64,000 nucleotides of DNA from Oscillospiraceae bacterium (lineage in GTDB: Bacteria > Bacillota > Clostridia > Oscillospirales > CAG-272), in the NCBI GenBank assembly GCA_015063695.1, contig SVTQ01000007.1, forward strand, positions 1 to 64,000. Direction: 5' to 3'. Shown here one piece after another: positions 1-64,000 of the stretch (position 1 is its first letter; each line of letters starts with the position of its first letter). The position numbers and the translations under genes were made by a program. A model generated the notes under the pieces. The model ran no database searches. It was not told the DNA's origin and saw only the letters and a list, made by a program, of their open reading frames with translations.

Positions 1-50
1 AAGATTCTTCAAAACAATTATTTCTTGATGAAATCATCTGACATGGAAAA

Positions 51-69
51 GGCGGGCAAAATGCCCGCC
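51..69. repeat. GC-rich hairpin GGCGGGC/GCCCGCC
   Basis: A perfect 7-bp stem with a 5-nt AAAAT loop lies at the left edge of the window. No T-run follows on the plus strand. It may end a gene outside the window or belong to the dispersed palindromes seen elsewhere. Confidence 0.4.
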
Positions 70-80
70 ACATCTGTTTA

Positions 81-120
81 AGGGGTCCTCAAGTTAGCTC
101 TGCTGACTTGGGGTTCTCTT
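81..120 (-). repeat. GAGAACCCC-type hairpin element after cotH
   Basis: Read on the minus strand, the element runs from AGAGAACCCCAAGT through a variable loop to ACTTGAGGACCCCT. The same outer arms recur at 26097-26134 (plus), 27940-27984 (minus) and 33887-33924 (minus), with a degenerate copy near 13614-13651. Here it directly follows the cotH stop codon and could act as its terminator, although the T-run is short. Confidence 0.6.
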
Positions 121-2636
121 TAGTTTGAAAGAATCTTTTTCAGCTGTATACTGTCACGTGCAGTGATTTCTCCATTTTCGTCAACGTCGCCATTTTCAAA
201 AATGTACTGATAGCTTTCAGCCACACCCGAAAGGATTTTTTTAATAATTACGCTGTCTTTAGCGGATACTTCGCCGTCGCCGTTGACGTCACCTGTAATC
301 ACTTCATAAACGGCAGTCATTTTTGCATATACGTTTGTTTCTTCTGTTACGGTTACCGCTTCAAGAGCTTCACCGGAAAAGCTTTCATCTGCAAACCATC
401 CGTCAAATCTGTAGCCTTTCTTTTCCGGGACGGGAAGGTTTGTAAGTCGGTTGCCAACTACTGCTTCGAGATCTTCAACTTTGGATGTATCAACCGTATT
501 GAACACGACCGTTCCGAGAGGAATTTCTACACCTGAGCGTCTGAGAAGTCTCGCCTGTACTCTTGAAATTAGGCTCGATGACCCCGAGGTTCTGCCGGCA
601 TATTTTCCTTCTTGTGCCCAAGCAGACCATCTGCCGTTTATCATTACTCTGTACTGAATGATATAATAGTTTGCAAGGTTTCCTTTAAGGCGCATGCTGA
701 TACCGTTGAAGGGTGTGTCAGAACTGCCGCCGAGAACAACTCCGTCTGCCGCATAGTCGGAATAGTTGCGCTGATATACGATGCTGTATTCCACGGAACC
801 GTCGATGTCGCCGCCTGCAAGCTCTGCCTTGAAGCCTGTAACGGCGCCGTTATCAAAGGTCATGGAGCCGCCCGAAAGGGTTTCTTTCCACTCATTGTCT
901 GCATAAGTTGTGTACATAAGGGCGGGCATATACTCACCGTAAGCGATATCAAGAAATTCCTTTCTGTTTATGATGTTCTTCTTGATCTCACCAATGGTAT
1001 AATCGAGATATTCATCACTGGGTCTGCCGTAGCCGAGTCTGTCTGCCGCAAGGTCGTTTATAGTGTGGAATACTACCCACTTAACGTGGTTCATTCTGAG
1101 AGAGGGACGAAGGTACGCTTCGTACTCGTCGATACTCTTGTTAATGGTTTCCGCATCAAAAGCTTCACTGATAGTTTCATCATATATCTCGTTTACTCTC
1201 TCTACGAATTCGGGATACTGAAAGAGCATCTTGAACCATTCGACTCTCTGAGCGTCCGTACAGTCAATGATATTCTTAAGGAAGTCAGCGCCTGTATCCT
1301 GTTCGTATCCGCCGCCTTCATATATACCGAAGGAACGGTCATAGTCCCAGAGAGGACCGCAGTGAAGCTTATCGCCGGGGCCTTCCGTATAGAAATATGT
1401 ACTGGAAAAGGTAGCGTCACACTGCATTGCAAATTCATTGATGAAATAGAAATGAATAAATGAGTCAACGTCGATAAGGGATTCCACAAGCTCCCAGTTA
1501 TCTCCGCCGTTGTATAGCTCTTCTTCAAGGGGTTCTATTACTTCAAACTCTATGTAGTTCATGATATTGAAGGTCTTTTCCACCACCTCGGGATCATCCT
1601 TTTCTTCAAAGTCTGTCACGTATTCCTTGTAAACGAAGCATTTATCGGTCAAGTAGGAAACAAAATGAATATCGTCTACCGCGTCGACTCTTCTGTTGGC
1701 ATCCATTTCTATAATAACGCCGTAGTCATTTTCAAGGGGAACACGGTTGTCACCGATCTCAACCTTTTCGCAAAGCTGATATACGCCGAGGTATTCGCCG
1801 TCCATATAGAGGTCAACGAAAACGGACTGACATGTATAGGGCATACCTATCTTTTCGCCGAGATCAAAGATGACCTTGTTTCTTACCATGGTACCGTCAA
1901 CGTAGTTTGCAAGAAGGATCCACTTCTTTGCGGCTCCCATGCCGAAAAGGTCCTGCTTCTTGTCAAACTTTATCTGATAAGGCTTCTTGTCAAACGCCCA
2001 AGTACTGTTACCTCTTGTTTTTATCTCAATGTTCTTGGGGGCAAGGTCGAACTCGCCGTTTTCGGTTCCGTAAATGGAAGCGAGAGCCTCTATCTTGGCA
2101 TCCTTATCCTGGTGAATGGTCTCGGAGCTGAAGCCCTTTTTGATGTCAACGTGAAGAGAAGGAAGACTGCCCTGCATAAAGATAAGGGTGTCACCGTCAA
2201 CGTATACGGTGTCGGTCTCGGAAAGGCTTACGATGATATACTGGTCAACCTGAACTTCGGGCTCTTCGGTGTCAAGGACATCCTCGGGCATTTCGTTTTC
2301 ATCGCCGTCTGTTGAGCCTTCATCGGGAACAACGGGCTCCTCAGGCTCAATAATAGTTTCCACAAGCTCTGCTCCGATAACCTCTTCCATAAGACAGTCC
2401 TCGCGTCTGACAACGAGAGTATCTATTTCAATATTGCCGGGCAGGAACAGATAATAATCCCCGTTTGCATCCACGTAAGATGAAAGGTTAAAGGGAAGGT
2501 CGGGATTTTCCTCAGAAGTCAAATAAAAATCCTTTGACTGCTTTGCAAAATGCGCCCCTGCTGTAAAAGGCACAACTGACACAAGGGTCAGAACTGTGAG
2601 CACAAGGGAGAGCATACGCATAAAATTCTTTTTCAT
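120..2636 (-). CDS. CotH-family surface protein with bacterial repeat and C-terminal dockerin
   Basis: An 838-aa exported protein. Residues 1-28 form a signal peptide. The middle (about 180-560) carries the CotH kinase-like fold, with the recognisable GNSTW, KKPYQIKFDKK, NYVDGTMVRNK and LCEKVEIG motifs. About 715-775 is an InlB/Flg_new-type repeat (GYRFDGWF). Residues 783-838 are a type I-like dockerin with two calcium loops, DVNGDGEVSAKD and DVDENGEITARD. Dockerins bind cohesins in cellulosome-type assemblies, and CotH domains phosphorylate protein in Bacillus spores. A CotH-dockerin protein is therefore probably a secreted, scaffold-bound protein, and its substrate is unknown. The start is supported by AGGAG 7 nt upstream. 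The gene stands alone and is divergent from typA. Confidence 0.85.
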   Translation of the reverse strand: MKKNFMRMLSLVLTVLTLVSVVPFTAGAHFAKQSKDFYLTSEENPDLPFNLSSYVDANGDYYLFLPGNIEIDTLVVRREDCLMEEVIGAELVETIIEPEEPVVPDEGSTDGDENEMPEDVLDTEEPEVQVDQYIIVSLSETDTVYVDGDTLIFMQGSLPSLHVDIKKGFSSETIHQDKDAKIEALASIYGTENGEFDLAPKNIEIKTRGNSTWAFDKKPYQIKFDKKQDLFGMGAAKKWILLANYVDGTMVRNKVIFDLGEKIGMPYTCQSVFVDLYMDGEYLGVYQLCEKVEIGDNRVPLENDYGVIIEMDANRRVDAVDDIHFVSYLTDKCFVYKEYVTDFEEKDDPEVVEKTFNIMNYIEFEVIEPLEEELYNGGDNWELVESLIDVDSFIHFYFINEFAMQCDATFSSTYFYTEGPGDKLHCGPLWDYDRSFGIYEGGGYEQDTGADFLKNIIDCTDAQRVEWFKMLFQYPEFVERVNEIYDETISEAFDAETINKSIDEYEAYLRPSLRMNHVKWVVFHTINDLAADRLGYGRPSDEYLDYTIGEIKKNIINRKEFLDIAYGEYMPALMYTTYADNEWKETLSGGSMTFDNGAVTGFKAELAGGDIDGSVEYSIVYQRNYSDYAADGVVLGGSSDTPFNGISMRLKGNLANYYIIQYRVMINGRWSAWAQEGKYAGRTSGSSSLISRVQARLLRRSGVEIPLGTVVFNTVDTSKVEDLEAVVGNRLTNLPVPEKKGYRFDGWFADESFSGEALEAVTVTEETNVYAKMTAVYEVITGDVNGDGEVSAKDSVIIKKILSGVAESYQYIFENGDVDENGEITARDSIQLKKILSN

Positions 2637-2933
2637 TTGTTTCTCCTTTTTGCCTTATCGGCAATATTTTACTTTGTGAAAAGGGACAAACCTGTAAATG
2701 GTTTATACTCCATAAATCACCATTTTATATTATAGACCGAAAAAATATCTTTTGTCAACAATACGCCTCAAAAGTTAACATATTGAACCGCATATTATGC
2801 TGTTTTTATTATGATATTTGTAAAAAATCTGTTTTTTTGAAAATAACTATTTATTTTTTCGGCACATTATGATATACTATTTAAGTTGTGAAAAAGCAAA
2901 AACATAAATTTTTATGAAAAGGCAGGAACGATT

Positions 2934-4766
2934 TTGAAAAGAACCGATCTCAGAAACGTTGCAATCATCGCCCACGTTGACCACGGTAAGACCACTTTAG
3001 TTGACGAAATGCTGAAGCAGTGCGGCGAATATCACGAAAATCAGGCTGTTACCGAAAGAGTTATGGACTCAGGCGACCTCGAAAGAGAACGCGGTATCAC
3101 TATCCTTGCCAAGAACACCTCCGTTGACTACAAGGGTGTTAAGATAAATATAGTTGACACTCCCGGACACGCAGACTTCGGCGGTGAAGTTGAAAGAATT
3201 CTCAAGATGGTAAACGGTGTTATTCTGCTGGTTGATGCAGCAGAAGGTCCCATGCCTCAGACACGCTTCGTTCTCGGACGCGCCATGGAGCTGGGTCACC
3301 GCGTTATCGTCGTTGTAAATAAGGTTGACAAGCCCGACGCACGTTGCCACGAGGTTATCGATGAAGTTCTCGAACTTCTTATCGACCTTGATGCAACAGA
3401 CGACCAGCTTGACTCACCCATGCTCTTCTGCTCAGGCAGAGCGGGTACTGCAAGCGTATCTCCCGACGAGCCCGGCGTTGACCTCAAGCCCCTCTTCGAC
3501 ACTATCCTTGAATACATCCCCTGCCCCGAAGGAGACGGCGACGATGCTCTTCAGCTTCTCGTTTCCTCCATCGACTACAACGATTACGTAGGCAGAATAG
3601 GTATCGGCAGAATAGAAAGAGGCTCCATCAAGGTTGGTATGGAATGCGGTATCGTAAACTTCCACAACCCCGAAACGGTAAAGAAGACAAAAATAGTTTC
3701 TCTCTATCAGTTTGACGGTCTCGGAAGAGCACCCGTTGAAAGCGCAACAGTGGGCGACATCGTTTGCTTCTCGGGAGCGGCGGACATCACCATCGGTGAC
3801 ACCATCACCGCAACTGACAGACCCGAGGCTCTTGAATTCGTCAAGGTAAGCGAGCCCACAATGGAAATGACCTTCGCCGTTAACGACTCTCCCCTTGCAG
3901 GCCGCGACGGTAAGTTCGTTACCTCCCGCCAGATAAGAGAACGCCTTTACAAGGAAACTCTTAAGGACGTTTCCCTCCGCGTTACAGACGGTGACACGAC
4001 CGACAGCTTCAAGGTTGCAGGCAGAGGCGAAATGCACCTTTCCATCCTTATTGAAACTATGCGCCGTGAAGGCTACGAGCTCTGCTGCTCCACTCCCCGA
4101 GTTCTCTACAAGGAGATCGACGGAGTTAAGTGCGAGCCTATGGAAAAGGTATCAATCGACGTTCCCGAGGAATACTCAGGTACTGTTATCCAAAAGCTCT
4201 CCGCAAGAAAGGGCGATCTTCTTGAAATGTCCCCCGTCGGCTCAAGAATGAAGATCGAATACTCAATTCCCGCACGCTGTCTCTTCGGTTACAGAAGTGA
4301 ATTTCTCACAGACACACGCGGCGAAGGTATCCTCAACTCCATCTTCGACGGTTATCAGCCCTTCAAGGGTGAGATAACTCTCCGTTATACAGGCTCTCTC
4401 GTTGCTTCCGAAGCAGGCGAGTCCACCTCCTACGGTCTCTTCAACTCCCAGGACAGAGGTCAGCTCTTTATAGGAGTTCAGACAGAGGTCTACGAGGGCA
4501 TGATCGTCGGTGAAAACCCCAAGGTCGGCGATATCGCTCTTAACGTATGTAAGAAGAAGCACCTTACCTCTATCCGTTCCTCGGGTGCAGATGAAGCCCT
4601 CCGTCTCGTTCCTCACAAGATATTCAGCCTTGAACAGGCAATCGAATTTATCGCAGACGACGAGCTTATGGAAGTAACTCCCCACCACCTCAGACTCCGC
4701 AAGAGAATTCTCAGCACCGAGCTTCGTCTTAAGGAAGAAGCAAAGCGCAAGAAGGCTATGCAGTAA
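2934..4766 (+). CDS. typA: TypA/BipA ribosome-associated GTPase
   Basis: A 610-aa translational GTPase of normal family length. The G1 loop AHVDHGKTT lies at residues 13-21, followed by DTPGH (G3) and NKVD (G4), then the EF-G-like domains and the BipA-specific C-terminus. TypA associates with ribosomes during stress and assists 50S assembly. The start is TTG, because the nearby ATG at 2914 is out of frame; a GGCAGGA Shine-Dalgarno lies just upstream. The preceding 297 bp are AT-rich and probably hold both divergent promoters. A strong terminator follows, so the gene is monocistronic. Confidence 0.95.
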
Positions 4767-4831
4767 TATGCGGGGGAATCCTCCCCCACACCCCCTGCGA
4801 ACTTTTGAAAAAGTTCGATCAAAACTTTCAT
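4767..4831. other. Intergenic hairpins after typA
   Basis: The segment contains GGGGGAATCCTCCCCC and the perfect 8-bp stem GAACTTTT/AAAAGTTC (4799-4816). I have seen similar text downstream of many clostridial genes, so it may be a dispersed element or an auxiliary terminator. This is recall and not something tested here. Confidence 0.35.
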
Positions 4832-4872
4832 AAAAGAGCCCGATTCGAAATGAATCGGGCTCTCAGTTTTTT
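4832..4872 (+). terminator. Rho-independent terminator of typA
   Basis: A perfect 11-bp stem, GAGCCCGATTC (4836-4846) with GAATCGGGCTC (4852-4862) and a 5-nt loop, is followed by a T-run. The A-run before the stem could also let it work on the minus strand for the spoVA transcript. Confidence 0.9.
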
Positions 4873-5047
4873 CAAATTCTCAAAAATCGTGTTATCTCAC
4901 TGTTAAAGCTTTGGGAGCGATTCATTATGAATAGCTCGCAGTATAAAAGTTTTTGTCAAGTTTTTTCTCCCGAGGTTCTCAAATATTCCAAAGGAATGTT
5001 TGGGGTTCATGGGGAAACTTGCGGGGCGCGGGGTGGGAAGCCCCGCA

Positions 5048-5404
5048 TTACTTTTTCTTCTTATCTTTAAATATAACGGCTGCAAGGAGGCCGAAGACGA
5101 GGGCGGCGGTAATACCTCCCGAGGCGGCGGTGAGGGGACCTGTCAGTATTCCGAGTGCCCCTTTTTCGTCTATGGCTTTTTTTACTCCCTCGGAAATAAT
5201 ATAGCCAAAGCCCGTAAGGGGTGTCTTCGCTCCCGCCCCTGCAAAGTCCACAAGGGGCTTATAAAGACCGACAGCACCGAGGATAACTCCCACCACAACG
5301 TACCCCACAAGAATTCTTGCAGGGGTAAGCTTGGTTTTATCTATGAGTATCTGGGCGACAACACAGAACGCGCCGCCGATAAGAAACGACCAAAGGTATA
5401 TCAT
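5048..5404 (-). CDS. spoVAE: Stage V sporulation protein AE
   Basis: A 118-aa, very hydrophobic protein with about four membrane segments. It contains the SpoVAE signature region around LIDKTKLTPARILVGYVV and a lysine-rich tail. SpoVA proteins form the inner-membrane channel that moves dipicolinic acid into the forespore and out at germination. It follows spoVAD with a 4-nt gap, so the two are cotranscribed. The start has GAGGTGA just upstream. The usual first gene of the trio, spoVAC, is not here but about 22 kb away at 28054. Confidence 0.92.
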   Translation of the reverse strand: MIYLWSFLIGGAFCVVAQILIDKTKLTPARILVGYVVVGVILGAVGLYKPLVDFAGAGAKTPLTGFGYIISEGVKKAIDEKGALGILTGPLTAASGGITAALVFGLLAAVIFKDKKKK

Positions 5405-5408
5405 AACG

Positions 5409-6410
5409 TCACCTCACCTTTTCAAATCTCACAAGATGCCCGATTGCGGGAATTGAAAGACCCTGCTGAAGGCTCATTGAGTTCATCATTGCCCCCGTGC
5501 CCACAAAGAGCATATCGTTTATCTCCCCCTTCTTCATTCGCGGAAGGAAATAGGAAGCCACGACCACCGCACTGCAGCCGCAGCCCGAGCCGCCTGCGTG
5601 CATATCCTGCGCTTTTCTGTCATATATCTCCATGCCGCAGTCCGTATGCCTTGAAGAAATATCAATACCCTTCTCATTCATAAGCTCAAGAAGAATGGAC
5701 GAGCCTTCAAAGCCCAGGTCTCCCGTCACGATATAGTCAAAGCTTTCGGGATCCCGTCCGCTCTCTTCGAAATACCGAATAATAGTGTCTGCGGCGGCAG
5801 GTGCCATGGCGGCACCCATGTTATTAACGTCCGTTATTCCTGCATCAAACACCTTCCCGGGGAGACACTCTGCCACTCTTATTCCCATGCTCTTTTCGGC
5901 ATCGGGAGATATTATGAGGGCTCCTGCTCCCGTCACCGTCCACTGAGAAGTGGGAGTCCTTTGCGCTCCGTACTCAAGTGGGAAGCGAAACTGCCGTTCC
6001 GCCGTACAGTTATGAGAAGACGTTACGGCGGCGCAGACTTTTTCGGCAAATGACGAAAACACACTTGACAGCAGGATGCCTTCGGCAAATGTAGAACATG
6101 CGCCGTATATGCCCATAAAGGGGATATCAAAGTCCGCAAGACCGTAGCCTGAGCTTATACATTGATTGATAAGATCCCCTGCGAATATCTGATCAACGTC
6201 CGAGTCACCGAAAGACAGTTTATCCATGGCGCATTTGAGGGCAAGGCGCTGCATCTCCCCCTCGGATTTTTCAAAGGAATCCTTTCCGAAGGTGTCGTCC
6301 TTTGTATCGCAGAGGTCAAAGCACTCTCCGAGAGGCCCCAGCTTCTCCTGAGAGCCCACCACCGATGCCGACGACAAAACGCAGGCGGTTTCTGTTCGTA
6401 TTATATCCAT
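5409..6410 (-). CDS. spoVAD: Stage V sporulation protein AD
   Basis: A 333-aa soluble, thiolase-fold SpoVAD, recognisable from the GACSTFAEG region, the SSHNCTAERQFRFP motif and the late GTGAMMNSMS segment. SpoVAD binds dipicolinic acid directly and acts with SpoVAC and SpoVAE. An upstream in-frame GTG at 6428 exists, but the AAAAGGAC ribosome site is correctly spaced (7 nt) only for the ATG at 6408-6410. The order spoVAD-spoVAE is canonical, while spoVAC is detached. Confidence 0.93.
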   Translation of the reverse strand: MDIIRTETACVLSSASVVGSQEKLGPLGECFDLCDTKDDTFGKDSFEKSEGEMQRLALKCAMDKLSFGDSDVDQIFAGDLINQCISSGYGLADFDIPFMGIYGACSTFAEGILLSSVFSSFAEKVCAAVTSSHNCTAERQFRFPLEYGAQRTPTSQWTVTGAGALIISPDAEKSMGIRVAECLPGKVFDAGITDVNNMGAAMAPAAADTIIRYFEESGRDPESFDYIVTGDLGFEGSSILLELMNEKGIDISSRHTDCGMEIYDRKAQDMHAGGSGCGCSAVVVASYFLPRMKKGEINDMLFVGTGAMMNSMSLQQGLSIPAIGHLVRFEKVR

Positions 6411-6534
6411 TTGCATCGTCCTTTTCACTTTTTAATGTCTTTATTATCCGCATATCTTTATAAATTATTCCCGTATTGACGGGGACTGTTTTGCGTGATA
6501 AAATATAGACATCGGCAACTGACGGGGGTATAAC

Positions 6535-7470
6535 ATGGAAAGAGTTTTTCCCGATTATTATAAAGATTTTGAATGTATCAAGGGCGAGTGCCGCCACAGC
6601 TGTTGTATCGGCTGGGAGATAGACATTGACGAAAAGACCGCCGCGTATTACAAAAACGCAGGCGGTGAGTTCGGAAAAAGGCTTCGCGACAATATTTCGG
6701 AAGGGGAAACGCCTCATTTTATTTTAGGTAAAAATGAAAGGTGCCCCTTTCTGAATGAAAAGGGGCTTTGCGATATAATCATAAATCTCGGAGATGAAAG
6801 TCTCTGCAGTATATGCGACCTTCATCCGAGATTTGTAAACGAGCTTCCGGAACGGGTTGAAACAGGACTTGGGCTTTGCTGTGAAGCGGCATCACGCCTT
6901 ATTCTCGGAAGGGACGAACCGATGAAGCTTGAAGGGGCAAAAGAAGAGTGCGCGGATGAAATAATCATCCTTCGCGACAAAGCGATAAAGCTTCTTCAGA
7001 ACAGAAACAAAGATGTTTTTGAAAGATTTCGGGACGTATTTGAGCTAATAAATATTGAAGCCCCCGAATTTGATCTTTCCGAATGGACGGATATTCTTCT
7101 CTCACTTGAAAGGCTTGACGAAAAGTGGACTGACGTTCTGACCTTTGTAAAGGAAAATTCCAAAAACGCCGACTTCAAAGGCTTTGACGGATATATGAAA
7201 GACAGAAAGCATGAGTTCGAACAGCTTGCGGTCTACTTTATATACCGTCATTTCGCAAACGCTCCCGATACACACGAAGCGGCGGTGAGAGCAGTGTTCG
7301 CTTTTGCTTCCTGCGAAACTATTTACACCATCGGCGCAGTTTGCTATACCAAACAGGGAAAATTAAGTTTTGAAGATATATGTGAAATAGCAAGACTTTA
7401 CTCTTCAGAGATAGAGTATTCCGAGGACAACCTTTACTCTTTGTTTGATGAGATCGCGTTTATGATATAA
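6535..7470 (+). CDS. FliB-like Cys-rich protein (flagellin lysine-N-methylase family)
   Basis: A 311-aa protein opening with the FliB-family pattern: FPDYYKDF, then C-x4-C-x3-CC near residue 20, CPF about 30 residues after the first block, then CDIIINLGDESLCSICDLHPRF and a later CC. This is the CxxCxxCC metal or Fe-S cluster type of the YkgJ/FliB superfamily. FliB methylates flagellin lysines in Salmonella. Many non-motile Clostridia carry homologues, and no flagellar gene is visible here, so the substrate is unknown. The ATG has GGGGG 6 nt upstream. It ends at a bidirectional terminator against the convergent glycyl radical enzyme. Confidence 0.75.
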   Translation: MERVFPDYYKDFECIKGECRHSCCIGWEIDIDEKTAAYYKNAGGEFGKRLRDNISEGETPHFILGKNERCPFLNEKGLCDIIINLGDESLCSICDLHPRFVNELPERVETGLGLCCEAASRLILGRDEPMKLEGAKEECADEIIILRDKAIKLLQNRNKDVFERFRDVFELINIEAPEFDLSEWTDILLSLERLDEKWTDVLTFVKENSKNADFKGFDGYMKDRKHEFEQLAVYFIYRHFANAPDTHEAAVRAVFAFASCETIYTIGAVCYTKQGKLSFEDICEIARLYSSEIEYSEDNLYSLFDEIAFMI

Positions 7471-7471
7471 G

Positions 7472-7507
7472 AGAACCCCTCAGGCTAAAGACCTGAGGGG
7501 TTATTTC
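7472..7507. terminator. Bidirectional terminator between convergent genes
   Basis: ACCCCTCAGG/CCTGAGGGGT form a near-perfect stem around a short loop, with AT-rich flanks. The 5' arm GAGAACCCC matches the arms of the dispersed GAGAACCCC elements. It serves the FliB-like gene and possibly the opposing glycyl radical enzyme gene. Confidence 0.8.
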
Positions 7508-7515
7508 AGACATGG

Positions 7516-7540
7516 CGGACGAGCACTGCTCGCCCCTACA
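7516..7540 (-). repeat. GTAGGGG palindrome (family A), minus orientation
   Basis: On the minus strand it reads GTAGGGGCGAGCA then TGCTCGTCCG, a palindrome with the conserved GTAGGGG edge. It lies 2 nt past the stop codon of the glycyl radical enzyme gene. More than 20 similar units are spread through the intergenic DNA of this window. Confidence 0.7.
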
Positions 7541-7542
7541 AG

Positions 7543-9669
7543 TTAAGTTGTTGTTTTCTCCCTCTGTGCAATTATCATATCCTGCCACTCCTTATCGAGG
7601 GTGACGAAACGGGCATTCCAGCCCGAAACGCGAACGGAGAGACTTTGATAATTTTCGGGCTCCGACTGTGCTTTACGGAGAAGCTCCGTGTCTGCCACGT
7701 CAAGCTGAAGAAAATGACCGCCGCGACGGACAAATCCCTTAATGAGAGATGAAACGGCAAAAACTCCTTCTTCGCCCTTGACCGCCGAAACGTCAAGCAT
7801 AACGTCAAGTGCCGCTCCCGAAACCGTTCTGGTAAAGTCTGCCTTACAGTAAGAGGATATGATCGAGGTGGGGCCTTCAAAATCCGTGCCGGGCGTGGGC
7901 GAAAAGTTACCCGAAAGAATTTCTCCCGCCTTTCTGCCGCTTGGCGTTGAAAGCCTTGAGGGAGACCATTCAAGCTGACGGCCGAAGGTGCTTATTCCTG
8001 CAGGGAAGCTGTAGCCGCAGCTGCCGCTTAGACTGTCGCAGATATCCGCGAAATCGGAAACAATCCGCGCGGCAATCAAGTCGACCTCGTCATTGTCGTT
8101 GCCAAAGTAAGAATACTTCGTCATGGCAAAGCGCCTCAAATCTTCTTGACCTTCCCAGTTATTCCGAAGGGCATCCATAAGATCTTCAAAGCTCACCTTT
8201 TTATCCTCAAAAACAAGCTTTTTTACGGCATAAAGGCTGTTTGCCGTGTCGGGAAGACCTCCTATATGGGGAGAGGTTATATTGTAAAGAGGGCCGCCCT
8301 CAAGATAGGAAAGTCCCTTTTCAATACATCCCCTCTCAAAGAGGGAAACCACCGTACATGGGAAGGTCTTTTTCCATATCCGTTTATCTGTTTCTTCAAA
8401 GAAGCTTCTTCTCCATTTTCCAAGGCCTTCAACGTGCTCACGAAGGTCAGAGACGAAAGCACCGTAAAGCTCTTCAAAGCTTTCATAGACAACCTTTCCC
8501 GAATAGCAGTCAAGAGTATTTTTCTGAAGTATCTGAAGACTGTCAAAGGGCATATAGGAAAAATAGGTTGAACCGGGGATCTGGATCTCCCAGCATCCGT
8601 CGTTGGCAAAACGGCGGGCTTCACGCTCATCGTAACCATAGGAAACGAGAGACTTTATGACCGTCTCCTCGTTATAGACCGCCACAACTCCGCCGCCGTA
8701 GCTTATGACCTCGGAAACTCTTTTAAGAAGCTTTTCTTCAGTATTCTTATTTATTCGAACTGTCACGGGAAAATCGCTTATCCCCGTTTCTTCGATAATA
8801 TCAAGAACAAGGTAGGTGACTGCGTTTGTCACTTCTCTTCCATCCTCGTCTATACCGCCGAGGACTATATTCTGATAGTGCTGAGCGTCACCGCTTATAT
8901 AGTCTCCGCCCTTGACCCATTCGCATCCTTTTATAAAAAAGTGAGCGAGGATCTCTCTTGCGCCGTCGAGAGTTATTTTTCCCTTTTCAAGGTCACTTTC
9001 AAGATAGTCTCCTAAAAGATGATCAATTCTTCCGATGCCCGGCCAGTTGCCCGTAATACGAAGAAAGGCAAAGGTAAACCAAAGGCTCTGTACCGCCTCA
9101 TAAAAGCTCTCTGCAGGTTCAAAAGGAACTCTTTCAAGATTTCTTATGTTGTCTTCATATCCGCCGAGCTCCGTAAGCGCTTCAATATATCTTCCGTGCC
9201 ATATCTTCATTGACTCAAGGCAGGATAGACAGCTTACGATAAAAGCCTCTTTTTCGGTTCCCCTGTACTTTTCAAGGGACTTTTCCGCCTTCTCTGTTAT
9301 ATAGTTTACGCCCTTTTTAAGAACCGTCTCAAAATCAACGGTAAGGTGACTGATCGAGCCTTCGAAAAACCATTTTCCCTTGTAGGCGGCAGGGACGTTA
9401 TGGTGAATTGATAGTCCCAGAGTTGCCGCCCCGCTGACAAGCTCTCCGGCGCATATTCTTATGGGAGACCTCTCTGCGATATATCTTATGGCGGTGTCAT
9501 ATTTTCCAAGATGGGTCATTTTTTCATAGCCCACTGCACCGTCAAGGGCAACGTAGGGAGCCTCGTCCGTCATCTTTCCGTATTTATGGCAAAGGGACTC
9601 ATAGGCAAAAAGCCTTGTTTCTTCGCTGAGCCTTTTCGGCCTTATGCCGTTTACCGCAAAAAATTCCAT
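7543..9669 (-). CDS. Glycyl radical enzyme, dehydratase/lyase-like, orphan
   Basis: A 708-aa member of the pyruvate formate-lyase/glycerol dehydratase superfamily. The active-site loop reads NDGCWE, giving Cys359 and Glu361. A Cys-x-Glu arrangement is typical of glycyl radical dehydratases and C-N/C-C lyases, and the Cys-Cys pair of true formate-lyases is absent. The C-terminal radical loop is RVSGW with Gly683, Trp replacing the usual Tyr. The length is short for the family (about 780-850 aa in the best known dehydratases). No activating radical-SAM gene is adjacent; the only one in the window is pflA at 12764. The substrate cannot be assigned from sequence alone. Confidence 0.85.
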   Translation of the reverse strand: MEFFAVNGIRPKRLSEETRLFAYESLCHKYGKMTDEAPYVALDGAVGYEKMTHLGKYDTAIRYIAERSPIRICAGELVSGAATLGLSIHHNVPAAYKGKWFFEGSISHLTVDFETVLKKGVNYITEKAEKSLEKYRGTEKEAFIVSCLSCLESMKIWHGRYIEALTELGGYEDNIRNLERVPFEPAESFYEAVQSLWFTFAFLRITGNWPGIGRIDHLLGDYLESDLEKGKITLDGAREILAHFFIKGCEWVKGGDYISGDAQHYQNIVLGGIDEDGREVTNAVTYLVLDIIEETGISDFPVTVRINKNTEEKLLKRVSEVISYGGGVVAVYNEETVIKSLVSYGYDEREARRFANDGCWEIQIPGSTYFSYMPFDSLQILQKNTLDCYSGKVVYESFEELYGAFVSDLREHVEGLGKWRRSFFEETDKRIWKKTFPCTVVSLFERGCIEKGLSYLEGGPLYNITSPHIGGLPDTANSLYAVKKLVFEDKKVSFEDLMDALRNNWEGQEDLRRFAMTKYSYFGNDNDEVDLIAARIVSDFADICDSLSGSCGYSFPAGISTFGRQLEWSPSRLSTPSGRKAGEILSGNFSPTPGTDFEGPTSIISSYCKADFTRTVSGAALDVMLDVSAVKGEEGVFAVSSLIKGFVRRGGHFLQLDVADTELLRKAQSEPENYQSLSVRVSGWNARFVTLDKEWQDMIIAQREKTTT

Positions 9670-9746
9670 TACCGCACCCCCTTAAAATATCTTATCATCT
9701 GTATTTTACCACTTTAAATTATATTTGGCAATATTAGTTTTTACTA

Positions 9747-9775
9747 TTTACATAAAGATAAGAACATGATAAAAT
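9747..9775 (+). promoter_or_regulatory. Sigma-A promoter of cinA-C
   Basis: TTTACA (9747-9752), a 17-nt spacer and TAAAAT (9770-9775) lie 27 bp before the ATG of the CinA-like gene, in the AT-rich divergent region with the glycyl radical enzyme. Confidence 0.6.
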
Positions 9776-9802
9776 TAAGAAAAACCATTTGCGAGGTTCA
9801 AA

Positions 9803-10279
9803 ATGACAAAAGCGGAAAAACTTGTTTCAATACTGTCTGAAAAGGGATGGCACATTTCCTTTGCGGAATCCTGCACAGGGGGACTTGCGGCGGCAGGTAT
9901 CGTTGACGTTGCGGGCTCGTCCGCAGTTTTAAATGCCTCCTTTGTGACCTACGCAAACGAGGCGAAGATCAAATACGTGGACGTTTCTCCCGAAACCATC
10001 AAGCTTCACGGAGTGGTCAGCGAAGAAGTTGCGGGAGAGATGGCAAAGGGCGTTGCCAAGGAGACCGCCTCCGAGGTCGGCATCGGCATTTCGGGCATCG
10101 CAGGCCCCGGCGGCGGCACCGACAGGAAGCCCGTCGGCATGGTATGCTTCGGCTTCTGTATTGACGGAGAGGTCTTCACAAAAACAATGCAGTTCGGTAA
10201 TATAGGAAGAACGGAAGTGAGAACGGCAAGTGTTGAATTTGTTTACGACACCCTGCTTGAAAAGCTTTCTTCCTTATGA
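9803..10279 (+). CDS. CinA C-terminal domain protein (NMN amidohydrolase family, PncC-like)
   Basis: A 158-aa stand-alone CinA C-terminal domain. The AESCTGG motif lies near residue 20, followed by ASFVTYANEAK, GVVSEEVA and the GISGIAGPGGG loop, all typical of PncC. PncC converts nicotinamide mononucleotide to nicotinic acid mononucleotide in pyridine nucleotide recycling. The N-terminal CinA domain is absent, as in single-domain PncC proteins. It has its own promoter, and a second promoter downstream starts the pfl transcript, so it is probably a single-gene unit. Confidence 0.88.
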   Translation: MTKAEKLVSILSEKGWHISFAESCTGGLAAAGIVDVAGSSAVLNASFVTYANEAKIKYVDVSPETIKLHGVVSEEVAGEMAKGVAKETASEVGIGISGIAGPGGGTDRKPVGMVCFGFCIDGEVFTKTMQFGNIGRTEVRTASVEFVYDTLLEKLSSL

Positions 10280-10340
10280 TAATCAAATTAAGCCTGCAAA
10301 GCGTATTTAATTTTTGTGAATTGTAACGAGAATAATAAAG

Positions 10341-10369
10341 TTGACAAAAATGCACGGTTAGGATATAAT
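10341..10369 (+). promoter_or_regulatory. Consensus sigma-A promoter of the pfl operon
   Basis: A perfect TTGACA (10341-10346), a 17-nt spacer and a perfect TATAAT (10364-10369). The first riboswitch stem begins 10 nt downstream, so the transcript starts at the aptamer. Confidence 0.9.
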
Positions 10370-10378
10370 ATAAGTGAG

Positions 10379-10452
10379 CTTTTACATGACTGACGGATTT
10401 CGCGGAATGTACCGCGGGGGAGTGTAAAAGAGGTACGCCGACCGTCTGGGCA
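10379..10452 (+). ncRNA. ZTP riboswitch (pfl RNA motif)
   Basis: P1 pairs CTTTTAC (10379-10385) with GTAAAAG (10424-10430). Inside it are GACTGACGG, a small CGCGG/CCGCG hairpin and GGGGAGTG. After a short linker comes the conserved GCCG-ACCGTCTGGGCA block (10437-10452). This is the architecture of the pfl motif, the sensor for the purine intermediates ZMP/ZTP that accumulate when 10-formyl-THF is short. Its place before pflB is the association that named the motif, since formate from PflB feeds one-carbon metabolism. Confidence 0.9.
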
Positions 10453-10494
10453 AACGCAGTTCATTTAAGAGCTGGTTTGCCTTTTTGTTTTTTT
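10449..10494 (+). terminator. Riboswitch-controlled intrinsic terminator
   Basis: GGCAAAC (10449-10455) pairs with GTTTGCC (10475-10481), extended by CAGTTC/GAGCTG, and is followed by a 13-nt T-rich run. The 5' arm starts inside the conserved CTGGGCA of the aptamer. Ligand-stabilised P3/pseudoknot and terminator are therefore mutually exclusive, implying an ON switch by antitermination. Confidence 0.88.
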
Positions 10495-10535
10495 AGCATA
10501 AGGTAACTACCGGCAATATCCAAGGAGGAAATACC

Positions 10536-12767
10536 ATGATGCACGAGAATTGGACAGGCTTTAAAGCAGGCGTCTGGCAGGACGAGATAAACGTCCGCGA
10601 TTTTATCCAGACAAACTACAAGGAATATACAGGCGACGAGAGATTTCTTGCAGGAGCAACCGAACGTACAAAAGCGCTTATGGCAAAGGTTCAGGAGCTC
10701 TTCCGCCTCGAAAGAGAGCGCGACGGTGTTCTCGACGTTGATACAGATACGGTCTCTTCTCTTATAAGCTACCTTCCCGGATACATTGACGAGAAAAACG
10801 AGCTTATCGTAGGCATGCAGACCGACAGCCCTCTGAAGCGCGGTGTCAACCCCTTCGGCGGTATCAGAATGGCACGACAGGCATGTGCCGCATACGGTCA
10901 CCGTCTCAGCGACAAGGTAGAGATGGAATTCCGTTACAGAACTACTCACAACGACGGTGTTTACCGTGTTTACACCGATGAAATGAGAGCCGCAAGAAAA
11001 TGCCACGTTATCACAGGTCTTCCCGATGCTTACGGCAGAGGAAGAATTATAGGCGACTACCGCCGCGTTGCTCTCTACGGCGTTGATAAGCTTATCGAAG
11101 AAAAGAAAAAGGACAAGAAGGCTCTCGCGGCGGAAAACTACACCGTTGAAAGCGCACGTCTCTCCGAAGAGCTTTTCCAGCAGATAACCTTCCTCGGTTA
11201 TCTCAAGGAAATGGCGGCTATGTACGGCTGTGACATCAGCGCCCCCGCCAAAGACGCAAAGGAAGCTATCCAGTGGACTTATTTCGCTTACCTCGGAGCC
11301 ATCAAGGAACAGAACGGCGCTGCCATGTCTCTCGGCAGAGTAAGCACCTTCTTTGACATTTATATCGAAAGAGATATTGAAAGAGGCATCCTCACGGAAG
11401 AGGGCGCACAGGAGCTCATGGACGATTTCGTTATCAAGCTCCGTATTGCAAGACACCTTCGCACACCCGAATATAACGAGCTCTTCGGCGGCGACCCCAT
11501 GTGGATAACCGAAGCTGTGGGCGGTATGGGAAAGGACGGCAGAACTCTTGTTTCAAAGAACTGCTTCCGTATGCTGAACACGCTCTACACCCTCGGCCCT
11601 TCCCCCGAGCCTAACCTCACTATCCTCTGGTCAACAGAACTTCCCGAAGCATTTAAGCGCTTCTGCGCAAAGGTATCCTCCGACACTGACTCCATTCAGT
11701 ACGAAAACGATGACCTTATGCGTCCCCTCCACGGCGACGACTACGCTATCGCATGCTGTGTTTCCGCTATGGAGATAGGCAAGCAGATGCAGTTCTTCGG
11801 CGCGAGATGCAACCTGGCAAAGCTTCTTCTTATCGCCCTCAACGGCGGCTTTGATACGACGACCGGTATCCATATCGGCCCTCAGATGCCCGTTATGGAT
11901 GCTGACAAGCTTGACTTTGATGCGGTCATGGAAAGATACAATATTTATATAGAATGGCTCTCAAAGCTCTACGTAAACACCATGAACCTCATCCACTACA
12001 TGCACGATAAGTACGCTTACGAAAAGACACAGATGGCACTCCACGACACAGACGTTGAGCGTCTTATGGCTTTCGGCATCGCAGGTCTTTCCGTTGTTGC
12101 CGACTCACTCAGCGCGATAAAGTATGCAAAGGTTTCTCCCGTTAAGGATGCCATGGGTTACATCGTTGACTTCACAAGAGAGGGTACCTTCCCCACCTAC
12201 GGCAACGACGACGACAGAGTTGACCTTATCGCACGCGACATGACTCACAAGGTCATCACCGAGCTTCGTAAGACCCCTGCATACAGAGGAGCTATCCATA
12301 CTCTCTCCGTTCTCACCATCACCTCAAACGTTATGTACGGTAAGAACACAGGCGCAACACCCGACGGCAGAGCTGACGGAGCACCCTTCGCTCCCGGTGC
12401 GAACCCCATGCACAACAGAGAGGAAAACGGCGCTCTTGCCTCCCTCAACTCCGTTGCAAAGCTCCGCTATGAGGACTGCCGCGACGGTATCTCCAACACC
12501 TTCTCCATAACCCCCGATGCTCTCGGCAAATCCGAGGATGAAAGAATTTCCAACCTCACCGCAATTCTTGACGGCTATTTTGCAAAGAAGGCGCACCATA
12601 TAAACGTAAACGTTCTTGACCGTGAAACACTTATCAAGGCCTACGAAAATCCCGAAGCATATCCCAACCTCACCATCCGCGTTTCGGGCTACGCAGTTAA
12701 CTTCAACAAGCTCTCCCGTGAACAGCAGAGAGAGGTCATCTCCCGTACCTTCCACGAGAGCGTATGA
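10536..12767 (+). CDS. pflB: Pyruvate formate-lyase (formate C-acetyltransferase)
   Basis: A 743-aa PflB of normal length. The catalytic Cys407-Cys408 pair lies in [12 protein letters not shown], the radical loop is RVSGY with Gly718, and the PflB block [11 protein letters not shown] is intact. It converts pyruvate plus CoA to acetyl-CoA and formate using a glycyl radical installed by PflA, whose gene overlaps its end by 4 nt. The start follows AAGGAGG. Transcription passes through the ZTP riboswitch, so the enzyme should rise when one-carbon units are scarce, fitting an anabolic formate-supplying role as well as a fermentative one. Confidence 0.97.
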
Positions 12768-13471
12768 TAAAAGGCAGAGTTCACTCCATACAGAGCCTCG
12801 GCACCGTTGACGGCCCCGGAGTCCGCTTCGTGGTGTTCTTTCAGGGCTGTCCCCTCAGATGCAAATGCTGTCACAATCCCGACACCTGGGATTTTGAAGG
12901 CGGCACCAAGTATTCTGCCGAGGACATCGTAAAGAAGGCTTCCCGTTACAGGGAATATTTCAAGGACAAGGGGGGCATCACCCTCTCAGGCGGCGAGCCT
13001 CTCCTTCAGGCGGAGTTTGCCGAAGAAATATTCCGTCTATGCTGTCTTGAAGGAATAAACACCTGCCTTGACACCTCGGGAATTCTTCTTGACGGAAAGG
13101 TCAAAGAGCTCCTCTCCCTTACGGACAGAGTTCTGCTTGATATCAAATATACAAACGAAAAGGACTACGAGGAAAACGTAGGCTGTTCCCTTTCGGGCGT
13201 TCTTGAATTCCTTTCCTATCTTAATGAAAAGAAGATACCCACAACTCTGCGTCAGGTCATAATTCCCACGGTCAACGACACCGAGGAAAATATCATGGCG
13301 CTGAAGAAGATAAGGGATACCCACCCCTGCGTTGACAAGGTGGAGCTTCTTCCCTTCAAAAAGATATGTCAGACCAAATATGACCAGATGGAGATCCCCT
13401 TCCCCTTCGGTGATATGCCCACTCCTTCAAGGGAAAAAATGGCGTTTCTTGAAAAAATGTTAAATGAATAG
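12764..13471 (+). CDS. pflA: Pyruvate formate-lyase activating enzyme (radical SAM)
   Basis: A 235-aa radical SAM protein with the PflA-type cluster motif C-x3-C-x2-C at Cys29, Cys33 and Cys36 ([12 protein letters not shown]), then GGEPL for SAM binding. It reductively cleaves S-adenosylmethionine to place the glycyl radical on PflB. The ATG overlaps the pflB TGA (ATGA), indicating translational coupling. It is also the only activase in the window that could serve the orphan glycyl radical enzyme at 7543, but that is speculative because activases are usually partner-specific. Confidence 0.96.
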
Positions 13472-13475
13472 AACG

Positions 13476-13508
13476 ATACCCTTCGGAATTTGCCGAAGGG
13501 TATTTTTG
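13476..13508 (+). terminator. Terminator of pflBA
   Basis: A perfect 11-bp stem, ATACCCTTCGG with CCGAAGGGTAT (13476-13503), has a 6-nt loop and is followed by TTTTTG. Confidence 0.9.
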
Positions 13509-13562
13509 TATCCGAACATCGTGAAGTTCAAAATCTCTTTATTAAGATTCTATCCTTTATCC

Positions 13563-13689
13563 GTAGGGACAGGCGTCCTCGACTGTCCTAATCAAAAATA
13601 ACATTTACAAAGATACCCCCAAGCCGTCTTACGACAGCTTTAGGCCTCCTTGTCAATGAAACCGGACAGTCGGGGACGCCTGTCCCTAC
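13563..13689. repeat. Inverted pair of GTAGGGA palindromes flanking a GAGAACCCC-like hairpin
   Basis: GTAGGGACAGGCGTCC... (13563-13588) and its near-perfect reverse complement ending in GTCCCTAC (13664-13689) face each other across 75 bp. The space between holds a degenerate ACCCCCAAGC...GCTTTAGG hairpin (13614-13651), closely resembling 26097-26134. The whole could fold into one long cruciform. This fills most of the pflA-sdaA gap. Confidence 0.75.
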
Positions 13690-13738
13690 AAATTAATTTA
13701 ACATTACCAAACGCAATTACAAACGGTATTTTTATCGG

Positions 13739-13767
13739 TTGCAATACTTGATCATTTATGGTACAAT
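13739..13767 (+). promoter_or_regulatory. Promoter of serine dehydratase gene
   Basis: TTGCAA (13739-13744), a 17-nt spacer and TACAAT (13762-13767) lie 42 bp before the ATG. Confidence 0.6.
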
Positions 13768-13809
13768 ATAAATAGTGAAGCAACAAAAATAAATGCTAAA
13801 GGAATTTGC

Positions 13810-15012
13810 ATGAAATCAATAAGAAGTATTTTTAAAATGGGCTACGGTCCTTCAAGCTCCCACACCATGGGTCCCTCCTTTGCGGCGGTGGAATTTATCT
13901 CGGACCATCCCGAGGCTGACTTTGTAAAGGTCATACTCTACGGCTCCCTTGCCAAAACGGGAAAGGGTCACGGAACCGACAGAGCAGTTCTTGAAACTCT
14001 TGCGGACGTTAAGGCGGAGATAGTTTTCGACACAGAGACAAAGCTCGAAAGCCACCCCAACACCATCGACTTTATCGCATATAAAGACGGTGCCGAGTGC
14101 GGACGGCAGAGATTTTTCAGCATCGGCGGCGGCGAGATACGCACCGAGGATAGCGAGAGCCTGAAGCCAAAAGAGGTGTACAAAGAAAAGAGCTTTGCTG
14201 AAATCGCCGAGCTTTGCAAGGAGCAGAATATCCGCCTTTCCGACTACGTTTTTGAACGCGAAGGCGAAGATATAAAGGTGTTCCTCTTCAACGTATGGAA
14301 GACCATGCAGAACTCTATCCGTGAAGGACTGAGCAAGAGAGGACTTCTCCCGGGAGGCCTCTCCGTTGAGAGAAAGGCGCAGTTTCTTTACAATCAGAAG
14401 CATATTGACGAGAGCCCCCAGACAAAGGAAAACCGCCTTGTCTGCGCCTACGCATTCGCCGTCAGCGAACAGAATGCAGACTGCGGAATTATAGTTACAG
14501 CTCCCACCTGCGGCTCCTGCGGCGTAGTTCCCGCGGTGCTTAAATACATGCAGGACAAGAAGGGATTTCCCGACGACGACGTTATCCGCGCCCTTGCGGT
14601 GGCAGGACTTATCGGCAACATCGTCAGCACAAACGCCTCCGTCAGCGGAGCGGAATGCGGATGTCAGGCGGAGATAGGAACTGCCTGCAGTATGGCTTCC
14701 GCCGCTCTCTGCGAGCTTTTTGAAATGGGAATTGACCAGATAGAATACGCAGCAGAGGTTGCCATGGAGCACCATCTCGGTCTCACCTGCGATCCCGTTT
14801 GCGGTCTCGTTCAGATACCCTGCATCGAGAGAAACGCCGTTGCCGCAATGCGCGCAATAAATGCCCTATCACTTGCAAACTTCCTTTACGGAAGCCGTAA
14901 GGTCTCCTTCGACGTGGTGATAGAGACCATGTATCAGACCGGCAAAGACCTCTCTCACCTTTACAGAGAAACCTCCGAGGGCGGTCTTGCAAAGCTTTAT
15001 TCACATGAGTAA
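13810..15012 (+). CDS. sdaA: L-serine dehydratase, iron-sulfur type, fused beta-alpha
   Basis: A 400-aa single-chain L-serine ammonia-lyase. The beta domain comes first (GYGPSSSHTMGPS near residue 12), then the alpha domain with its cluster cysteines in APTCGSCG, ECGCQAEIG and CDPVCGLVQIPC. It deaminates serine to pyruvate and ammonia with a labile [4Fe-4S] cluster, so it is oxygen-sensitive. Clostridia often split this enzyme into sdaAB and sdaAA; here it is one gene. The pyruvate produced can feed pflB just upstream, but a separate promoter and terminator show independent transcription. Confidence 0.95.
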   Translation: MKSIRSIFKMGYGPSSSHTMGPSFAAVEFISDHPEADFVKVILYGSLAKTGKGHGTDRAVLETLADVKAEIVFDTETKLESHPNTIDFIAYKDGAECGRQRFFSIGGGEIRTEDSESLKPKEVYKEKSFAEIAELCKEQNIRLSDYVFEREGEDIKVFLFNVWKTMQNSIREGLSKRGLLPGGLSVERKAQFLYNQKHIDESPQTKENRLVCAYAFAVSEQNADCGIIVTAPTCGSCGVVPAVLKYMQDKKGFPDDDVIRALAVAGLIGNIVSTNASVSGAECGCQAEIGTACSMASAALCELFEMGIDQIEYAAEVAMEHHLGLTCDPVCGLVQIPCIERNAVAAMRAINALSLANFLYGSRKVSFDVVIETMYQTGKDLSHLYRETSEGGLAKLYSHE

Positions 15013-15216
15013 TGGCGTGACATGTCACGCCGCGATATAAATCCCTTGTGGGATTTGCGATATGTACGCTTAACGCGATATGCCCCCGGGGCGCGATATG
15101 TCCCTTCGGGACACGAAACGGGATTTATATCATATCGCATCGAGCAAAGCGAGATATATCGCAACCGAATGAAATGAGGTTATATCGCGTTTGCCTCGGC
15201 AAACATATCGCAAACC
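15013..15216. repeat. Array of mini-hairpins separated by GCGATAT(G/A) spacers (family B, divergent copy)
   Basis: After the 18-nt palindrome GGCGTGACATGTCACGCC, short perfect hairpins follow, each introduced by CGATAT: AAATCCC/GGGATTT, CCCCCGGGG, TCCC/GGGA and TTTGCC/GGCAAA among them. It is the same design as the 90-bp arrays at 38207, 41101 and 46249 but with different hairpin sequences. It is non-coding; an ORF that runs through it into the lipoprotein gene is spurious. Confidence 0.7.
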
Positions 15217-15257
15217 CTGAACAAAATTTTTTCAACAACAAAACGAGGTATATCAAA

Positions 15258-15653
15258 ATGAAAAGACTCCTTTGTATCGTATTAGCTTTCTTAATGCTCT
15301 TCGCACTTTATTCCTGCAATACTTCAAGTATTAAAGAAGGCTCCGAGGTTACTTTGATATTTGCCGTGGGAGAAAAGAATATTTCCGAAAAGCTCACCGA
15401 TGAAGAAGCCGCAAGAATGATCGAAATACTTGACGGAAACTCTCTTACAAACAGAGTCAGAGGAGTTCCCTCCTGCAGCTTTGACGAAAACGTTGCAATA
15501 AAGATAGGAAGCCGCACTTACGCAATAGCCCTTGACACCTGCGGTACCGTTATGGAGACGGGCAGTCTAAAATATTTTAATATTTCCGATGAGGACATCG
15601 CCTATATCCATTCCGTTTTTGAAAAATACGGCGGTTATTTCCCTTGCGTATAA
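15258..15653 (+). CDS. Small lipoprotein of unknown function
   Basis: A 131-aa predicted lipoprotein. It has a lysine-arginine start, a hydrophobic stretch (residues 4-18) and the lipobox LYSC near residue 20, so it should be acylated and outer-face anchored. The mature part has no motif I recognise; it contains a pair of cysteines about 45 residues apart (VPSCSF and DTCGT) that could form a disulfide. A longer reading frame starting at 15048 crosses the hairpin array and is rejected, because the signal peptide and ACGAGG ribosome site place the start at 15258. Function is unknown. Confidence 0.75.
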   Translation: MKRLLCIVLAFLMLFALYSCNTSSIKEGSEVTLIFAVGEKNISEKLTDEEAARMIEILDGNSLTNRVRGVPSCSFDENVAIKIGSRTYAIALDTCGTVMETGSLKYFNISDEDIAYIHSVFEKYGGYFPCV

Positions 15654-15665
15654 AGATATTTAGTG

Positions 15666-15740
15666 CGGGAGGACCAAGGCCCTCCCCTACACCTTAGATA
15701 ACGTTTTATTATAGAACATCCTGTAGGGGACGGTGTCCCG
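15666..15740. repeat. Facing pair of family A palindromes
   Basis: CGGGAGGACCAAGG...CTCCCCTAC (15666-15690, minus orientation) faces GTAGGGGACGGTGTCCCG (15723-15740, plus). It is the same outward-in pairing as at 13563-13689. Confidence 0.7.
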
Positions 15741-15750
15741 AACAAACGTC

Positions 15751-15780
15751 AAAAAAGGCACTCGATTTCGGGTGCCTTTT
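15751..15780. terminator. Bidirectional terminator
   Basis: AAAAGGCACTCG and CGGGTGCCTTTT form a stem between the convergent lipoprotein and nucleoside hydrolase genes. A-run and T-run on the two sides allow use from either strand. Confidence 0.85.
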
Positions 15781-15787
15781 CATATTG

Positions 15788-16708
15788 TCATAAACTGAGA
15801 ACTCTGAACAGCTCTTCAAAGAGTCTGTCGCGGTTTATACGGCAGACGTACTTTATCTGAGGTCTGTATTCATCGAAGGAATAGTGACCGTCGTACTGAG
15901 GGATAGGCGCGGGAATGACCATTTCTCTCATATAGTCCCAGTGCTTGTTCATAAGCCATGCAACGGCAGTCACGTCCCAGATAGGGCGAGACCAGGGCTT
16001 GCCCGCCGCATAGGATTCAGCTTCCCTTACCGTGTTTTCAAGAAGGTAATCGCAAAGCTTGTTTTTGCCCTTGAGCCAATAAGTAAGCTCGGGACCCGTC
16101 GTTGCAAAGGCGTCAACCACACCGTTACAGGGGAGCTGTGCCATGGGCATTCCGCTTCCGAAAAGAACTCTCGCCCCTGCAATATCCTGAAACATATTGA
16201 ATTCTCTCGCGGCGTTCGGCTCGTGCTTTGCGTGGCCGCCAAGCCACACAACAACGCAGTTTTCCTTCATGGCAGGATTTTTCAGTATTGCTGAAGCAAC
16301 GTTGGTTATTGCTGCAATCGCCACTATATAAAGAGGGTGCTCGGGAGAATATTCGTTTGCAAGAGAAGCCATAAAGTCAGCCGCCTCGGACTCAACGGGC
16401 GTATTTTCATCGGTCATAAAAGCACGGGAGCCCTTGTATACGTTCTTCTTCATATCCTCCATACCCATAAGATCAAGAAGCTTCAGTATCTCGTCGTAGC
16501 TCTTCTCCATGCCGTCCTCGGGGGAGACGGAACGCTCGTTTCTGAAGGGAGCGGCGCAGATTCCCTTTACGTTGAACTTCTCGGAATTTTTCAGCATAAA
16601 GCCGATTGCAAACTGATCGTCTATTTCGTTATAAGCATCTGTATCGAGTATAACGTCTGCTCTTCCCGCAGGAGGCGAGAGGTTTATCATATACTGCTCG
16701 TAGGTCAT
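15788..16708 (-). CDS. Nucleoside hydrolase (IUNH-like)
   Basis: A 306-aa inosine/uridine-preferring nucleoside hydrolase-like protein. The family calcium-binding motif appears as ILDTDAYNEIDDQ near the N-terminus, with a later AAITNVA and VVWLGG core. These enzymes split N-ribosyl bonds to release base and ribose. The ATG at 16706-16708 is chosen because AGGAG lies 6 nt upstream; an ATG six codons earlier lacks such a site. It lies 29 nt downstream of sortase C on the same strand and may be read from the pilus transcript, with no obvious functional link. Confidence 0.85.
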   Translation of the reverse strand: MTYEQYMINLSPPAGRADVILDTDAYNEIDDQFAIGFMLKNSEKFNVKGICAAPFRNERSVSPEDGMEKSYDEILKLLDLMGMEDMKKNVYKGSRAFMTDENTPVESEAADFMASLANEYSPEHPLYIVAIAAITNVASAILKNPAMKENCVVVWLGGHAKHEPNAAREFNMFQDIAGARVLFGSGMPMAQLPCNGVVDAFATTGPELTYWLKGKNKLCDYLLENTVREAESYAAGKPWSRPIWDVTAVAWLMNKHWDYMREMVIPAPIPQYDGHYSFDEYRPQIKYVCRINRDRLFEELFRVLSL

Positions 16709-16737
16709 AGTTTTCTCCTTTTCCAAACAAATAATTA

Positions 16738-17565
16738 TTATTCATCAAGGCTTTCCTTCTTAATGGGCTTGAACATAATATATACGAGAAGGACTGTCAC
16801 AATGGGAAGCGCAACGAAGGGCATTACAACGAGGGTATCGATGCGGTAGCCCTCGTTTGCAACGTAGAGAGTTCTCTTCTGCGTTGCATCCACCTGATGG
16901 CCTCTCACAAGAAGGCGCTGAGTGTTGATGCCGTAAGGAGTGCAGGTGAGAAGGGTACAATAGTCCTTCCCTCTTTCGATCTGAATAAGCTCCGTGTCGT
17001 CGGGCTCAACTATACGTATCTGATCGACCTCGTAGGTGATGGTTCGGTCAAGGATAGTAAAATAGAAGGTGTCCCCTATCTCCATTCGGTCAAGGTGAGT
17101 AAAAAGAACTGCAGTGGGAAGCCCTCTGTGAGCTGAGACCACAGAATGGGTGCTCTCTCCCCCCACGGGAAGACTGCTCCCTTCAAAATGACCTGCGGCA
17201 ACGCTGAGAACGTCGTTTGACGTGCCGTGATAAACGGGAAGCTCCTGACTTATCTTCGGTATGGTAAGATATCCCATCATTCCCGTTCCGCTGAGGTCAA
17301 GGGTCTTATAGTATTCTTCCTTTAAAAGCTCGTAATCGTGATACTGAAAATCAAGGCTTGCCAGCTTTTTATTGTACTCATCTGCCGCTTCAAATACGGC
17401 GGTGAAATCCTCGGGCTTATAGGTTTCGAGCATTTTTTCATAGTCAACTATGGCCTCACTCTGGGTTTTGGAGTTCCAATAGCTGCTTATCGTAGGATAC
17501 AACAAAACGGAGAGACCTATGAAAAATACTATAAGCAGAATCACGGTAACCTTTTTACTTTTCAT
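16738..17565 (-). CDS. Class C sortase (pilin polymerase)
   Basis: A 275-aa class C sortase. An N-terminal membrane segment (residues 6-24) and a C-terminal one (about 244-266) flank the catalytic domain with His146 (SAHRG), Cys208 (TLLTCTPYG) and Arg217. The C-terminal transmembrane helix is diagnostic of pilus-assembling class C sortases. It covalently joins LPXTG pilins through a lysine in the pilin motif. It follows the pilin gene on the same strand, separated by 86 bp holding a very stable GC hairpin. Confidence 0.94.
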   Translation of the reverse strand: MKSKKVTVILLIVFFIGLSVLLYPTISSYWNSKTQSEAIVDYEKMLETYKPEDFTAVFEAADEYNKKLASLDFQYHDYELLKEEYYKTLDLSGTGMMGYLTIPKISQELPVYHGTSNDVLSVAAGHFEGSSLPVGGESTHSVVSAHRGLPTAVLFTHLDRMEIGDTFYFTILDRTITYEVDQIRIVEPDDTELIQIERGKDYCTLLTCTPYGINTQRLLVRGHQVDATQKRTLYVANEGYRIDTLVVMPFVALPIVTVLLVYIMFKPIKKESLDE

Positions 17566-17593
17566 AAACCTTTCCTTTCTGTTATATTTTTTT

Positions 17594-17616
17594 GGGGGGC
17601 GGCGATGCCGCCCCCC
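17594..17616 (-). other. Very stable intercistronic hairpin between pilin and sortase
   Basis: GGGGGGCGGC and GCCGCCCCCC form a perfect 10-bp GC-only stem with a 3-nt loop. On the minus strand it is followed by seven A residues rather than U, so it is not a classical terminator for the pilin transcript. It probably stabilises pilin mRNA or limits sortase expression. On the plus strand it has no gene to terminate. Confidence 0.7.
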
Positions 17617-17651
17617 ATTTGACCTTTAATTACAAATCAATTATCTGACTA

Positions 17652-19163
17652 TCAGTCAACGATCATGGACATTCTCTTCTTGGTTACGAGAACAACGCCT
17701 GTACCGAGAGCGAGAACTACGCCCACAACTACAAAGATAACAGTTCCGCCTGCACCTGTTTCGGGAAGCATGGAGCCTGTCTTGTTCACAACGTGAACAC
17801 CGGAGCCTGTGGAGTAGATACCGTCGTTGAATACGGAATCAAGGTTTGCGTCAGCGATGGTGAATTCCTTACGTGCTGTGAGCTTGTTGTAACCTGCGGG
17901 AGCTACTGTTTCTTCAAGATAGTAAACACCGTTGTCGAAACCGATAACGGTAACCTTACCGTCAACGACCTTGATAGCAACACCTTCTTCATCAGCTCTT
18001 GCGCGGCGGTACATCTGGTTGCCGTCAGCATCGAGGATAGGAGTTTCGTCATCTGCTTCCATGAGGGGAACTACATGGATCTCGTTGCCGCCGACTGCTG
18101 CGTCGTAGATTCTGAATTCAGCACCGTCGATAAGCTTATTTGTGGAGTCTGTCTTGATGATGTCAACGGAGAATGTGTATGTATTTGTCTTGTCGTGTGT
18201 TGTGTAGTGTTCTTCACCGTATTCAAGGAATGCTTCGTTGGGGTTGCCGTTGTTTGTGCCGTATTCAGCGTGACGGTTGAGCATTGCATTGTAGTAAACG
18301 AGGAGACGGTCGTTTGCCTTAAGTGTCTTTACGAATTCTTCGGAGAATACAACCTCGAATGTGCAGTCGTCTTCAAAGCCGTCAAGCTTAACCGTGTAGT
18401 CTGTTCCGATAGAAAGTGTGGATTCTGCGCCCTGACTGTTAACGAGCTTGATCTCAGTTACACCGCGTCCTTCGTCAAGGTCATGAACAAAGTTGAAGTT
18501 ATCGGACATAACGTCATGGAGAACGTAGTTTTCAACACCTGCCGCAACGTGGATAATTGTCATGAAGTTTACGATCTGACCGATGTCAGCAGTATTGGTG
18601 TCGCCCCACATGCCTGTAAGGTCTTCCTGAACCTGCTTGTCAAGAGTGGGAGTGTGGTTCTTGGCGTTGATGGAAGCGTTGGGGTCAGTTGTTGTGAGAC
18701 CGCAGAGAGCACCTGCTGTGGAGTCAACAAGGTACCAGCCGAGGGGGAGATCAGAGAACTTACCGGAGTTTTCTGTAATTACCATTTCGCCTTCGTTATC
18801 GGATGTCTGAACGGGGTCGATGCCGTTTGCCTTCGCATAAGCGAGAGCCTTCTGAGCGAATGCAGCAACGGTTGCATCATCTTCGCCTGCAACCCACGTA
18901 ACGTAGCCTGCTTCGTCAATTGTGATGTAAGCCTTTGCTTCATCGGTTGCAAAGTATGCTGTCCATGCGGAGTTTACCTTGTAGGAATATGCGCCGGATG
19001 TCTTGTCATAGCTTTCGAGGTCGAGAAGCTGATAGATGGAGTAGGTGGTGTCTTCGGAAACACCGTTGATTGTGATGGAGCCTGTTTCGTCTGCTGCGAA
19101 AACTGTGAGTGTGAGAGACAGTGCGAGAAGCATTGCCAGAGCGATAGAGATGATTCTTTTCAT
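17652..19163 (-). CDS. LPETG major pilin with isopeptide domains
   Basis: A 503-aa fimbrial shaft protein of the SpaA/SpaH type. Residues 1-23 are the signal peptide. The pilin motif TPTLDKQV supplies Lys176 for polymerisation. The E-box-like YYLEETVAPAGYN lies at about 414-426. The sorting signal LPETG (466-470) is followed by a hydrophobic helix and a basic tail. Cna-B/SpaA-type folds with intramolecular Lys-Asn isopeptides are expected. It lies between the tip adhesin and sortase C, the usual order of a sortase-assembled pilus. The 83-bp leader is extremely AT-rich. Confidence 0.93.
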   Translation of the reverse strand: MKRIISIALAMLLALSLTLTVFAADETGSITINGVSEDTTYSIYQLLDLESYDKTSGAYSYKVNSAWTAYFATDEAKAYITIDEAGYVTWVAGEDDATVAAFAQKALAYAKANGIDPVQTSDNEGEMVITENSGKFSDLPLGWYLVDSTAGALCGLTTTDPNASINAKNHTPTLDKQVQEDLTGMWGDTNTADIGQIVNFMTIIHVAAGVENYVLHDVMSDNFNFVHDLDEGRGVTEIKLVNSQGAESTLSIGTDYTVKLDGFEDDCTFEVVFSEEFVKTLKANDRLLVYYNAMLNRHAEYGTNNGNPNEAFLEYGEEHYTTHDKTNTYTFSVDIIKTDSTNKLIDGAEFRIYDAAVGGNEIHVVPLMEADDETPILDADGNQMYRRARADEEGVAIKVVDGKVTVIGFDNGVYYLEETVAPAGYNKLTARKEFTIADANLDSVFNDGIYSTGSGVHVVNKTGSMLPETGAGGTVIFVVVGVVLALGTGVVLVTKKRMSMIVD

Positions 19164-19246
19164 TTTTAGATCCTCTTTCTTTAAAATTTTTATTTTTATT
19201 TTTTATTTATTTTTGTTTTTGCACTTGGATTCATGTCAATCGGAAA

Positions 19247-22200
19247 CTAAGGACTTTGAGAGCCTCCTTTCCTCCTTCGTTTGAACCGCGATGCATATAT
19301 AAGAGTGCAAAGCATTATGCCTGCGCCGCTTATCATGTAAATAATTCTTGCCGCCGAGCCCGTTGAAGGTAACATCGGGCCTCCGATGCGGTATGTATTT
19401 GTAACGGTTACCGAATAAATGGGAGGTGACGTTCCCGTTGCGGTCACGTCGCTGTAACTTGCCATCCATTTATCCATGACCTTTGCTTCCTTTACGGTGT
19501 AGGAAATGGGGTCTCCGTTCGCATCCTCATAGGGGAGCCCCCTGAAGGTGTCTGCCCAGCCGTTCTTGAGCGTCAGCGTTACGGTTCTTCCCGTATCAGC
19601 TCCGTTTGCATAGAGCTTAACGGTTACCTGCTCCTTCTCATAAACACTCGCATCCATATCGGGAGGAATTACCCAGTCCTTTGTGACGGAGAGGGAGGTT
19701 TCTCTTTCAAGAGGAGTGTTGGTGATGAGGAAGCCGTTGTCCTGAACGTTGACCTGCGTTGTAAAGGTCTGTTCCGTAAAGGGAGTTATTATAAGTGCCC
19801 CCGAGCTCGAAGTTGAGGTAGTAAATTTACTTGAACTGTTAAGAGACGAGCCGAGGTAATAATTGTTGTATTTGAGTCTGATGCCTCCGTTTGTCTTTTC
19901 ATAGCTGAAATACTGTTTTCGGTTGTTGTCCTCTACATGCTGATTGAATGCATAGAAGTCAGTCGGTCTGCCGTTTCCGTAGTAGAAGGTAATAGTTTGT
20001 CCTGCCTCGTTGGTAAACCTTACCGTGCTTCCTTTGACTGAAGCCTTCCACCTTGCAAGGGCGGAATTCTTCGCCTCATTTTCGGAGACCCACATATAGC
20101 CCGTGTCCTCGGCGCTCCGCTGCGTTGAAAGGGCAAGTCCCGAGGAATTCTTGATAAGATATGTGTTACCGTTAACAAAGGTGTCGGCGGCGGTCCATTT
20201 CTTTTCGGTAATTGAAACCCCGTCTTCAACCTTTTCGACCTTGCTGTAATATCCCGAAACGTAGGTCTCTTCAACTCCGTACTCAATGGGAGTTTTTCCG
20301 TCCTCGGCATACTTCGGCAGATTTTCAAACCTGCCCTTCCAGCCGTTTTCCGCACCGATGACCATTTCCTGAAGTCTTGTCACCGTGCCGTCGGGGGAGG
20401 TGACTGTCAGATAAACTATGATAGCATCGTCCGAGTGGTCAAGGGAGTCGTTCCAATGCTTGAATACGTCCACCGTGGTGGTTTCCTTTACCCACTTCGG
20501 CGCGTTTGTCGCAACGATGTACGCCATCTGGGTCTCGGTATCTATTCGGAAGCCATGGACGATAAAGCCGGGTGAGACGCCGCTTTCGTCCTCGATCATA
20601 TCAACGTTGTAGCTTGCCGTTCCCATCTTGTCAAAGGTGAGGCTGATAATGCCGTTTGGCAGGCCGTAATTCGGATCGTCGGGCGGTCCCGTTTCCTTTA
20701 TGTAGTAAACGTTACCTGCGCCCATGCCCCACATCTCTGCAATTCCGTCTACAACGGTGAAGGTATTGGTGGGGGATTCTTTATTATCGTGGGCTTCTTT
20801 GTTTCGCCAGAGCTGCGCGGGAACCGTACACTCCGCATCCGTATAAACGGAGAACTCTGCGCCGTTCAGCACGTCCTTTGTGAGAACGTCTTCCTTCTGG
20901 ATGCTGAAATAAAATCTCGGCGCAAGGTTGAAGTAGATGGCGCAGTTTGACATGGAGCTTCCTCGTTCAAGATAGTACATCGTAAGGGTGTGCTCCCCTG
21001 CCGTCACGCTCTTCAGCGTTCTTGACAGTGCCTGATCTACAACTCCGTTTATTGTTACCTCACCTGTGGCGAAGTTGATATCTCCCGTTTCACGTCCGTG
21101 GAGACCGCCGAGGTCAAGCACTAATTTATCGTCAACGAAGATCCATACGTCGTCGTCTCCCGTAAAGCGGAAATGCATATCCTCGCCGTAAACGTCCTTG
21201 TTTCCGTATCCGCCGTCTGCTACGGTCGCGCCGGGTGCGTTTGGCAGATAGAAGGATATATCAATGCTCATACCGAACCAGAAGTTGGTTCCCACGTTGT
21301 TTGTGGAATTGTCATTGTCGTTATATCGGCTGTCGTACATGTAGTGAGCGGTACCCACGTACTCGCCTTCTATTCCCTGGTAGGAATAGATAACGGGATT
21401 TTTCCCGTTTGTATTTTCATAGGATGAGTTGAGAGGTAAGAAGTCGGAATACTTTCCTTCGTCACCACTGTTGTAGGAATCTCTTGTACATTCAAGATAA
21501 TCGTAAATGTAGAAACGTCCGTCGCTCTGATTGTAGGCTGCCGCATTTCGCTCGGAATTGTAGTAGTAATACCCGAAATGCTCGTGAGAGGGGTCCTCGC
21601 AGAGCTGGAACAGATGGTCTGCCGTTCCTATGTACTCCTTACCCGGAAGAACAATGTCGGGGTCAAATAAAGCATCCCGTATCTCGTCGGTATAAAGTCC
21701 CTGATAGACCGTTCCCGCATCTGTGGGGTTGTTTACGTCGTCATGGTTGTTCGGATAAGAAATATCCTCGTTCCCTCGGTCCCAGTCACGCATGATGAAA
21801 CCAAAGGTGGGCTCCCCGTTATAGGGATTGTTGCCCGAGGTAAGCAGATACCACTCTTCCGAATGGCTGTCTGCATTCACCGTGACCTCTACCCTTTCCG
21901 ACAGAACGTTCATAAGAGCTCCGTAGTCGAAGAGCCTTGTGGTAACGAAGCTGTTGGTGCTGACCGTGTCGGTAACGTGGGAGTTGAACTCGCCTATATC
22001 GTAAGTTGCCGCCTTCCAGTCAGCATAGAACACGGTGTTGCCGCTCACGGTCACCTTGTCGCCGGGAGCATAGTATTTGTGATTTGTTATATCGTACCAG
22101 CCCTTCAGCACGTAATTGTACTTAACGGGGCTCTTCCACGCTGCAGGAAGGGTCATGGTACTGTCGGTGTAGACGGTGTATGCGGTATCGTCCGAGCCGC

Positions 22201-23626
22201 CGAGGCTCATAATTCCGCCGTTTGTACCGTCAAACCACACCGTACAGGGACTTGAAACGCCTATGTTGAAGGTCACGTTCTGTCCCTGCGTTCTTGTCAT
22301 GTAGAACTGACCTGTGTTACTGTCAAATCCGACGTAGGCGGAATGAACGAGCTTCACGCCGTCGCCCGAGGCGTTCACCGTCGTTCCCCATCTTCCGGGA
22401 GTGGTGATCCCGTTGTCGTTTGCGCCGTTATAATAGGGATGCAGATAACGTCCGCTGCCCACGTTCTGAATGGCGCTTGAATTGTTATTGTATCTTGAGA
22501 AGGTCCAGAGTAGCATCTCAGGATCTTCCGCATCACTTCTGATCTTACCGTTTTCATCCACGTAAACGGGAACCGCCCCTCCCGTTCCGTCAATGGCATA
22601 AGCCACGCCGTTCTGAACGGTATAAAGAACGAATCTGCTTGACGAAGTCAGCATCGACGTTTCGTATCTTGCAGTTGCTGCGATCACGTCTCCGTTCACG
22701 GGAGCTTCAACAAGAGGCACAAATTCCGAGACCTCGGGAACAAGACCGTAACCGATTATCTCTTCCCCGTCAAGGCTGTATATTACCTCGGAAACTGCGC
22801 CGTCTACGTCACCTTCAATAACGGTGATCCCGTTCTCACCGACTTCGGCGATTACGGCAACAGAAGTTGCAACGGTTTTTCCTTCCGTGTACTGAAGGAA
22901 AGCTTCGTCTGCCGCTTCCTCGCCCGGGGGAGCATTATTCAGGAAAACGATATTTCCCACCATGGGCCCATATTCCGCCGCAGGCTTATAGAGCCCTTCG
23001 GTCTCCCATGCCAGTCGCATGGTCTCGGGACCTGCATTTGAGGGAACGTCCTCGGCTCCCGCATAGTAGAGGCAGAAGGAAGTGAACATTGCCGACCAGT
23101 CGCCATAAGGGTTGCCGTACCACTGACCGTATCTTGTGATACCCCGCCGTACTCCGTCGGCACCGACCTCGAAGTTAAGCTCACTTTCAGTAACGCCGAG
23201 CTGACTTCTTGCCAGAATGACTATGTTCTCGGCGGTGGTGCTTCCCCGCTCAAGGGCAGCGAAGCTCATTTCCCAATCGTCCGAAGTTTCAACGTCTGCC
23301 GTTATATCGCTGTAACAGCTCTCAATATGTACGTGCTCTTCAAGCTCACATATCCGAGCCTCACTGTAGCATTCCTCCGAGTGAGCATGTTCTTCGCTCT
23401 CCGGAATTTCGCAGATGAGATCTTTCTGAACGCACTCCTCTGAGTGGACATGCTCGGCGTTTCCGCAGAAGGCTTCTCCCGCCATGGTGATGCCCGTCAT
23501 CTTCAGATGCCAGAAGACGCACAGAATAACAAGAAGGGAAAGACACGCCGCGATGCTTCCGAAGCTTTGACGCATCATGTTTTTCTGTCTTGCTTTTTCG
23601 AGATATGAACTTAAATTGTCATGCAC
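19247..23626 (-). CDS. Pilus tip adhesin: H-x-H-x3-C repeats, CHAP-like, fibro-slime and Cna-B domains, LPSTG anchor
   Basis: A 1459-aa surface protein. A membrane or signal segment (about 22-42) is followed by three EH(V/A)H-x3-C units (Cys65, Cys86, Cys104). About 135-255 resembles a CHAP amidase, but the usual catalytic Cys in YGDWCAMF is Ser178. An InlB-like repeat (about 505-537) precedes a PA14-like/fibro-slime domain (about 600-905, with FTGDDDVWIFVDDKL and DLGGLHG). Cna-B domains follow at about 905-1040, 1050-1130 and 1310-1410, the second and third separated by a segment of unknown fold. It ends in LPSTG (1419-1423), a hydrophobic helix and a basic tail. The lead position in the pilus operon implies a tip or minor pilin. 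Confidence 0.88.
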   Translation of the reverse strand: MHDNLSSYLEKARQKNMMRQSFGSIAACLSLLVILCVFWHLKMTGITMAGEAFCGNAEHVHSEECVQKDLICEIPESEEHAHSEECYSEARICELEEHVHIESCYSDITADVETSDDWEMSFAALERGSTTAENIVILARSQLGVTESELNFEVGADGVRRGITRYGQWYGNPYGDWSAMFTSFCLYYAGAEDVPSNAGPETMRLAWETEGLYKPAAEYGPMVGNIVFLNNAPPGEEAADEAFLQYTEGKTVATSVAVIAEVGENGITVIEGDVDGAVSEVIYSLDGEEIIGYGLVPEVSEFVPLVEAPVNGDVIAATARYETSMLTSSSRFVLYTVQNGVAYAIDGTGGAVPVYVDENGKIRSDAEDPEMLLWTFSRYNNNSSAIQNVGSGRYLHPYYNGANDNGITTPGRWGTTVNASGDGVKLVHSAYVGFDSNTGQFYMTRTQGQNVTFNIGVSSPCTVWFDGTNGGIMSLGGSDDTAYTVYTDSTMTLPAAWKSPVKYNYVLKGWYDITNHKYYAPGDKVTVSGNTVFYADWKAATYDIGEFNSHVTDTVSTNSFVTTRLFDYGALMNVLSERVEVTVNADSHSEEWYLLTSGNNPYNGEPTFGFIMRDWDRGNEDISYPNNHDDVNNPTDAGTVYQGLYTDEIRDALFDPDIVLPGKEYIGTADHLFQLCEDPSHEHFGYYYYNSERNAAAYNQSDGRFYIYDYLECTRDSYNSGDEGKYSDFLPLNSSYENTNGKNPVIYSYQGIEGEYVGTAHYMYDSRYNDNDNSTNNVGTNFWFGMSIDISFYLPNAPGATVADGGYGNKDVYGEDMHFRFTGDDDVWIFVDDKLVLDLGGLHGRETGDINFATGEVTINGVVDQALSRTLKSVTAGEHTLTMYYLERGSSMSNCAIYFNLAPRFYFSIQKEDVLTKDVLNGAEFSVYTDAECTVPAQLWRNKEAHDNKESPTNTFTVVDGIAEMWGMGAGNVYYIKETGPPDDPNYGLPNGIISLTFDKMGTASYNVDMIEDESGVSPGFIVHGFRIDTETQMAYIVATNAPKWVKETTTVDVFKHWNDSLDHSDDAIIVYLTVTSPDGTVTRLQEMVIGAENGWKGRFENLPKYAEDGKTPIEYGVEETYVSGYYSKVEKVEDGVSITEKKWTAADTFVNGNTYLIKNSSGLALSTQRSAEDTGYMWVSENEAKNSALARWKASVKGSTVRFTNEAGQTITFYYGNGRPTDFYAFNQHVEDNNRKQYFSYEKTNGGIRLKYNNYYLGSSLNSSSKFTTSTSSSGALIITPFTEQTFTTQVNVQDNGFLITNTPLERETSLSVTKDWVIPPDMDASVYEKEQVTVKLYANGADTGRTVTLTLKNGWADTFRGLPYEDANGDPISYTVKEAKVMDKWMASYSDVTATGTSPPIYSVTVTNTYRIGGPMLPSTGSAARIIYMISGAGIMLCTLIYASRFKRRRKGGSQSP

Positions 23627-23710
23627 CGAGCAGTCCCCCTTTCTTTAAAGTTTGTAAAATCTTAGAATTTTAAGTCTTAAAATATTATAGCCTGAAAAAT
23701 AAAGTCGTAA

Positions 23711-24307
23711 TTATGACATCCATTTGAAGTCTGACAGCGGCCAGAAACGACAGAGAATTTTTCCGACGATCTGATCCTCAGCAATACAGCCGATCATACT
23801 GCTTCGGCTGTCAATGGACGTTTCTCTATGGTCTCCCATCATAAAATATGCGTTTTCGGGCACCTGATAAGGAAACTCCACGTCGCACTCTCCCAGTGCT
23901 TTTTCGCTGACGTAAGGCTCTGAAAGAACCTCGCCGTTAAGATAAACCGTGCCGTCGGCTTCTATCCACAGATAGTCGCCGGGGGCGGCAATAATACGTT
24001 TTATCAGAATTTTATTGGAATAATAAAATGCGCAAAGGTCTCCCTTTTCAAGCTTATCCGTCTTGACAAGGAGCACAAGGTCGCCGTCCATAAGGCTTGG
24101 CTCCATGCTCGTTCCCGCGATCTGAAGCACGGGAAAAATAAGTGTCGCAACCAGAGCCGCTATTGCGGCAACAACTATCAGCGCGTTTACGGTACTGCGA
24201 AGCAGCTTCCGAAACCGCCTTTTATACTGCTCCCTTTTAAGCTCCCTTTGCAGGGCGCCAATCTCAGGGAGCTCTTTGTTATTTCGGTTTCCCGCTTGTT
24301 TATTCAT
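23711..24307 (-). CDS. lepB: Signal peptidase I
   Basis: A 198-aa type I signal peptidase. A basic cytoplasmic start precedes a single membrane helix (about 40-63). The catalytic serine is Ser67 in GTSMEP and the general base is Lys103 in LIKRI. MGDHRETSIDSRS is the box E-type block. It lies first in the pilus operon, 84 bp ahead of the adhesin. A dedicated signal peptidase is common in sortase-pilus loci and sometimes processes or assists pilin maturation. Confidence 0.94.
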   Translation of the reverse strand: MNKQAGNRNNKELPEIGALQRELKREQYKRRFRKLLRSTVNALIVVAAIAALVATLIFPVLQIAGTSMEPSLMDGDLVLLVKTDKLEKGDLCAFYYSNKILIKRIIAAPGDYLWIEADGTVYLNGEVLSEPYVSEKALGECDVEFPYQVPENAYFMMGDHRETSIDSRSSMIGCIAEDQIVGKILCRFWPLSDFKWMS

Positions 24308-24660
24308 AGTATAAAAATCTTTCCAAATCGGGATTCAGGCGACGGCGAAAAAGCATAACTCAGGCACTTTTTTCACAAAACCGCTCCCTTGAATTCTCAA
24401 AAATGAGCAATGTCACCCTACCCCTGAATATAAAAATATAATTTACCTAAGTATATCATAATGATAACACACATATATACATAATTCAATATTATAACCT
24501 AAGTTTTTTTGTAAATCTCTGATTTTTAGCATTTTATTCAATTTAAAAACGCCCCCTTATGAACTTAAAAGATTTAGTCCGAAACTTAATATTTTATGTA
24601 AATGTCAACAATTTTTCGAAAATTGCAACATTTTTTCCAAAATTGCGCGCAATTCTCAAC
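24308..24660. other. AT-rich leader upstream of the pilus operon
   Basis: About 350 bp, very rich in A and T, contain several TATAAT-like hexamers on the minus strand but no pairing I can single out as the lepB promoter. I see no ORF with a ribosome site. The composition contrasts with the GC-richer repeats that follow. Confidence 0.4.
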
Positions 24661-24700
24661 AGAGTAGAGTAGAGTAGAGTAAAGTAAAGTATAGTAGAGG
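24661..24700 (+). repeat. Pentanucleotide microsatellite (AGAGT)n
   Basis: Eight consecutive 5-bp units: AGAGT four times, AAAGT twice, ATAGT and AGAGG. Such a tract can change length by slippage. It is not inside a gene that I can support. Confidence 0.85.
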
Positions 24701-24780
24701 AGAAAAAATAACGCGCACGCGCGCGAAGGTGCCTCGCGGCACAACCTCCCACCAGAAAAAACAACAAACACGCACCACGT

Positions 24781-24925
24781 AGGGGCGACCATCGGTCGTC
24801 CGCCCAACAAGCACTGACAAACGTCCAACACCAGCCTCGTAGGGGCGACCATCGGTCGTCCGCCCAACAAGCACTGACAAACGTCCAACACCAGCCTCGT
24901 AGGGGCGACCATCGGTCGTCCGCCC
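24781..24925 (+). repeat. 60-bp tandem repeat carrying family A palindromes
   Basis: Positions 24781-24840 and 24841-24900 are identical, and the first 25 bp of a third unit follow. Each unit starts with AGGGGCGACCATCGGTCGTC, the GTAGGGG palindrome, plus a 35-bp tail. A related single palindrome (GTAGGGGATGG...CATCCCG) lies at 24960-24986. Minus-strand reading frames through it are repeat artefacts. Confidence 0.92.
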
Positions 24926-25085
24926 GACAAACACTTGATAAAAGACAACTACAAACTCCGTAGGGGATGGCGCCCTCGACATCCCGTCACCCTTACAACC
25001 GACCAACATCATCTCCGTTGATACTCCTCCCCCTCCAAAGTCCTTAAAAGATTGTGGCGTTTTTTCAAAAAAGGGCCTTTTTTGC

Positions 25086-25114
25086 TTGACAAAGGGGAAA
25101 ATTTGTGCTATACT
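25086..25114 (+). promoter_or_regulatory. Sigma-A promoter of the barnase-like toxin
   Basis: TTGACA (25086-25091), an exact 17-nt spacer and TATACT (25109-25114). A LexA-type operator begins 6 bp downstream, over the expected transcription start. Confidence 0.85.
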
Positions 25115-25120
25115 AACACC

Positions 25121-25134
25121 CGAACAAATGTTCG
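25121..25134 (+). promoter_or_regulatory. LexA (SOS) box
   Basis: CGAACAAATGTTCG matches the Gram-positive LexA consensus CGAACRNRYGTTYC at every fixed position except the last. It is an inverted repeat with GAAC/GTTC half-sites placed just after the -10, where a repressor would block initiation. Confidence 0.78.
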
Positions 25135-25205
25135 TTTGACCTAAAGATCCCCCACCCGAATTTACATTTGACCCCAAATATGATATCATGAAAAGGAGAA
25201 ACTAA

Positions 25206-25775
25206 TTGAGTTTAATATCAGCAGTAGTAGACGCATCATACGGAGACAATTTTTCTCCAAAAATTACAACAAGCAAAAATTTTAAACATTGGATAAGCCG
25301 AGATGATTCAAAAAGATGCGTACCCTGTAAAGAAAACCATGGAAAAATCTGGCATGTGACTGAAAAGCCTATACCTTCACCACCAATACATCTTTGCTGT
25401 CGTTGTATCATCAAGCTTATGGAAGCTATCGCCGCAGGCACAGCAACTATCAACGGCTTAAACGGAGCTGATTGGACGTTAAAACACACCGGCAAGCTGC
25501 CGGATTATTATGTTACTCTTTCAAAAGCTATTGAATTAGGCTGGGCACGAAAAAAATGGCCTTCAAATTTTATCCCCGGCAAAATTATTGGTGGCAAAGA
25601 TGATATTTATCAAAACAAAAATGGCCATTTGCCTGATGCTCCGGGAAGAATTTGGTATGAAGCGGATATCAATTACAAATCGGGCAGACGCAATAATCAA
25701 AGAATAGTTTGGTCAAATGATGGTCTTATCTTCGTCTCGTATGACCATTACCAAACATTCTACGAAATAACCTGA
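25206..25775 (+). CDS. Barnase-like ribonuclease toxin with Cys/His-cluster N-terminus
   Basis: A 189-aa protein. The C-terminal half (about 95-189) is an unmistakable barnase-type RNase: LPDYYVTLSKAIELGW, PGKIIGG, EADINY and DHYQTF. The catalytic residues map to Glu152, Arg166 and His181, with exactly the 14- and 15-residue spacing of barnase Glu73, Arg87 and His102. The N-terminal half has a CxxC...HxxCxRC-type cluster (Cys38, Cys41, Cys64, Cys65, Cys67) like the tail of phage MuF head proteins. No signal peptide is visible. The start is TTG, 7 nt after AGGAG; the in-frame ATG upstream meets a stop. The barstar gene follows after 14 nt, and a LexA box controls the promoter. Confidence 0.9.
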   Translation: MSLISAVVDASYGDNFSPKITTSKNFKHWISRDDSKRCVPCKENHGKIWHVTEKPIPSPPIHLCCRCIIKLMEAIAAGTATINGLNGADWTLKHTGKLPDYYVTLSKAIELGWARKKWPSNFIPGKIIGGKDDIYQNKNGHLPDAPGRIWYEADINYKSGRRNNQRIVWSNDGLIFVSYDHYQTFYEIT

Positions 25776-25789
25776 GAAAGGAATTTGAT

Positions 25790-26074
25790 ATGAAAAAAGC
25801 AGTATTAGATTTAACAGGGTGTAAATATTGGCATGAGCTACACAAAAGAATTAAAAAAACATTAGAGTTTCCGGATTACTACGGAGAAAATTTAGATGCT
25901 TTTTGGGACTGTATTAACAGAGACTGCGACGTTGATTTTTTGACAGTTGTAGGAAGTTCAACTGTTGCATCCGAATTGAAGCCAACCGTGGATAGCATTT
26001 TAGGCATGCTTGAAGAAAACAAACAGTTCTGGAAGGATACAGAGTGCCCTTTTAATTACGAAATACTGAGCTGA
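25790..26074 (+). CDS. Barstar-family inhibitor (immunity protein)
   Basis: A 94-aa barstar homologue with the family core LEFPDYYGENLDAFWDCI at about residues 25-42. This helix carries the acidic residue (Asp in NLDAFWD) that plugs the barnase active site. It is acidic and cytoplasmic, with a good AGGAA ribosome site after the toxin stop. It should neutralise the RNase encoded immediately upstream; the pair forms a complete toxin-immunity unit. Confidence 0.94.
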   Translation: MKKAVLDLTGCKYWHELHKRIKKTLEFPDYYGENLDAFWDCINRDCDVDFLTVVGSSTVASELKPTVDSILGMLEENKQFWKDTECPFNYEILS

Positions 26075-26096
26075 CGCAAACAACCACTTCCATAAA

Positions 26097-26134
26097 AGAA
26101 CCCCAAGCCGCCTTACGACAGCTTGAGGACCCCT
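26097..26134 (+). repeat. GAGAACCCC-type hairpin element
   Basis: AGAACCCCAAGC...GCTTGAGGACCCCT, plus orientation, 22 bp after the barstar stop. The inner CCGCCTTACGACAG loop is nearly the same as at 13621-13636. Confidence 0.65.
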
Positions 26135-26140
26135 ATCAAA

Positions 26141-26175
26141 CAAGCAGGGACTGCCAAAATCACAATCCCTGCTTG
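26141..26175. terminator. Terminator between convergent barstar and XRE genes
   Basis: CAAGCAGGGA (26141-26150) pairs perfectly with TCCCTGCTTG (26166-26175). AT-rich tails on both sides permit bidirectional use. Confidence 0.75.
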
Positions 26176-26182
26176 CTATTTA

Positions 26183-26398
26183 TTATTTGTCTGAATCCGT
26201 ATTTTCAACGTACTGAGCAATGTCTTCTATACGGCAATTCAAAGCCGCGCATATCTTATCTATTGTTTTTGTTTCAATATTTTCATTTGCCTTAAGCCTG
26301 CGTATAGTCTTGCTGTCAATTCCGCACTGTTCTCTGAGTTTATAAGTGGAAAATCCTTTTTCCTTCATCGTTACCCATAATCTATCAAATACTATCAT
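26183..26398 (-). CDS. Small Cro/CI-type (XRE) transcriptional regulator
   Basis: A 71-aa single-domain helix-turn-helix protein. The HTH spans FSTYKLREQCGIDSKTIRRL, followed by the typical ETKTIDKICAALNCRIEDI tail of YozG/YdcN-like regulators. A longer frame starting 33 codons earlier runs through the divergent promoter and is rejected. The chosen ATG has GGGGG 8 nt upstream. It is divergently transcribed from the DUF2493 gene across an inverted-repeat operator, so it probably represses that gene and perhaps itself. Confidence 0.85.
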   Translation of the reverse strand: MIVFDRLWVTMKEKGFSTYKLREQCGIDSKTIRRLKANENIETKTIDKICAALNCRIEDIAQYVENTDSDK

Positions 26399-26411
26399 TC
26401 TCATTACCCCC

Positions 26412-26440
26412 TTGACATACTTTATTATGAGGGTTATAAT
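26412..26440 (+). promoter_or_regulatory. Sigma-A promoter of the DUF2493 gene
   Basis: A perfect TTGACA (26412-26417), a 17-nt spacer and a perfect TATAAT (26435-26440). Confidence 0.88.
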
Positions 26441-26465
26441 CCTATTTATTAAGGGGATATAACCC
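26431..26465. promoter_or_regulatory. Operator-like inverted repeat overlapping the -10
   Basis: GGGTTATA (26431-26438) and TATAACCC (26458-26465) are perfect inverted half-sites centred 13 bp downstream of the -10 start, with the left half covering the -10. This is a good candidate binding site for the divergently encoded XRE protein. Confidence 0.65.
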
Positions 26466-26489
26466 CCATATCGAAGGAGTACGGGTATC

Positions 26490-26852
26490 ATGATCAAAAA
26501 AGTTGTAATTGCAGGATGCAGATATTATAACGACTATGAAGAAGCAAAAGCTTATATTGACAGCTATCTTTCCGACATCGTAAAGGAACACACGGTCGTT
26601 ATCGTTTCGGGAGGTGCAAGCGGTGCCGATTTGATTGGAGAACGTTATGCGCTGGAACACGGCTTGGCAATTGAACGCTATCCTGCCGATTGGAAGAAAT
26701 ACGGCAGAAGCGCAGGTCCTATCCGAAATCAGCAAATGGCAAAGGTCTGCGATTTTGTAATTTGCTTTTGGGACGGACAAAGCAGGGGTACAAGATCCAT
26801 GATAGATTGCGCGAAAAAGATGGGAAAAGACGTGTATATCAAAAAGATATGA
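26490..26852 (+). CDS. DUF2493 / SLOG-fold nucleotide-binding protein
   Basis: A 120-aa protein of the DUF2493 (YpsA/DprA-related SLOG) family. VVIAGCRYYNDYE opens the Rossmann-like fold, VVSGGASGADLIGE is the nucleotide or NAD-ligand loop (about residues 38-52), and CWDGQSRGTRSMID is the C-terminal family block. SLOG proteins bind or process nucleotide-type ligands and are frequent next to phage, conflict and stress genes. Here it lies between the two toxin-immunity pairs with its own controlled promoter. The precise role is unknown. Confidence 0.82.
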   Translation: MIKKVVIAGCRYYNDYEEAKAYIDSYLSDIVKEHTVVIVSGGASGADLIGERYALEHGLAIERYPADWKKYGRSAGPIRNQQMAKVCDFVICFWDGQSRGTRSMIDCAKKMGKDVYIKKI

Positions 26853-26897
26853 CATGCCGTGCCTGATTGCTCTACAGTAAGTTTATATGTCTGTTTA

Positions 26898-26937
26898 TAT
26901 CACATTTACATTTGGCTTATCCGGTGTAAATGTGATA
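26898..26937. promoter_or_regulatory. 13-bp inverted repeat upstream of second toxin
   Basis: TATCACATTTACA (26898-26910) and TGTAAATGTGATA (26925-26937) are perfect inverted repeats with a 14-nt loop. No T-run follows, so a dimeric-regulator site is more likely than a terminator. It ends 32 bp before the -35 of the toxin promoter. Confidence 0.6.
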
Positions 26938-26946
26938 ACAATTGTG

Positions 26947-26960
26947 TGAACATATGTTTG
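26947..26960 (+). promoter_or_regulatory. LexA-like (SOS) box of second toxin
   Basis: TGAACATATGTTTG fits the CGAACRNRYGTTYC consensus at all inner positions and differs only at the two outermost bases. It lies 9 bp upstream of the -35. The placement is less tight than for the barnase gene, so the call is weaker. Confidence 0.55.
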
Positions 26961-26969
26961 TTGGAGATG

Positions 26970-26998
26970 TTTACATTTGTTAAAATATGTGATATATT
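26970..26998 (+). promoter_or_regulatory. Sigma-A promoter of second toxin
   Basis: TTTACA (26970-26975), a 17-nt spacer and TATATT (26993-26998), 17 bp before the TTG start. Confidence 0.65.
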
Positions 26999-27015
26999 AA
27001 GAGAGGAGAAAGCAT

Positions 27016-27573
27016 TTGGATTATTTATCACAGGTAGTCAATGCCGCAAAACGAGGAAACGCAATCCCCCCCGAACCTCAGTGGAACAAATGGCTTCACA
27101 GAAACATGAGCGAAAACCACTGTCCCGAATGTCTGAAGCTTCATGAATGTTGGTTTGCAAAAGAAAAAACTCCAAAATGGCCGCATCACGAGTATTGCCA
27201 TTGTATTTTGGAGAATATTCCGTATGTGAACGTTATGTATAACGCATCTGCAGATTGTCACTATTCAAAATTTGATCCGTATTTGTTTGATCCTGAAGTT
27301 TTTTACAAACACGGAAAAAGCAAAATGCTTGAAAGTTGGGGGTATTCTATAACAGATTCAAGTTGGCTTCAGGCTGAAATACAAAAGCAAGGCTTGGCAA
27401 AATATATACAAGGAGATTATCAATTAGGTGTATTGAACAAATATGGCCAAAGAATCAGTATCCGAGTTGAAATACCAAATCGAAAAGATGGCCAAACGGT
27501 ATCGTTTATTACCGGATGGATGGTACACCCCAACGGCCAAATCACATTAAATACGCCATACGGAGGAAAATAG
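27016..27573 (+). CDS. Putative polymorphic toxin: Cys/His-cluster N-terminus plus DUF6883-like C-terminus
   Basis: A 185-aa protein. The N-terminal half carries C36PEC39...WPHHEYC61HC63, a cluster like that of the barnase-like toxin at 25206. The C-terminal part (about 110-185, ending in VSFITGWMVHPNGQITLNTPYGG) resembles the DUF6883 domains found at the C-termini of bacterial polymorphic toxins. No signal peptide is seen. It uses a TTG start 7 nt after GAGGAG. A small acidic gene follows after 3 nt, as expected for a cognate immunity protein. The family assignment rests on recall of the C-terminal motif, and the toxic activity is unproven. Confidence 0.72.
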   Translation: MDYLSQVVNAAKRGNAIPPEPQWNKWLHRNMSENHCPECLKLHECWFAKEKTPKWPHHEYCHCILENIPYVNVMYNASADCHYSKFDPYLFDPEVFYKHGKSKMLESWGYSITDSSWLQAEIQKQGLAKYIQGDYQLGVLNKYGQRISIRVEIPNRKDGQTVSFITGWMVHPNGQITLNTPYGGK

Positions 27574-27576
27574 TCT

Positions 27577-27828
27577 ATGAAGTATCTTGATTGCGTAGAA
27601 GTCATCGTTGAAAAAGAACAATATACCAAACACGGTGTTCATAAAGGTATGCAGGGAATTATTTGGTTAGAAGAAAGTATCAACGGAACATGGGACGTGT
27701 ATTTCCCGCAGTATGGTGAAAAACCGGAAATTGCCGAAATTCCTGTCAAAGAAGAAGATTTAAAATTGCTTCCGGATGGTATGGATGCTCTTGTAAACGA
27801 GAGGATAAAAGCACAATTTGAAAATTGA
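27577..27828 (+). CDS. Putative immunity protein (DUF4926-like)
   Basis: An 83-aa acidic protein beginning MKYLDCVEVIVEKEQYTKHG, followed by KGMQGIIW, GTWDVYFPQYGE and IPVKEEDLKLLP. It resembles the small SH3-like DUF4926 proteins usually encoded next to DUF6883-type toxins. It starts 3 nt after the toxin stop, so coupling is tight. It probably neutralises the upstream toxin. Confidence 0.75.
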   Translation: MKYLDCVEVIVEKEQYTKHGVHKGMQGIIWLEESINGTWDVYFPQYGEKPEIAEIPVKEEDLKLLPDGMDALVNERIKAQFEN

Positions 27829-27847
27829 GCTTTATATCGCCCTATCT

Positions 27848-28053
27848 GTAGGGGAGGATTCGATATCCTCCCGCAAAATACAAAAGCAAAGAACAACACC
27901 AACCGCCTAAAAAATGGTGCTGATGTTAACGGGCGGATATTGAGGGGTCCTCAAAAATCCATCGGGATTTTTGGGGTTCTCGAATAGAATCCGCCCCTAC
28001 GATTATCGTAGGGAATGCATATCTTTCTCGTAGGGGCGTTCTGTGAACGCCCG
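27848..28053. repeat. Cluster of palindromes including a nested element
   Basis: Four units: GTAGGGGAGGATT...ATCCTCCCG (27848-27873); a family A palindrome, minus orientation, at 27931-28000 split by a 45-bp GAGAACCCC element (27940-27984); a partial CGTAGGG (28007-28013); and GTAGGGGCGTTC...GAACGCCCG (28030-28053), which abuts the spoVAC stop codon. Removing 27940-27984 restores exactly the palindrome seen at 35709-35734. Confidence 0.85.
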
Positions 28054-28491
28054 TTAAAATAGAGTCGTCACCCAATAAATAACCCCATAAACCACCCCTG
28101 CGGCGGTGCCGTAAAGGATAACGGGCCCTGCAATGGTAAAAATTTTTGCACCCACGCCGAGGATAAACCCCTCGGTCTTTGTGTCTATGGCAGGGGATGC
28201 AACGGCGTTGGCAAAGCCCGTTATGGGGACGAGAGTGCCTGCGCCCGCGTGCTTTGCAAGGTCGTCAAAGATGCCGATGCCCGTAAAGAGAACGGCAAGA
28301 AAAATAAGGGTCACAGAGGTGAGAGTTCCTGCATCCTCCTTTGCCATGCCGAGCTTCGTATAGAGATCGGATAGTCCCTGACCGAGAAGGCAGATAAGCC
28401 CTCCCACAATAAACGCCCATATACAGTTTTTAACTATCGGAGACTTCGGAGCGTGTTTTTCGGTATATGCCTTATATTCCTTTTTGTTCAT
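28054..28491 (-). CDS. spoVAC: Stage V sporulation protein AC
   Basis: A 145-aa membrane protein. A charged start (MNKKEYKAYTEKHAPKSP) is followed by hydrophobic helices and the family segments GLSDLYTKLGM, TGIGIFDDLAKHAGAGTLVPITGF and the AIDTKTEGFILG loop. SpoVAC is the mechanosensitive-like membrane component of the dipicolinate channel, partner of SpoVAD and SpoVAE. A GTG 16 codons upstream is possible, but GAGGAC lies 7 nt before the ATG used here. It is separated from spoVAD-spoVAE by about 22 kb, unlike the usual single operon. Confidence 0.92.
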   Translation of the reverse strand: MNKKEYKAYTEKHAPKSPIVKNCIWAFIVGGLICLLGQGLSDLYTKLGMAKEDAGTLTSVTLIFLAVLFTGIGIFDDLAKHAGAGTLVPITGFANAVASPAIDTKTEGFILGVGAKIFTIAGPVILYGTAAGVVYGVIYWVTTLF

Positions 28492-28632
28492 GTGGCAAGT
28501 CCTCACTTTTCGGATATAATTAAATATAGTATCCGACACTTTCGGAGAATTATACTTTGTGCATTCTGCAAAATCAAAAGAAGTCTATTTTGTTTGATTA
28601 TCACAAACTTATTCGGGAGCACCTCAAATCTA

Positions 28633-28661
28633 TTGACAAAAAACAAAAAAAGTTGTACCAT
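28633..28661 (+). promoter_or_regulatory. Promoter of the Leu T-box operon
   Basis: TTGACA (28633-28638), a 17-nt spacer and TACCAT (28656-28661). The expected start is near 28668, at the foot of Stem I. Confidence 0.7.
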
Positions 28662-28667
28662 GTTACC

Positions 28668-28938
28668 AAATTAAAGGCTATGATGATATTAAGTCAAAGG
28701 GCAAAAGCTTTTACAGAGAGTTGTCGGTCGGTGCGAGACAACATCGCTTCTTTTGACTGTCTCCTATCGGAGCCGAAACGTTGAAATACACAGTAAACGT
28801 TTCCGGGTGGACCCGTTACAGTTCAAAGGCTTGACTGAGTCTTACAGAGTGGCCGTTTTATCGGCAACACGGGTGGTACCGTGGTCAATTATTTGTTGAT
28901 CATCCCGCAGAGTTTTTACAGCTCTGCGGTTTTTGTTT
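28668..28938 (+). ncRNA. T-box leader, specifier CUC (leucine)
   Basis: Stem I shows the AGAGAG...GGTGCGAG distal region. Its base is GGCT/AGCC, and GATA (28685-28688) pairs with TATC (28765-28768) above the K-turn. The specifier triplet directly before that helix, allowing one intervening base, is CTC at 28761-28763. The T-box GGGTGGTACCGTGG lies at 28871-28884, with bulge TGGT suited to a tRNA ending in ACCA. The terminator CCGCAGAG/CTCTGCGG plus T-run ends at about 28938. The base after the codon is C rather than the usual purine, so the Leu call is slightly weaker than the other two. Confidence 0.87.
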
Positions 28939-28960
28939 TAAATCCACCATATTCCACAGA

Positions 28961-28985
28961 CGGGAGGACCAAGGCCCTCCCCTAC
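28961..28985 (-). repeat. Family A palindrome (CGGGAGGACC...CCCTAC)
   Basis: Minus-orientation unit between the T-box terminator and the LeuA-like gene, with the GAGGGCCTTGGTCCTC core also seen at 15666, 38321 and 41216. Confidence 0.7.
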
Positions 28986-29032
28986 CTCTTACCTATTATC
29001 CCCCTATTCAGGGAGAAACGGAGATAAATATT

Positions 29033-30421
29033 ATGAGAAAAATTTACGTTGCAGACTATTCACTGAAAAAGCTTTCCGAGGACCGCAAGGCTTCCCTCCT
29101 TTTCAGAGAAAAAACAGCTATTGCAGAATGTATTGAGGCCTTCGGTGCCGATGCCGTTGAGCTTGACGAAATAAAAAGCGTTAAGGAAGATACAATAATT
29201 TACAGAACCATCGCCTCAAAGCTCAAGAATTGTGCTTTGTGCATTCCCGTAGGATTTTCCGTTGACGGAATTGAAGCCGCATGGGAATGCGTGAAGGATG
29301 CAGCGCACCCCTGCCTGCAGGTTGCCCTTCCCGTCTCCACTGTACAGATGGAATACATGTACCATGTAAAGGAAGCAAAGATGCTCACAAAGCTCGAAGA
29401 GCTTGTTTCCGCTTCAAAGGCAAAGTGCGAAAACGTCGAATTCATTGCCATGGATGCGACACGCGCCGACAAGGATTTTCTTATTAACGCTATTAAAGCG
29501 GCAAAGGAAAACGGAGCCTCTGCCGTCACCGTATGCGACGATGCAGGCGTTTTCCTTCCCACGGAATTCTCCGCTCTTGTAACAGAGCTTAAGGCGGCGT
29601 GCGACGTCCCCCTTTACGTAAAAGTGAGCGACGGCATCAATATGGCGACCGCATGTGCTTTTGCGGCAGTCCGCGCAGGGGCTGACGGTGTCAAGACTGC
29701 AATTTCCGGCAAGGGCGCGTTGCTTACCCACAAGTTTGCAGAAGTTATCAGAGCAAAGGGCGAGACCATGGGCGTTTCCACCTCCCTTAAGGCTACCGAG
29801 ATCGCAACAGACGTTAAAAAGATAAAGAAGACCATGGGCTCCGAGAGCAACGCACAGAGCGCAGAAGGCAATGATAATTCATCTGTTATTCTCGATAAAG
29901 GAAGCACGCTCTCCGACGTTACAAACGCCGCATGCTCCCTCGGCTACGACCTCTCCGACGAGGACAACGGCAAGGTCTACTCCGCTCTTATGAACGTCCT
30001 TGAAAACAAGAGCTCCGTCGGAGCAAAGGAGCTTGAAGCGATAATCGCAAGCTCCGCAATGCAGGCACCCTCCACCTACCATCTTGAAAGCTACGTTACA
30101 AGCTGCAGCAACGTCACCGCTTCCATGACACAGGTAGTTCTCGTCAAGGACGGCGAAAAGCTTTCGGGCGTTGCATCGGGCGACGGCCCCGTTGACTCTG
30201 CCTTCAAAGCCATTGAGCAGAGTGTCGGCTTCCACTACGAGCTTGACGACTTCCAGATCCAGGCGGTAACCGAAGGCAAAGAGGCTCTCGGCTCGGCAGT
30301 AGTTAAGCTTCGCGCAGGCGGCAGACTTTATTCGGGAAGCGGTGTTTCCGCCGACATAGTTGCCGCAAGTATCAGAGCATATATCAATGCGCTGAACAAA
30401 ATCGTTTATGAGGAGATATAA
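29033..30421 (+). CDS. LeuA-like protein with degenerate catalytic barrel and intact leucine-regulatory domain
   Basis: A 462-aa protein in the 2-isopropylmalate synthase layout: an HMGL-type barrel (about 1-250) and the LeuA C-terminal domain (about 290-462) with GDGPVDSAFKAI and GSGVSADIVAASIRAYINALN. The barrel aligns along its length (EFIAMDATRAD for EFSAEDATRSD) but has lost key residues. The TTLRDGEQ motif is YSLKKLSED, the metal-binding HCHND is KVSDG, and GIGERAGN is AISGKGAL. It is unlikely to condense acetyl-CoA with 2-oxoisovalerate. The regulatory domain suggests leucine sensing. It is first in the Leu T-box operon, 3 nt ahead of the acyl-CoA synthetase fusion. Confidence 0.8.
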   Translation: MRKIYVADYSLKKLSEDRKASLLFREKTAIAECIEAFGADAVELDEIKSVKEDTIIYRTIASKLKNCALCIPVGFSVDGIEAAWECVKDAAHPCLQVALPVSTVQMEYMYHVKEAKMLTKLEELVSASKAKCENVEFIAMDATRADKDFLINAIKAAKENGASAVTVCDDAGVFLPTEFSALVTELKAACDVPLYVKVSDGINMATACAFAAVRAGADGVKTAISGKGALLTHKFAEVIRAKGETMGVSTSLKATEIATDVKKIKKTMGSESNAQSAEGNDNSSVILDKGSTLSDVTNAACSLGYDLSDEDNGKVYSALMNVLENKSSVGAKELEAIIASSAMQAPSTYHLESYVTSCSNVTASMTQVVLVKDGEKLSGVASGDGPVDSAFKAIEQSVGFHYELDDFQIQAVTEGKEALGSAVVKLRAGGRLYSGSGVSADIVAASIRAYINALNKIVYEEI

Positions 30422-30424
30422 AAA

Positions 30425-32884
30425 ATGAAAACCGTTTTTTCAACCCGTAATGCAGAACGCGCTTCTTTTATAGATGTGTGCCGTCTCGCTTATGACTACG
30501 GCTTTTCGGGTTTTGAAATATTTGATGCAGAAAAGGAAAGACGCGCTCACCGCGACAGTATCCTCAGAAACGAGGAGACCTTTGACGCAAAAAGAAAGCT
30601 CCATAACAGAAATATCGCAATTTCTGCACTTGTCTATCCAAATGCCGTTGATAAAGACCCCGAGGCTTCTTCCGCACTTGTAAAATATATCGATATGGCA
30701 CGTAATGCCGGCATCGCGACGGTCATCGTAAGACTTGAGGAGGAGCCCTCTGCAGAGGCCCTTGATGCCACCCTTGCTCCCGCCATCAAAAAAGCGGAAC
30801 AGGCAGACATCGAGATACTTTTCGAGACCTCAGGCTACCTTGCAGACACCACCAAGCTCTCCTCTCTTATAACCCGTTTTGCCAGCCGAATTCTCGGCGC
30901 CGCATGGAATATCAGAGAGACCTATTTTGTATCGGGCGAGAGTGCTGAAAATACCATCGTAAACCTTGGAGCCTACATCAGATACGTATATCTCGGCGAC
31001 AGAAAGGACGGTGTAAACGTTCTTATCGGCGAAGGAGAGCTCCCGGTTTCCGAGTTTGTTGATGCCCTCTCCTCCCTCAACTATGAAGGATATATCTGCG
31101 CTCTCTGGAATGACGAGATAAACGATGCGGATATCGTCCTCACCCACTTTGCAAGCTTTATGGAAAAGCTTGAGTCGGCAAGCACTGCCGAAGGAAGTCT
31201 GCAGTACAACCGCTCAAGAACGGGCACCTTCCCCTGGAAGAAGTACGACACCGTTGACATGACCTTTTCACAGGTCCTTGACACCATGGTGGATATCTAT
31301 CCCGACCAGTACGCCTTCAAGTACACCACACTTGACTATACAAGGACTTATAAGCAGTTCAGACGTGACGTTGACGAAGCTGCCGCCGCCCTTATTTCAC
31401 TCGGAGTAAAGCCCGGCCACCACGTTGCTCTCTGGGCAACAAACGTGCCTCAGTGGTATATCACCTTCTGGGCAACCGTTAAGATCGGAGCAGTTCTTGT
31501 AACTGTAAACACAGCTTACAAAATTCACGAAATAGAATACCTTTTAAAGCAGTCCGACTCTCACACTCTTGTGATGATAGAGAGCTCCAAGGATGCAAAC
31601 TATAAAGAAATAATGGAAGAGCTTTGCCCTGAGCTTAAGAGCCTTCGCCCCGGCGACCCTCTTTACAGCGCAAGACTTCCCTTCCTTCGTAATATTATTA
31701 CGGTGGGCTTTGAAATGGACGGCTGCCTCACCTGGGAAAAGATGCTTGACAGAGCTGACACAGTTCCCTTTGAAGAAGTACGCCGCCGCGCATCCATGGT
31801 GCGCCCCGACGACGTTTGCAACATGCAGTACACCTCGGGTACAACGGGATTTCCTAAGGGCGTTATGCTGACCCACCGCAACATCGTCAATAACGGTAAG
31901 ATAATCGGTGACAGAATGGACCTCTCCACCGCTGACCGCATGATGATACAGGTTCCCATGTTCCATTGCTTCGGCATGGTTCTCTCCATGACCTCCACCA
32001 TGACCCACGGCGGAACCCTCTCTCCTCTGCCTTACTTCTCACCAAAGAGCTCCCTTGCCTGCATCAATGCGGAAAAGATAACCTGCTTCAACGGCGTTCC
32101 CACCATGTTTATCGCCATGTTCAACCATGAGGATTTCCCGAAAACAGATTTTTCCTATATGAGAACGGGTATCATGGCAGGCGCAAACTGCCCTGCCGAC
32201 CTTATGCGCCGCGCGGCGGATGAGATGAACATGAAAGAAATCATCTCCGTTTACGGTCAGACCGAAGCCTCTCCCGGATGCACTATGGGCGAGGTCAACG
32301 AGGACATCGACCACAGAGTTGAGACAGTAGGCAGTGCCTTCCCCGGCGTTGAATGTAAGATAATCGACCCCGAAACCGGAGAAGAAGTTCCCGACGGGGA
32401 AAACGGCGAGTTTGTTGCCCGCGGCTTCAATATCATGAAGGGCTACTATAAGATGCCCCGAGCTACCGCCGAGGCTATCGACAAGGACGGTTGGCTCCAT
32501 TCGGGAGATATCTGCTGCCGTACCCCCGACGGATATTTCAAGGTCACGGGAAGACTTAAGGATATGATAATCAGAGGCGGCGAAAACCTCTATCCCCGTG
32601 AGATAGAAGAATTCTATCTGACAAATCCCAAGGTACGTGACGTACAGGTCATCGGTGTACCCGACGAAAGATACGGCGAAGAGGCCTGCGCATGGATAAT
32701 CCTCCACGAGGGCGAAGAAGCTGACGAAAGCTACATGAGAGAGTACGGAAACTCCCACATGGCTCGCCATAAGGTCCCCCGTTACTTCATGTTCGTCAAG
32801 ACCTTCCCCATGAACGCCGCAGGAAAAATTCTCAAATATAAAATGAGAGAAGAATCCGTAAAGCTTCTGGGGCTTGAAAAATAA
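30425..32884 (+). CDS. TIM-barrel / AMP-forming acyl-CoA synthetase fusion (Leu unit)
   Basis: An 819-aa two-domain protein. Residues 1-250 resemble a xylose isomerase-like/AP-endonuclease-2 TIM barrel (YGFSGFEIFDAE; YEGYICALWND near the end). Residues 270-819 are a complete FadD-like ANL ligase: P-loop YTSGTTGFPKG from about Tyr469, YGQTEAS, HSGDICCR, GRLKDMIIRGGENLYPREIE and the A10 lysine in AAGKILKYKMRE. It should activate a carboxylic acid to acyl-AMP and acyl-CoA. Control by a Leu T-box and its company with LeuA-like and branched-chain genes suggest isovalerate as substrate; this is inference. The barrel may sense or present a ligand. A terminator follows. Confidence 0.85.
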   Translation: MKTVFSTRNAERASFIDVCRLAYDYGFSGFEIFDAEKERRAHRDSILRNEETFDAKRKLHNRNIAISALVYPNAVDKDPEASSALVKYIDMARNAGIATVIVRLEEEPSAEALDATLAPAIKKAEQADIEILFETSGYLADTTKLSSLITRFASRILGAAWNIRETYFVSGESAENTIVNLGAYIRYVYLGDRKDGVNVLIGEGELPVSEFVDALSSLNYEGYICALWNDEINDADIVLTHFASFMEKLESASTAEGSLQYNRSRTGTFPWKKYDTVDMTFSQVLDTMVDIYPDQYAFKYTTLDYTRTYKQFRRDVDEAAAALISLGVKPGHHVALWATNVPQWYITFWATVKIGAVLVTVNTAYKIHEIEYLLKQSDSHTLVMIESSKDANYKEIMEELCPELKSLRPGDPLYSARLPFLRNIITVGFEMDGCLTWEKMLDRADTVPFEEVRRRASMVRPDDVCNMQYTSGTTGFPKGVMLTHRNIVNNGKIIGDRMDLSTADRMMIQVPMFHCFGMVLSMTSTMTHGGTLSPLPYFSPKSSLACINAEKITCFNGVPTMFIAMFNHEDFPKTDFSYMRTGIMAGANCPADLMRRAADEMNMKEIISVYGQTEASPGCTMGEVNEDIDHRVETVGSAFPGVECKIIDPETGEEVPDGENGEFVARGFNIMKGYYKMPRATAEAIDKDGWLHSGDICCRTPDGYFKVTGRLKDMIIRGGENLYPREIEEFYLTNPKVRDVQVIGVPDERYGEEACAWIILHEGEEADESYMREYGNSHMARHKVPRYFMFVKTFPMNAAGKILKYKMREESVKLLGLEK

Positions 32885-32898
32885 CTTAAAAGCAAACG

Positions 32899-32928
32899 AA
32901 AAGCTCTCCTTTTTGGGGAGCTTTTTTA
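32899..32928 (+). terminator. Terminator of the Leu unit
   Basis: AAAAGCTCTCC pairs with GGGGAGCTTTT across a short T-rich loop, followed by a T-run; it lies 15 bp after the stop codon. Confidence 0.88.
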
Positions 32929-32956
32929 TCAAAAAACTTTGTATATTACAGCATGA

Positions 32957-33739
32957 AAATGTCCGGACTTGAAAAGATTCATGAACTGTGATATACTTAC
33001 AGGCAGTATAGCAAATCCCTCTACCCTCAATCTTTTTGCCTACGTCAACGGCGACCCCATCTCTTACGTTGATCCTTTTGGTATGTGTAGAGATGAGGCA
33101 AATGAGCAGAATGATTTAGAGAAACGAATAGACTATATAAATCAACATATTAGAGAGAATTCATTATATGAGCTTCTTCAAGAATGGAATATTAGTTTTA
33201 CAGAAACTATAGATAAAGCAGAAGTTGTTTTAATAGATGAATTGTCGGGAAAAGTCAAGGCCACTTTAACAATAGACATTTCTTACCAAACTAGTTTAGA
33301 TGCGAACATTAATTCAGTTTTTTCAACAAATAATGATTCCATATCTGGCGTTCATGAAGTGTTAACTCCGGAAATGATGATTCCTTGGACTAGTATTGGG
33401 ACACAAGTTGGAGCATATTACGATAGTGATAGATCAAGCGTAGGTTATTCATTTGTTATTAATGATAATGAATGGTCTGGTAAAATTATGGAACAGATTG
33501 GTCCATATTCTACTGCTCGAATTTCATCCGTTTCATATACTCCAACAGATGTATTACTCCCAAGTGTTTCAGTATCACTAGACGTTGAAGTAAATCATGA
33601 AGTTACAGTAGGCGTTATAGCAGCAACCTTTGCTATCATGTGCGCTCCCGAAATGATTGTCGCAATGACGCCAACAATAGAAAGTCTTATAACTCAAATT
33701 GGCGACAGTGTAACTAATATCCCCGCACTTGTGAATTAG
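32957..33739 (+). pseudogene. Displaced rhs tip: truncated RHS core plus C-terminal toxin-like domain
   Basis: The frame opens abruptly after a stop at 32954-32956 with RHS-core text (PDLKRFMNCD, ANPSTLNLFAYVNGDPISYVDPFGM) but lacks the several hundred residues of RHS repeats that normally precede it. After DPFGM, about 220 residues of unknown type follow, with a hydrophobic stretch near the end (VGVIAATFAIMCAPEMIVAM). This is the form of an orphan rhs C-terminal cassette, which can recombine into a full rhs gene. A TTG at 32969 could start translation, but no good ribosome site is seen. Codon use is more AT-rich than its neighbours. Two membrane proteins downstream may be immunity genes. Confidence 0.75.
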
Positions 33740-34075
33740 TTGGAAACACATGCGGTATTGGTGGCTTGCGCTTGCCATCTATGCCTATTCGTATACTAAA
33801 TCTACGGGATTTCCAAACAAATGCCTGTCGCGAAATTTGACACATTGCACTAATACTATCCTTTGAAAACAAGGTAGCGCGGCATCGAGAGCCTCAAGTT
33901 GGCTTTGCTGACTGGGGGTTCTCGGATTACCGTTAAGGAAGGAATTCATGTATCTTTTCATCTAAATAGTTAAAGATTTTGATAATCTCCGGTAGTAGTG
34001 CCTTGCGCAATATAATTAAAGTTTAAACGAACTTTTTACATAATTTTTCTTGAAACATGGAGGACACGGAAAAAG
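33740..34075. other. Gap after the rhs tip
   Basis: 336 bp with no supported gene. It holds a GAGAACCCC element at 33887-33924 and AT-rich DNA leading to a GGAGGA site before the next gene. Confidence 0.5.
33887..33924 (-). repeat. GAGAACCCC-type hairpin element, minus orientation
   Basis: On the minus strand it reads CGAGAACCCCCAGTC...CAACTTGAGGCTCTC. The inner AAGTTGGCTTTGCTG is close to that at 91-105, so these two copies are near relatives. Confidence 0.65.
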
Positions 34076-34723
34076 GTGAATGCGTTTAAGTCTTTTTTTT
34101 TATATAAGATTTCATGGCCTATAATTGCATTATTATTCTTTTTTGCACTACTATATTTAATAGTGCTTTGGGATAGAAGAAGTCTAAATAGATTAGTCCA
34201 AAAACAACAGTCAAATAGTTGTACCAGTTCTGAACTATTGAAAGATTATAAGGACTATTTAAAACATCATCCGCTTTTTCCTGACAGCACAAATTTAATT
34301 GTTGCAATCTTACCCATTTTTGCAGCAGAAAAAGAAAGCCCTCTGAAATGGATAAAGAAAATCAACAGCAAAGATTTAAATGATAGATATTTAAATATGG
34401 TTTTGTATGATTACTTTATTTTGCTTGAGAATGGTTTAACTGATGAAATTGAATTTTTCAAAAAGAAAACGGTTAAAAAATATGCTGAAAACAAGACTTT
34501 TAATTTGTTTTATAATATGTACTTTTGCGGTGAACTTCCAACAACCGAAGTAATAGAAACACTTGATGAAAACACACTAAAAGGAATTGCGTATTATTAC
34601 AATTTCGTTTCTGCACTAAAAACCGGCGACAACGAAAAAGCTATTCTCATGAAAAAATATGCAATGGAGTTCGGTCCAAGAGATATAATGCAACAATTAA
34701 TTGACGAAAGGGAAAAAAGATGA
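34076..34723 (+). CDS. Membrane protein of unknown function beside rhs tip
   Basis: A 215-aa protein with one N-terminal membrane helix (about residues 12-32, WPIIALLFFFALLYLIVLW) and a charged, helix-rich cytoplasmic part that may form TPR-like repeats (AYYYNFVSALKTGDNEKAI near the end). I recognise no family. It starts at GTG, overlaps the next gene by 4 nt and is strongly AT-rich. Its place after an rhs C-terminal cassette makes an immunity role plausible but unproven. Confidence 0.6.
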   Translation: MNAFKSFFLYKISWPIIALLFFFALLYLIVLWDRRSLNRLVQKQQSNSCTSSELLKDYKDYLKHHPLFPDSTNLIVAILPIFAAEKESPLKWIKKINSKDLNDRYLNMVLYDYFILLENGLTDEIEFFKKKTVKKYAENKTFNLFYNMYFCGELPTTEVIETLDENTLKGIAYYYNFVSALKTGDNEKAILMKKYAMEFGPRDIMQQLIDEREKR

Positions 34724-35211
34724 AAAAGAGGACTGTGATACATATTATAATCGGCATTGTTGCGCTTGCTATATTGATAGGCTGCAGAATCGTATTTCCT
34801 TCTAACGGGTACTATTTGAGCTTGGAAGAGTGCGAGAAAAACAATAAGAATTCTTTGGCAGATGCGCAACTTGTTACCAAATGTGAAGCAGAGGACTTTA
34901 TATATGAGGTTTGGTCAAATGATCTTGACGAACTGTACGTAATACAAATTCATAACAAAAACGTTCTTGGAATTGATCAGTATAAAATAAAACAAAGTTA
35001 TGCTTATTCAATGGAAAAAGCACTTAACTACTATAAAGAAACTAACAAACTAAAATGGACAAATTGCCCGGAAATCGATGTTTTTAAAGAACCTATTTTC
35101 TCTTGGTGCTTGATTACCAATAACGAAGACACCTTGCAAAATTTATCGTATAATCATGTAATTATTAACTATAATAACGAACAATGTGTGTTATTGTATA
35201 ATATCGATTAG
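34720..35211 (+). CDS. Putative membrane-anchored or lipoprotein, unknown function
   Basis: A 163-aa protein with a basic start and a hydrophobic stretch ending in LIGC near residue 22, which could be a lipobox or a plain membrane anchor. The outer part has several cysteines (ECEKN, TKCEAE, WTNCPEI, SWCLI) and no known motif. Its ATG overlaps the previous TGA (ATGA), so the two genes are coupled. It is a candidate second immunity factor of the rhs tip; nothing in the sequence proves this. Confidence 0.55.
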   Translation: MKKRTVIHIIIGIVALAILIGCRIVFPSNGYYLSLEECEKNNKNSLADAQLVTKCEAEDFIYEVWSNDLDELYVIQIHNKNVLGIDQYKIKQSYAYSMEKALNYYKETNKLKWTNCPEIDVFKEPIFSWCLITNNEDTLQNLSYNHVIINYNNEQCVLLYNID

Positions 35212-35215
35212 TAAG

Positions 35216-35246
35216 AACTGCTTCCTCGAAAGGGGGAGCAGTTTTT
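35216..35246 (+). terminator. Terminator after the rhs-associated genes
   Basis: AACTGCTTCC pairs with GGGAGCAGTT around an 8-nt loop, followed by TTTTTA. Confidence 0.8.
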
Positions 35247-35377
35247 ATCACCTTTCGGTAGAAAGTGAATATACTGTACAACAGAAGGCACCCATGTTTT
35301 TTGGGACATCGGGACAAAGGGACACCAAAAAAACAGCCGCCATTGTTAAAAAGAAACAAAAAAATGTTTTTCACCTA

Positions 35378-35406
35378 TTGACAAACCGTGACGGCGGTGC
35401 TATAAT
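35378..35406 (+). promoter_or_regulatory. Promoter of the Ile T-box unit
   Basis: A perfect TTGACA (35378-35383), a 17-nt spacer and a perfect TATAAT (35401-35406), just before Stem I. Confidence 0.88.
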
Positions 35407-35411
35407 CGTTT

Positions 35412-35698
35412 ACAAGTTAATATTAAAAGCTGTGACGAAGACGGAAACAGTGAGGTAACTCCCAGAGAGTCGGGGCAAGGTGAGAGCCCGACAGTGAAAC
35501 ACTATTTTCCCATCACTTCCGAGCTGAAGGTACGAACACCCATGCGGTCAGTAGCGCCTTTCGTGATTGCTGCGTTAATGCATACGGTCTGATGGGACCT
35601 GAGGGGCAGTTTTTACTGCAATTTGAGTGGTACCGCGGGTACGGATATTGTTTATTCGGCTCGTCTCAAGTAATTTCTTGAGACGGGTCTTTTGTTTT
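35412..35698 (+). ncRNA. T-box leader, specifier AUC (isoleucine)
   Basis: Stem I: AGCT base pairing, K-turn, GAAG (35437-35440) with CTTC (35516-35519), then the specifier loop CATCA, giving ATC at 35512-35514 followed by the usual A. The upper helix GGAAACAGTG/CACTATTTTCC and the distal AGAGAGTCGGG...GGTGAGAGCCCGA are intact. The T-box GAGTGGTACCGCGGG is at 35625-35639 with a TGGT bulge. The terminator CTCGTCTCAAG/CTTGAGACGGG plus T-run ends the leader. Uncharged isoleucine tRNA should allow read-through into the ligase gene. Confidence 0.92.
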
Positions 35699-35708
35699 AT
35701 TTTAACCC

Positions 35709-35760
35709 GTAGGGGCGGATTCTATATCCGCCCGCGATATATCCGCGTGGCGGACACGGA
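35709..35760 (+). repeat. Family A palindrome with a family B fragment
   Basis: GTAGGGGCGGATTC...ATCCGCCCG (35709-35734) is directly followed by CGATATATCCGCGTGGCGGA, a one-hairpin remnant of the CGATATG arrays. Confidence 0.75.
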
Positions 35761-35820
35761 TGCCCCGCCAATCAAGAATACAACAACTATTTTAACCCTT
35801 AAGAAAAGGAGAACCGAAAA

Positions 35821-38091
35821 ATGTCCGAAAAGAAAACTATGACTCAGCTTGCCGAGATCGCCGTCCGTATAAAGGAAATGCGCGACATTATGGGCTTTAC
35901 GGTTGCCCAGATGGCAGAAAAAACAGAAGTTGACGAAACACTGTACAATGAATACGAACAGGGAAAAACAGATCTTCCCTTCTCCTTCATTCACAAGTGC
36001 GCCCTTGCTTTCGGCATTGATATTACAGAGCTTATCGAAGGCCATACCGCAAAGCTTTCTTCATATACGATAACAAGAAAGGGACAGGGACAGGAGACCG
36101 CCAAGGAGGACGGCATCGAGATCCGCCACATGGCTCCCATGTTCAGAAAGAAAATAGCCGAGCCTTATTTCGTTAAGTACGAATACAAGGAAGAGCTTCT
36201 TGATAAGCCCATCCACCTTTCCAAGCACTCGGGTCAGGAGTTCGACTATGTCCTCAGCGGAAGACTGAAGGTGCAGATAGGCGACAACGTTGAATACCTC
36301 AGCGAAGGCGACAGCATCTACTACAACTCCTCCACTCCCCACGGCATGATAGCCGTTGACGGCAAGGAATGTCTCTTTGTTGCAGTTGTCCTTCCCGGCG
36401 AGGAAGCGCCTGAAACAACAGTCAGAAAGACCCTTATGGCAACCTCTGCCGAAAAGAAGCCTCTCGTTTCCGAAAAGTTCATCGAGACAGAGGAAGACGA
36501 AAACGGATACCCCCTGAAGATAGATTTCAAGAACGAGGACAGCTTCAACTTCGCCTTTGACGTTGTTGATGAGATCGCAAAGAAATCTCCCGACAAGACA
36601 GCGATGATACACATTTCAAAGGACGCAACGGAGCGCCGCTTCTCCTTTAACGAAATGAAGAGAGCCTCCAACCAGTGCGCCAACTACTTCAAGAGCCTGG
36701 GCATCAAGAAGGGCGACCGCGTTATGCTGGTCCTCAAGCGCCACTATCAGTTCTGGTTTGCTATTCTCGGTCTCCACAAGCTCGGAGCTATTGCGATCCC
36801 CGCAACAAATCAGCTCGTTGCCCATGACTTTGAATACCGCTTCAATGCGGCAGGAGTCAGCGCCATCGTTTGTACTGCCGACGGCGACGTTGCTCACCAG
36901 GTCGAGCTTGCCGAAGGCTCCTCTCCCGATCTTAAGCTGAAGCTCATCGCAAACGGCACCCGTGAGGGCTGGAGAAGCTTTGACGAGGAATATCCCCTCT
37001 ACAGTGCACATTACTACCGCGATGAAAATACACCCTGCGGTAAAGATCTTATGCTCATGTTCTTCACCTCGGGCACAACGGGATATCCCAAGATCGCGGC
37101 TCACGATTACAAGTACGCTCTCGGTCACTACCCGACAGCAAAATATTGGCACGGAGTTTCCGAGCACGGCCTCCACTTCACCATCTCCGACACAGGCTGG
37201 GGCAAGGCTCTCTGGGGCAAGCTCTACGGTCAGTGGCTCTGCGAGGGTGCAGTGTTCACCTACGATTTCGACCGTTTCTCCGCAGCCGATATCCTTCCCA
37301 TGTTCGCAAAATACAATATCACCACATTCTGCGCACCTCCCACCATGCTCAGAATGCTCATAAAAGAAGATATCTCCAAATACGACCTCTCCTCCATCGT
37401 CCACATGACAACGGCAGGCGAAGCACTGAACCCCGAGGTCTACCTGCAGTTTGAAAAGGCAACGGGACTCCAGATCATGGAAGGCTTCGGTCAGACCGAG
37501 CTCACCCTCACCATCGCCAACCTCATGGGCGGCTCTCACAAGGTCGGCTCCATGGGTAAGCCCGTTCCCCTTTACGACGTTGACATCCTTGACTCCGACG
37601 GCAACCCCGTCCCCGACGGTGAGTCCGGCGAAATAGTTGTAAGAATAAGCGACAAGGTTCCCTGCGGTCTCTTCCAGGGTTACTACAGAAACGAAGAAAA
37701 GACAAAGGAAGTTATGCACGACGGCTACTACCACACGGGCGACGTTGCATGGCGCGATGAAGACGGCTTCTTCTGGTACGTGGGTCGAGTTGACGACGTT
37801 ATCAAGTCCTCGGGCTACCGCATCGGTCCCTTCGAAATTGAAAGCGTTATCATGGAGCTTCCCTACGTCCTTGAATGCGGCGTTTCCGCAGTTCCCGACG
37901 AGGTAAGAGGTCAGATAGTAAAAGCGAGCATCGTTCTTACCAAGGGCACAGAGCCCACGGAAGAGCTTAAAAAAGAAATACAGAACTACGTTAAGGAACA
38001 CACAGCTCCCTATAAATACCCCCGTGTTGTTGTGTTCAGAGACGAGCTTCCCAAAACAATCAGCGGAAAAATTCAGCGCAACAAACTTTAA
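35821..38091 (+). CDS. HTH-cupin-acyl-CoA synthetase fusion (Ile unit)
   Basis: A 756-aa three-domain protein. Residues 14-67 are an XRE helix-turn-helix, about 118-193 a small-molecule cupin (HSGQEFDYVLSG with His136 and Glu140, PHG with His174), and about 240-756 an acetyl-CoA synthetase-like ANL ligase (FFTSGTTGYPK to Lys424, GFGQTE, YHTGDVAW, VIKSSGYRIGPFEIES, terminal SGKIQRNKL). HTH-cupin is the usual form of a ligand-sensing repressor; its fusion to the ligase suggests an enzyme that also senses its substrate or binds DNA. The Ile T-box suggests 2-methylbutyrate as substrate (inference). It is a close paralogue of the next gene. The start has AGGAGA upstream. Confidence 0.88.
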   Translation: MSEKKTMTQLAEIAVRIKEMRDIMGFTVAQMAEKTEVDETLYNEYEQGKTDLPFSFIHKCALAFGIDITELIEGHTAKLSSYTITRKGQGQETAKEDGIEIRHMAPMFRKKIAEPYFVKYEYKEELLDKPIHLSKHSGQEFDYVLSGRLKVQIGDNVEYLSEGDSIYYNSSTPHGMIAVDGKECLFVAVVLPGEEAPETTVRKTLMATSAEKKPLVSEKFIETEEDENGYPLKIDFKNEDSFNFAFDVVDEIAKKSPDKTAMIHISKDATERRFSFNEMKRASNQCANYFKSLGIKKGDRVMLVLKRHYQFWFAILGLHKLGAIAIPATNQLVAHDFEYRFNAAGVSAIVCTADGDVAHQVELAEGSSPDLKLKLIANGTREGWRSFDEEYPLYSAHYYRDENTPCGKDLMLMFFTSGTTGYPKIAAHDYKYALGHYPTAKYWHGVSEHGLHFTISDTGWGKALWGKLYGQWLCEGAVFTYDFDRFSAADILPMFAKYNITTFCAPPTMLRMLIKEDISKYDLSSIVHMTTAGEALNPEVYLQFEKATGLQIMEGFGQTELTLTIANLMGGSHKVGSMGKPVPLYDVDILDSDGNPVPDGESGEIVVRISDKVPCGLFQGYYRNEEKTKEVMHDGYYHTGDVAWRDEDGFFWYVGRVDDVIKSSGYRIGPFEIESVIMELPYVLECGVSAVPDEVRGQIVKASIVLTKGTEPTEELKKEIQNYVKEHTAPYKYPRVVVFRDELPKTISGKIQRNKL

Positions 38092-38118
38092 GCATAACAA
38101 CCGCCCAACAAATAACCC

Positions 38119-38345
38119 GTAGGGGAGGATTCCATATCCGCCCGCACAAACGATAATGCGCACTACCGACCAACGGATAACCCGTAGGGGAGGGGTTCCC
38201 CCTCCCGCGATATGTTTGCCAAAGGCAAACTCGATATGTCCGCTTTGCGGACTCGATATGCCCTTCGGGCACGATATGTTTGCTTCGCAAACGCGGAAAC
38301 AACCGACCAACGGATAACCCGTAGGGGAGGGCCTTGGTCCTCCCG
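38119..38345. repeat. Composite of three family A palindromes around a 90-bp family B array
   Basis: GTAGGGG units at 38119-38144, 38184-38208 and 38321-38345 enclose the array 38207-38296. The array has hairpins TTTGCC/GGCAAA, TCCGC/GCGGA, CCCTTCGGG and TTTGC/GCAAA, each preceded by CGATATG. The array-to-palindrome stretch (38207-38345) recurs almost unchanged at 41101-41240, so the Val ligase unit is flanked by direct repeats. Confidence 0.9.
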
Positions 38346-38414
38346 CCAACCTCCCGTATTTCGTTTATTTCCCTGTTTTTACAGAAAAAACCTACAAAAA
38401 AGACGGAATTGTTA

Positions 38415-38443
38415 TTGACAGCTTCGGCAAGTTGTGCTACAAT
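38415..38443 (+). promoter_or_regulatory. Promoter of the Val T-box unit
   Basis: TTGACA (38415-38420), a 17-nt spacer and TACAAT (38438-38443), immediately before Stem I. Confidence 0.82.
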
Positions 38444-38449
38444 ACATTA

Positions 38450-38736
38450 TAATATATAAAGGCTTCGACGAAGAGGGCTTCAAAAACATGACCTGCAGAG
38501 AAGTGACGGTTGGTGCAAGTCACGGAATACTGTTTTGAAGTTTGTAGCTTCCGAGCCGGAAGGAAGAACACCGCAAGACTTTTGCGGCTATTAGAACCTT
38601 CCCGTTATTGCTGCGTAAATGCATACGGCTTATCGGAGCCTGAGTGGCAGTTTTACTGCAATTTGAGTGGTACCGCGGGTGATTTGATTATCAGCACTCG
38701 TCTCAAAGTCACGATCTTTGGGACGGGTGCTTTTTT
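38450..38736 (+). ncRNA. T-box leader, specifier GUA (valine)
   Basis: Stem I: GGCT/AGCC base, GAAG (38470-38473) with CTTC (38548-38551), specifier loop TTTGTAG giving GTA at 38544-38546 followed by G, upper helix CTTCAAAAACA/TGTTTTGAAG, distal AGAGAAGTGAC...GGTGCAAGTCAC. The T-box GAGTGGTACCGCGGG is at 38665-38679. The terminator GCACTCGTCTCAAAG/CTTTGGGACGGGTGC with six T ends the leader. The part from the central stem to the T-box is nearly the same as in the Ile leader, showing common descent. Confidence 0.92.
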
Positions 38737-38761
38737 CGTCCCACATAAACGGAGAATATTT

Positions 38762-41050
38762 ATGGAACAGATTACAGGACTTGACCTCAAAATAAGAGGC
38801 ATGGCGGCCCGAATTAAGGAGCTGCGTGAAATTGAAAACATGACTGCCGAGGAAATGGCGGCGGCAACGGGTATTACCACAGAGGAATACCTTCGCTGTG
38901 AGCAGGGTGAGGAGGACTTAAACTTTGCCTTCATCTACCGCTGCGCAACCATCTTCGGCGTTAACGTCACAGATATTATCGAAGGCTACAGCCCTACGCT
39001 GAAATCCTTCACCGTAACGAGAGCAGGCGGCGGACAGGAGATAGCAAACGCCCACGGCATGACCTATTACAACCTCGCCTACGCCTTCCGGAACAGAATT
39101 GCCGAGCCCCTTTACGTCCGCAGTGTATATGATGAGAGTGCTCAGAATAAAGATATCGAACTTACCACCCACGACGGTCAGGAGCTTGACATCATTATTG
39201 AAGGCCACCTTCTCGTTCAGATAGGCGAGCACCGTGAGATACTCGGCCCCGGCGACAGCATTTATTTTGACTCCTCCGCTCCCCACGGTATGATGGCGGT
39301 AAAGGGACACGACTGCGTGTTCTACGCCATAGTTCTTAACCCCACGGGCGAGCCTATTCCCGAGCTGACCCCTTCAAAGGCTATTCCCGAGAAGAAAAAG
39401 CTGCACCGCGACGACAGGGACAGAATATACAAGAAGTACATAGACGTAACGGAGGACGAAAACGGAACTCCCCTCTCCATCAAGTTCAAGAACACAGACC
39501 ACTTCAACTTTGCCTTCGACCTTGTGGACGAAATGGCAAAGAAAGAGCCCGAAAAGAGAGCTATGCTCCATATCTCAAGGGACGGAACGGAGAGAGATTT
39601 CACCTTCAAGGATATGAAGAAGGCATCCAACCAGTGCGCAAACTACTTCAAGAGCCTGGGCATAAAGAAGGGCGACCGCGTTATGCTCGTCCTCAAGCGC
39701 CACTATCAGTTCTGGTTCGCAATGCTGGGTCTCAATAAGCTTGGCGCAGTTGCCATCCCTGCAACAAATCAGCTCCTCGCCCACGACTTTGAATACCGCT
39801 TCAATTCCGCAGGAATAAACACCGTTATCTGCACCGCAGACGGCGACAGCGCAGAGCAGGTCGATATCGCCTGCAAGAGTGCTCCCACCGTTGTAAACAA
39901 GCTTATAGTAAACGGCGAAAGAGAGGGCTGGAGAAGCTTCGACGAGGAATACACCCTCTACAGCACACACTACAAAAAAGGCTACGATGCCCCCGGCGGA
40001 AACGATACCATGCTCATGTACTTCACCTCGGGCACTTCGGGATATCCCAAGATCGCAGTTCATAATTATAAATATGCCCTCGGTCACTTCCATACCGCAA
40101 AGTACTGGCACAACGTTGACCCCGACGGACTTCACTTTACAATTTCCGACACTGGCTGGGCTAAAGCAATGTGGGGCAAGCTCTACGGTCAGTGGCTCTG
40201 CGAGGCGGCGACCTTCGTTTACGACTTTGACCGTTTCGATGCGGCAAAGATACTGCCCATGTTTGCAAAACATAACATCACAACGTTCTGCGCTCCCCCC
40301 ACCATGCTCCGCATGATGATAAAGCAGGATATTTCGAAATACGATTTTTCAAGCGTTCAGCACATGACCACCGCAGGCGAGGCTCTTAACCCCGAGGTAT
40401 ACCGTCAGTTTGAAAAGGCTACGGGGCTTCAGATACTCGAAGGCTTCGGCCAGACGGAAAGTACTATGATAATCGGTAACATGACGGGCGCACCCCATAA
40501 GATAGGCTCCATGGGTAAGCCTGCTCCCATCTACGACGTTGAGCTCGTTGACTCAGACGGAAATGCAGTTGCAACAGGTGAATCCGGCGAGATCGTAATT
40601 AATCTCAAAAGCGGTCACCCCTGCGGCCTCTTCAAGGAATACTACAATGATAAAGAAAAAACAGACGAAGCTATCCGCGACGGCTACTACCATACAGGGG
40701 ACGTTGCATGGCGCGATGAAGACGGCTTCTTCTGGTACGTCGGTCGAGTTGACGACGTTATCAAGTCCTCGGGCTACCGTATCGGTCCTTTTGAAATTGA
40801 AAGCGTTATCATGGAGCTTCCCTACGTTCTTGAATGCGGCGTTTCCGCTGCTCCCGACGAGGTAAGAGGTCAGGTAGTAAAAGCGAGCATCGTCCTCACC
40901 AAGGGCACAGAGCCCACGGAAGAGCTCAAAAAAGACATCCAGACCTACGTTAAGGAACACACAGCACCTTATAAGTACCCCCGTATCGTTGTATTCAAAG
41001 ATGAGCTTCCCAAGACCGTAAGCGGAAAGATCCAGAGAAACAAACTTTAA
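38762..41050 (+). CDS. HTH-cupin-acyl-CoA synthetase fusion (Val unit)
   Basis: A 762-aa paralogue of the gene at 35821 with the same order: XRE HTH (about 18-70), cupin (about 125-198, HDGQELDIIIEG, PHG) and ANL ligase (YFTSGTSGYPK, GFGQTEST, YHTGDVAW, VIKSSGYRIGPFEIES, SGKIQRNKL). The last 150 residues are almost identical to the Ile paralogue, while the HTH-cupin part has diverged more, as expected if the sensory part was re-tuned. A frame opening at 38510 lies inside the T-box and is rejected; GGAG is 7 nt before the ATG at 38762. The Val T-box points to isobutyrate as substrate (inference). Confidence 0.88.
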   Translation: MEQITGLDLKIRGMAARIKELREIENMTAEEMAAATGITTEEYLRCEQGEEDLNFAFIYRCATIFGVNVTDIIEGYSPTLKSFTVTRAGGGQEIANAHGMTYYNLAYAFRNRIAEPLYVRSVYDESAQNKDIELTTHDGQELDIIIEGHLLVQIGEHREILGPGDSIYFDSSAPHGMMAVKGHDCVFYAIVLNPTGEPIPELTPSKAIPEKKKLHRDDRDRIYKKYIDVTEDENGTPLSIKFKNTDHFNFAFDLVDEMAKKEPEKRAMLHISRDGTERDFTFKDMKKASNQCANYFKSLGIKKGDRVMLVLKRHYQFWFAMLGLNKLGAVAIPATNQLLAHDFEYRFNSAGINTVICTADGDSAEQVDIACKSAPTVVNKLIVNGEREGWRSFDEEYTLYSTHYKKGYDAPGGNDTMLMYFTSGTSGYPKIAVHNYKYALGHFHTAKYWHNVDPDGLHFTISDTGWAKAMWGKLYGQWLCEAATFVYDFDRFDAAKILPMFAKHNITTFCAPPTMLRMMIKQDISKYDFSSVQHMTTAGEALNPEVYRQFEKATGLQILEGFGQTESTMIIGNMTGAPHKIGSMGKPAPIYDVELVDSDGNAVATGESGEIVINLKSGHPCGLFKEYYNDKEKTDEAIRDGYYHTGDVAWRDEDGFFWYVGRVDDVIKSSGYRIGPFEIESVIMELPYVLECGVSAAPDEVRGQVVKASIVLTKGTEPTEELKKDIQTYVKEHTAPYKYPRIVVFKDELPKTVSGKIQRNKL

Positions 41051-41076
41051 TCGTTACAACCGACAACGGATGACCC

Positions 41077-41240
41077 GTAGGGGCGGATTCCATATCCGCC
41101 CGCGATATGTTTGCCAAAGGCAAACTCGATATGTCCGCTTTGCGGACTCGATATGCCCTTCGGGCACGATATGTTTGCTTCGCAAACGCGGAAACAACCG
41201 ACCAACACCAAACCGGTAGGGGAGGGCCTTGGTCCTCCCG
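41077..41240. repeat. Second palindrome-array composite
   Basis: Family A (41077-41102), family B array (41101-41190), a GGAAACAACCGACCAAC linker and family A again (41216-41240). Nearly the same sequence occurs at 38207-38345, and the array also at 46249-46338. Confidence 0.9.
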
Positions 41241-41289
41241 CCAAACAAAAACAAACAAATTTATATAAAACCAAACAGGAGAAAAAGGC

Positions 41290-42369
41290 ATGAAATACGA
41301 TATTTCAATCACCAAGACCGACGCGCCAAAGGCGCGCCCTGTTGACGAATCCAAGCTGGGATTCGGCAGAATTTTCACAGACCACATGTTCATCATGGAT
41401 TACAGCGCTGACAAGGGCTGGTACAACGGACGCATCGTTCCCTTCGGCCCCCTTCCCATCCACCCTGCATCCACCGTTCTTCACTACGGCGCAGAAATTT
41501 TCGAGGGTATGAAGGCTTACCGCGCCGCTGACGGAAACATCCGTCTTTTCAGACCCATGGAAAACATCAAGAGACTCAACAACAGCGCAGAGAGACTTTG
41601 CCTGCCCCTTCTTGACGAAGAAGGCTGCCTCGACATACTCAAGACGATGGTCGAGCTTGAAAAGGACTGGGTTCCCCACTCCGAGGGCACTTCCCTTTAC
41701 ATCAGACCCTACATGTTCGGTAACGACCCTCACCTCGGCGTTCACGCAGTTAAGGAAGCGACCTTCGTCGTTATCTGCTCACCCGTCGGCGCATACTACG
41801 CTGAGGGAATCAACCCCGTAAAGATCGCTATCGAGTCCTCCGACGTGCGCGCAGTACGCGGCGGCACGGGATACGCAAAGTGCGGCGGCAACTACGCGGC
41901 AAGCCTTCGCGCAGGTCAGAAAGCCGAAGAAAACGGCTACACTCAGGTGCTTTGGCTTGACGGTGTTGAAAGAAAATATATCGAAGAAGTAGGTGCCATG
42001 AACGTTATGTTCAAAATAGACGGCAAGATAGTAACTCCTGCTCTCTCAGGCTCCATTCTTCCCGGTATCACAAGAAAATCCTGCATCGAGCTCCTCAAAG
42101 CATGGGGCTACACCGTTGAAGAGAGAGCATTCTCCATCGACGAGCTCTTTGAAGCTTGCGAGAGCGGAACTCTTGAGGAAGCATGGGGCACGGGAACCGC
42201 GGCAGTAGTTTCCCCCATCGGCCACCTCTTCTACAACGGCAAGGAATACACGGTTTCCGACAATAAGATAGGCGAAGTTACACAGAAGCTTTACGACAAC
42301 CTCACAGGCATCCAGTGGGGCAAGGTAGAAGATACCTTCGGCTGGTGCGTTGACGTTTGTAATGGCTGA
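41290..42369 (+). CDS. ilvE: Branched-chain amino acid aminotransferase
   Basis: A 359-aa class IV PLP transaminase. The PLP lysine is Lys197 in GTGYAKCGGNYAAS. HYGAEIFEGMKAYR, LYIRPYMFG and the GTGTAAVVSPIG loop are typical of large-type IlvE. It interconverts 2-oxo acids with Leu, Ile and Val using glutamate. It lies directly after the three T-box ligase units and its end overlaps the P-loop ATPase gene of the oxidoreductase cluster by 8 nt, so it is translationally coupled to that cluster. No T-box precedes it. Confidence 0.95.
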   Translation: MKYDISITKTDAPKARPVDESKLGFGRIFTDHMFIMDYSADKGWYNGRIVPFGPLPIHPASTVLHYGAEIFEGMKAYRAADGNIRLFRPMENIKRLNNSAERLCLPLLDEEGCLDILKTMVELEKDWVPHSEGTSLYIRPYMFGNDPHLGVHAVKEATFVVICSPVGAYYAEGINPVKIAIESSDVRAVRGGTGYAKCGGNYAASLRAGQKAEENGYTQVLWLDGVERKYIEEVGAMNVMFKIDGKIVTPALSGSILPGITRKSCIELLKAWGYTVEERAFSIDELFEACESGTLEEAWGTGTAAVVSPIGHLFYNGKEYTVSDNKIGEVTQKLYDNLTGIQWGKVEDTFGWCVDVCNG

Positions 42370-43039
42370 TAAAAGCTTCAAACGCCTCTATATTTTCGCA
42401 GGACACTACGGAAGCGGCAAGACCAATATTGCGGTAAACTTCGCCCTTCACATGAAGAAAAACGGCCTTGACGTCCGTATTGCGGATATGGATATAGTAA
42501 ACCCCTATTTCCGTACAAAGGACAGCACAGACGTTCTTGAGGCGGCAGGAATACCCCTCGTTTCCCCTGCCTTTGCCAATACAAACGTTGACCTGCCTGC
42601 CCTTCCTGCCGAAATGTACGGCATTATACAGAATAAGAATTTTTACGGTGTTCTCGATGTCGGAGGCGACGACCGCGGAGCATACGCTCTCGGAAGATAC
42701 GCGCCCTTCATCCTTGAAGAGAACAACTATGAAATGTGCTTCGTTGCCAACTTCCACCGCCCTCTCACAAGGTGCGCCGAGGATGCTCTCGAGGTCATGA
42801 GAGAGATCGAGGCGGCGTGCGGTATAAAATTCACCGCCATCGTCAACAACTCGAACCTCGGAGGCGATACGGATGCAGCATCCGTTGAGAGCACTTTCAA
42901 AGAAGCTGAAAGACTTTCGGAAATATCAGGCCTCTCCATTCTGTTCACCTCGGTGACGGAAGAACTCTCAAAAGAGGTTACGGGAGAAAATATTTTCGGA
43001 ATGACCCTTCAGCGCAAATATTTCGATTTGATCCAGTAA
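42362..43039 (+). CDS. P-loop ATPase of the oxidoreductase cluster (MinD/CobQ-like)
   Basis: A 225-aa protein with a Walker A FAGHYGSGKTNIAVN near residue 10, a DMDIVNPYFRTKD switch-like segment and DVGGDDRGAYALGRY as Walker B/sensor region, the layout of the SIMIBI (MinD/CobQ/ArsA) class. It overlaps ilvE by 8 nt and precedes the ferredoxin-like subunit by 13 nt. Similar ATPases occur next to 2-oxoacid:ferredoxin oxidoreductase genes in Clostridia; a role in Fe-S or cofactor assembly for the enzyme is conceivable but unknown. A TTG four codons earlier is less likely than this ATG. Confidence 0.78.
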   Translation: MADKSFKRLYIFAGHYGSGKTNIAVNFALHMKKNGLDVRIADMDIVNPYFRTKDSTDVLEAAGIPLVSPAFANTNVDLPALPAEMYGIIQNKNFYGVLDVGGDDRGAYALGRYAPFILEENNYEMCFVANFHRPLTRCAEDALEVMREIEAACGIKFTAIVNNSNLGGDTDAASVESTFKEAERLSEISGLSILFTSVTEELSKEVTGENIFGMTLQRKYFDLIQ

Positions 43040-43052
43040 AGGAGATACAAAA

Positions 43053-43259
43053 ATGGCTAAGGTTACTTTTGCCACAGACCTTTGCAAAGGCTGCGCCCTC
43101 TGTGTCGGCGCGTGCCCCAAGGGTATCATTGCAATTTCAAAAACTAAAATAAACAAGCAGGGCCACTGCCCTGCAGAGATAACGGATCAGGAAAAGTGCA
43201 TCGGCTGTGCATTCTGCGCAACCATGTGTCCCGACTGTGTTATCACCGTTGAAAAGTGA
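43053..43259 (+). CDS. 2-oxoacid:ferredoxin oxidoreductase, delta (2[4Fe-4S]) subunit
   Basis: A 68-aa ferredoxin-like subunit with two cluster motifs, CKGCALCVGACPKG and CIGCAFCATMCPDC. It carries electrons between the catalytic TPP subunit and external ferredoxin. It is the first of four subunit genes in the order delta, alpha, beta, gamma, all within 10 nt of each other. Confidence 0.93.
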   Translation: MAKVTFATDLCKGCALCVGACPKGIIAISKTKINKQGHCPAEITDQEKCIGCAFCATMCPDCVITVEK

Positions 43260-43269
43260 GGTGTAAACA

Positions 43270-44334
43270 ATGTCTGAAAAGGTACTTATGAAAGGCAACG
43301 AGGCTATTGCCGAGGCGGCTATCAGAGCAGGCTGCCGTCACTACTTCGGTTATCCCATCACTCCCCAGACCGAGCTTGCCGCTTACATGGCAAAAAGAAT
43401 GCCCAAGATAGGCGGTTGCTTCCTTCAGGCCGAAAGTGAGATTTCCGCTATCAATATGGTATACGGCGTTGCAGGAACAGGCAAGCGCGTTATGACCTCC
43501 TCCTCCAGCCCCGGAGTTTCCCTCAAGCAGGAAGGCATCTCCTACATAGCAGGCGCCGACCTTCCCGCACTTATCGTCAACGTTCAGAGAGGCGGCCCCG
43601 GTCTCGGCGGCATCCAGCCCTCTCAGTCCGACTATTTCCAGGCAACAAAGGGCGGCGGTCACGGTGACTACCACCTTATCGTTCTCACTCCTGCCTCCGT
43701 TCAGGAAATGGCAGACCTGACCTCCCACGCATTTGACCTTGCGGACAAATACCGCATGCCCGTTATGCTCCTTGCAGACGGTACGATGGGTCAGATGATG
43801 GAGCCCGTAGTTCTTCCCGAGGAAAAGCCCGTTGATGAAACGGAAAAGCCCTGGGCGGTAACAGGCACGAAGTGTGCCCGTCCCCATAACATCATAAACT
43901 CTCTCTACCTCGTTCCCGACGAGCTGGAGAAGACAAACTTTGAAAGATACGAAAAATACAAGACCATTGAAGAAAACGAAGTAATGTGCGAGTCCTTCAT
44001 GATGGAGGATGCAGAATACTGTGTAGTTGCTTACGGTATAGCTGCGCGCGTTGCAAGAAACGCAGTCGTTGAAGCACGCGAGGCAGGCATCAAGGTGGGT
44101 CTTATCCGTCCCATCACAGTATGGCCCTTCCCCGCAAAGATCCTTTCCGAAGCCGCTGACAAGGTAAAAGCATTTATCAGCGTTGAACTCTCAATGGGTC
44201 AGATGATAGAAGACATTAAGCTTGCAACAGAGTGCAAAAAGCCTGTTTACCTGTGCAACCGCGCAGGCGGCATGATACCCACTCCCGAGCAGGTTCTTGA
44301 AGCTATTAAAAACTTAGAAGGAGGTAACAACTGA
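43270..44334 (+). CDS. vorB: 2-ketoisovalerate-type ferredoxin oxidoreductase, alpha subunit
   Basis: A 354-aa alpha chain of the VorB/KorA type: GNEAIAEAAIRAGCRHYFGYPITPQTE at the start (pyrimidine-domain fold), EISAINMVYGVAGTGKRVMTSSSSPG and QRGGPGLGGIQPSQSDY. Such enzymes reversibly convert 2-oxo acids plus CoA to acyl-CoA, CO2 and reduced ferredoxin. This subgroup is usually annotated as acting on branched-chain 2-oxo acids, but 2-oxoglutarate or aromatic acids cannot be excluded from sequence. Its TGA overlaps the next ATG by one base. Confidence 0.9.
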   Translation: MSEKVLMKGNEAIAEAAIRAGCRHYFGYPITPQTELAAYMAKRMPKIGGCFLQAESEISAINMVYGVAGTGKRVMTSSSSPGVSLKQEGISYIAGADLPALIVNVQRGGPGLGGIQPSQSDYFQATKGGGHGDYHLIVLTPASVQEMADLTSHAFDLADKYRMPVMLLADGTMGQMMEPVVLPEEKPVDETEKPWAVTGTKCARPHNIINSLYLVPDELEKTNFERYEKYKTIEENEVMCESFMMEDAEYCVVAYGIAARVARNAVVEAREAGIKVGLIRPITVWPFPAKILSEAADKVKAFISVELSMGQMIEDIKLATECKKPVYLCNRAGGMIPTPEQVLEAIKNLEGGNN

Positions 44335-45086
44335 TGGTAGTATTTGAAAAACCCAAAAGTCTTACGGACGCAAAGCTTCACTACTGTCCCGGATGTACCC
44401 ACGGTATCATCCACAGACTTGTTGCCGAAGCGATAGACTCCCTCGGAATTGAGGGAAAGACCATAGGCGTTGCACCCGTAGGATGCTCCGTTATGGCATA
44501 CAACTACTTCACCTGCGACATGGTCGAAGCGGCTCACGGCAGAGCGCCCGCCGTTGCAACGGGTCTCAAGAGAGCTCTCCCCGAAAACATCATATTCACC
44601 TATCAGGGCGACGGCGACCTTGCCTCCATCGGTATGGCGGAAACGGTTCACGCCGCAACAAGAAACGAAAACATCACGATCATCTTTGTAAACAACGCTA
44701 TCTACGGCATGACAGGCGGTCAGATGGCGCCCACATCCCTCCCCGGTCAGGTCACACAGACCTCTCCCTACGGACGTGATATCGCAACTGCAGGCTACCC
44801 CATCAAGGTATCCGAAATGCTCTCCACACTTGACGGCCCCGAATTTATCGCACGCGTTGCGGTAAACAACGTTAAAAACGTTAAGAATGCCGCAAAGACG
44901 ATCAAGAAGGCGTTTGAAAATCAGGTTGCCGGACGCGGCTTCTCCCTTGTTGAAGTCGTTTCCACCTGTCCCACAAACTGGGGCCTCACACCCGAAAAGG
45001 CTCTCGTATGGCTTGAAGAAAACATGCTTCCCTACTATCCTTTAGGTGTTTACAAGGACAGAAGCGCAAAGAAGGAGGAAAACTGA
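44334..45086 (+). CDS. 2-oxoacid:ferredoxin oxidoreductase, TPP-binding beta subunit
   Basis: A 250-aa beta chain. YCPGCTHGIIHRL opens the fold, GDGDLASIGMAETVHAATRNENITIIFVNN is the TPP pyrophosphate/magnesium motif (GDG...NN), and GMTGGQMAPTS follows. It binds thiamine diphosphate and performs the oxidative or reductive carboxylation chemistry with the alpha chain. AGGAGG lies at the end of the alpha gene, 8 nt before the start. Confidence 0.94.
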   Translation: MVVFEKPKSLTDAKLHYCPGCTHGIIHRLVAEAIDSLGIEGKTIGVAPVGCSVMAYNYFTCDMVEAAHGRAPAVATGLKRALPENIIFTYQGDGDLASIGMAETVHAATRNENITIIFVNNAIYGMTGGQMAPTSLPGQVTQTSPYGRDIATAGYPIKVSEMLSTLDGPEFIARVAVNNVKNVKNAAKTIKKAFENQVAGRGFSLVEVVSTCPTNWGLTPEKALVWLEENMLPYYPLGVYKDRSAKKEEN

Positions 45087-45087
45087 T

Positions 45088-45624
45088 ATGACAAGTCAAA
45101 TTCTTATTGCAGGCTTCGGCGGACAGGGCGTTCTCTTCGCAGGAAAATTCATTTCCTACATGGGACTTCTTGAAGGTAAGGAGCTCAGCTGGCTTCCCTC
45201 CTACGGCCCCGAAATGCGCGGCGGCACGGCTAACTGCAGTGTTATTATCAGCGACGACCCCGTCGGCTCTCCCATCGTTTCAAATCCCGATATCCTCATG
45301 GCTATGAACCTCCCCTCCCTCGACAAGTACGAGGACGCGGTAGTTCCCGGAGGCATGATCTTCGTTGACTCCACTCTCATCGAAAGAAAAGTAAAGAGAG
45401 ACGACGTCAAGGTGTTCTATATCCCTTCCACGTTTCTTGCACAGCAGAGCGGAGTTCCCACCCTTGCCAACATGATAATGGTAGGTAAGTTCATCAAGGA
45501 AAGCAGCGCAGTTTCCGAAAGCTATATCGAAGAAGCTCTGAAAAAGGTCGTTTCCGCAAAGAGAGCAAATCTTCTTGATCTCAACTACAACGCTATCAAG
45601 AGCGGCATGGACTTTGCCGAATAA
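45088..45624 (+). CDS. 2-oxoacid:ferredoxin oxidoreductase, gamma subunit
   Basis: A 178-aa gamma chain starting [20 protein letters not shown], the conserved GxGGQG motif, followed by [13 protein letters not shown]. It shapes the CoA-binding site. The frame could begin 14 codons earlier inside the beta gene, but AAGGAGG directly precedes the ATG at 45088. It completes a four-subunit enzyme; no pyruvate-type fusion is present. Confidence 0.93.
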
Positions 45625-45634
45625 CCCCTTACCG

Positions 45635-45660
45635 GTAGGGGAGGGGCTTGCTCCTTCCGT
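45635..45660 (+). repeat. Family A palindrome after the vor cluster
   Basis: GTAGGGGAGGGGC...GCTCCTTCCG, 10 nt past the gamma stop codon. A second similar GAGGGGCTTGC follows imperfectly up to about 45712. Confidence 0.65.
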
Positions 45661-45776
45661 CAATATCCCGAGGGGCTTGCTCATCCCGTCCCCCCCCTTG
45701 TCAAGGGGACGACCCCTTACGCATATACTGAAAGAAACGTTTTATACGTATACTGAATTTCGAAAGAGGTATTATC

Positions 45777-46136
45777 ATGGATATTTTCGACGATATTTCC
45801 AAAAACGTAGCAAAAGCGGCAAAAATAGCAACACAGAAAACAGGTGACTTCATCAATCAGGGAAAGATAAAGTTTGCTCTTGCAAACCTTCAGTCCGACC
45901 TTGACGAGCTCTACGAAGAGCTTGGCAGACTTCACTACGACAACGTTTCCCTCGGAGTTTCCCACGGCGCAAAGGAGGCCGCAATTATCCGAAAGATAGA
46001 CTCCCTCAAGGCAGATATGGAAATACTTAAGGCTGAGGTTGCAAAAGCACCCAAGGAAAGAATCTGTCCCGAGTGCCGTAAGACCGTTAAGAACGGACTT
46101 TCCTTCTGCCCTTACTGCGGCGAGAAGATCCACTAA
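45777..46136 (+). CDS. Coiled-coil zinc-ribbon protein of unknown function
   Basis: A 119-aa cytoplasmic protein. Residues about 1-92 are a helical, charged, coiled-coil-prone segment (FINQGKIKFALANLQSDLDELYEELGRL and IIRKIDSLKADMEILKAEV parts). The end is a zinc ribbon with CPEC and CPYC pairs (about residues 97-115). Similar small proteins are common in Clostridia without an assigned function. It lies between the oxidoreductase cluster and valS, separated from both by palindromic repeats. Confidence 0.8.
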   Translation: MDIFDDISKNVAKAAKIATQKTGDFINQGKIKFALANLQSDLDELYEELGRLHYDNVSLGVSHGAKEAAIIRKIDSLKADMEILKAEVAKAPKERICPECRKTVKNGLSFCPYCGEKIH

Positions 46137-46161
46137 AAACAACAGACCAACATCAACCTTG

Positions 46162-46450
46162 TAGGGGCGGATTCCATATCCGCCCGCCAAACAAACAATT
46201 TACATTCGACCAACATTTACCTCGTAGGGGCGGATTCCATATCCGCCCGCGATATGTTTGCCAAAGGCAAACTCGATATGTCCGCTTTGCGGACTCGATA
46301 TGCCCTTCGGGCGCAATATGTTCGCTTCGCGAACGCGGAAACACCCGACCAACATCAACCTTGTAGGGGCGAGCATTGCTCGCCCGCCAAACAAACAATT
46401 TACATTCGACCAACATTTACCTCGTAGGGGCGGATTCCATATCCGCCCGC
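46162..46450. repeat. Four family A palindromes and one family B array before valS
   Basis: GTAGGGGCGGATTC...ATCCGCCCG units lie near 46162-46187, 46223-46250 and 46424-46450, and a GTAGGGGCGAGCATTGCTCGCCCG unit near 46363-46387. The array at 46249-46338 has the same hairpins as at 38207 and 41101, with compensating changes in the last one (TTCGC/GCGAA). A CAAACAATTTACATTCGACC linker is repeated twice. This fills the 340-bp gap; no T-box signature is present before valS. Confidence 0.9.
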
Positions 46451-46476
46451 CAAATAATAAAAAACAGGAGTTACAA

Positions 46477-49185
46477 ATGAAAAAAGAACTTCCCAAGACT
46501 TACGCACCGTCGGAATTCGAAAACCGAATTTATGCCGACTGGTGCGAAAAGGGGTATTTCACACCCGAAAGAGAACCCGAAAAAAAGCATTATTCCATAG
46601 TTATCCCTCCGCCCAATATCACAGGTCAGCTTCACATGGGCCACGCCCTTGACAACACTCTCCAGGATATCCTTATCCGTTTCAAGAGAATGAAGGGCTT
46701 TTCAACTCTCTGGCTTCCCGGTACTGACCACGCTTCCATCGCAACGGAAGCGAAGATCGTTGAAGCCATGAAGAAGGAAGGCATCACAAAGGACGATATC
46801 GGCCGTGACGGCTTCCTTGAAAGAGCATGGGCATGGAAGGAGACCTACGGCGGAAGAATTATCGAACAGCTAAAGAAGATGGGCTCCTCCTGCGACTGGA
46901 CACGCGAGCGCTTCACTCTCGACGAAGGCTGCTCCGAGGCTGTCCGCACGGTATTTATGAAGCTCTACGACAAGAGCCTTATCTACCGCGGCAACCGTAT
47001 GGTAAACTGGTGTCCCACCTGTATGACCTCCATTTCCGATGCAGAGGTTGAATATGAAGACAAGCCCGGCAACTTCTACCATATCCTTTACCCCGTAAAG
47101 GAAACAGGTGAAATGCTTGAGCTTGCAACAACACGTCCCGAAACGATGCTCGGTGACACCGCCGTTGCAATCAACGCGGAAGACCCCCGTTATGCGCATC
47201 TCCACGGCTGTCACGTTCTCCTTCCCCTTATCAATAAGGAGATCCCCATTGTTTGCGACGAGCACGCAGATATGACAAAGGGTACGGGTGTAGTTAAGAT
47301 CACTCCTGCCCACGACCCCAACGACTATGAAGTAGGCATTCGTCACAATCTCCCCTTCGTCCGCGTATTCACATACGACGGCAAGATGACGGGCGCAGAG
47401 GATAAAGCGGCGGCAGACAAGCTCTTTGAAAACGGCACTGCGGCTGTGGGCGAGCCCGAGGTTCTCGACTGCGGCAAGTACGCAGGCATGACCACCGCCG
47501 AAGCGCGCAAGGCGATCCTTTCTGACCTTGAAGCGGCAGGTCTCCTTAAGGAAATTGAACCTCTTGCACATAACGTCGGCACATGCTACCGTTGCCATCA
47601 GGTCATCGAGCCCATGGTATCAAAGCAGTGGTTCGTTAAGATGGAGCCCCTTGCAAAGCCCGCTATCGATGCGGTAAGAAACGGCGACATCAAGTTCGTT
47701 CCCGAGCGCTTTGAAAAGAACTATTTCCACTGGATGGAAAACATCCGCGACTGGTGTATCTCCCGTCAGCTCTGGTGGGGTCACAGAATTCCCGCCTACT
47801 ACTGCGACAACGAGACCTGCGGCGAGACCGTAGTTTCCCTTGACGCACCCGCAAAGTGTCCCAAGTGCGGTGCGACCATGACTCAGGACCCCGACACCCT
47901 TGACACATGGTTCTCCTCCGCTCTCTGGCCCTTCTCCACTCTCGGATGGCCCGAAAACACGGAAGACCTCAAGTATTTCTACCCCACGTCCACCCTTGTA
48001 ACAGGCTACGATATCATCACCTTCTGGGTCTCCAGAATGATATTCTCCGCCCTTGAATACACAGGCGAAATTCCCTTTGACACAGTTCTTATCCACGGTC
48101 TCGTAAGAGATGCACAGGGCAGAAAGATGTCCAAGTCTCTCGGTAACGGTATCGACCCTCTGGAAATTATCGACAAGTACGGCGCAGATGCTCTCAGATT
48201 TGCTCTTGCAACAGGTAACAGCCCCGGAAACGACATGAGATTTTCCGACGAAAAGATCGAGGCGGCAAGAAACTTCGCTAACAAGCTCTGGAACGCGGCA
48301 AGATTTGTTATGATGAACCTCGATATCGAAAAGATCGAGCTTCCCGCCAAGGAAGACCTTGCCATCGAGGACAAGTGGATCCTCACTCAGTTCACAAAGG
48401 CGGCTGAAAACGTTAATACTAACCTTGACAGATATGAGCTGGGTATCGCGCTCTCCTCCCTTTACGACTTCATCTGGGATATCTACTGCGACTGGTACAT
48501 CGAGCTTTCCAAGGCATCCGTTTCCGATAAGGGCTCAAAGAGAAGCCACGTTACTCAGAACGTTCTCGCATACGTTCTTTCAGAAACACTCAAGCTTCTC
48601 CATCCCTTTATGCCCTTCATCACGGAAGAAATTTATCAGAACCTTCCCGGCACCGAAGGAAGCATCATGATCTCAAGCTTCCCCGAATACAACGAAGACC
48701 TCTGCTTCCCCAAGGAATGCGAAGATATGGAAAAGGTCATCGCCGCTATCCGCGCTATCCGTACACGCCGTGCAGAAATGAACGTTGCCCCCTCCAGAAA
48801 GGCAAAGGTTTATATCGTAACGAAGTCCGAAAGCGCATTCTGTAAGGAGACCTTCCCCTTCTTCGAAAGACTTGCATCTGCATCTGAGGCTACCGTTGTT
48901 GACTCCTACAGCGACGACGGCTCCGTTCAGATAATCACCGATTCGGCAACTGTCTATATCCCTCTTTCCGATATCGTTGACTTTGCGGCTGAAAGAGAAA
49001 GACTTACCGCTGACCTCAAGAAGACAGAAGGCGAGATCGCCCGCTGCGAAGGTAAGCTCAAGAATGAAAGCTTTACTGCAAGAGCTCCTGAAGCTGTTGT
49101 TAACGCAGAAAAGGAAAAGCTCGAAAAGTATAAGGCTAAAAAGGAAGGTATCCTTGAAGCTCTCGCTGCAATAGAAGGCAAATAA
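46477..49185 (+). CDS. valS: Valyl-tRNA synthetase
   Basis: A 902-aa class Ia synthetase. The HIGH motif is HMGH in PPPNITGQLHMGHALDN and the KMSKS motif appears as GRKMSKSLGNG. The editing domain lies between, with TTRPETMLGDTA. The C-terminus has the ValRS coiled coil (about 840-902, RLTADLKKTEGEIARCEGKL). It charges valine tRNA and keeps Ile/Thr mischarging low. The start at 46477 has AGGAG 6 nt upstream; a longer frame through the repeats is rejected. It lies downstream of the branched-chain cluster, a fitting neighbour for the Val T-box system. Confidence 0.97.
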   Translation: MKKELPKTYAPSEFENRIYADWCEKGYFTPEREPEKKHYSIVIPPPNITGQLHMGHALDNTLQDILIRFKRMKGFSTLWLPGTDHASIATEAKIVEAMKKEGITKDDIGRDGFLERAWAWKETYGGRIIEQLKKMGSSCDWTRERFTLDEGCSEAVRTVFMKLYDKSLIYRGNRMVNWCPTCMTSISDAEVEYEDKPGNFYHILYPVKETGEMLELATTRPETMLGDTAVAINAEDPRYAHLHGCHVLLPLINKEIPIVCDEHADMTKGTGVVKITPAHDPNDYEVGIRHNLPFVRVFTYDGKMTGAEDKAAADKLFENGTAAVGEPEVLDCGKYAGMTTAEARKAILSDLEAAGLLKEIEPLAHNVGTCYRCHQVIEPMVSKQWFVKMEPLAKPAIDAVRNGDIKFVPERFEKNYFHWMENIRDWCISRQLWWGHRIPAYYCDNETCGETVVSLDAPAKCPKCGATMTQDPDTLDTWFSSALWPFSTLGWPENTEDLKYFYPTSTLVTGYDIITFWVSRMIFSALEYTGEIPFDTVLIHGLVRDAQGRKMSKSLGNGIDPLEIIDKYGADALRFALATGNSPGNDMRFSDEKIEAARNFANKLWNAARFVMMNLDIEKIELPAKEDLAIEDKWILTQFTKAAENVNTNLDRYELGIALSSLYDFIWDIYCDWYIELSKASVSDKGSKRSHVTQNVLAYVLSETLKLLHPFMPFITEEIYQNLPGTEGSIMISSFPEYNEDLCFPKECEDMEKVIAAIRAIRTRRAEMNVAPSRKAKVYIVTKSESAFCKETFPFFERLASASEATVVDSYSDDGSVQIITDSATVYIPLSDIVDFAAERERLTADLKKTEGEIARCEGKLKNESFTARAPEAVVNAEKEKLEKYKAKKEGILEALAAIEGK

Positions 49186-49215
49186 TCATTTTAGACATTT
49201 GCAGACAAAACCATA

Positions 49216-49243
49216 AAATGCCCCGCCCGTCGGGGCATTTTTA
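49216..49243 (+). terminator. Terminator of valS
   Basis: AATGCCCCG pairs with CGGGGCATT around a GC-rich loop and is followed by TTT. Confidence 0.85.
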
Positions 49244-49259
49244 AAAGAGAATAAAGATT

Positions 49260-49820
49260 ATGAACATAAAAAAAGAACTTGAAAGATACGTCCCCTTTGA
49301 CGAAAGAGAAGCCTCGGACAAAAGAATAATGCTTGAAGCCCTTGAAAAATATCCCGATATATTTTCAAGGGAAAACAACCTTGCTCACTTCACCGCCTCC
49401 TCGTGGGTAGTAAATCCCGACAGAACCAAGGTGCTCATGGCATACCATAAAATATTCGACGAGTGGGCTTGGTCGGGCGGCCACACCGATGGAGAAACCA
49501 ATCTTTTGGCTGTTGCCGAAAAAGAACTCCGCGAAGAGACAGGCGTGAACTCTCCGAGACTTCTCTCGGACGGTATCTACGCCGTAGAAATAATCCCCGT
49601 GGACGCCCACGTAAGGCGCGGAGAAATTGTCTCTCCACACCTCCATCTTGACCTTTGCTATCTGTTCGAGGTGGATGAAAGCGAAAAGCTTACTGCAAAG
49701 GAAGACGAAAACACAGGTGTCAGATGGATACCCATAGAAGATGCCGTGAGCCGGACAAAAGAAAAGAAAATTGAGCTGATCTATTCAAAACTGAACGAAA
49801 AACTAAAAAGCTTTTCTTAA
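49260..49820 (+). CDS. Nudix hydrolase
   Basis: A 186-aa Nudix protein. The Nudix box GHTDGETNLLAVAEKELREETGV (about residues 73-95) fits G-x5-E-x7-REUXEEXGU. Additional HLHLDLCYLFEV and WIPIEDA segments resemble ADP-ribose pyrophosphatase and MutT-like housekeeping enzymes. The substrate is not predictable from the motif. It lies 16 nt after the valS terminator with an AGAGA-type weak ribosome site, so it is probably transcribed separately or at low level. Confidence 0.9.
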   Translation: MNIKKELERYVPFDEREASDKRIMLEALEKYPDIFSRENNLAHFTASSWVVNPDRTKVLMAYHKIFDEWAWSGGHTDGETNLLAVAEKELREETGVNSPRLLSDGIYAVEIIPVDAHVRRGEIVSPHLHLDLCYLFEVDESEKLTAKEDENTGVRWIPIEDAVSRTKEKKIELIYSKLNEKLKSFS

Positions 49821-49904
49821 CACATAAGTTTTCCCCTCGCTATTTACTTTTTCATATAAATAAGCTATAATTGTCGTATAAAAACTCGAAAAACGGAGAA
49901 ATAA

Positions 49905-51218
49905 ATGAAAAAGAACAATTACAAAGCACTCCTTCCCATAGGTGTTTTCCTTGTCCTTTACCTTGGACTCGGTATCGTTTTTGAATACGTGCTGAAAATC
50001 CCCATGGGCTTTTACAGCATCCCCATCGTTATTCCGTTCCTTATTGCCATCCTCGTTGCCAGCCTGCAAAATCCCGCCCTTAAGTTTGACGATAAGCTTG
50101 CGGTAATGGGTCAAGGCATAGGTGACAAAAACATCATCACAATGATACTTATATTTATGGAAGCAGGAATCTTTGTAGGCACAGTCGGCCGCGACAGCGC
50201 AGAAAGCGTTGCATACTTCATGCTCTCCATTATCCCTGCGCGCTTTGCCGTTGCAGTGCTCTTTATAGTTGCCTGCTTCGTCTCCACCGCCATGGGTACG
50301 TCAGTGGGAACCATTACCCTTCTCTGCCCCATCGCAGTCTCGGTATCCTCCGTTTCCGGCTTTGCGCTCCCCATCTGCGTTGCCTCCGTTATCGGCGGCG
50401 CTATGTTCGGGGACAACCTCTCCTTCATTTCCGACACCACTATTGCCGCTTGTAACGGTCAGGGCTGTCAGATGAAGGACAAGTTCCGCGAGAACTTCTT
50501 TATCGCTCTTCCTGCGGCAATTGCAACTCTCGCCCTCATCCTTGTTCTCTCCTTCAACACGGAGCTTTCCGGTGCTGTTATCAATGAATATCACCTTATC
50601 AACATCATCCCCTACGTCCTCGTTCTCGTAGGCGGCATCATCGGCATAAACGTGTTCATAGTTCTCCTTGCAGGTATCGTTTCAGGCTCCGTCATTATGC
50701 TTGCAACGGGCGCAGTTACGGGAACTGAGCTTCTCGGAAATATGGGCTCGGGCGCATCGGGCATGTTTGAAACGACAATGGTCGCCATCCTCGTTTCCGC
50801 AATGTGTGCTCTGATCAGAGAGTACGGCGGATTTGACGCTCTCCTTGCAGGTATCAAAAAGATATTCAAGGGCAAAAAAGGCGGTCAGCTTGGAATGGGC
50901 CTTCTCGTAGGCGCTATGGATATCGCAACTGCCAACAACACCGTTGCCATCGTTATGGCAAACCCCATCGCAAAGGAAATGGCCGAGGAATACGGCGTTT
51001 CTCCCAGAAAGACCGCATCTATTCTTGATACCTTCTCCTGCATCTTCCAGGGAATAATACCCTACGGTGCACAGATGCTGGTCGCCCTCTCCGCCTGCGC
51101 AGAGCTTGGAGAGAGCATTTCCGCATTCGAGATAATGCCCTTCCTCTTCTACCCTGCATTCCTTCTTCTCAGCTCCCTCGTGTTTATCTTTATCATCCCC
51201 GAGAAGAAGGCAAAGTAA
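49905..51218 (+). CDS. NhaC-family Na+/H+ antiporter-like membrane protein
   Basis: A 437-aa polytopic protein with about 11-12 membrane helices. It carries NhaC-type blocks: TAMGTSVGTITLLCPIAV, ASVIGGAMFGDNLSFISDTTIAA (the acidic FGDN...SDT core) and ATANNTVAIVMANPIAKEM. It is most like the short NhaC-type transporters that exchange sodium or organic anions with protons; the exact ion is unassigned. It is preceded by a GGAG site and followed by hairpins. Confidence 0.87.
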   Translation: MKKNNYKALLPIGVFLVLYLGLGIVFEYVLKIPMGFYSIPIVIPFLIAILVASLQNPALKFDDKLAVMGQGIGDKNIITMILIFMEAGIFVGTVGRDSAESVAYFMLSIIPARFAVAVLFIVACFVSTAMGTSVGTITLLCPIAVSVSSVSGFALPICVASVIGGAMFGDNLSFISDTTIAACNGQGCQMKDKFRENFFIALPAAIATLALILVLSFNTELSGAVINEYHLINIIPYVLVLVGGIIGINVFIVLLAGIVSGSVIMLATGAVTGTELLGNMGSGASGMFETTMVAILVSAMCALIREYGGFDALLAGIKKIFKGKKGGQLGMGLLVGAMDIATANNTVAIVMANPIAKEMAEEYGVSPRKTASILDTFSCIFQGIIPYGAQMLVALSACAELGESISAFEIMPFLFYPAFLLLSSLVFIFIIPEKKAK

Positions 51219-51304
51219 TTAAAAGAATAAGAACCCGACCCGCCTTTCGCAATTAAAATTGCGGGCGGGTGCCCCGGAACCTTGTTGTATTCACAATAAA
51301 AAAC

Positions 51305-51341
51305 GTCGGCACGCCTGAACAGCGTGCCGACATTTTATTTT
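51305..51341 (+). terminator. Terminator downstream of the NhaC-type gene
   Basis: GTCGGCACGC (51305-51314) pairs perfectly with GCGTGCCGAC (51322-51331), followed by ATTTTATTTTT. Confidence 0.88.
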
Positions 51342-51432
51342 TATGGTTGCGTGACATCGAAGACGTCGCCCCCTACAATGAACCGAACAATAACAATGCA
51401 CATTCCCGATCAAACAGAAACCTCACATTAAA

Positions 51433-51561
51433 TGTCATTCTGAGTGTAGCGCATCGCGCGAAATCGAAGAATCTTCGCACGTAAAGTACCCGAGACAATA
51501 TTAACACCATAAAACGCTCATGCCGGGATCCTTCGGTTCACTTCGTTCTCTCAGGATGACA
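51433..51561. repeat. TGTCATTCTGAG...CTCAGGATGACA inverted-repeat element
   Basis: The ends TGTCATTCTGAG (51433-51444) and CTCAGGATGACA (51550-51561) are inverted with one mismatch. Next to the ends, inward, lie GAAGAATCTTCGC and GGGATCCTTCGG. From memory, similar TGTCATTCTGAG elements are widespread in Firmicutes genomes as non-coding dispersed repeats. No coding capacity is seen. Confidence 0.75.
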
Positions 51562-51889
51562 AAATGATGAAGACGGCAAACAGAGACAGGGTATACGAAA
51601 ACGTCTAAATACTCCCGTAATGTGGGAATGAAATGCTCACGCAAGTGTAAACATTCAGAGCATATCGCTTTTTCCTTATCAAAAATGATAAGGCTCTTGT
51701 ATATTTTTGATATGATATTATTTTGTTTTATATGTTTTTTCAACAAAAATCCCTTTTGCTCTTATTTATTTATATAATATTATAGACTTTACGATTGAAT
51801 TGTGCTATAATTCATTATGTATGGTTGCGCCCTGTGCGCCCCCAAAAAACAACTATAAATAACATTTCTATAATGGAGGAATTCAAAGA

Positions 51890-52384
51890 ATGCAGAAAAA
51901 AATCAGCAATCTTCCTTTCAAGGGCACTCCCGAACAGGAAAAACTTCTCAGAGCCGTTATTGCTAAAGCAAACGGTGACAAGAGCCAGCTTATGGCAGTA
52001 ATGCAGGAAGCTCAGGAGATCTACGGCTACCTTCCTTACGAAGTACAGCAGATCATCGCTGAAGGTCTTGACGTACCCATGGAAAAGGTTTACGGCGTTG
52101 CAACCTTCTACGCTCAGTTCTCCCTCTCCCCCAAGGGCAAGTACAACATCTCCGTATGTCTCGGTACAGCTTGCTACGTAAAGGGCGCAGGAGAGGTTCT
52201 TGACAAGATCTGTGAAATTCTCGGTGTTCAGCCCGGCGAATGCTCCGCTGACGGCAAGTATTCCGTTGAAGCATGCCGTTGCATCGGCGCTTGCGGTCTC
52301 GCTCCCGTTATGACGATCAACGAGGAAGTTTACGGCCGTCTCACAGCAGACATGATTCCCGACATCCTTGCAAAGTATCAGTAA
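51890..52384 (+). CDS. hndA: NADH-dependent hydrogenase subunit, NuoE-like (HndA)
   Basis: A 164-aa thioredoxin-fold [2Fe-2S] protein. The four ligands lie in CLGTACYVKG and the later CRCIGACGLAPV, as in the 24-kDa subunit of complex I. It opens an operon that also holds HndB, HndC and HndD homologues, the set of the multimeric NAD(P)- and ferredoxin-linked [FeFe]-hydrogenase of fermentative anaerobes. GGAGGA lies upstream of the ATG. Confidence 0.94.
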   Translation: MQKKISNLPFKGTPEQEKLLRAVIAKANGDKSQLMAVMQEAQEIYGYLPYEVQQIIAEGLDVPMEKVYGVATFYAQFSLSPKGKYNISVCLGTACYVKGAGEVLDKICEILGVQPGECSADGKYSVEACRCIGACGLAPVMTINEEVYGRLTADMIPDILAKYQ

Positions 52385-52432
52385 TCCTTAACAAAATAAA
52401 ACCAAAAGTCGAGCAATTAAGAAAGGTTTAAC

Positions 52433-52774
52433 ATGAAGATCAAAACCTTATCAGAACTTCTTGGCGCGGAGCTCATCTGCGGCGAGAGCCACCTTGAAAG
52501 CGAGGTGCACTCCGCCTGCGGAAGCGACATGATGAGTGACGTGCTCAGATACGTAAAGGACCAGGGCGTGCTTCTTACGGGACTTGTTAATTCACAGGTT
52601 ATAAGAACAGCCGAAATGATGGACATGATGTGCGTCGTTTTCGTCCGTTCAAAGCGCCCGACCCTCGAAATGATCCATATAGCCGACGAATGCGGAATTG
52701 CTCTTCTTACCACCGACCTTCGTTTGTACGATGCCTGCGGCATCCTCTACACAAACGGTCTGGGGGTGAAATAA
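52433..52774 (+). CDS. DRTGG-domain protein
   Basis: A 113-aa single DRTGG-like domain: a LGAELICGESHLESEV start, GSDMMSDVLRYVKDQGVLLTGLVN, and a TTDLRLYDACGILY end. DRTGG domains occur in adenosine-nucleotide-binding or regulatory contexts such as phosphotransacetylase and CBS-PPase. Similar small DRTGG proteins stand beside divergent [FeFe]-hydrogenases in Clostridia. It lies 1 nt before the next gene; a second copy is at 54532. Function is unknown. Confidence 0.8.
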   Translation: MKIKTLSELLGAELICGESHLESEVHSACGSDMMSDVLRYVKDQGVLLTGLVNSQVIRTAEMMDMMCVVFVRSKRPTLEMIHIADECGIALLTTDLRLYDACGILYTNGLGVK

Positions 52775-52775
52775 G

Positions 52776-53198
52776 ATGAGCGAGCATCTGGCGTTTCATT
52801 TTGACGTAGACGGTGAAAACTTTGTTTCAGCAGGTCAGGCATCTGTCCAGATAAAGAAAAATCTGAGACAGCTTGGTCTTCCCCCCGAAACTATACGCCG
52901 TGTCTCCATCGCCATGTACGAAGGCGAGATAAACATGGTCATTCACGCAAACGGCGGCTCAGCCGACGTGCTTGTCTACGAAGACAAAATAGTCATCATC
53001 CTCGATGACAAGGGCCCCGGTATCAAAGATATCGAGCAGGCAATGCAGGAAGGCTTCTCCACCGCCACCGACAGAGTGCGCGCTCTGGGCTTCGGCGCAG
53101 GTATGGGTCTTCCCAACATGAAGCACTATACCGATGAGATGACCATAGAGTCCACCGTCGGAGTAGGCACCAAAATAACAATGCAGGTAAATCTGTAA
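52776..53198 (+). CDS. RsbW-like ATP-binding protein (HATPase_c)
   Basis: A 140-aa GHKL ATPase domain of the anti-sigma/serine kinase type. The N-box is EGEINMVIHA, G1 is DDKGPGIKD and G2 is GFGAGMGLPNMKHYTD. It lacks a dimerisation or sensor domain. By analogy with RsbW it may phosphorylate or sequester a partner, possibly among the neighbouring DRTGG and hydrogenase-like proteins. The start overlaps the DRTGG stop region, indicating coupling. Confidence 0.88.
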   Translation: MSEHLAFHFDVDGENFVSAGQASVQIKKNLRQLGLPPETIRRVSIAMYEGEINMVIHANGGSADVLVYEDKIVIILDDKGPGIKDIEQAMQEGFSTATDRVRALGFGAGMGLPNMKHYTDEMTIESTVGVGTKITMQVNL

Positions 53199-53243
53199 TA
53201 AAACACAGCTTCAATCAAAACAAAAACAGATAAAGGTGATGTT

Positions 53244-54545
53244 TTGAACACTTACAAACACTCTGTTGTGCTCGATGTGGCAAAGTGCACGGGATGTACG
53301 TCATGCGCGCGCCACTGCCCCACCGAAGCCATTAGAATAATCGACGGCCGTGCTCAGATAAACACTGACCGCTGTATAGACTGCGGAGAGTGTATCAGGA
53401 TATGCCCCCAGAAGGCAAAGAAAGCCATGTCAAGTAAGTTCGAGCACTACCTCCACTACAAGTGGAAGATAGCTCTTCCCGCTCCGTCTCTGTTCGGTCA
53501 GTTTGACGGACTTGACGATGTGGATACTGTACTTCAGGGACTTCTCGATATCGGATTTGACGACGTGTACGAGGTTTCAAAGGCCGCAGAGCTTGTCTCC
53601 TCCTACACCCGAATATATCTGAAGACCGAAGGAATCAAAAAGCCTGTTATCAGTTCAGCATGTCCCGTTATTTCAAGACTTATCTCCCTGAGATTTCCCT
53701 ATCTCAAGGAAAACCTTCTTCCCATCCTTCCTCCCATGGAGATAGCCGCCATACAGGCAAAGGCTAAAGCAAAAAGGGAGCACCCCGAGCTGAAGGACGA
53801 GGAGATAGGAACCTTCTTCATCTCACCCTGCGCCGCAAAGGTAAGTTATATCAGGAACGGCTGGGGAGAATACAAAAGCAATGTAGACGTCGTTGTGTCC
53901 ATGTCGGACATCTACTTCATGCTTATCGGAGTTATGAAAAGGGACAGTATCCCCACAGTATCCTCCGAATCGGGTATGATAGGAGTCGGCTGGGCATCCT
54001 CGGGGGGAGAATCCTCCTCCATCCTCAACGACAGCTATCTTGCGGCTGACGGAATAAAGAACTGCAACAACGTTCTCGATTCCATAGAAAACGGTAATAT
54101 CCCTCAGGTTGAGTTCGTAGAGCTCAACGCCTGCATCGGCGGATGCGTCGGCGGTGTCATGACTATCGAAAATCCCTTCATAGCAAAGACCCGTCTGCAA
54201 ACGGTCAGAAGATATATGCCCGTGTGCAAGAACTTCCTTCCTGCAGATAAAAACTTTATCCCCGACGACTATATCAACGACACCTCTCCCGACTACACGC
54301 CCATATCCCGCCTCAGCGAGAATATGGCAGAGTCAATGAGAATGATGTCAAAGATACAAAAGCTCAGAAGCGAGCTTCCCGGCATCGACTGTGCCGCTTG
54401 CGGAAGTCCCACCTGCAGAGCCTTTGCCGAGGATAACGTGAGGGGACTTATCAAAAACGGCGAAAGACAGTGTATCGTGCTCCGTCAAATGGGCTACGAT
54501 CCATTTGACACCGGTAAAACGGAGGGTACAAATGAAAGTAAGTGA
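53244..54545 (+). CDS. Divergent [FeFe]-hydrogenase, putative sensory (group C/D-like)
   Basis: A 433-aa protein. Two [4Fe-4S] motifs open it (CTGCTSCARHCPTEA, CIDCGECIRICP). The H-cluster cysteines are kept in altered contexts: SSACPVI for TSCCPxW (L1), SPCAAK for MPCxxK (L2) and NACIGGCVGG for MACxGGCxxGG (L3), without the GGQP tail. A C-terminal Fe-S domain follows (CAACGSPTCRAFAEDNV). This pattern belongs to the putative sensory hydrogenases rather than fast H2-producing enzymes. Its neighbours (DRTGG, HATPase, PHP) support a regulatory circuit reporting H2 or redox state. The start is TTG with AAAGGTGA upstream. Confidence 0.82.
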   Translation: MNTYKHSVVLDVAKCTGCTSCARHCPTEAIRIIDGRAQINTDRCIDCGECIRICPQKAKKAMSSKFEHYLHYKWKIALPAPSLFGQFDGLDDVDTVLQGLLDIGFDDVYEVSKAAELVSSYTRIYLKTEGIKKPVISSACPVISRLISLRFPYLKENLLPILPPMEIAAIQAKAKAKREHPELKDEEIGTFFISPCAAKVSYIRNGWGEYKSNVDVVVSMSDIYFMLIGVMKRDSIPTVSSESGMIGVGWASSGGESSSILNDSYLAADGIKNCNNVLDSIENGNIPQVEFVELNACIGGCVGGVMTIENPFIAKTRLQTVRRYMPVCKNFLPADKNFIPDDYINDTSPDYTPISRLSENMAESMRMMSKIQKLRSELPGIDCAACGSPTCRAFAEDNVRGLIKNGERQCIVLRQMGYDPFDTGKTEGTNESK

Positions 54546-54858
54546 ACTTATTTGTAAAATAGATGCAACTGAGATCACCCTTCCCGAAGGCGACCGCGAA
54601 ATATCGGGCTGCTATATCGGAGACCTTCTCAGCTGGGTCATGGGCAGAGCAGAAGCGGACAACGTGTGGATAACGATCATGTCAAATATCAACACGGTGG
54701 CAGTTGCTTCCCTTTCAGACGTGAGCCTCGTGCTCCTTGCAGAAGGGGTGACCCTTGACGGCGACGTAAAGGCCGCCGCTGAAGCAAAGGGCATAAACGT
54801 TGCATCCTGCTCTCTTCCCGCTTATGAAATTGCGGTGAAGCTGTCACAGCTGTTATGA
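54532..54858 (+). CDS. Second DRTGG-domain protein
   Basis: A 108-aa DRTGG-like domain (GCYIGDLLSWVMGRAEADNVWITIMSNINTVAVASL core). It overlaps the hydrogenase-like gene by 14 nt and the PHP gene by 4 nt, so the three are translationally coupled. GGAGGG lies 8 nt before the ATG, which decides the start over a TTG/CTG-type codon 9 codons earlier. It differs from the copy at 52433 enough to suggest a distinct partner. Confidence 0.8.
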   Translation: MKVSELICKIDATEITLPEGDREISGCYIGDLLSWVMGRAEADNVWITIMSNINTVAVASLSDVSLVLLAEGVTLDGDVKAAAEAKGINVASCSLPAYEIAVKLSQLL

Positions 54859-55598
54859 ACAAATACTACTACGACTTCCACATTCACTCCTGTCTTTCCC
54901 CCTGCGGAGACGATGATATGACCCCAAACAATATAGCGGGCATGTGCACGCTGGCAGGTCTTAACGTCGCCGCACTGACAGACCACAACACATCGAAAAA
55001 CTGCCCCGCATTCTTTGCGGCGGCAAAGAAGAACGGCATAATTCCCATCGCGGGAATGGAGCTCACCACGTCGGAAGACATTCACATTGTTTGCCTCTTC
55101 CCCGAGCTTGAAGCCGCCCTCGAATTCGATCTGTTCGTGGAGGGGCAAAGGTCCATGAAATTTCCCAACCGTCCCGATATCTACGGCGAACAGCTTATTC
55201 TGAACGGTGACGACGAGCCCATAGGCAAAGAAGAATTCTTCCTTCCTGCGGCAACGGATATAATGGTGGACGACGTGCCGCGCCTTGTAACGGAGCACGG
55301 AGGGATTTGCTACCCTGCCCACGTTGACAGACAGGCAAACGGCATTATCTCCACCCTCGGTACATTGCCCGATATAAAGGGCTTCAACTGTGCGGAATTT
55401 CATGACAGTGAAAAAGAGGAAGAATATAAAAAAGATTTCCCGCTTCTTCGGGAAAAACGGATACTCGTTTCCTCCGATGCCCATTATCTTTGGGACATCA
55501 GAGATAAGGCGGCGTTTCTTGAGATAGACGACGAGCCTTACTCGGGAAAGAAAGTGACCGAGGAGCTTTTCAAACTTCTGAAAAGTTCAAAAATATAG
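54855..55598 (+). CDS. PHP-domain phosphoesterase
   Basis: A 247-aa PHP protein. The metal-binding motifs are visible: DFHIHSCLSPCGDDDMTP near the N-terminus, LTDHNTSKN, IAGMELTTSEDIHIVCLF, CYPAHVDRQANG and VSSDAHYLWDI. PHP enzymes hydrolyse phosphoesters. Here, in the operon of a putative sensory hydrogenase with two HATPase proteins, it could be the phosphatase arm of a signalling loop. Overlap with the DRTGG gene (ATGA) shows coupling. Confidence 0.88.
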   Translation: MNKYYYDFHIHSCLSPCGDDDMTPNNIAGMCTLAGLNVAALTDHNTSKNCPAFFAAAKKNGIIPIAGMELTTSEDIHIVCLFPELEAALEFDLFVEGQRSMKFPNRPDIYGEQLILNGDDEPIGKEEFFLPAATDIMVDDVPRLVTEHGGICYPAHVDRQANGIISTLGTLPDIKGFNCAEFHDSEKEEEYKKDFPLLREKRILVSSDAHYLWDIRDKAAFLEIDDEPYSGKKVTEELFKLLKSSKI

Positions 55599-55614
55599 AC
55601 GGGGATAGATAATT

Positions 55615-56169
55615 ATGAAGGAACTGTCACTTAATATTCTTGACATCGCGGAAAACTCGGTAAAAGCGAGAGCGGACAAGGTCGAGATAACACTTACCGA
55701 AACCGATGAAACTCTCGAGATAAAGATTTCCGATAACGGATGCGGAATGAAGCCCGATTTTCTTGCAGAAGTCACCGACCCATTCACCACCACGAGAACT
55801 ACCCGTAAGGTGGGGCTCGGCATCCCCCTTTTCAAAATGGCGAGCGAGCAAACGGGCGGAGCCCTCACGGTAACGTCAAAGCACGAAGACGAGTACCCCG
55901 AGGACCACGGCACCGTGACCGCCGCGCTGTTTTACAAAAATCATCTGGACTTTACTCCTCTCGGAGACGTTATCTCAACTCTGACGGTACTTATCCAGGG
56001 AAGCCCCGACATCCGCTGGGTCTACACCCATACAATGCCGAAGGGCACGGTCTCCCTTGATACGAACGAGCTGAAGGCAGTCCTCGGAGAAGAAGTCCCC
56101 CTTAACCTACCCGAGGTCCTCGTATGGATAAGCGATTATCTGAAGGAACAGTACGGCGAGGTTAACTGA
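55615..56169 (+). CDS. Histidine kinase-like ATPase domain protein
   Basis: A 184-aa protein with a GHKL fold at residues 1-110: LDIAENSVKA as N-box, ISDNGCGMKPD as G1 and TTRKVGLGIPLFKMAS as G2. A C-terminal segment (about 110-184) carries no recognised domain. No phosphoacceptor histidine or membrane segment is seen. It is the second ATP-binding protein of this hydrogen operon. Confidence 0.87.
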   Translation: MKELSLNILDIAENSVKARADKVEITLTETDETLEIKISDNGCGMKPDFLAEVTDPFTTTRTTRKVGLGIPLFKMASEQTGGALTVTSKHEDEYPEDHGTVTAALFYKNHLDFTPLGDVISTLTVLIQGSPDIRWVYTHTMPKGTVSLDTNELKAVLGEEVPLNLPEVLVWISDYLKEQYGEVN

Positions 56170-56223
56170 AAACGATTATAAAAAAATATAATAAATTAAT
56201 TCAAAATACGAAAGGAAAGTATT

Positions 56224-56592
56224 ATGAAGTCACTTGCAGAACTTGCAGCAATCAAGGAAAAAATGCAGAACAAAGTGGTTCTTCGCGAAGGCTCAAGCAA
56301 CGTAAGAGTTGTTGTGGGCATGGCAACCTGCGGCATCGCAGCAGGCGCAAGACCCGTTCTCAGCGCATTTGTGGAGGAAGTTACCGCTCAGGGTCTCTCC
56401 GATAAGGTTACCGTTACACAGACAGGTTGTATCGGTATCTGTCAGTACGAGCCTGTTGTAGAAATTTTCGAAGCAGACAAGGAAAAGGTTACTTACATCA
56501 AGATGACCCACGAAAAGGCTAAAGAGGTAGTTGAAAAGCACCTCAAGGGCGGCAAGGTCATCGAAGAATACACGATCAGCAGCATTAAGTAA
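56224..56592 (+). CDS. hndB: Thioredoxin-like [2Fe-2S] ferredoxin subunit (HndB)
   Basis: A 122-aa thioredoxin-like ferredoxin. Cluster cysteines lie in MATCGIAAGA and TGCIGICQYEP, the pattern of HndB and the C-terminal part of NuoE. It relays electrons between flavin and hydrogenase modules in multimeric NAD-linked hydrogenases. It lies 27 nt ahead of the HndC gene and is preceded by AAAGGAAAG. Confidence 0.93.
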   Translation: MKSLAELAAIKEKMQNKVVLREGSSNVRVVVGMATCGIAAGARPVLSAFVEEVTAQGLSDKVTVTQTGCIGICQYEPVVEIFEADKEKVTYIKMTHEKAKEVVEKHLKGGKVIEEYTISSIK

Positions 56593-56619
56593 TAAGTAAG
56601 ATTTTTTGGAGGTATAAAT

Positions 56620-58419
56620 ATGATTCGCGCTCAGATACTTATCTGCGGCGGTACAGGCTGTACATCTTCCGGCAGCCAGAAGCTTATCGCAGAATTCGAA
56701 GCACAGCTTGCGAACAACGGTCTTGCAGAAGAAGTTAAAGTTGTAAGAACAGGTTGTTTCGGTCTTTGTGCTCTCGGCCCCGTTGTTATCGTTTATCCCG
56801 ACGGTACATTCTACAGCAGAGTAGAAGAAACAGACGTAAAAGAAATCGTTGAAGAACACCTTCTCAAGGGTCGTATCGTTGAACGTCTTGCATACACTGA
56901 TGCAGCTGAAGGCGCAGCAACAGAACACGGCAACGTTTCCCTCAACGACACAACCTTCTATGCAAAGCAGAAGAGAGTTGCTCTCAGAAACTGCGGCGTT
57001 ATCAATCCCGAAAGCATCGATGAATACATCGCAATGGACGGTTACGCAGCACTCGGTAAGGCTCTTACCGAAATGACTCCCGAAGAAGTTATTCAGGTAG
57101 TTAAGGACTCCGGTCTTCGCGGCAGAGGCGGCGGCGGCTTCCCCACAGGTCTCAAGTGGAGCTTCACAGCTAAGAACCAGGCTGACCAGAAGTATGTTGT
57201 ATGTAACGCCGACGAGGGTGACCCCGGTGCGTTCATGGACCGTTCCGTTCTTGAAGGCGACCCCCACTGTATTATCGAAGCTATGGCGATCTGCGGTTAC
57301 GCTACAGGTGCAACCGAAGGTTACGTATACGTTCGTGCTGAATACCCCATCGCTGTTGCACGTCTCCAGAAGGCTATCGACGACGCAAGAGAATACGGAC
57401 TTCTCGGCAAGGACATCTTCGGCTCCGGCTTTGACTTCGACCTCTTTATCCGTCTCGGCGCAGGCGCGTTCGTATGCGGTGAAGAAACTGCTCTTATGAC
57501 ATCTATCGAAGGTAACAGAGGCGAACCTCGCCCCCGTCCTCCCTATCCTGCAGTTAAGGGTCTCTTCGGCAAGCCCACAACAGAAAACAACGTTGAAACC
57601 TTCGCAAACATTCCTCAGATCATCCTGAAGGGTGCTGAATTCTTCAACTCTATGGGTACAGAAAAGTCCAAGGGTACAAAGGTATTCGCTCTCGGCGGTA
57701 AGATCAATAACACAGGTCTCGTTGAAATTCCCATGGGTACAACTCTCCGCGAAGTTATCGAAGAGATCGGCGGCGGTATTCCTAATGGTAAGAAGTTCAA
57801 GGCTGCTCAGACAGGCGGTCCTTCCGGAGGATGTCTCCCCGCTTCCATGCTCGATATCGAGATCGACTACGATAACCTGGTTGCACAGGGCGCTATGATG
57901 GGCTCCGGCGGTCTTATCGTAATGGACGAAGACACATGTATGGTTGACATCGCGAAGTTCTTCCTCGAATTCACTGTTGACGAATCCTGCGGTAAGTGTA
58001 CACCCTGCCGTATCGGTACAAAGAGACTTTACGAAATTCTCGAAAAGATCACAAAGGGCGAAGGCACTCTTGAAGACCTTGACGAAATGGAAGCTCTCTG
58101 TCACTACATCAAGGAAAACTCTCTCTGCGGTCTCGGTCAGACAGCACCCAACCCCGTTCTCTCTACATACATGAGATTTAAGGACGAATACATTGCTCAC
58201 GTAGTTGACAAAAAGTGTCCCGCAGGCGTATGTAAAGACCTTCTCTCCATCGTTATCGATGCTGATAAGTGTAAGGGCTGTACACTCTGCTCCAGAGTAT
58301 GTCCCGTTGGCGCTATCTCCGGTTCCGTAAAGAATCCTCACGTTATAGACAACGCTAAATGTATCAAGTGCGGAGCTTGTATTGAAAAATGTAAGTTCGG
58401 CGCTATCGCAAAGAAATAA
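56620..58419 (+). CDS. hndC: NuoF-like flavoprotein subunit (HndC)
   Basis: A 599-aa subunit. Residues 1-100 are a thioredoxin-like [2Fe-2S] domain (CGGTGCTSSG, TGCFGLCALGP). The NuoF core follows with GLRGRGGGGFPTGLKW for NADH/FMN binding, GAGAYVCGEETAL-type text (GAGAFVCGEETAL) and the [4Fe-4S] motif ESCGKCTPCRIGTKR. Two ferredoxin motifs end the protein (CKGCTLCSRVCP, CIKCGACIEKCK). It binds NAD(H) and FMN and is the candidate bifurcation site linking NADH, ferredoxin and H2. Confidence 0.96.
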   Translation: MIRAQILICGGTGCTSSGSQKLIAEFEAQLANNGLAEEVKVVRTGCFGLCALGPVVIVYPDGTFYSRVEETDVKEIVEEHLLKGRIVERLAYTDAAEGAATEHGNVSLNDTTFYAKQKRVALRNCGVINPESIDEYIAMDGYAALGKALTEMTPEEVIQVVKDSGLRGRGGGGFPTGLKWSFTAKNQADQKYVVCNADEGDPGAFMDRSVLEGDPHCIIEAMAICGYATGATEGYVYVRAEYPIAVARLQKAIDDAREYGLLGKDIFGSGFDFDLFIRLGAGAFVCGEETALMTSIEGNRGEPRPRPPYPAVKGLFGKPTTENNVETFANIPQIILKGAEFFNSMGTEKSKGTKVFALGGKINNTGLVEIPMGTTLREVIEEIGGGIPNGKKFKAAQTGGPSGGCLPASMLDIEIDYDNLVAQGAMMGSGGLIVMDEDTCMVDIAKFFLEFTVDESCGKCTPCRIGTKRLYEILEKITKGEGTLEDLDEMEALCHYIKENSLCGLGQTAPNPVLSTYMRFKDEYIAHVVDKKCPAGVCKDLLSIVIDADKCKGCTLCSRVCPVGAISGSVKNPHVIDNAKCIKCGACIEKCKFGAIAKK

Positions 58420-58433
58420 GGAGGAACTAACAA

Positions 58434-60179
58434 ATGGCTGATGTTAATCTTAAAATAAACGGCAGAGATATTACAGTTCCCGCCGGCACGACCATTCTTG
58501 AAGCTGCCCGCAAAGCAGGAATTGAAATTCCCACTCTCTGCTACCTCAAGGAAATCAACGAGATCGGTGCTTGCCGTATCTGCGTTGTAGAAGTTAAGGG
58601 TGCAAGAAGCCTTGTTGCTTCCTGCGTATTCCCTGTAAACGAAGGCATGGAAGTATTCACAAATACTCCCAAGGTAGTTGAGTCCAGAAAGACAACTCTC
58701 AAGCTCATCCTCTCCAACCACAAGAAGGACTGTCTCTCTTGCGTACGTTCCGGCAGCTGTGAGCTTCAGAAGCTCTGCCACGACTACGGCATTGAAGACC
58801 TCGGCGCATTCGCAGGCGCACAGACACACCACGAGATCGATGCTTCCGCTTCTCACATGTACAGAGATAACGACAAGTGTATCCTCTGCCGCCGTTGCGT
58901 AGCAGCTTGTGAAAAGAACCAGGGCATCGGCGTTATCGGCGCTAACGACCGTGGTTTTGACACACACATCGCATGTGCTTTTGAAAAGCCCCTTGCAAAC
59001 GTTGCATGTATCTCCTGCGGTCAGTGTATCACTGTATGTCCTACAGGTGCTCTCTCCGAAAGAGACGATACAGCTAAGGTTGTAGAGGCACTTAACGACC
59101 CCACAAAGCACGTTATCGTTCAGACAGCTCCCGCAGTAAGAGTTGGCCTTGGCGAAGAGTTCGGCTACGAAATGGGCACAGTTGTAACAGGCAAGCTCGT
59201 AGCAGCTCTCAGAGCTCTCGGCTTTGATAAGGTATTCGATACAAACTTCTCCGCTGACCTTACCATCATGGAAGAAGCTACAGAATTCCTTTCCAGATAC
59301 ACAGAAAAGAAGAACCTTCCCCTTATCACATCCTGCTCTCCCGGATGGATCAAGTACTGTGAAACATACTATCCCGAATTCATTCCCAACCTTTCTTCCT
59401 GCAAGTCTCCTCAGGGCATGTTCGGCGCAGTAGCAAAGACATACTACGCTGAAAAGATGGGTATTGATCCCAAGGATATCTACGTTGTAAGTATCATGCC
59501 TTGTACAGCTAAGAAGTTCGAAGCTGAACGCCTCGACCACACAGCTGTTCCCGGTCTCGCTGACATCGACGCAGTTCTCACAGTTCGTGAGCTTGCAAGA
59601 ATGATCAAGAAGGCAGGCATCCTGTTCAGAGATCTTGAAGATGACGTTTACGACGCTCCCTTCGGTCTCGGCTCAGGCGCAGGTACTATCTTCGGTGCAA
59701 CAGGCGGTGTTATGGAAGCTGCTCTCAGAACTGCTTACGAAGTTCTCACAAAGGAAGAGCTCGATACTCTCGAATTCCACGACGTTCGCGGCGTTGAAGG
59801 CATCAAGGAAGCAACATACACTATCGCAGGTAACGAGATCAGAGTTGCCGTTACATCCGGCACTGCAAACGCAGGCAAGCTCCTTGACATGATCAAGAGC
59901 GGCGAAAAGTCCTATGACTTCATCGAAGTTATGGCTTGTCCCGGCGGTTGCGTAAACGGCGGCGGTCAGCCCATCCAGCCTGCATCCGTTCACAACTTCT
60001 CTGACATCAGAGCAGCTCGTGCAGCAGGTCTCTACGCTGACGATAAGGCTCTGCCTCTCAGAAAATCTCACGATAACCCCGACGTTAAGGCTATCTACGA
60101 AGAGTTCTTCGGCGAACCCAATTCCCACAAGGCTCACGAGATCCTTCACACAGGATACGTTATCAGAAACAAGTATTAA
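58434..60179 (+). CDS. hndD: [FeFe]-hydrogenase catalytic subunit (HndD)
   Basis: A 581-aa group A-type [FeFe]-hydrogenase. It has an N-terminal plant-type [2Fe-2S] domain (GACRICVVEV), a His-Cys cluster (HKKDCLSCVRSGSCELQ), two [4Fe-4S] motifs (CILCRRCVAAC, CISCGQCITVCP) and a canonical H-cluster: TSCSPGWIKYCE, MPCTAKKFEAER and EVMACPGGCVNGGGQP. It evolves or takes up H2. With HndA, HndB and HndC it should form an NADH- and ferredoxin-linked, probably electron-bifurcating complex. GGAGGAAC precedes the start; a strong terminator follows and ends the operon. Confidence 0.97.
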   Translation: MADVNLKINGRDITVPAGTTILEAARKAGIEIPTLCYLKEINEIGACRICVVEVKGARSLVASCVFPVNEGMEVFTNTPKVVESRKTTLKLILSNHKKDCLSCVRSGSCELQKLCHDYGIEDLGAFAGAQTHHEIDASASHMYRDNDKCILCRRCVAACEKNQGIGVIGANDRGFDTHIACAFEKPLANVACISCGQCITVCPTGALSERDDTAKVVEALNDPTKHVIVQTAPAVRVGLGEEFGYEMGTVVTGKLVAALRALGFDKVFDTNFSADLTIMEEATEFLSRYTEKKNLPLITSCSPGWIKYCETYYPEFIPNLSSCKSPQGMFGAVAKTYYAEKMGIDPKDIYVVSIMPCTAKKFEAERLDHTAVPGLADIDAVLTVRELARMIKKAGILFRDLEDDVYDAPFGLGSGAGTIFGATGGVMEAALRTAYEVLTKEELDTLEFHDVRGVEGIKEATYTIAGNEIRVAVTSGTANAGKLLDMIKSGEKSYDFIEVMACPGGCVNGGGQPIQPASVHNFSDIRAARAAGLYADDKALPLRKSHDNPDVKAIYEEFFGEPNSHKAHEILHTGYVIRNKY

Positions 60180-60196
60180 TAAATTGATTGATATAA

Positions 60197-60237
60197 GAGA
60201 ACCCCAAGTGCTTCGGCACTTGGGGTTCTCTCGTTTT
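60197..60237 (+). terminator. Terminator of the hydrogenase operon
   Basis: A perfect 14-bp stem, GAGAACCCCAAGTG/CACTTGGGGTTCTC, with a CTTCGG loop and a following TCGTTTT. Its arms equal the symmetric form of the GAGAACCCC elements. Confidence 0.9.
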
Positions 60238-60297
60238 CAGACAAACAAGTTGTCTTTTATAAAAATTACACTGTTTTTATATTTTGATAATTTACGG

Positions 60298-61509
60298 TCA
60301 TTCTACTACGCCCGTTATAATTCTTACAATAATATTCCTTACCTTCTCCATTGAAGGGATGGGAATATATTCAAATCTTGAATGGAAGTTTTCACCGCCC
60401 GTACAGATATTGGGGCAAAGAAGCCCCTTGAAAGAAAGCTGTGCACCGTCCGTACCGCCGCGAATGGGAATGATAACGGGGAAGACGTGTTCTCTGAGCA
60501 TAGCCGCTCTTGCTCTATCCACAATATAAATATGAGGCTCTATCATTTCCTTCATATTATAATAAGAATCGGAAATGGTGCAAACAACGCTTCCCTCTCC
60601 CCACTTTTTTGAAACCTCTTCGGCAATTCTTGAAACAACGTTCTTTCGTTCTTCAAACTTTGCTCTGTCGTGATCTCTTATGATATAGCGAAGAGTTGCC
60701 TTTTCAACACAGCCTTCGATGGAAAGAAGATGATAGAAGCCTTCATAACCCTCGGTATCATAGGGGCTCTCGCCGTCGGGGATCATGGCATGAAAATCGT
60801 GTGCCATCTGCATCGCACTCTTCATTTTTCCCTTTGCGTTGCCCGGATGAATGGAAACACCGTAAAAATCGATAACAGCGGAAGCTGCGTTAAAATTTTC
60901 GTACTCAAGCTCACCAAGGGCGCCTCCGTCAACGGTATACGCATAATCCGCACCGAAGAAAGGCACGTCAAAATGATCGGCACCCCTGCCTATTTCCTCA
61001 TCGGGGGTAAAAGCGATTTTTACCGTACCGTGAGGAATGTTGTTTTCAATAATGTATTCAACGGCAGACACTATCTCCGCAATACCCGCCTTATCGTCTG
61101 CACCCAGAAGAGTCGTTCCGTCGGTGACGATAAGCGCCTGTCCCACGTATTTTTCAAGAGAAGGATATTCCTTTGCAGAGAGATAAATTCCCTTTTCGGC
61201 ATTGAGACAAATATCCTCACCGCAGTAGGTTACTATCTTGGGGGTAACGTTATTATCGGGAGCATCACAACTTGTATCAAGATGTGCAATAAAACCGATA
61301 GTATTCTTTGCCTTGCAGTTTGCTTCAAGAGTTGCATAGAGGTAGCACTTGTCGGTAAGAGTCACCTCAAGTCCCATTTCTTCAAGCTCGCTTTTAAGCT
61401 TTCTTGCAAGATGAAACTGCTTTTCGGAGCTGGGACAGCACTCGCACTCCTCGCAGGACATGGTGGGAAGCACCGCATATTCAATAAATCTGTTTTCAAC
61501 TTTTTTCAT
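60298..61509 (-). CDS. pepT: Peptidase T (tripeptide aminopeptidase)
   Basis: A 403-aa M20 metallopeptidase of normal length. Zinc-site motifs: AHLDTSCDAPD, LGADDKAGIAE, TPDEEIGRGADHFD, VDGGALGELEYENFNAA and the late IRGGTDGAQLSFKG. It removes N-terminal residues from tripeptides in the cytoplasm. It lies 19 nt downstream of bioY on the same strand and may share its transcript. It suits a peptide-fermenting anaerobe and supplies amino acids. Confidence 0.96.
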   Translation of the reverse strand: MKKVENRFIEYAVLPTMSCEECECCPSSEKQFHLARKLKSELEEMGLEVTLTDKCYLYATLEANCKAKNTIGFIAHLDTSCDAPDNNVTPKIVTYCGEDICLNAEKGIYLSAKEYPSLEKYVGQALIVTDGTTLLGADDKAGIAEIVSAVEYIIENNIPHGTVKIAFTPDEEIGRGADHFDVPFFGADYAYTVDGGALGELEYENFNAASAVIDFYGVSIHPGNAKGKMKSAMQMAHDFHAMIPDGESPYDTEGYEGFYHLLSIEGCVEKATLRYIIRDHDRAKFEERKNVVSRIAEEVSKKWGEGSVVCTISDSYYNMKEMIEPHIYIVDRARAAMLREHVFPVIIPIRGGTDGAQLSFKGLLCPNICTGGENFHSRFEYIPIPSMEKVRNIIVRIITGVVE

Positions 61510-61528
61510 TTTGTAACTCTCATTTGTC

Positions 61529-62065
61529 TTAAAGTTTGTTTACGGTCATTCTGATGCTGTAGGATGCAAAGGATGCAATAATTATCTTCACAGCATCAAC
61601 TATAAGGAAGGGCACAACGCATACTGTCAGCGCCTCGATAAATCCCACGTTCATAAGGAAGCTGTACCAGAGCGAACCGCATCCGTAGCAGAATAACGTT
61701 CCGACTATCATGGAAACGGGATAAACAAATCTCTTTTCCTCAGCAAGGTCGATTATAAGTCCCGTAATAAAAGCGCAGGGGATATAACCGATGATAAATC
61801 CGCCGCCCGTCCAGAGAAGCCTTGAAATACCGCCCGTAAAGCCTGCGAAAACAGGAAGACCGAGCGCACCAAGTGCCACGTATATAAGAACGGAAAGAGC
61901 CGCTCTGTATTTACCGAGAACGGCACCCACAACGTAAACGCCAAAGGTGGCAAGAGTTATGGGAATAGGTCCGAGATTAATTCCAATGGCGGAGAGCACG
62001 CACATGACCGCCGCTCCGAGAGCTATCTTTACAATATCGGAGGTTTTTATCTTTCTTTTTTCCAT
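61529..62065 (-). CDS. bioY: BioY-type biotin transporter
   Basis: A 178-aa membrane protein with about six helices. Family text: LGPIPITLATFGVYVVGAVLGKYRA, then GLPVFAGFTGGISRLLWTGGGFIIGYI. BioY is the substrate-binding S component of the biotin ECF transporter and usually works with shared EcfA-EcfT units encoded elsewhere. A frame starting 45 codons earlier exists, but AAGGAG lies 6 nt before the ATG at 62065. Confidence 0.94.
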   Translation of the reverse strand: MEKRKIKTSDIVKIALGAAVMCVLSAIGINLGPIPITLATFGVYVVGAVLGKYRAALSVLIYVALGALGLPVFAGFTGGISRLLWTGGGFIIGYIPCAFITGLIIDLAEEKRFVYPVSMIVGTLFCYGCGSLWYSFLMNVGFIEALTVCVVPFLIVDAVKIIIASFASYSIRMTVNKL

Positions 62066-62084
62066 ATAAACTCCTTCGCGGAAG

Positions 62085-62246
62085 TTACTCTTTTTCATTC
62101 TTCCTGCCGCATTTTGAAAACTCACTGCAACACGCGCAATTTCCGCCGCACAGCTTTCCTTTTTTTCTGTTACTTGCAATTCTCCAAACGGCAAGGACAA
62201 AAACCGCCGCCACCGCTGTAAGTATAAGTATATCGTAAATATTCAT
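62085..62246 (-). CDS. FeoB-associated Cys-rich membrane protein
   Basis: A 53-aa protein found by direct translation: one membrane helix (residues 4-21, ILILTAVAAVFVLAVWRI) followed by a Cys-rich tail with C33-x3-C37-x-C39C40 and C46. This is the pattern of the small FeoB-associated family. Its ATG follows the feoB stop with no gap (TGAATG). It probably assists ferrous iron transport, for example as an iron or Fe-S handling adaptor; its precise role is not known. Confidence 0.85.
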   Translation of the reverse strand: MNIYDILILTAVAAVFVLAVWRIASNRKKGKLCGGNCACCSEFSKCGRKNEKE

Positions 62247-64000
62247 TCAGCCTACAATAAGAATTCCAAATCTGTACACCGCAAAAGCCACAAGCCACGC
62301 CACAGCGCACTGGAGAAGGGCAACGCCGAATGCCTTGAGATGGGAATTCATTTCCTTTCTGTAGGTTGCAACAGTCGCAACGCAGGGAGTGTACAAAAGA
62401 TTGAATATAAGGAAGCTGAAAGCGGAAACGGGAGTAAAGAGCGCCGACAGCGCCGCAGGAAGCTCCGAGGAGGAGGCACCCAGAAGCACACCGAGAGTAC
62501 TTACGACCGCTTCCTTTGCGGAGAAACCCGAAACGAGAGCTATGACCGCTCTGTAATCACCAAAGCCGAGAGGCGCAAACACAGGCTCTACAGCCTTCGC
62601 AACAAGAGCGAGTATGCTGGCACTGTTGTCGGGGGTGAAATTAAGCTTTAAGTCAAAGCTTGTAAAGAACCATATAAGAAGGCTTGCCGCAAAAATAACG
62701 GTGAACGCCTTTTCCATAAAGCTCTTTGCCTTGTCCCACATCATACGAAGAGTAGTTTTAGCCGTGGGAAGTCTGTAGTTGGGAAGCTCCATAACGAAGG
62801 GTGCGGAGGTTCCCTTGAAAGCGAATTTGTTCATAATAATTGCGGCAAGAACGCCGACTGCCATACCGATAACGTACATGGACATCATGACCACCGCACT
62901 GTATTTCGGGAAGAAAGCGGCGGCAAACACCGCGTAAATGGGTATCTTTGCACTGCAGCTCATATAGGGGATGAGAAGCATTGTCATTTTTCTGTCGCGC
63001 TCTGAGGAGAGAGTTCTCGTTGCCATAACGGCGGGAACACTGCAGCCAAAGCCCAGTATCATAGGCACGAAGCTTCTTCCCGAAAGACCGATGGAACGAA
63101 GGAGCTTGTCCATTACGAAGGAAACTCTCGCCATATATCCCGTGTCCTCAAGCATGGAGAGGAAGAAGAACAGAACGACGATTATGGGAAGGAAGCTGAG
63201 AACGCTTCCGATACCTGCAAACACGCCGTCAATAACAAGGGAGTGAACAACGGGATTTATGCCGTAGGCGGTAAGAGCCGCATCGGCTTTTTCAATAAGA
63301 ATATCAACGCCCGCCGCCAGAAGATCCGAAAGAAACGCACCTATGACGTTGAAGGTGAGATAAAATACGGACATGAGTATGAGAAGGAAAATAGGTATTG
63401 CAAGATACTTGTTTGTAAGTATCCTGTCTATCTTAACGCTTCTCTTGTGCTCGGGTGACTCACCCTTTTTCTTTACGGCACCTGCACAGACCTTCTCGAT
63501 AAAGTCATATCTCATCTTTGCAAGGGCGGCATTTCTGTCAAGCCCTCCCTCGCTTTCCATTTCCCAGACAAGGTGCTCTGCACTCTCTATCTCGTTCTGA
63601 GAAAGACCGAGGCGTTCAATAAACTCCATGTCCCCTTCAATAAGCTTCATGGTAGCAAAACGGGAAGAAATACCAACGCGGTCAGCGTGGTCCTCAACCA
63701 TGTGGGACAGAGAGTGAATACATCTGTGAACAGGGCCCTTTTCGCAAAGGTCTCGAACAGCAGGCAACTGCTTTGCCTTTGCCGCTTCAAGAGTGACCTC
63801 AATAAGCTCACTGATTCCCTCGTTCTTTGCGGCACTTATGGGCACCACCGGCACACCGATGCCTTTGGAAAGAACGTCAAGATCAATGGAACCGCCGCCT
63901 GCGCGAACCTCGTCCATCATGTTGAGGGCAACAACCATGGGCACCTGCATCTCCATAAGCTGGACGGTGAGGTAAAGGTTTCTTTCAAGGTTGGTGGCAT
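62247..64000 (-). CDS. feoB: Ferrous iron transport protein B, 5' part outside window
   Basis: The last 584 residues of FeoB; the gene continues beyond the right edge. The visible part begins within the GTPase domain (ATNLERNLYLTVQL, then LNMMDE as the G4-type motif), followed by the helical insertion and the membrane domain with the two Gate motifs (GFGCSVPAVMATRTL; YTPCVATVATYRKE). It imports Fe(II), needed for the many Fe-S enzymes encoded in this window. The Cys-rich helper follows directly. The G1 loop and any feoA gene lie outside. Confidence 0.96.
   Translation of the reverse strand, partial: ATNLERNLYLTVQLMEMQVPMVVALNMMDEVRAGGGSIDLDVLSKGIGVPVVPISAAKNEGISELIEVTLEAAKAKQLPAVRDLCEKGPVHRCIHSLSHMVEDHADRVGISSRFATMKLIEGDMEFIERLGLSQNEIESAEHLVWEMESEGGLDRNAALAKMRYDFIEKVCAGAVKKKGESPEHKRSVKIDRILTNKYLAIPIFLLILMSVFYLTFNVIGAFLSDLLAAGVDILIEKADAALTAYGINPVVHSLVIDGVFAGIGSVLSFLPIIVVLFFFLSMLEDTGYMARVSFVMDKLLRSIGLSGRSFVPMILGFGCSVPAVMATRTLSSERDRKMTMLLIPYMSCSAKIPIYAVFAAAFFPKYSAVVMMSMYVIGMAVGVLAAIIMNKFAFKGTSAPFVMELPNYRLPTAKTTLRMMWDKAKSFMEKAFTVIFAASLLIWFFTSFDLKLNFTPDNSASILALVAKAVEPVFAPLGFGDYRAVIALVSGFSAKEAVVSTLGVLLGASSSELPAALSALFTPVSAFSFLIFNLLYTPCVATVATYRKEMNSHLKAFGVALLQCAVAWLVAFAVYRFGILIVG

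Follow-up and report, generated by a model that had tools for sequence, protein, structure and literature searches.

There is precedent for enzymes that have lost their activity and serve as regulatory subunits. In the HisZ-HisG ATP phosphoribosyltransferase a dead paralog acts as the amino-acid-responsive regulatory subunit of another pathway enzyme. IlvN, the regulatory subunit of acetohydroxyacid synthase, is an ACT-domain protein and not a pseudoenzyme. That rumen bacteria make leucine, valine and isoleucine from isovalerate, isobutyrate and 2-methylbutyrate has been established since the 1960s, and work by Allison and co-workers published in 1962 and 1966 (as cited in PMC7356843) demonstrated the carboxylation of isovalerate to leucine in them. 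The gene of the classical route, leuA, encoding isopropylmalate synthase (LeuA), is in some cases under T-box control (PMC2494555). The literature searched yielded neither a gene set nor a feedback sensor for the isovalerate carboxylation pathway. Nor did we find, in a search that covered few subscription journals, a description of a dead isopropylmalate synthase or leucine-sensing regulatory subunit, or of end-product sensing transferred from a lost pathway to an enzyme of its replacement.

The window, by which we mean the whole 64,000-nucleotide stretch of DNA analyzed, encodes a homolog of LeuA that we call pseudo-LeuA. It lies between a T-box leader and the gene for a ligase whose N-terminal part is a TIM barrel (the TIM-ligase), with further genes for branched-chain metabolism downstream. 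The features are collected in Table 1.

Table 1. Features of the pseudo-LeuA locus, with positions numbered from the first nucleotide of the window.
Feature	Position	Strand	Basis or remark
Sigma-70-like promoter (TTGACA, 17 nt, TACCAT) just 5' of the T-box	28633..28661	+	Consensus scan; weak evidence, overall matches no more than chance
T-box leader (RF00230) with leucine specifier	28671..28910	+	cmscan 108.1 bits, gathering cut-off 93
Specifier codon CUC (Leu)	28761..28763	+	Position in T-box alignment
T-box-controlled intrinsic terminator, 10-bp stem and T-run	28905..28929	+	Hairpin with U-run
Pseudo-LeuA, catalytically dead isopropylmalate synthase homolog	29033..30421	+	ORF of 462 aa
Degenerate DRE-TIM barrel of pseudo-LeuA	29033..29803	+	Residues 1-257; metal and catalytic residues lost
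LeuA allosteric (leucine-binding/dimerization) domain of pseudo-LeuA, conserved	30023..30403	+	Residues 331-457; PF08502, 1.4e-29
TIM barrel (AP_endonuc_2) fused to AMP-forming acyl-CoA ligase; proposed isovalerate ligase and sensor target	30425..32884	+	TSGTTGFPKG and C-terminal GK intact
Terminator-like hairpin 3' of the ligase, proposed end of the two-gene unit	32906..32920	+	Weak evidence alone
XRE-HTH + cupin + MbcS-like acyl-CoA ligase; proposed isobutyrate/2-methylbutyrate ligase of the pathway module	35821..38091	+	
Second XRE-HTH + cupin + MbcS-like acyl-CoA ligase	38510..41050	+	Annotated start uncertain
Class IV (branched-chain type) aminotransferase	41290..42369	+	Clusters with pseudo-LeuA in several orthologous loci
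P-loop protein adjoining the oxidoreductase genes, conserved in orthologous clusters	42350..43039	+	Weak ParA/CbiA matches only
Three-subunit 2-oxoacid:ferredoxin oxidoreductase, proposed reductive carboxylase of branched acyl-CoA	43270..45624	+	Subunits 43270-44334, 44334-45086, 45046-45624

The barrel of pseudo-LeuA matches the HMGL-like family of Pfam (PF00682, 2.6e-27, residues 18-257), and the C-terminal domain belongs to the LeuA_dimer family, with a score of 103 bits against a gathering cut-off of 24.9. In the predicted structure (pLDDT 85) the barrel is confident and the arrangement of the domains is not (pTM 0.58). The predicted barrel superimposes on that of the isopropylmalate synthase 3ewb with a TM score of 0.91 and an rmsd of 1.8, and M. 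tuberculosis LeuA was also matched. None of the curated LeuA models reaches its cut-off, the lowest of which is 517 bits. The best of them, NF002086, gives a maximum of 236 bits (cut-off 532), and TIGR00973 gives 212 bits (cut-off 598.7).

We aligned pseudo-LeuA with E. coli LeuA and 21 intact LeuA sequences from relatives. Arg13, Asp14, Glu141, His202, His204, Asn238 and His300 (E. coli numbering) are invariant in the intact set; Arg13 is catalytic, Asp14 of the TLRDGEQ motif and the HxH pair bind the metal, and His300 lies in the linker. All seven are replaced or deleted in the window protein, in full accord with the original prediction that the catalytic and metal-binding motifs are lost. 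The replacement motifs are found where it had placed them, with YSLKKLSED at residues 9-17, KVSDG at 197-201 and AISGKGAL at 223-230. The GIGERAGN loop is four residues shorter, and linker subdomain I (SGIHQDG) is deleted. Both deletions recur throughout a set of 26 pseudo-LeuA sequences (the window and 25 orthologs), in which the remaining positions are replaced or scattered. The model scores together with these residues led us to reject re-annotation as a divergent but active LeuA, citramalate synthase or homocitrate synthase.

The loss extends to the full set of 107 pseudo-LeuA sequences examined, in which the named loci are the best 80 of at least 578 stretches that code for a relative. 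The HxH metal pair occurs in 0/107 and His202 is never present; 63 of the 107 retain none of the seven residues, and the maximum retained is three. Homologs with restored motifs in the same operon, which would have counted against the original prediction, were not seen among these orthologs. The 107 open orthologous frames also rule out chance or a frame artifact as the origin of the reading frame. Nearly all of the named loci come from gut and rumen Clostridia. They include three MAG contigs labeled Spirochaetales, which may be binning errors or instances of transfer. In a tree that left out one wrongly framed row (L190) and one citramalate synthase row, pseudo-LeuA forms a single branch apart from LeuA types 1 and 2 and from citramalate synthase (support 100/100).

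The pattern of conservation is inverted relative to real LeuA. Mean pairwise identity in the barrel is 38% for 26 pseudo-LeuA sequences against 62% for 21 intact LeuA, while in the allosteric domain it is 64% against 47%. Constraint, which in LeuA is strongest at the active site, is now strongest in the leucine domain. Pseudo-LeuA is thus a homolog of an enzyme that has lost its catalytic residues and is under purifying selection, as would be expected of a pseudoenzyme subunit.

It might be argued that the barrel is still catalytic, acting in branched acyl-CoA metabolism as a metal-independent lyase, as a thioesterase or in CoA transfer, with feedback by leucine occurring within pseudo-LeuA. 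The fold of the barrel is kept, and its Asp142 and Arg145 (E. coli numbering) are still invariant in the pseudo-LeuA alignment, so some function of the pocket may remain; a few residues of the barrel, D141, R144, E107 and K113 (window numbering), are invariant. However, no conserved new polar set replaces the lost metal site, since positions 13, 14, 141, 202 and 238 (E. coli numbering) vary widely among the orthologs. The barrel is moreover the fast-evolving half of the protein, and every pathway step in the cluster already has an enzyme. We consider a catalytic role unlikely.

The regulatory domain retains both of the motifs claimed for it, GDGPVDSAFKAI at residues 383-394 and GSGVSADIV at residues 435-443. 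Two glycine loops preceding helices are invariant in the pseudo-LeuA alignment, at G383, G385 and P386 and at G435 and G437. Judging from the alignment and the known structure, these would correspond to loops seen in the known structure.

The leucine T-box predicted upstream of the gene is clearly present, with a covariance model match above the gathering cut-off and a leucine specifier (Table 1). An Rfam T-box lies 5' of pseudo-LeuA in 21 of 28 relatives' loci, and the 22 aligned leaders, the window's among them, carry leucine specifiers throughout, 21 of them CUC and one CUG. In the named loci a T-box motif is found upstream of pseudo-LeuA in 65/77 with a broader motif and in 39/80 with a stricter one, and the readable specifiers are CUC (52) and CUG (8). 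At least five named loci (L110, L113, L114, L141 and L151) have neither the T-box motif nor an Rfam match. Only 3 nt separate pseudo-LeuA from the TIM-ligase gene, and the transcription unit probably comprises just these two genes.

The association of pseudo-LeuA with the TIM-ligase is constant. The fusion is the next gene in 26/26 of the relatives' loci read, a TIM domain directly follows pseudo-LeuA in 79/79 assessable named MAG loci, and the adjoining ligases form one clade (99/96). No natural fusion of sensor and ligase occurs in the 80 named loci, where three long frames proved to be N-terminal extensions. The best NCBIfam match of the TIM-ligase is a general fatty-acid ligase, below cut-off.

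The original prediction had left the partner of the sensor as either the ligase or the oxidoreductase. The comparison favors the ligase, which is the next gene in every assessable locus, over the oxidoreductase, the genes for which often lie elsewhere. Both in the window and in several orthologous loci, the genes for the oxidoreductase and aminotransferase do belong to the cluster, and a leucine sensor could act upon either of these, or on RNA or DNA. Yet the ligase alone is the constant immediate neighbor, the other genes often falling outside the stretches read, and a Pfam search found no nucleic-acid-binding domain in pseudo-LeuA. A partner other than the ligase therefore seems improbable.

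The universal adjacency indicates a partner and not a ligand. Pseudo-LeuA might accordingly be a structural or stabilizing subunit of the TIM-ligase, or might bind isovalerate, 4-methyl-2-oxopentanoate or isoleucine, without being a leucine sensor. The LeuA_dimer domain also serves the isoleucine-sensing citramalate synthase. Against this, the profiles matched by the regulatory domain are those of isopropylmalate synthase, the citramalate model matching the barrel only, and the T-box specifiers are for leucine. We would give such a role a low probability, and leucine is the ligand that we favor.

The TIM-ligase can also occur alone. About 19 relatives have a TIM-domain ligase, mostly as a complete fusion, without pseudo-LeuA, which rules out that the ligase exists only together with the sensor. 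A CUC T-box lies directly upstream of the stand-alone gene in 12/12 tested. Because these ligases carry leucine T-boxes of their own, the ligase is a leucine-pathway gene in its own right, to which the sensor is an addition. That stand-alone ligases work somewhere without the sensor counts against our reading below to the extent that ligase activity by itself does not require it.

The TIM domain of the ligase (30425-31210) is a fast-evolving barrel like that of a sugar epimerase. In the subclade of the window, for example, YVYLGD and ICALWN stand in place of the HVHIKD and SLEW found in others, at positions that we take to resemble epimerase metal ligands and that are mostly lost in this subclade. 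For this reason it may be a docking domain, and it is a possible second pseudoenzyme domain in the pseudo-LeuA/ligase unit. Covariation between the dead barrel and the TIM domain exceeds the trend of the ligase with a partial r of 0.36, both being fast-evolving neighbors; this is modest, though compatible with a contact.

We compared the content of leucine pathway genes in 97 related genomes, 29 of which carry pseudo-LeuA. LeuA of type 1 or type 2 is present in 0/29 of these, where 17.3 would be expected (p = 1.4e-16), and LeuC above the cut-off of TIGR01343 in 0/29, where 13.5 would be expected (p = 9.4e-11), these being Fisher p values that ignore shared ancestry, for genome sets read by hand from the listed matches. 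LeuC was the downstream enzyme searched. Six of the 29 have ilvC. In the genome of the window, which is 91% complete, ilvC was not found, and the search for a true leuA elsewhere in this genome that the original prediction had proposed found none; its other HMGL-like proteins are presumably Re-citrate synthase and an oxaloacetate decarboxylase subunit. The alternation can be seen within one genus, where three genomes (G000, G001 and G003) carry pseudo-LeuA with the ligase, and G002 has leuA, leuC and ilvC without the TIM-ligase.

The absence of leuA and leuC from pseudo-LeuA genomes is what might be seen if pseudo-LeuA were a decaying and functionless relic of leuA. This is very hard to reconcile with a frame that is open in 107 orthologs across families and two phyla, with a fixed operon position and regulation, and with a regulatory domain more conserved than that of real LeuA; the purifying selection contradicts it. 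We regard a relic as extremely improbable.

Eleven further genomes (G011, G027, G031, G040, G043, G044, G057, G061, G073, G077 and G085) have a type 1 LeuA over or just under cut-off, often with citramalate synthase beside it, and lack both LeuC over cut-off and IlvC. The catalytic residues of LeuA are intact in several that were checked, and 10/11 have a TIM-domain ligase without pseudo-LeuA. These genomes may be intermediates toward pseudo-LeuA.

An acyl-CoA ligase, an oxidoreductase and an aminotransferase are thus all present, and leuA and leuC are absent. From its sequence, the gene set of the window fits the isovalerate carboxylation route to leucine, with isovalerate as the putative substrate of the TIM-ligase, and it matches the steps expected for the pathway of Allison (1962, 1966) as cited in PMC7356843. 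With the two MbcS-like ligases, the downstream genes supply what is required for making branched-chain amino acids out of branched-chain fatty acids. The two further ligase genes are paralogous, each with a transcription-factor-like head on a metabolic enzyme, and are possibly self-regulating ligases for isobutyrate or 2-methylbutyrate. They are closest to MbcS (NF047394), from which they differ in scoring below the cut-off and in being fused to XRE-HTH and cupin domains. Unrelated small ORFs, one of them RHS-like, lie between the pseudo-LeuA unit and these genes (32969-35458); in one relative (G079, locus L038) the two are contiguous.

Elsewhere the window contains a ZMP/ZTP riboswitch (10376-10458). 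A gene at 19247-24307 encodes a 1459-aa surface protein in which repeated adhesin-like and fibro-slime-like domains and an LPSTG-like sorting signal were recognized by eye, as was a signal-peptidase-like gene directly after it. Repeats with a GTAGGGG core occur as three tandem copies of 60 nt (24759-24938) and three dispersed copies of 48 nt (38081-38330).

We think it likely that pseudo-LeuA is a non-catalytic leucine-sensing subunit that feedback-inhibits the neighboring ligase, and the comparison of sequences supports the original prediction that a dead LeuA has been kept as a leucine sensor. Bacteria that have lost leuABCD would make leucine from isovalerate. The ligase would convert isovalerate to isovaleryl-CoA, the ferredoxin oxidoreductase would generate 4-methyl-2-oxopentanoate from this by reductive carboxylation, and transamination would then give leucine. 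The old first enzyme, LeuA, would be left with no reaction to catalyze while keeping its allosteric domain, whose dimer interface would be the binding site for leucine. Docked onto the TIM domain of the ligase, the dead barrel would relay the signal, and an abundance of leucine would shut off the activation of isovalerate. Uncharged tRNA-Leu would set the expression of both genes through the T-box. As the T-box acts at transcription and the putative sensor would act on enzyme activity, leucine would control the pathway twice. Many gut and rumen bacteria most likely keep a dead LeuA to let leucine shut down leucine synthesis from isovalerate.

On balance we favor the view that a lineage which gave up de novo leucine synthesis for salvage from isovalerate converted its former first enzyme into a catalytically inactive, dedicated leucine sensor that attaches to the enzyme opening the new pathway, whereby feedback control would have been transferred from one chemistry to an unrelated one. 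This would be a clean example of a replacement pathway inheriting the feedback control of the pathway that was lost. For the leucine branch of the isovalerate route, a ligase and a sensor can now be named as candidates, together with their switch, and they are common in gut and rumen Clostridia. The pseudo-LeuA unit could provide a genomic marker for bacteria dependent on branched-chain fatty acids.

Pseudo-LeuA shares with LeuA (TIGR00973/PRK00915; M. tuberculosis 3FIG, Listeria 3EWB) the barrel fold, the second linker subdomain and the C-terminal allosteric domain, and like some leuA genes it is under T-box control. It differs in having lost the GIGER loop, linker subdomain I and every metal-binding and catalytic residue, in scoring far below the family cut-offs, in its inverted conservation and in having a ligase as partner. 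Like IlvN, it is proposed to be a distinct subunit through which an enzyme of a branched-chain pathway senses an amino acid, although pseudo-LeuA is a pseudoenzyme and not an ACT-domain protein. The working model resembles HisZ-HisG, where a dead paralog is likewise the regulatory subunit. HisZ is unrelated in fold and origin, coming from a histidyl-tRNA synthetase, whereas pseudo-LeuA descends from the enzyme that opened the replaced pathway.
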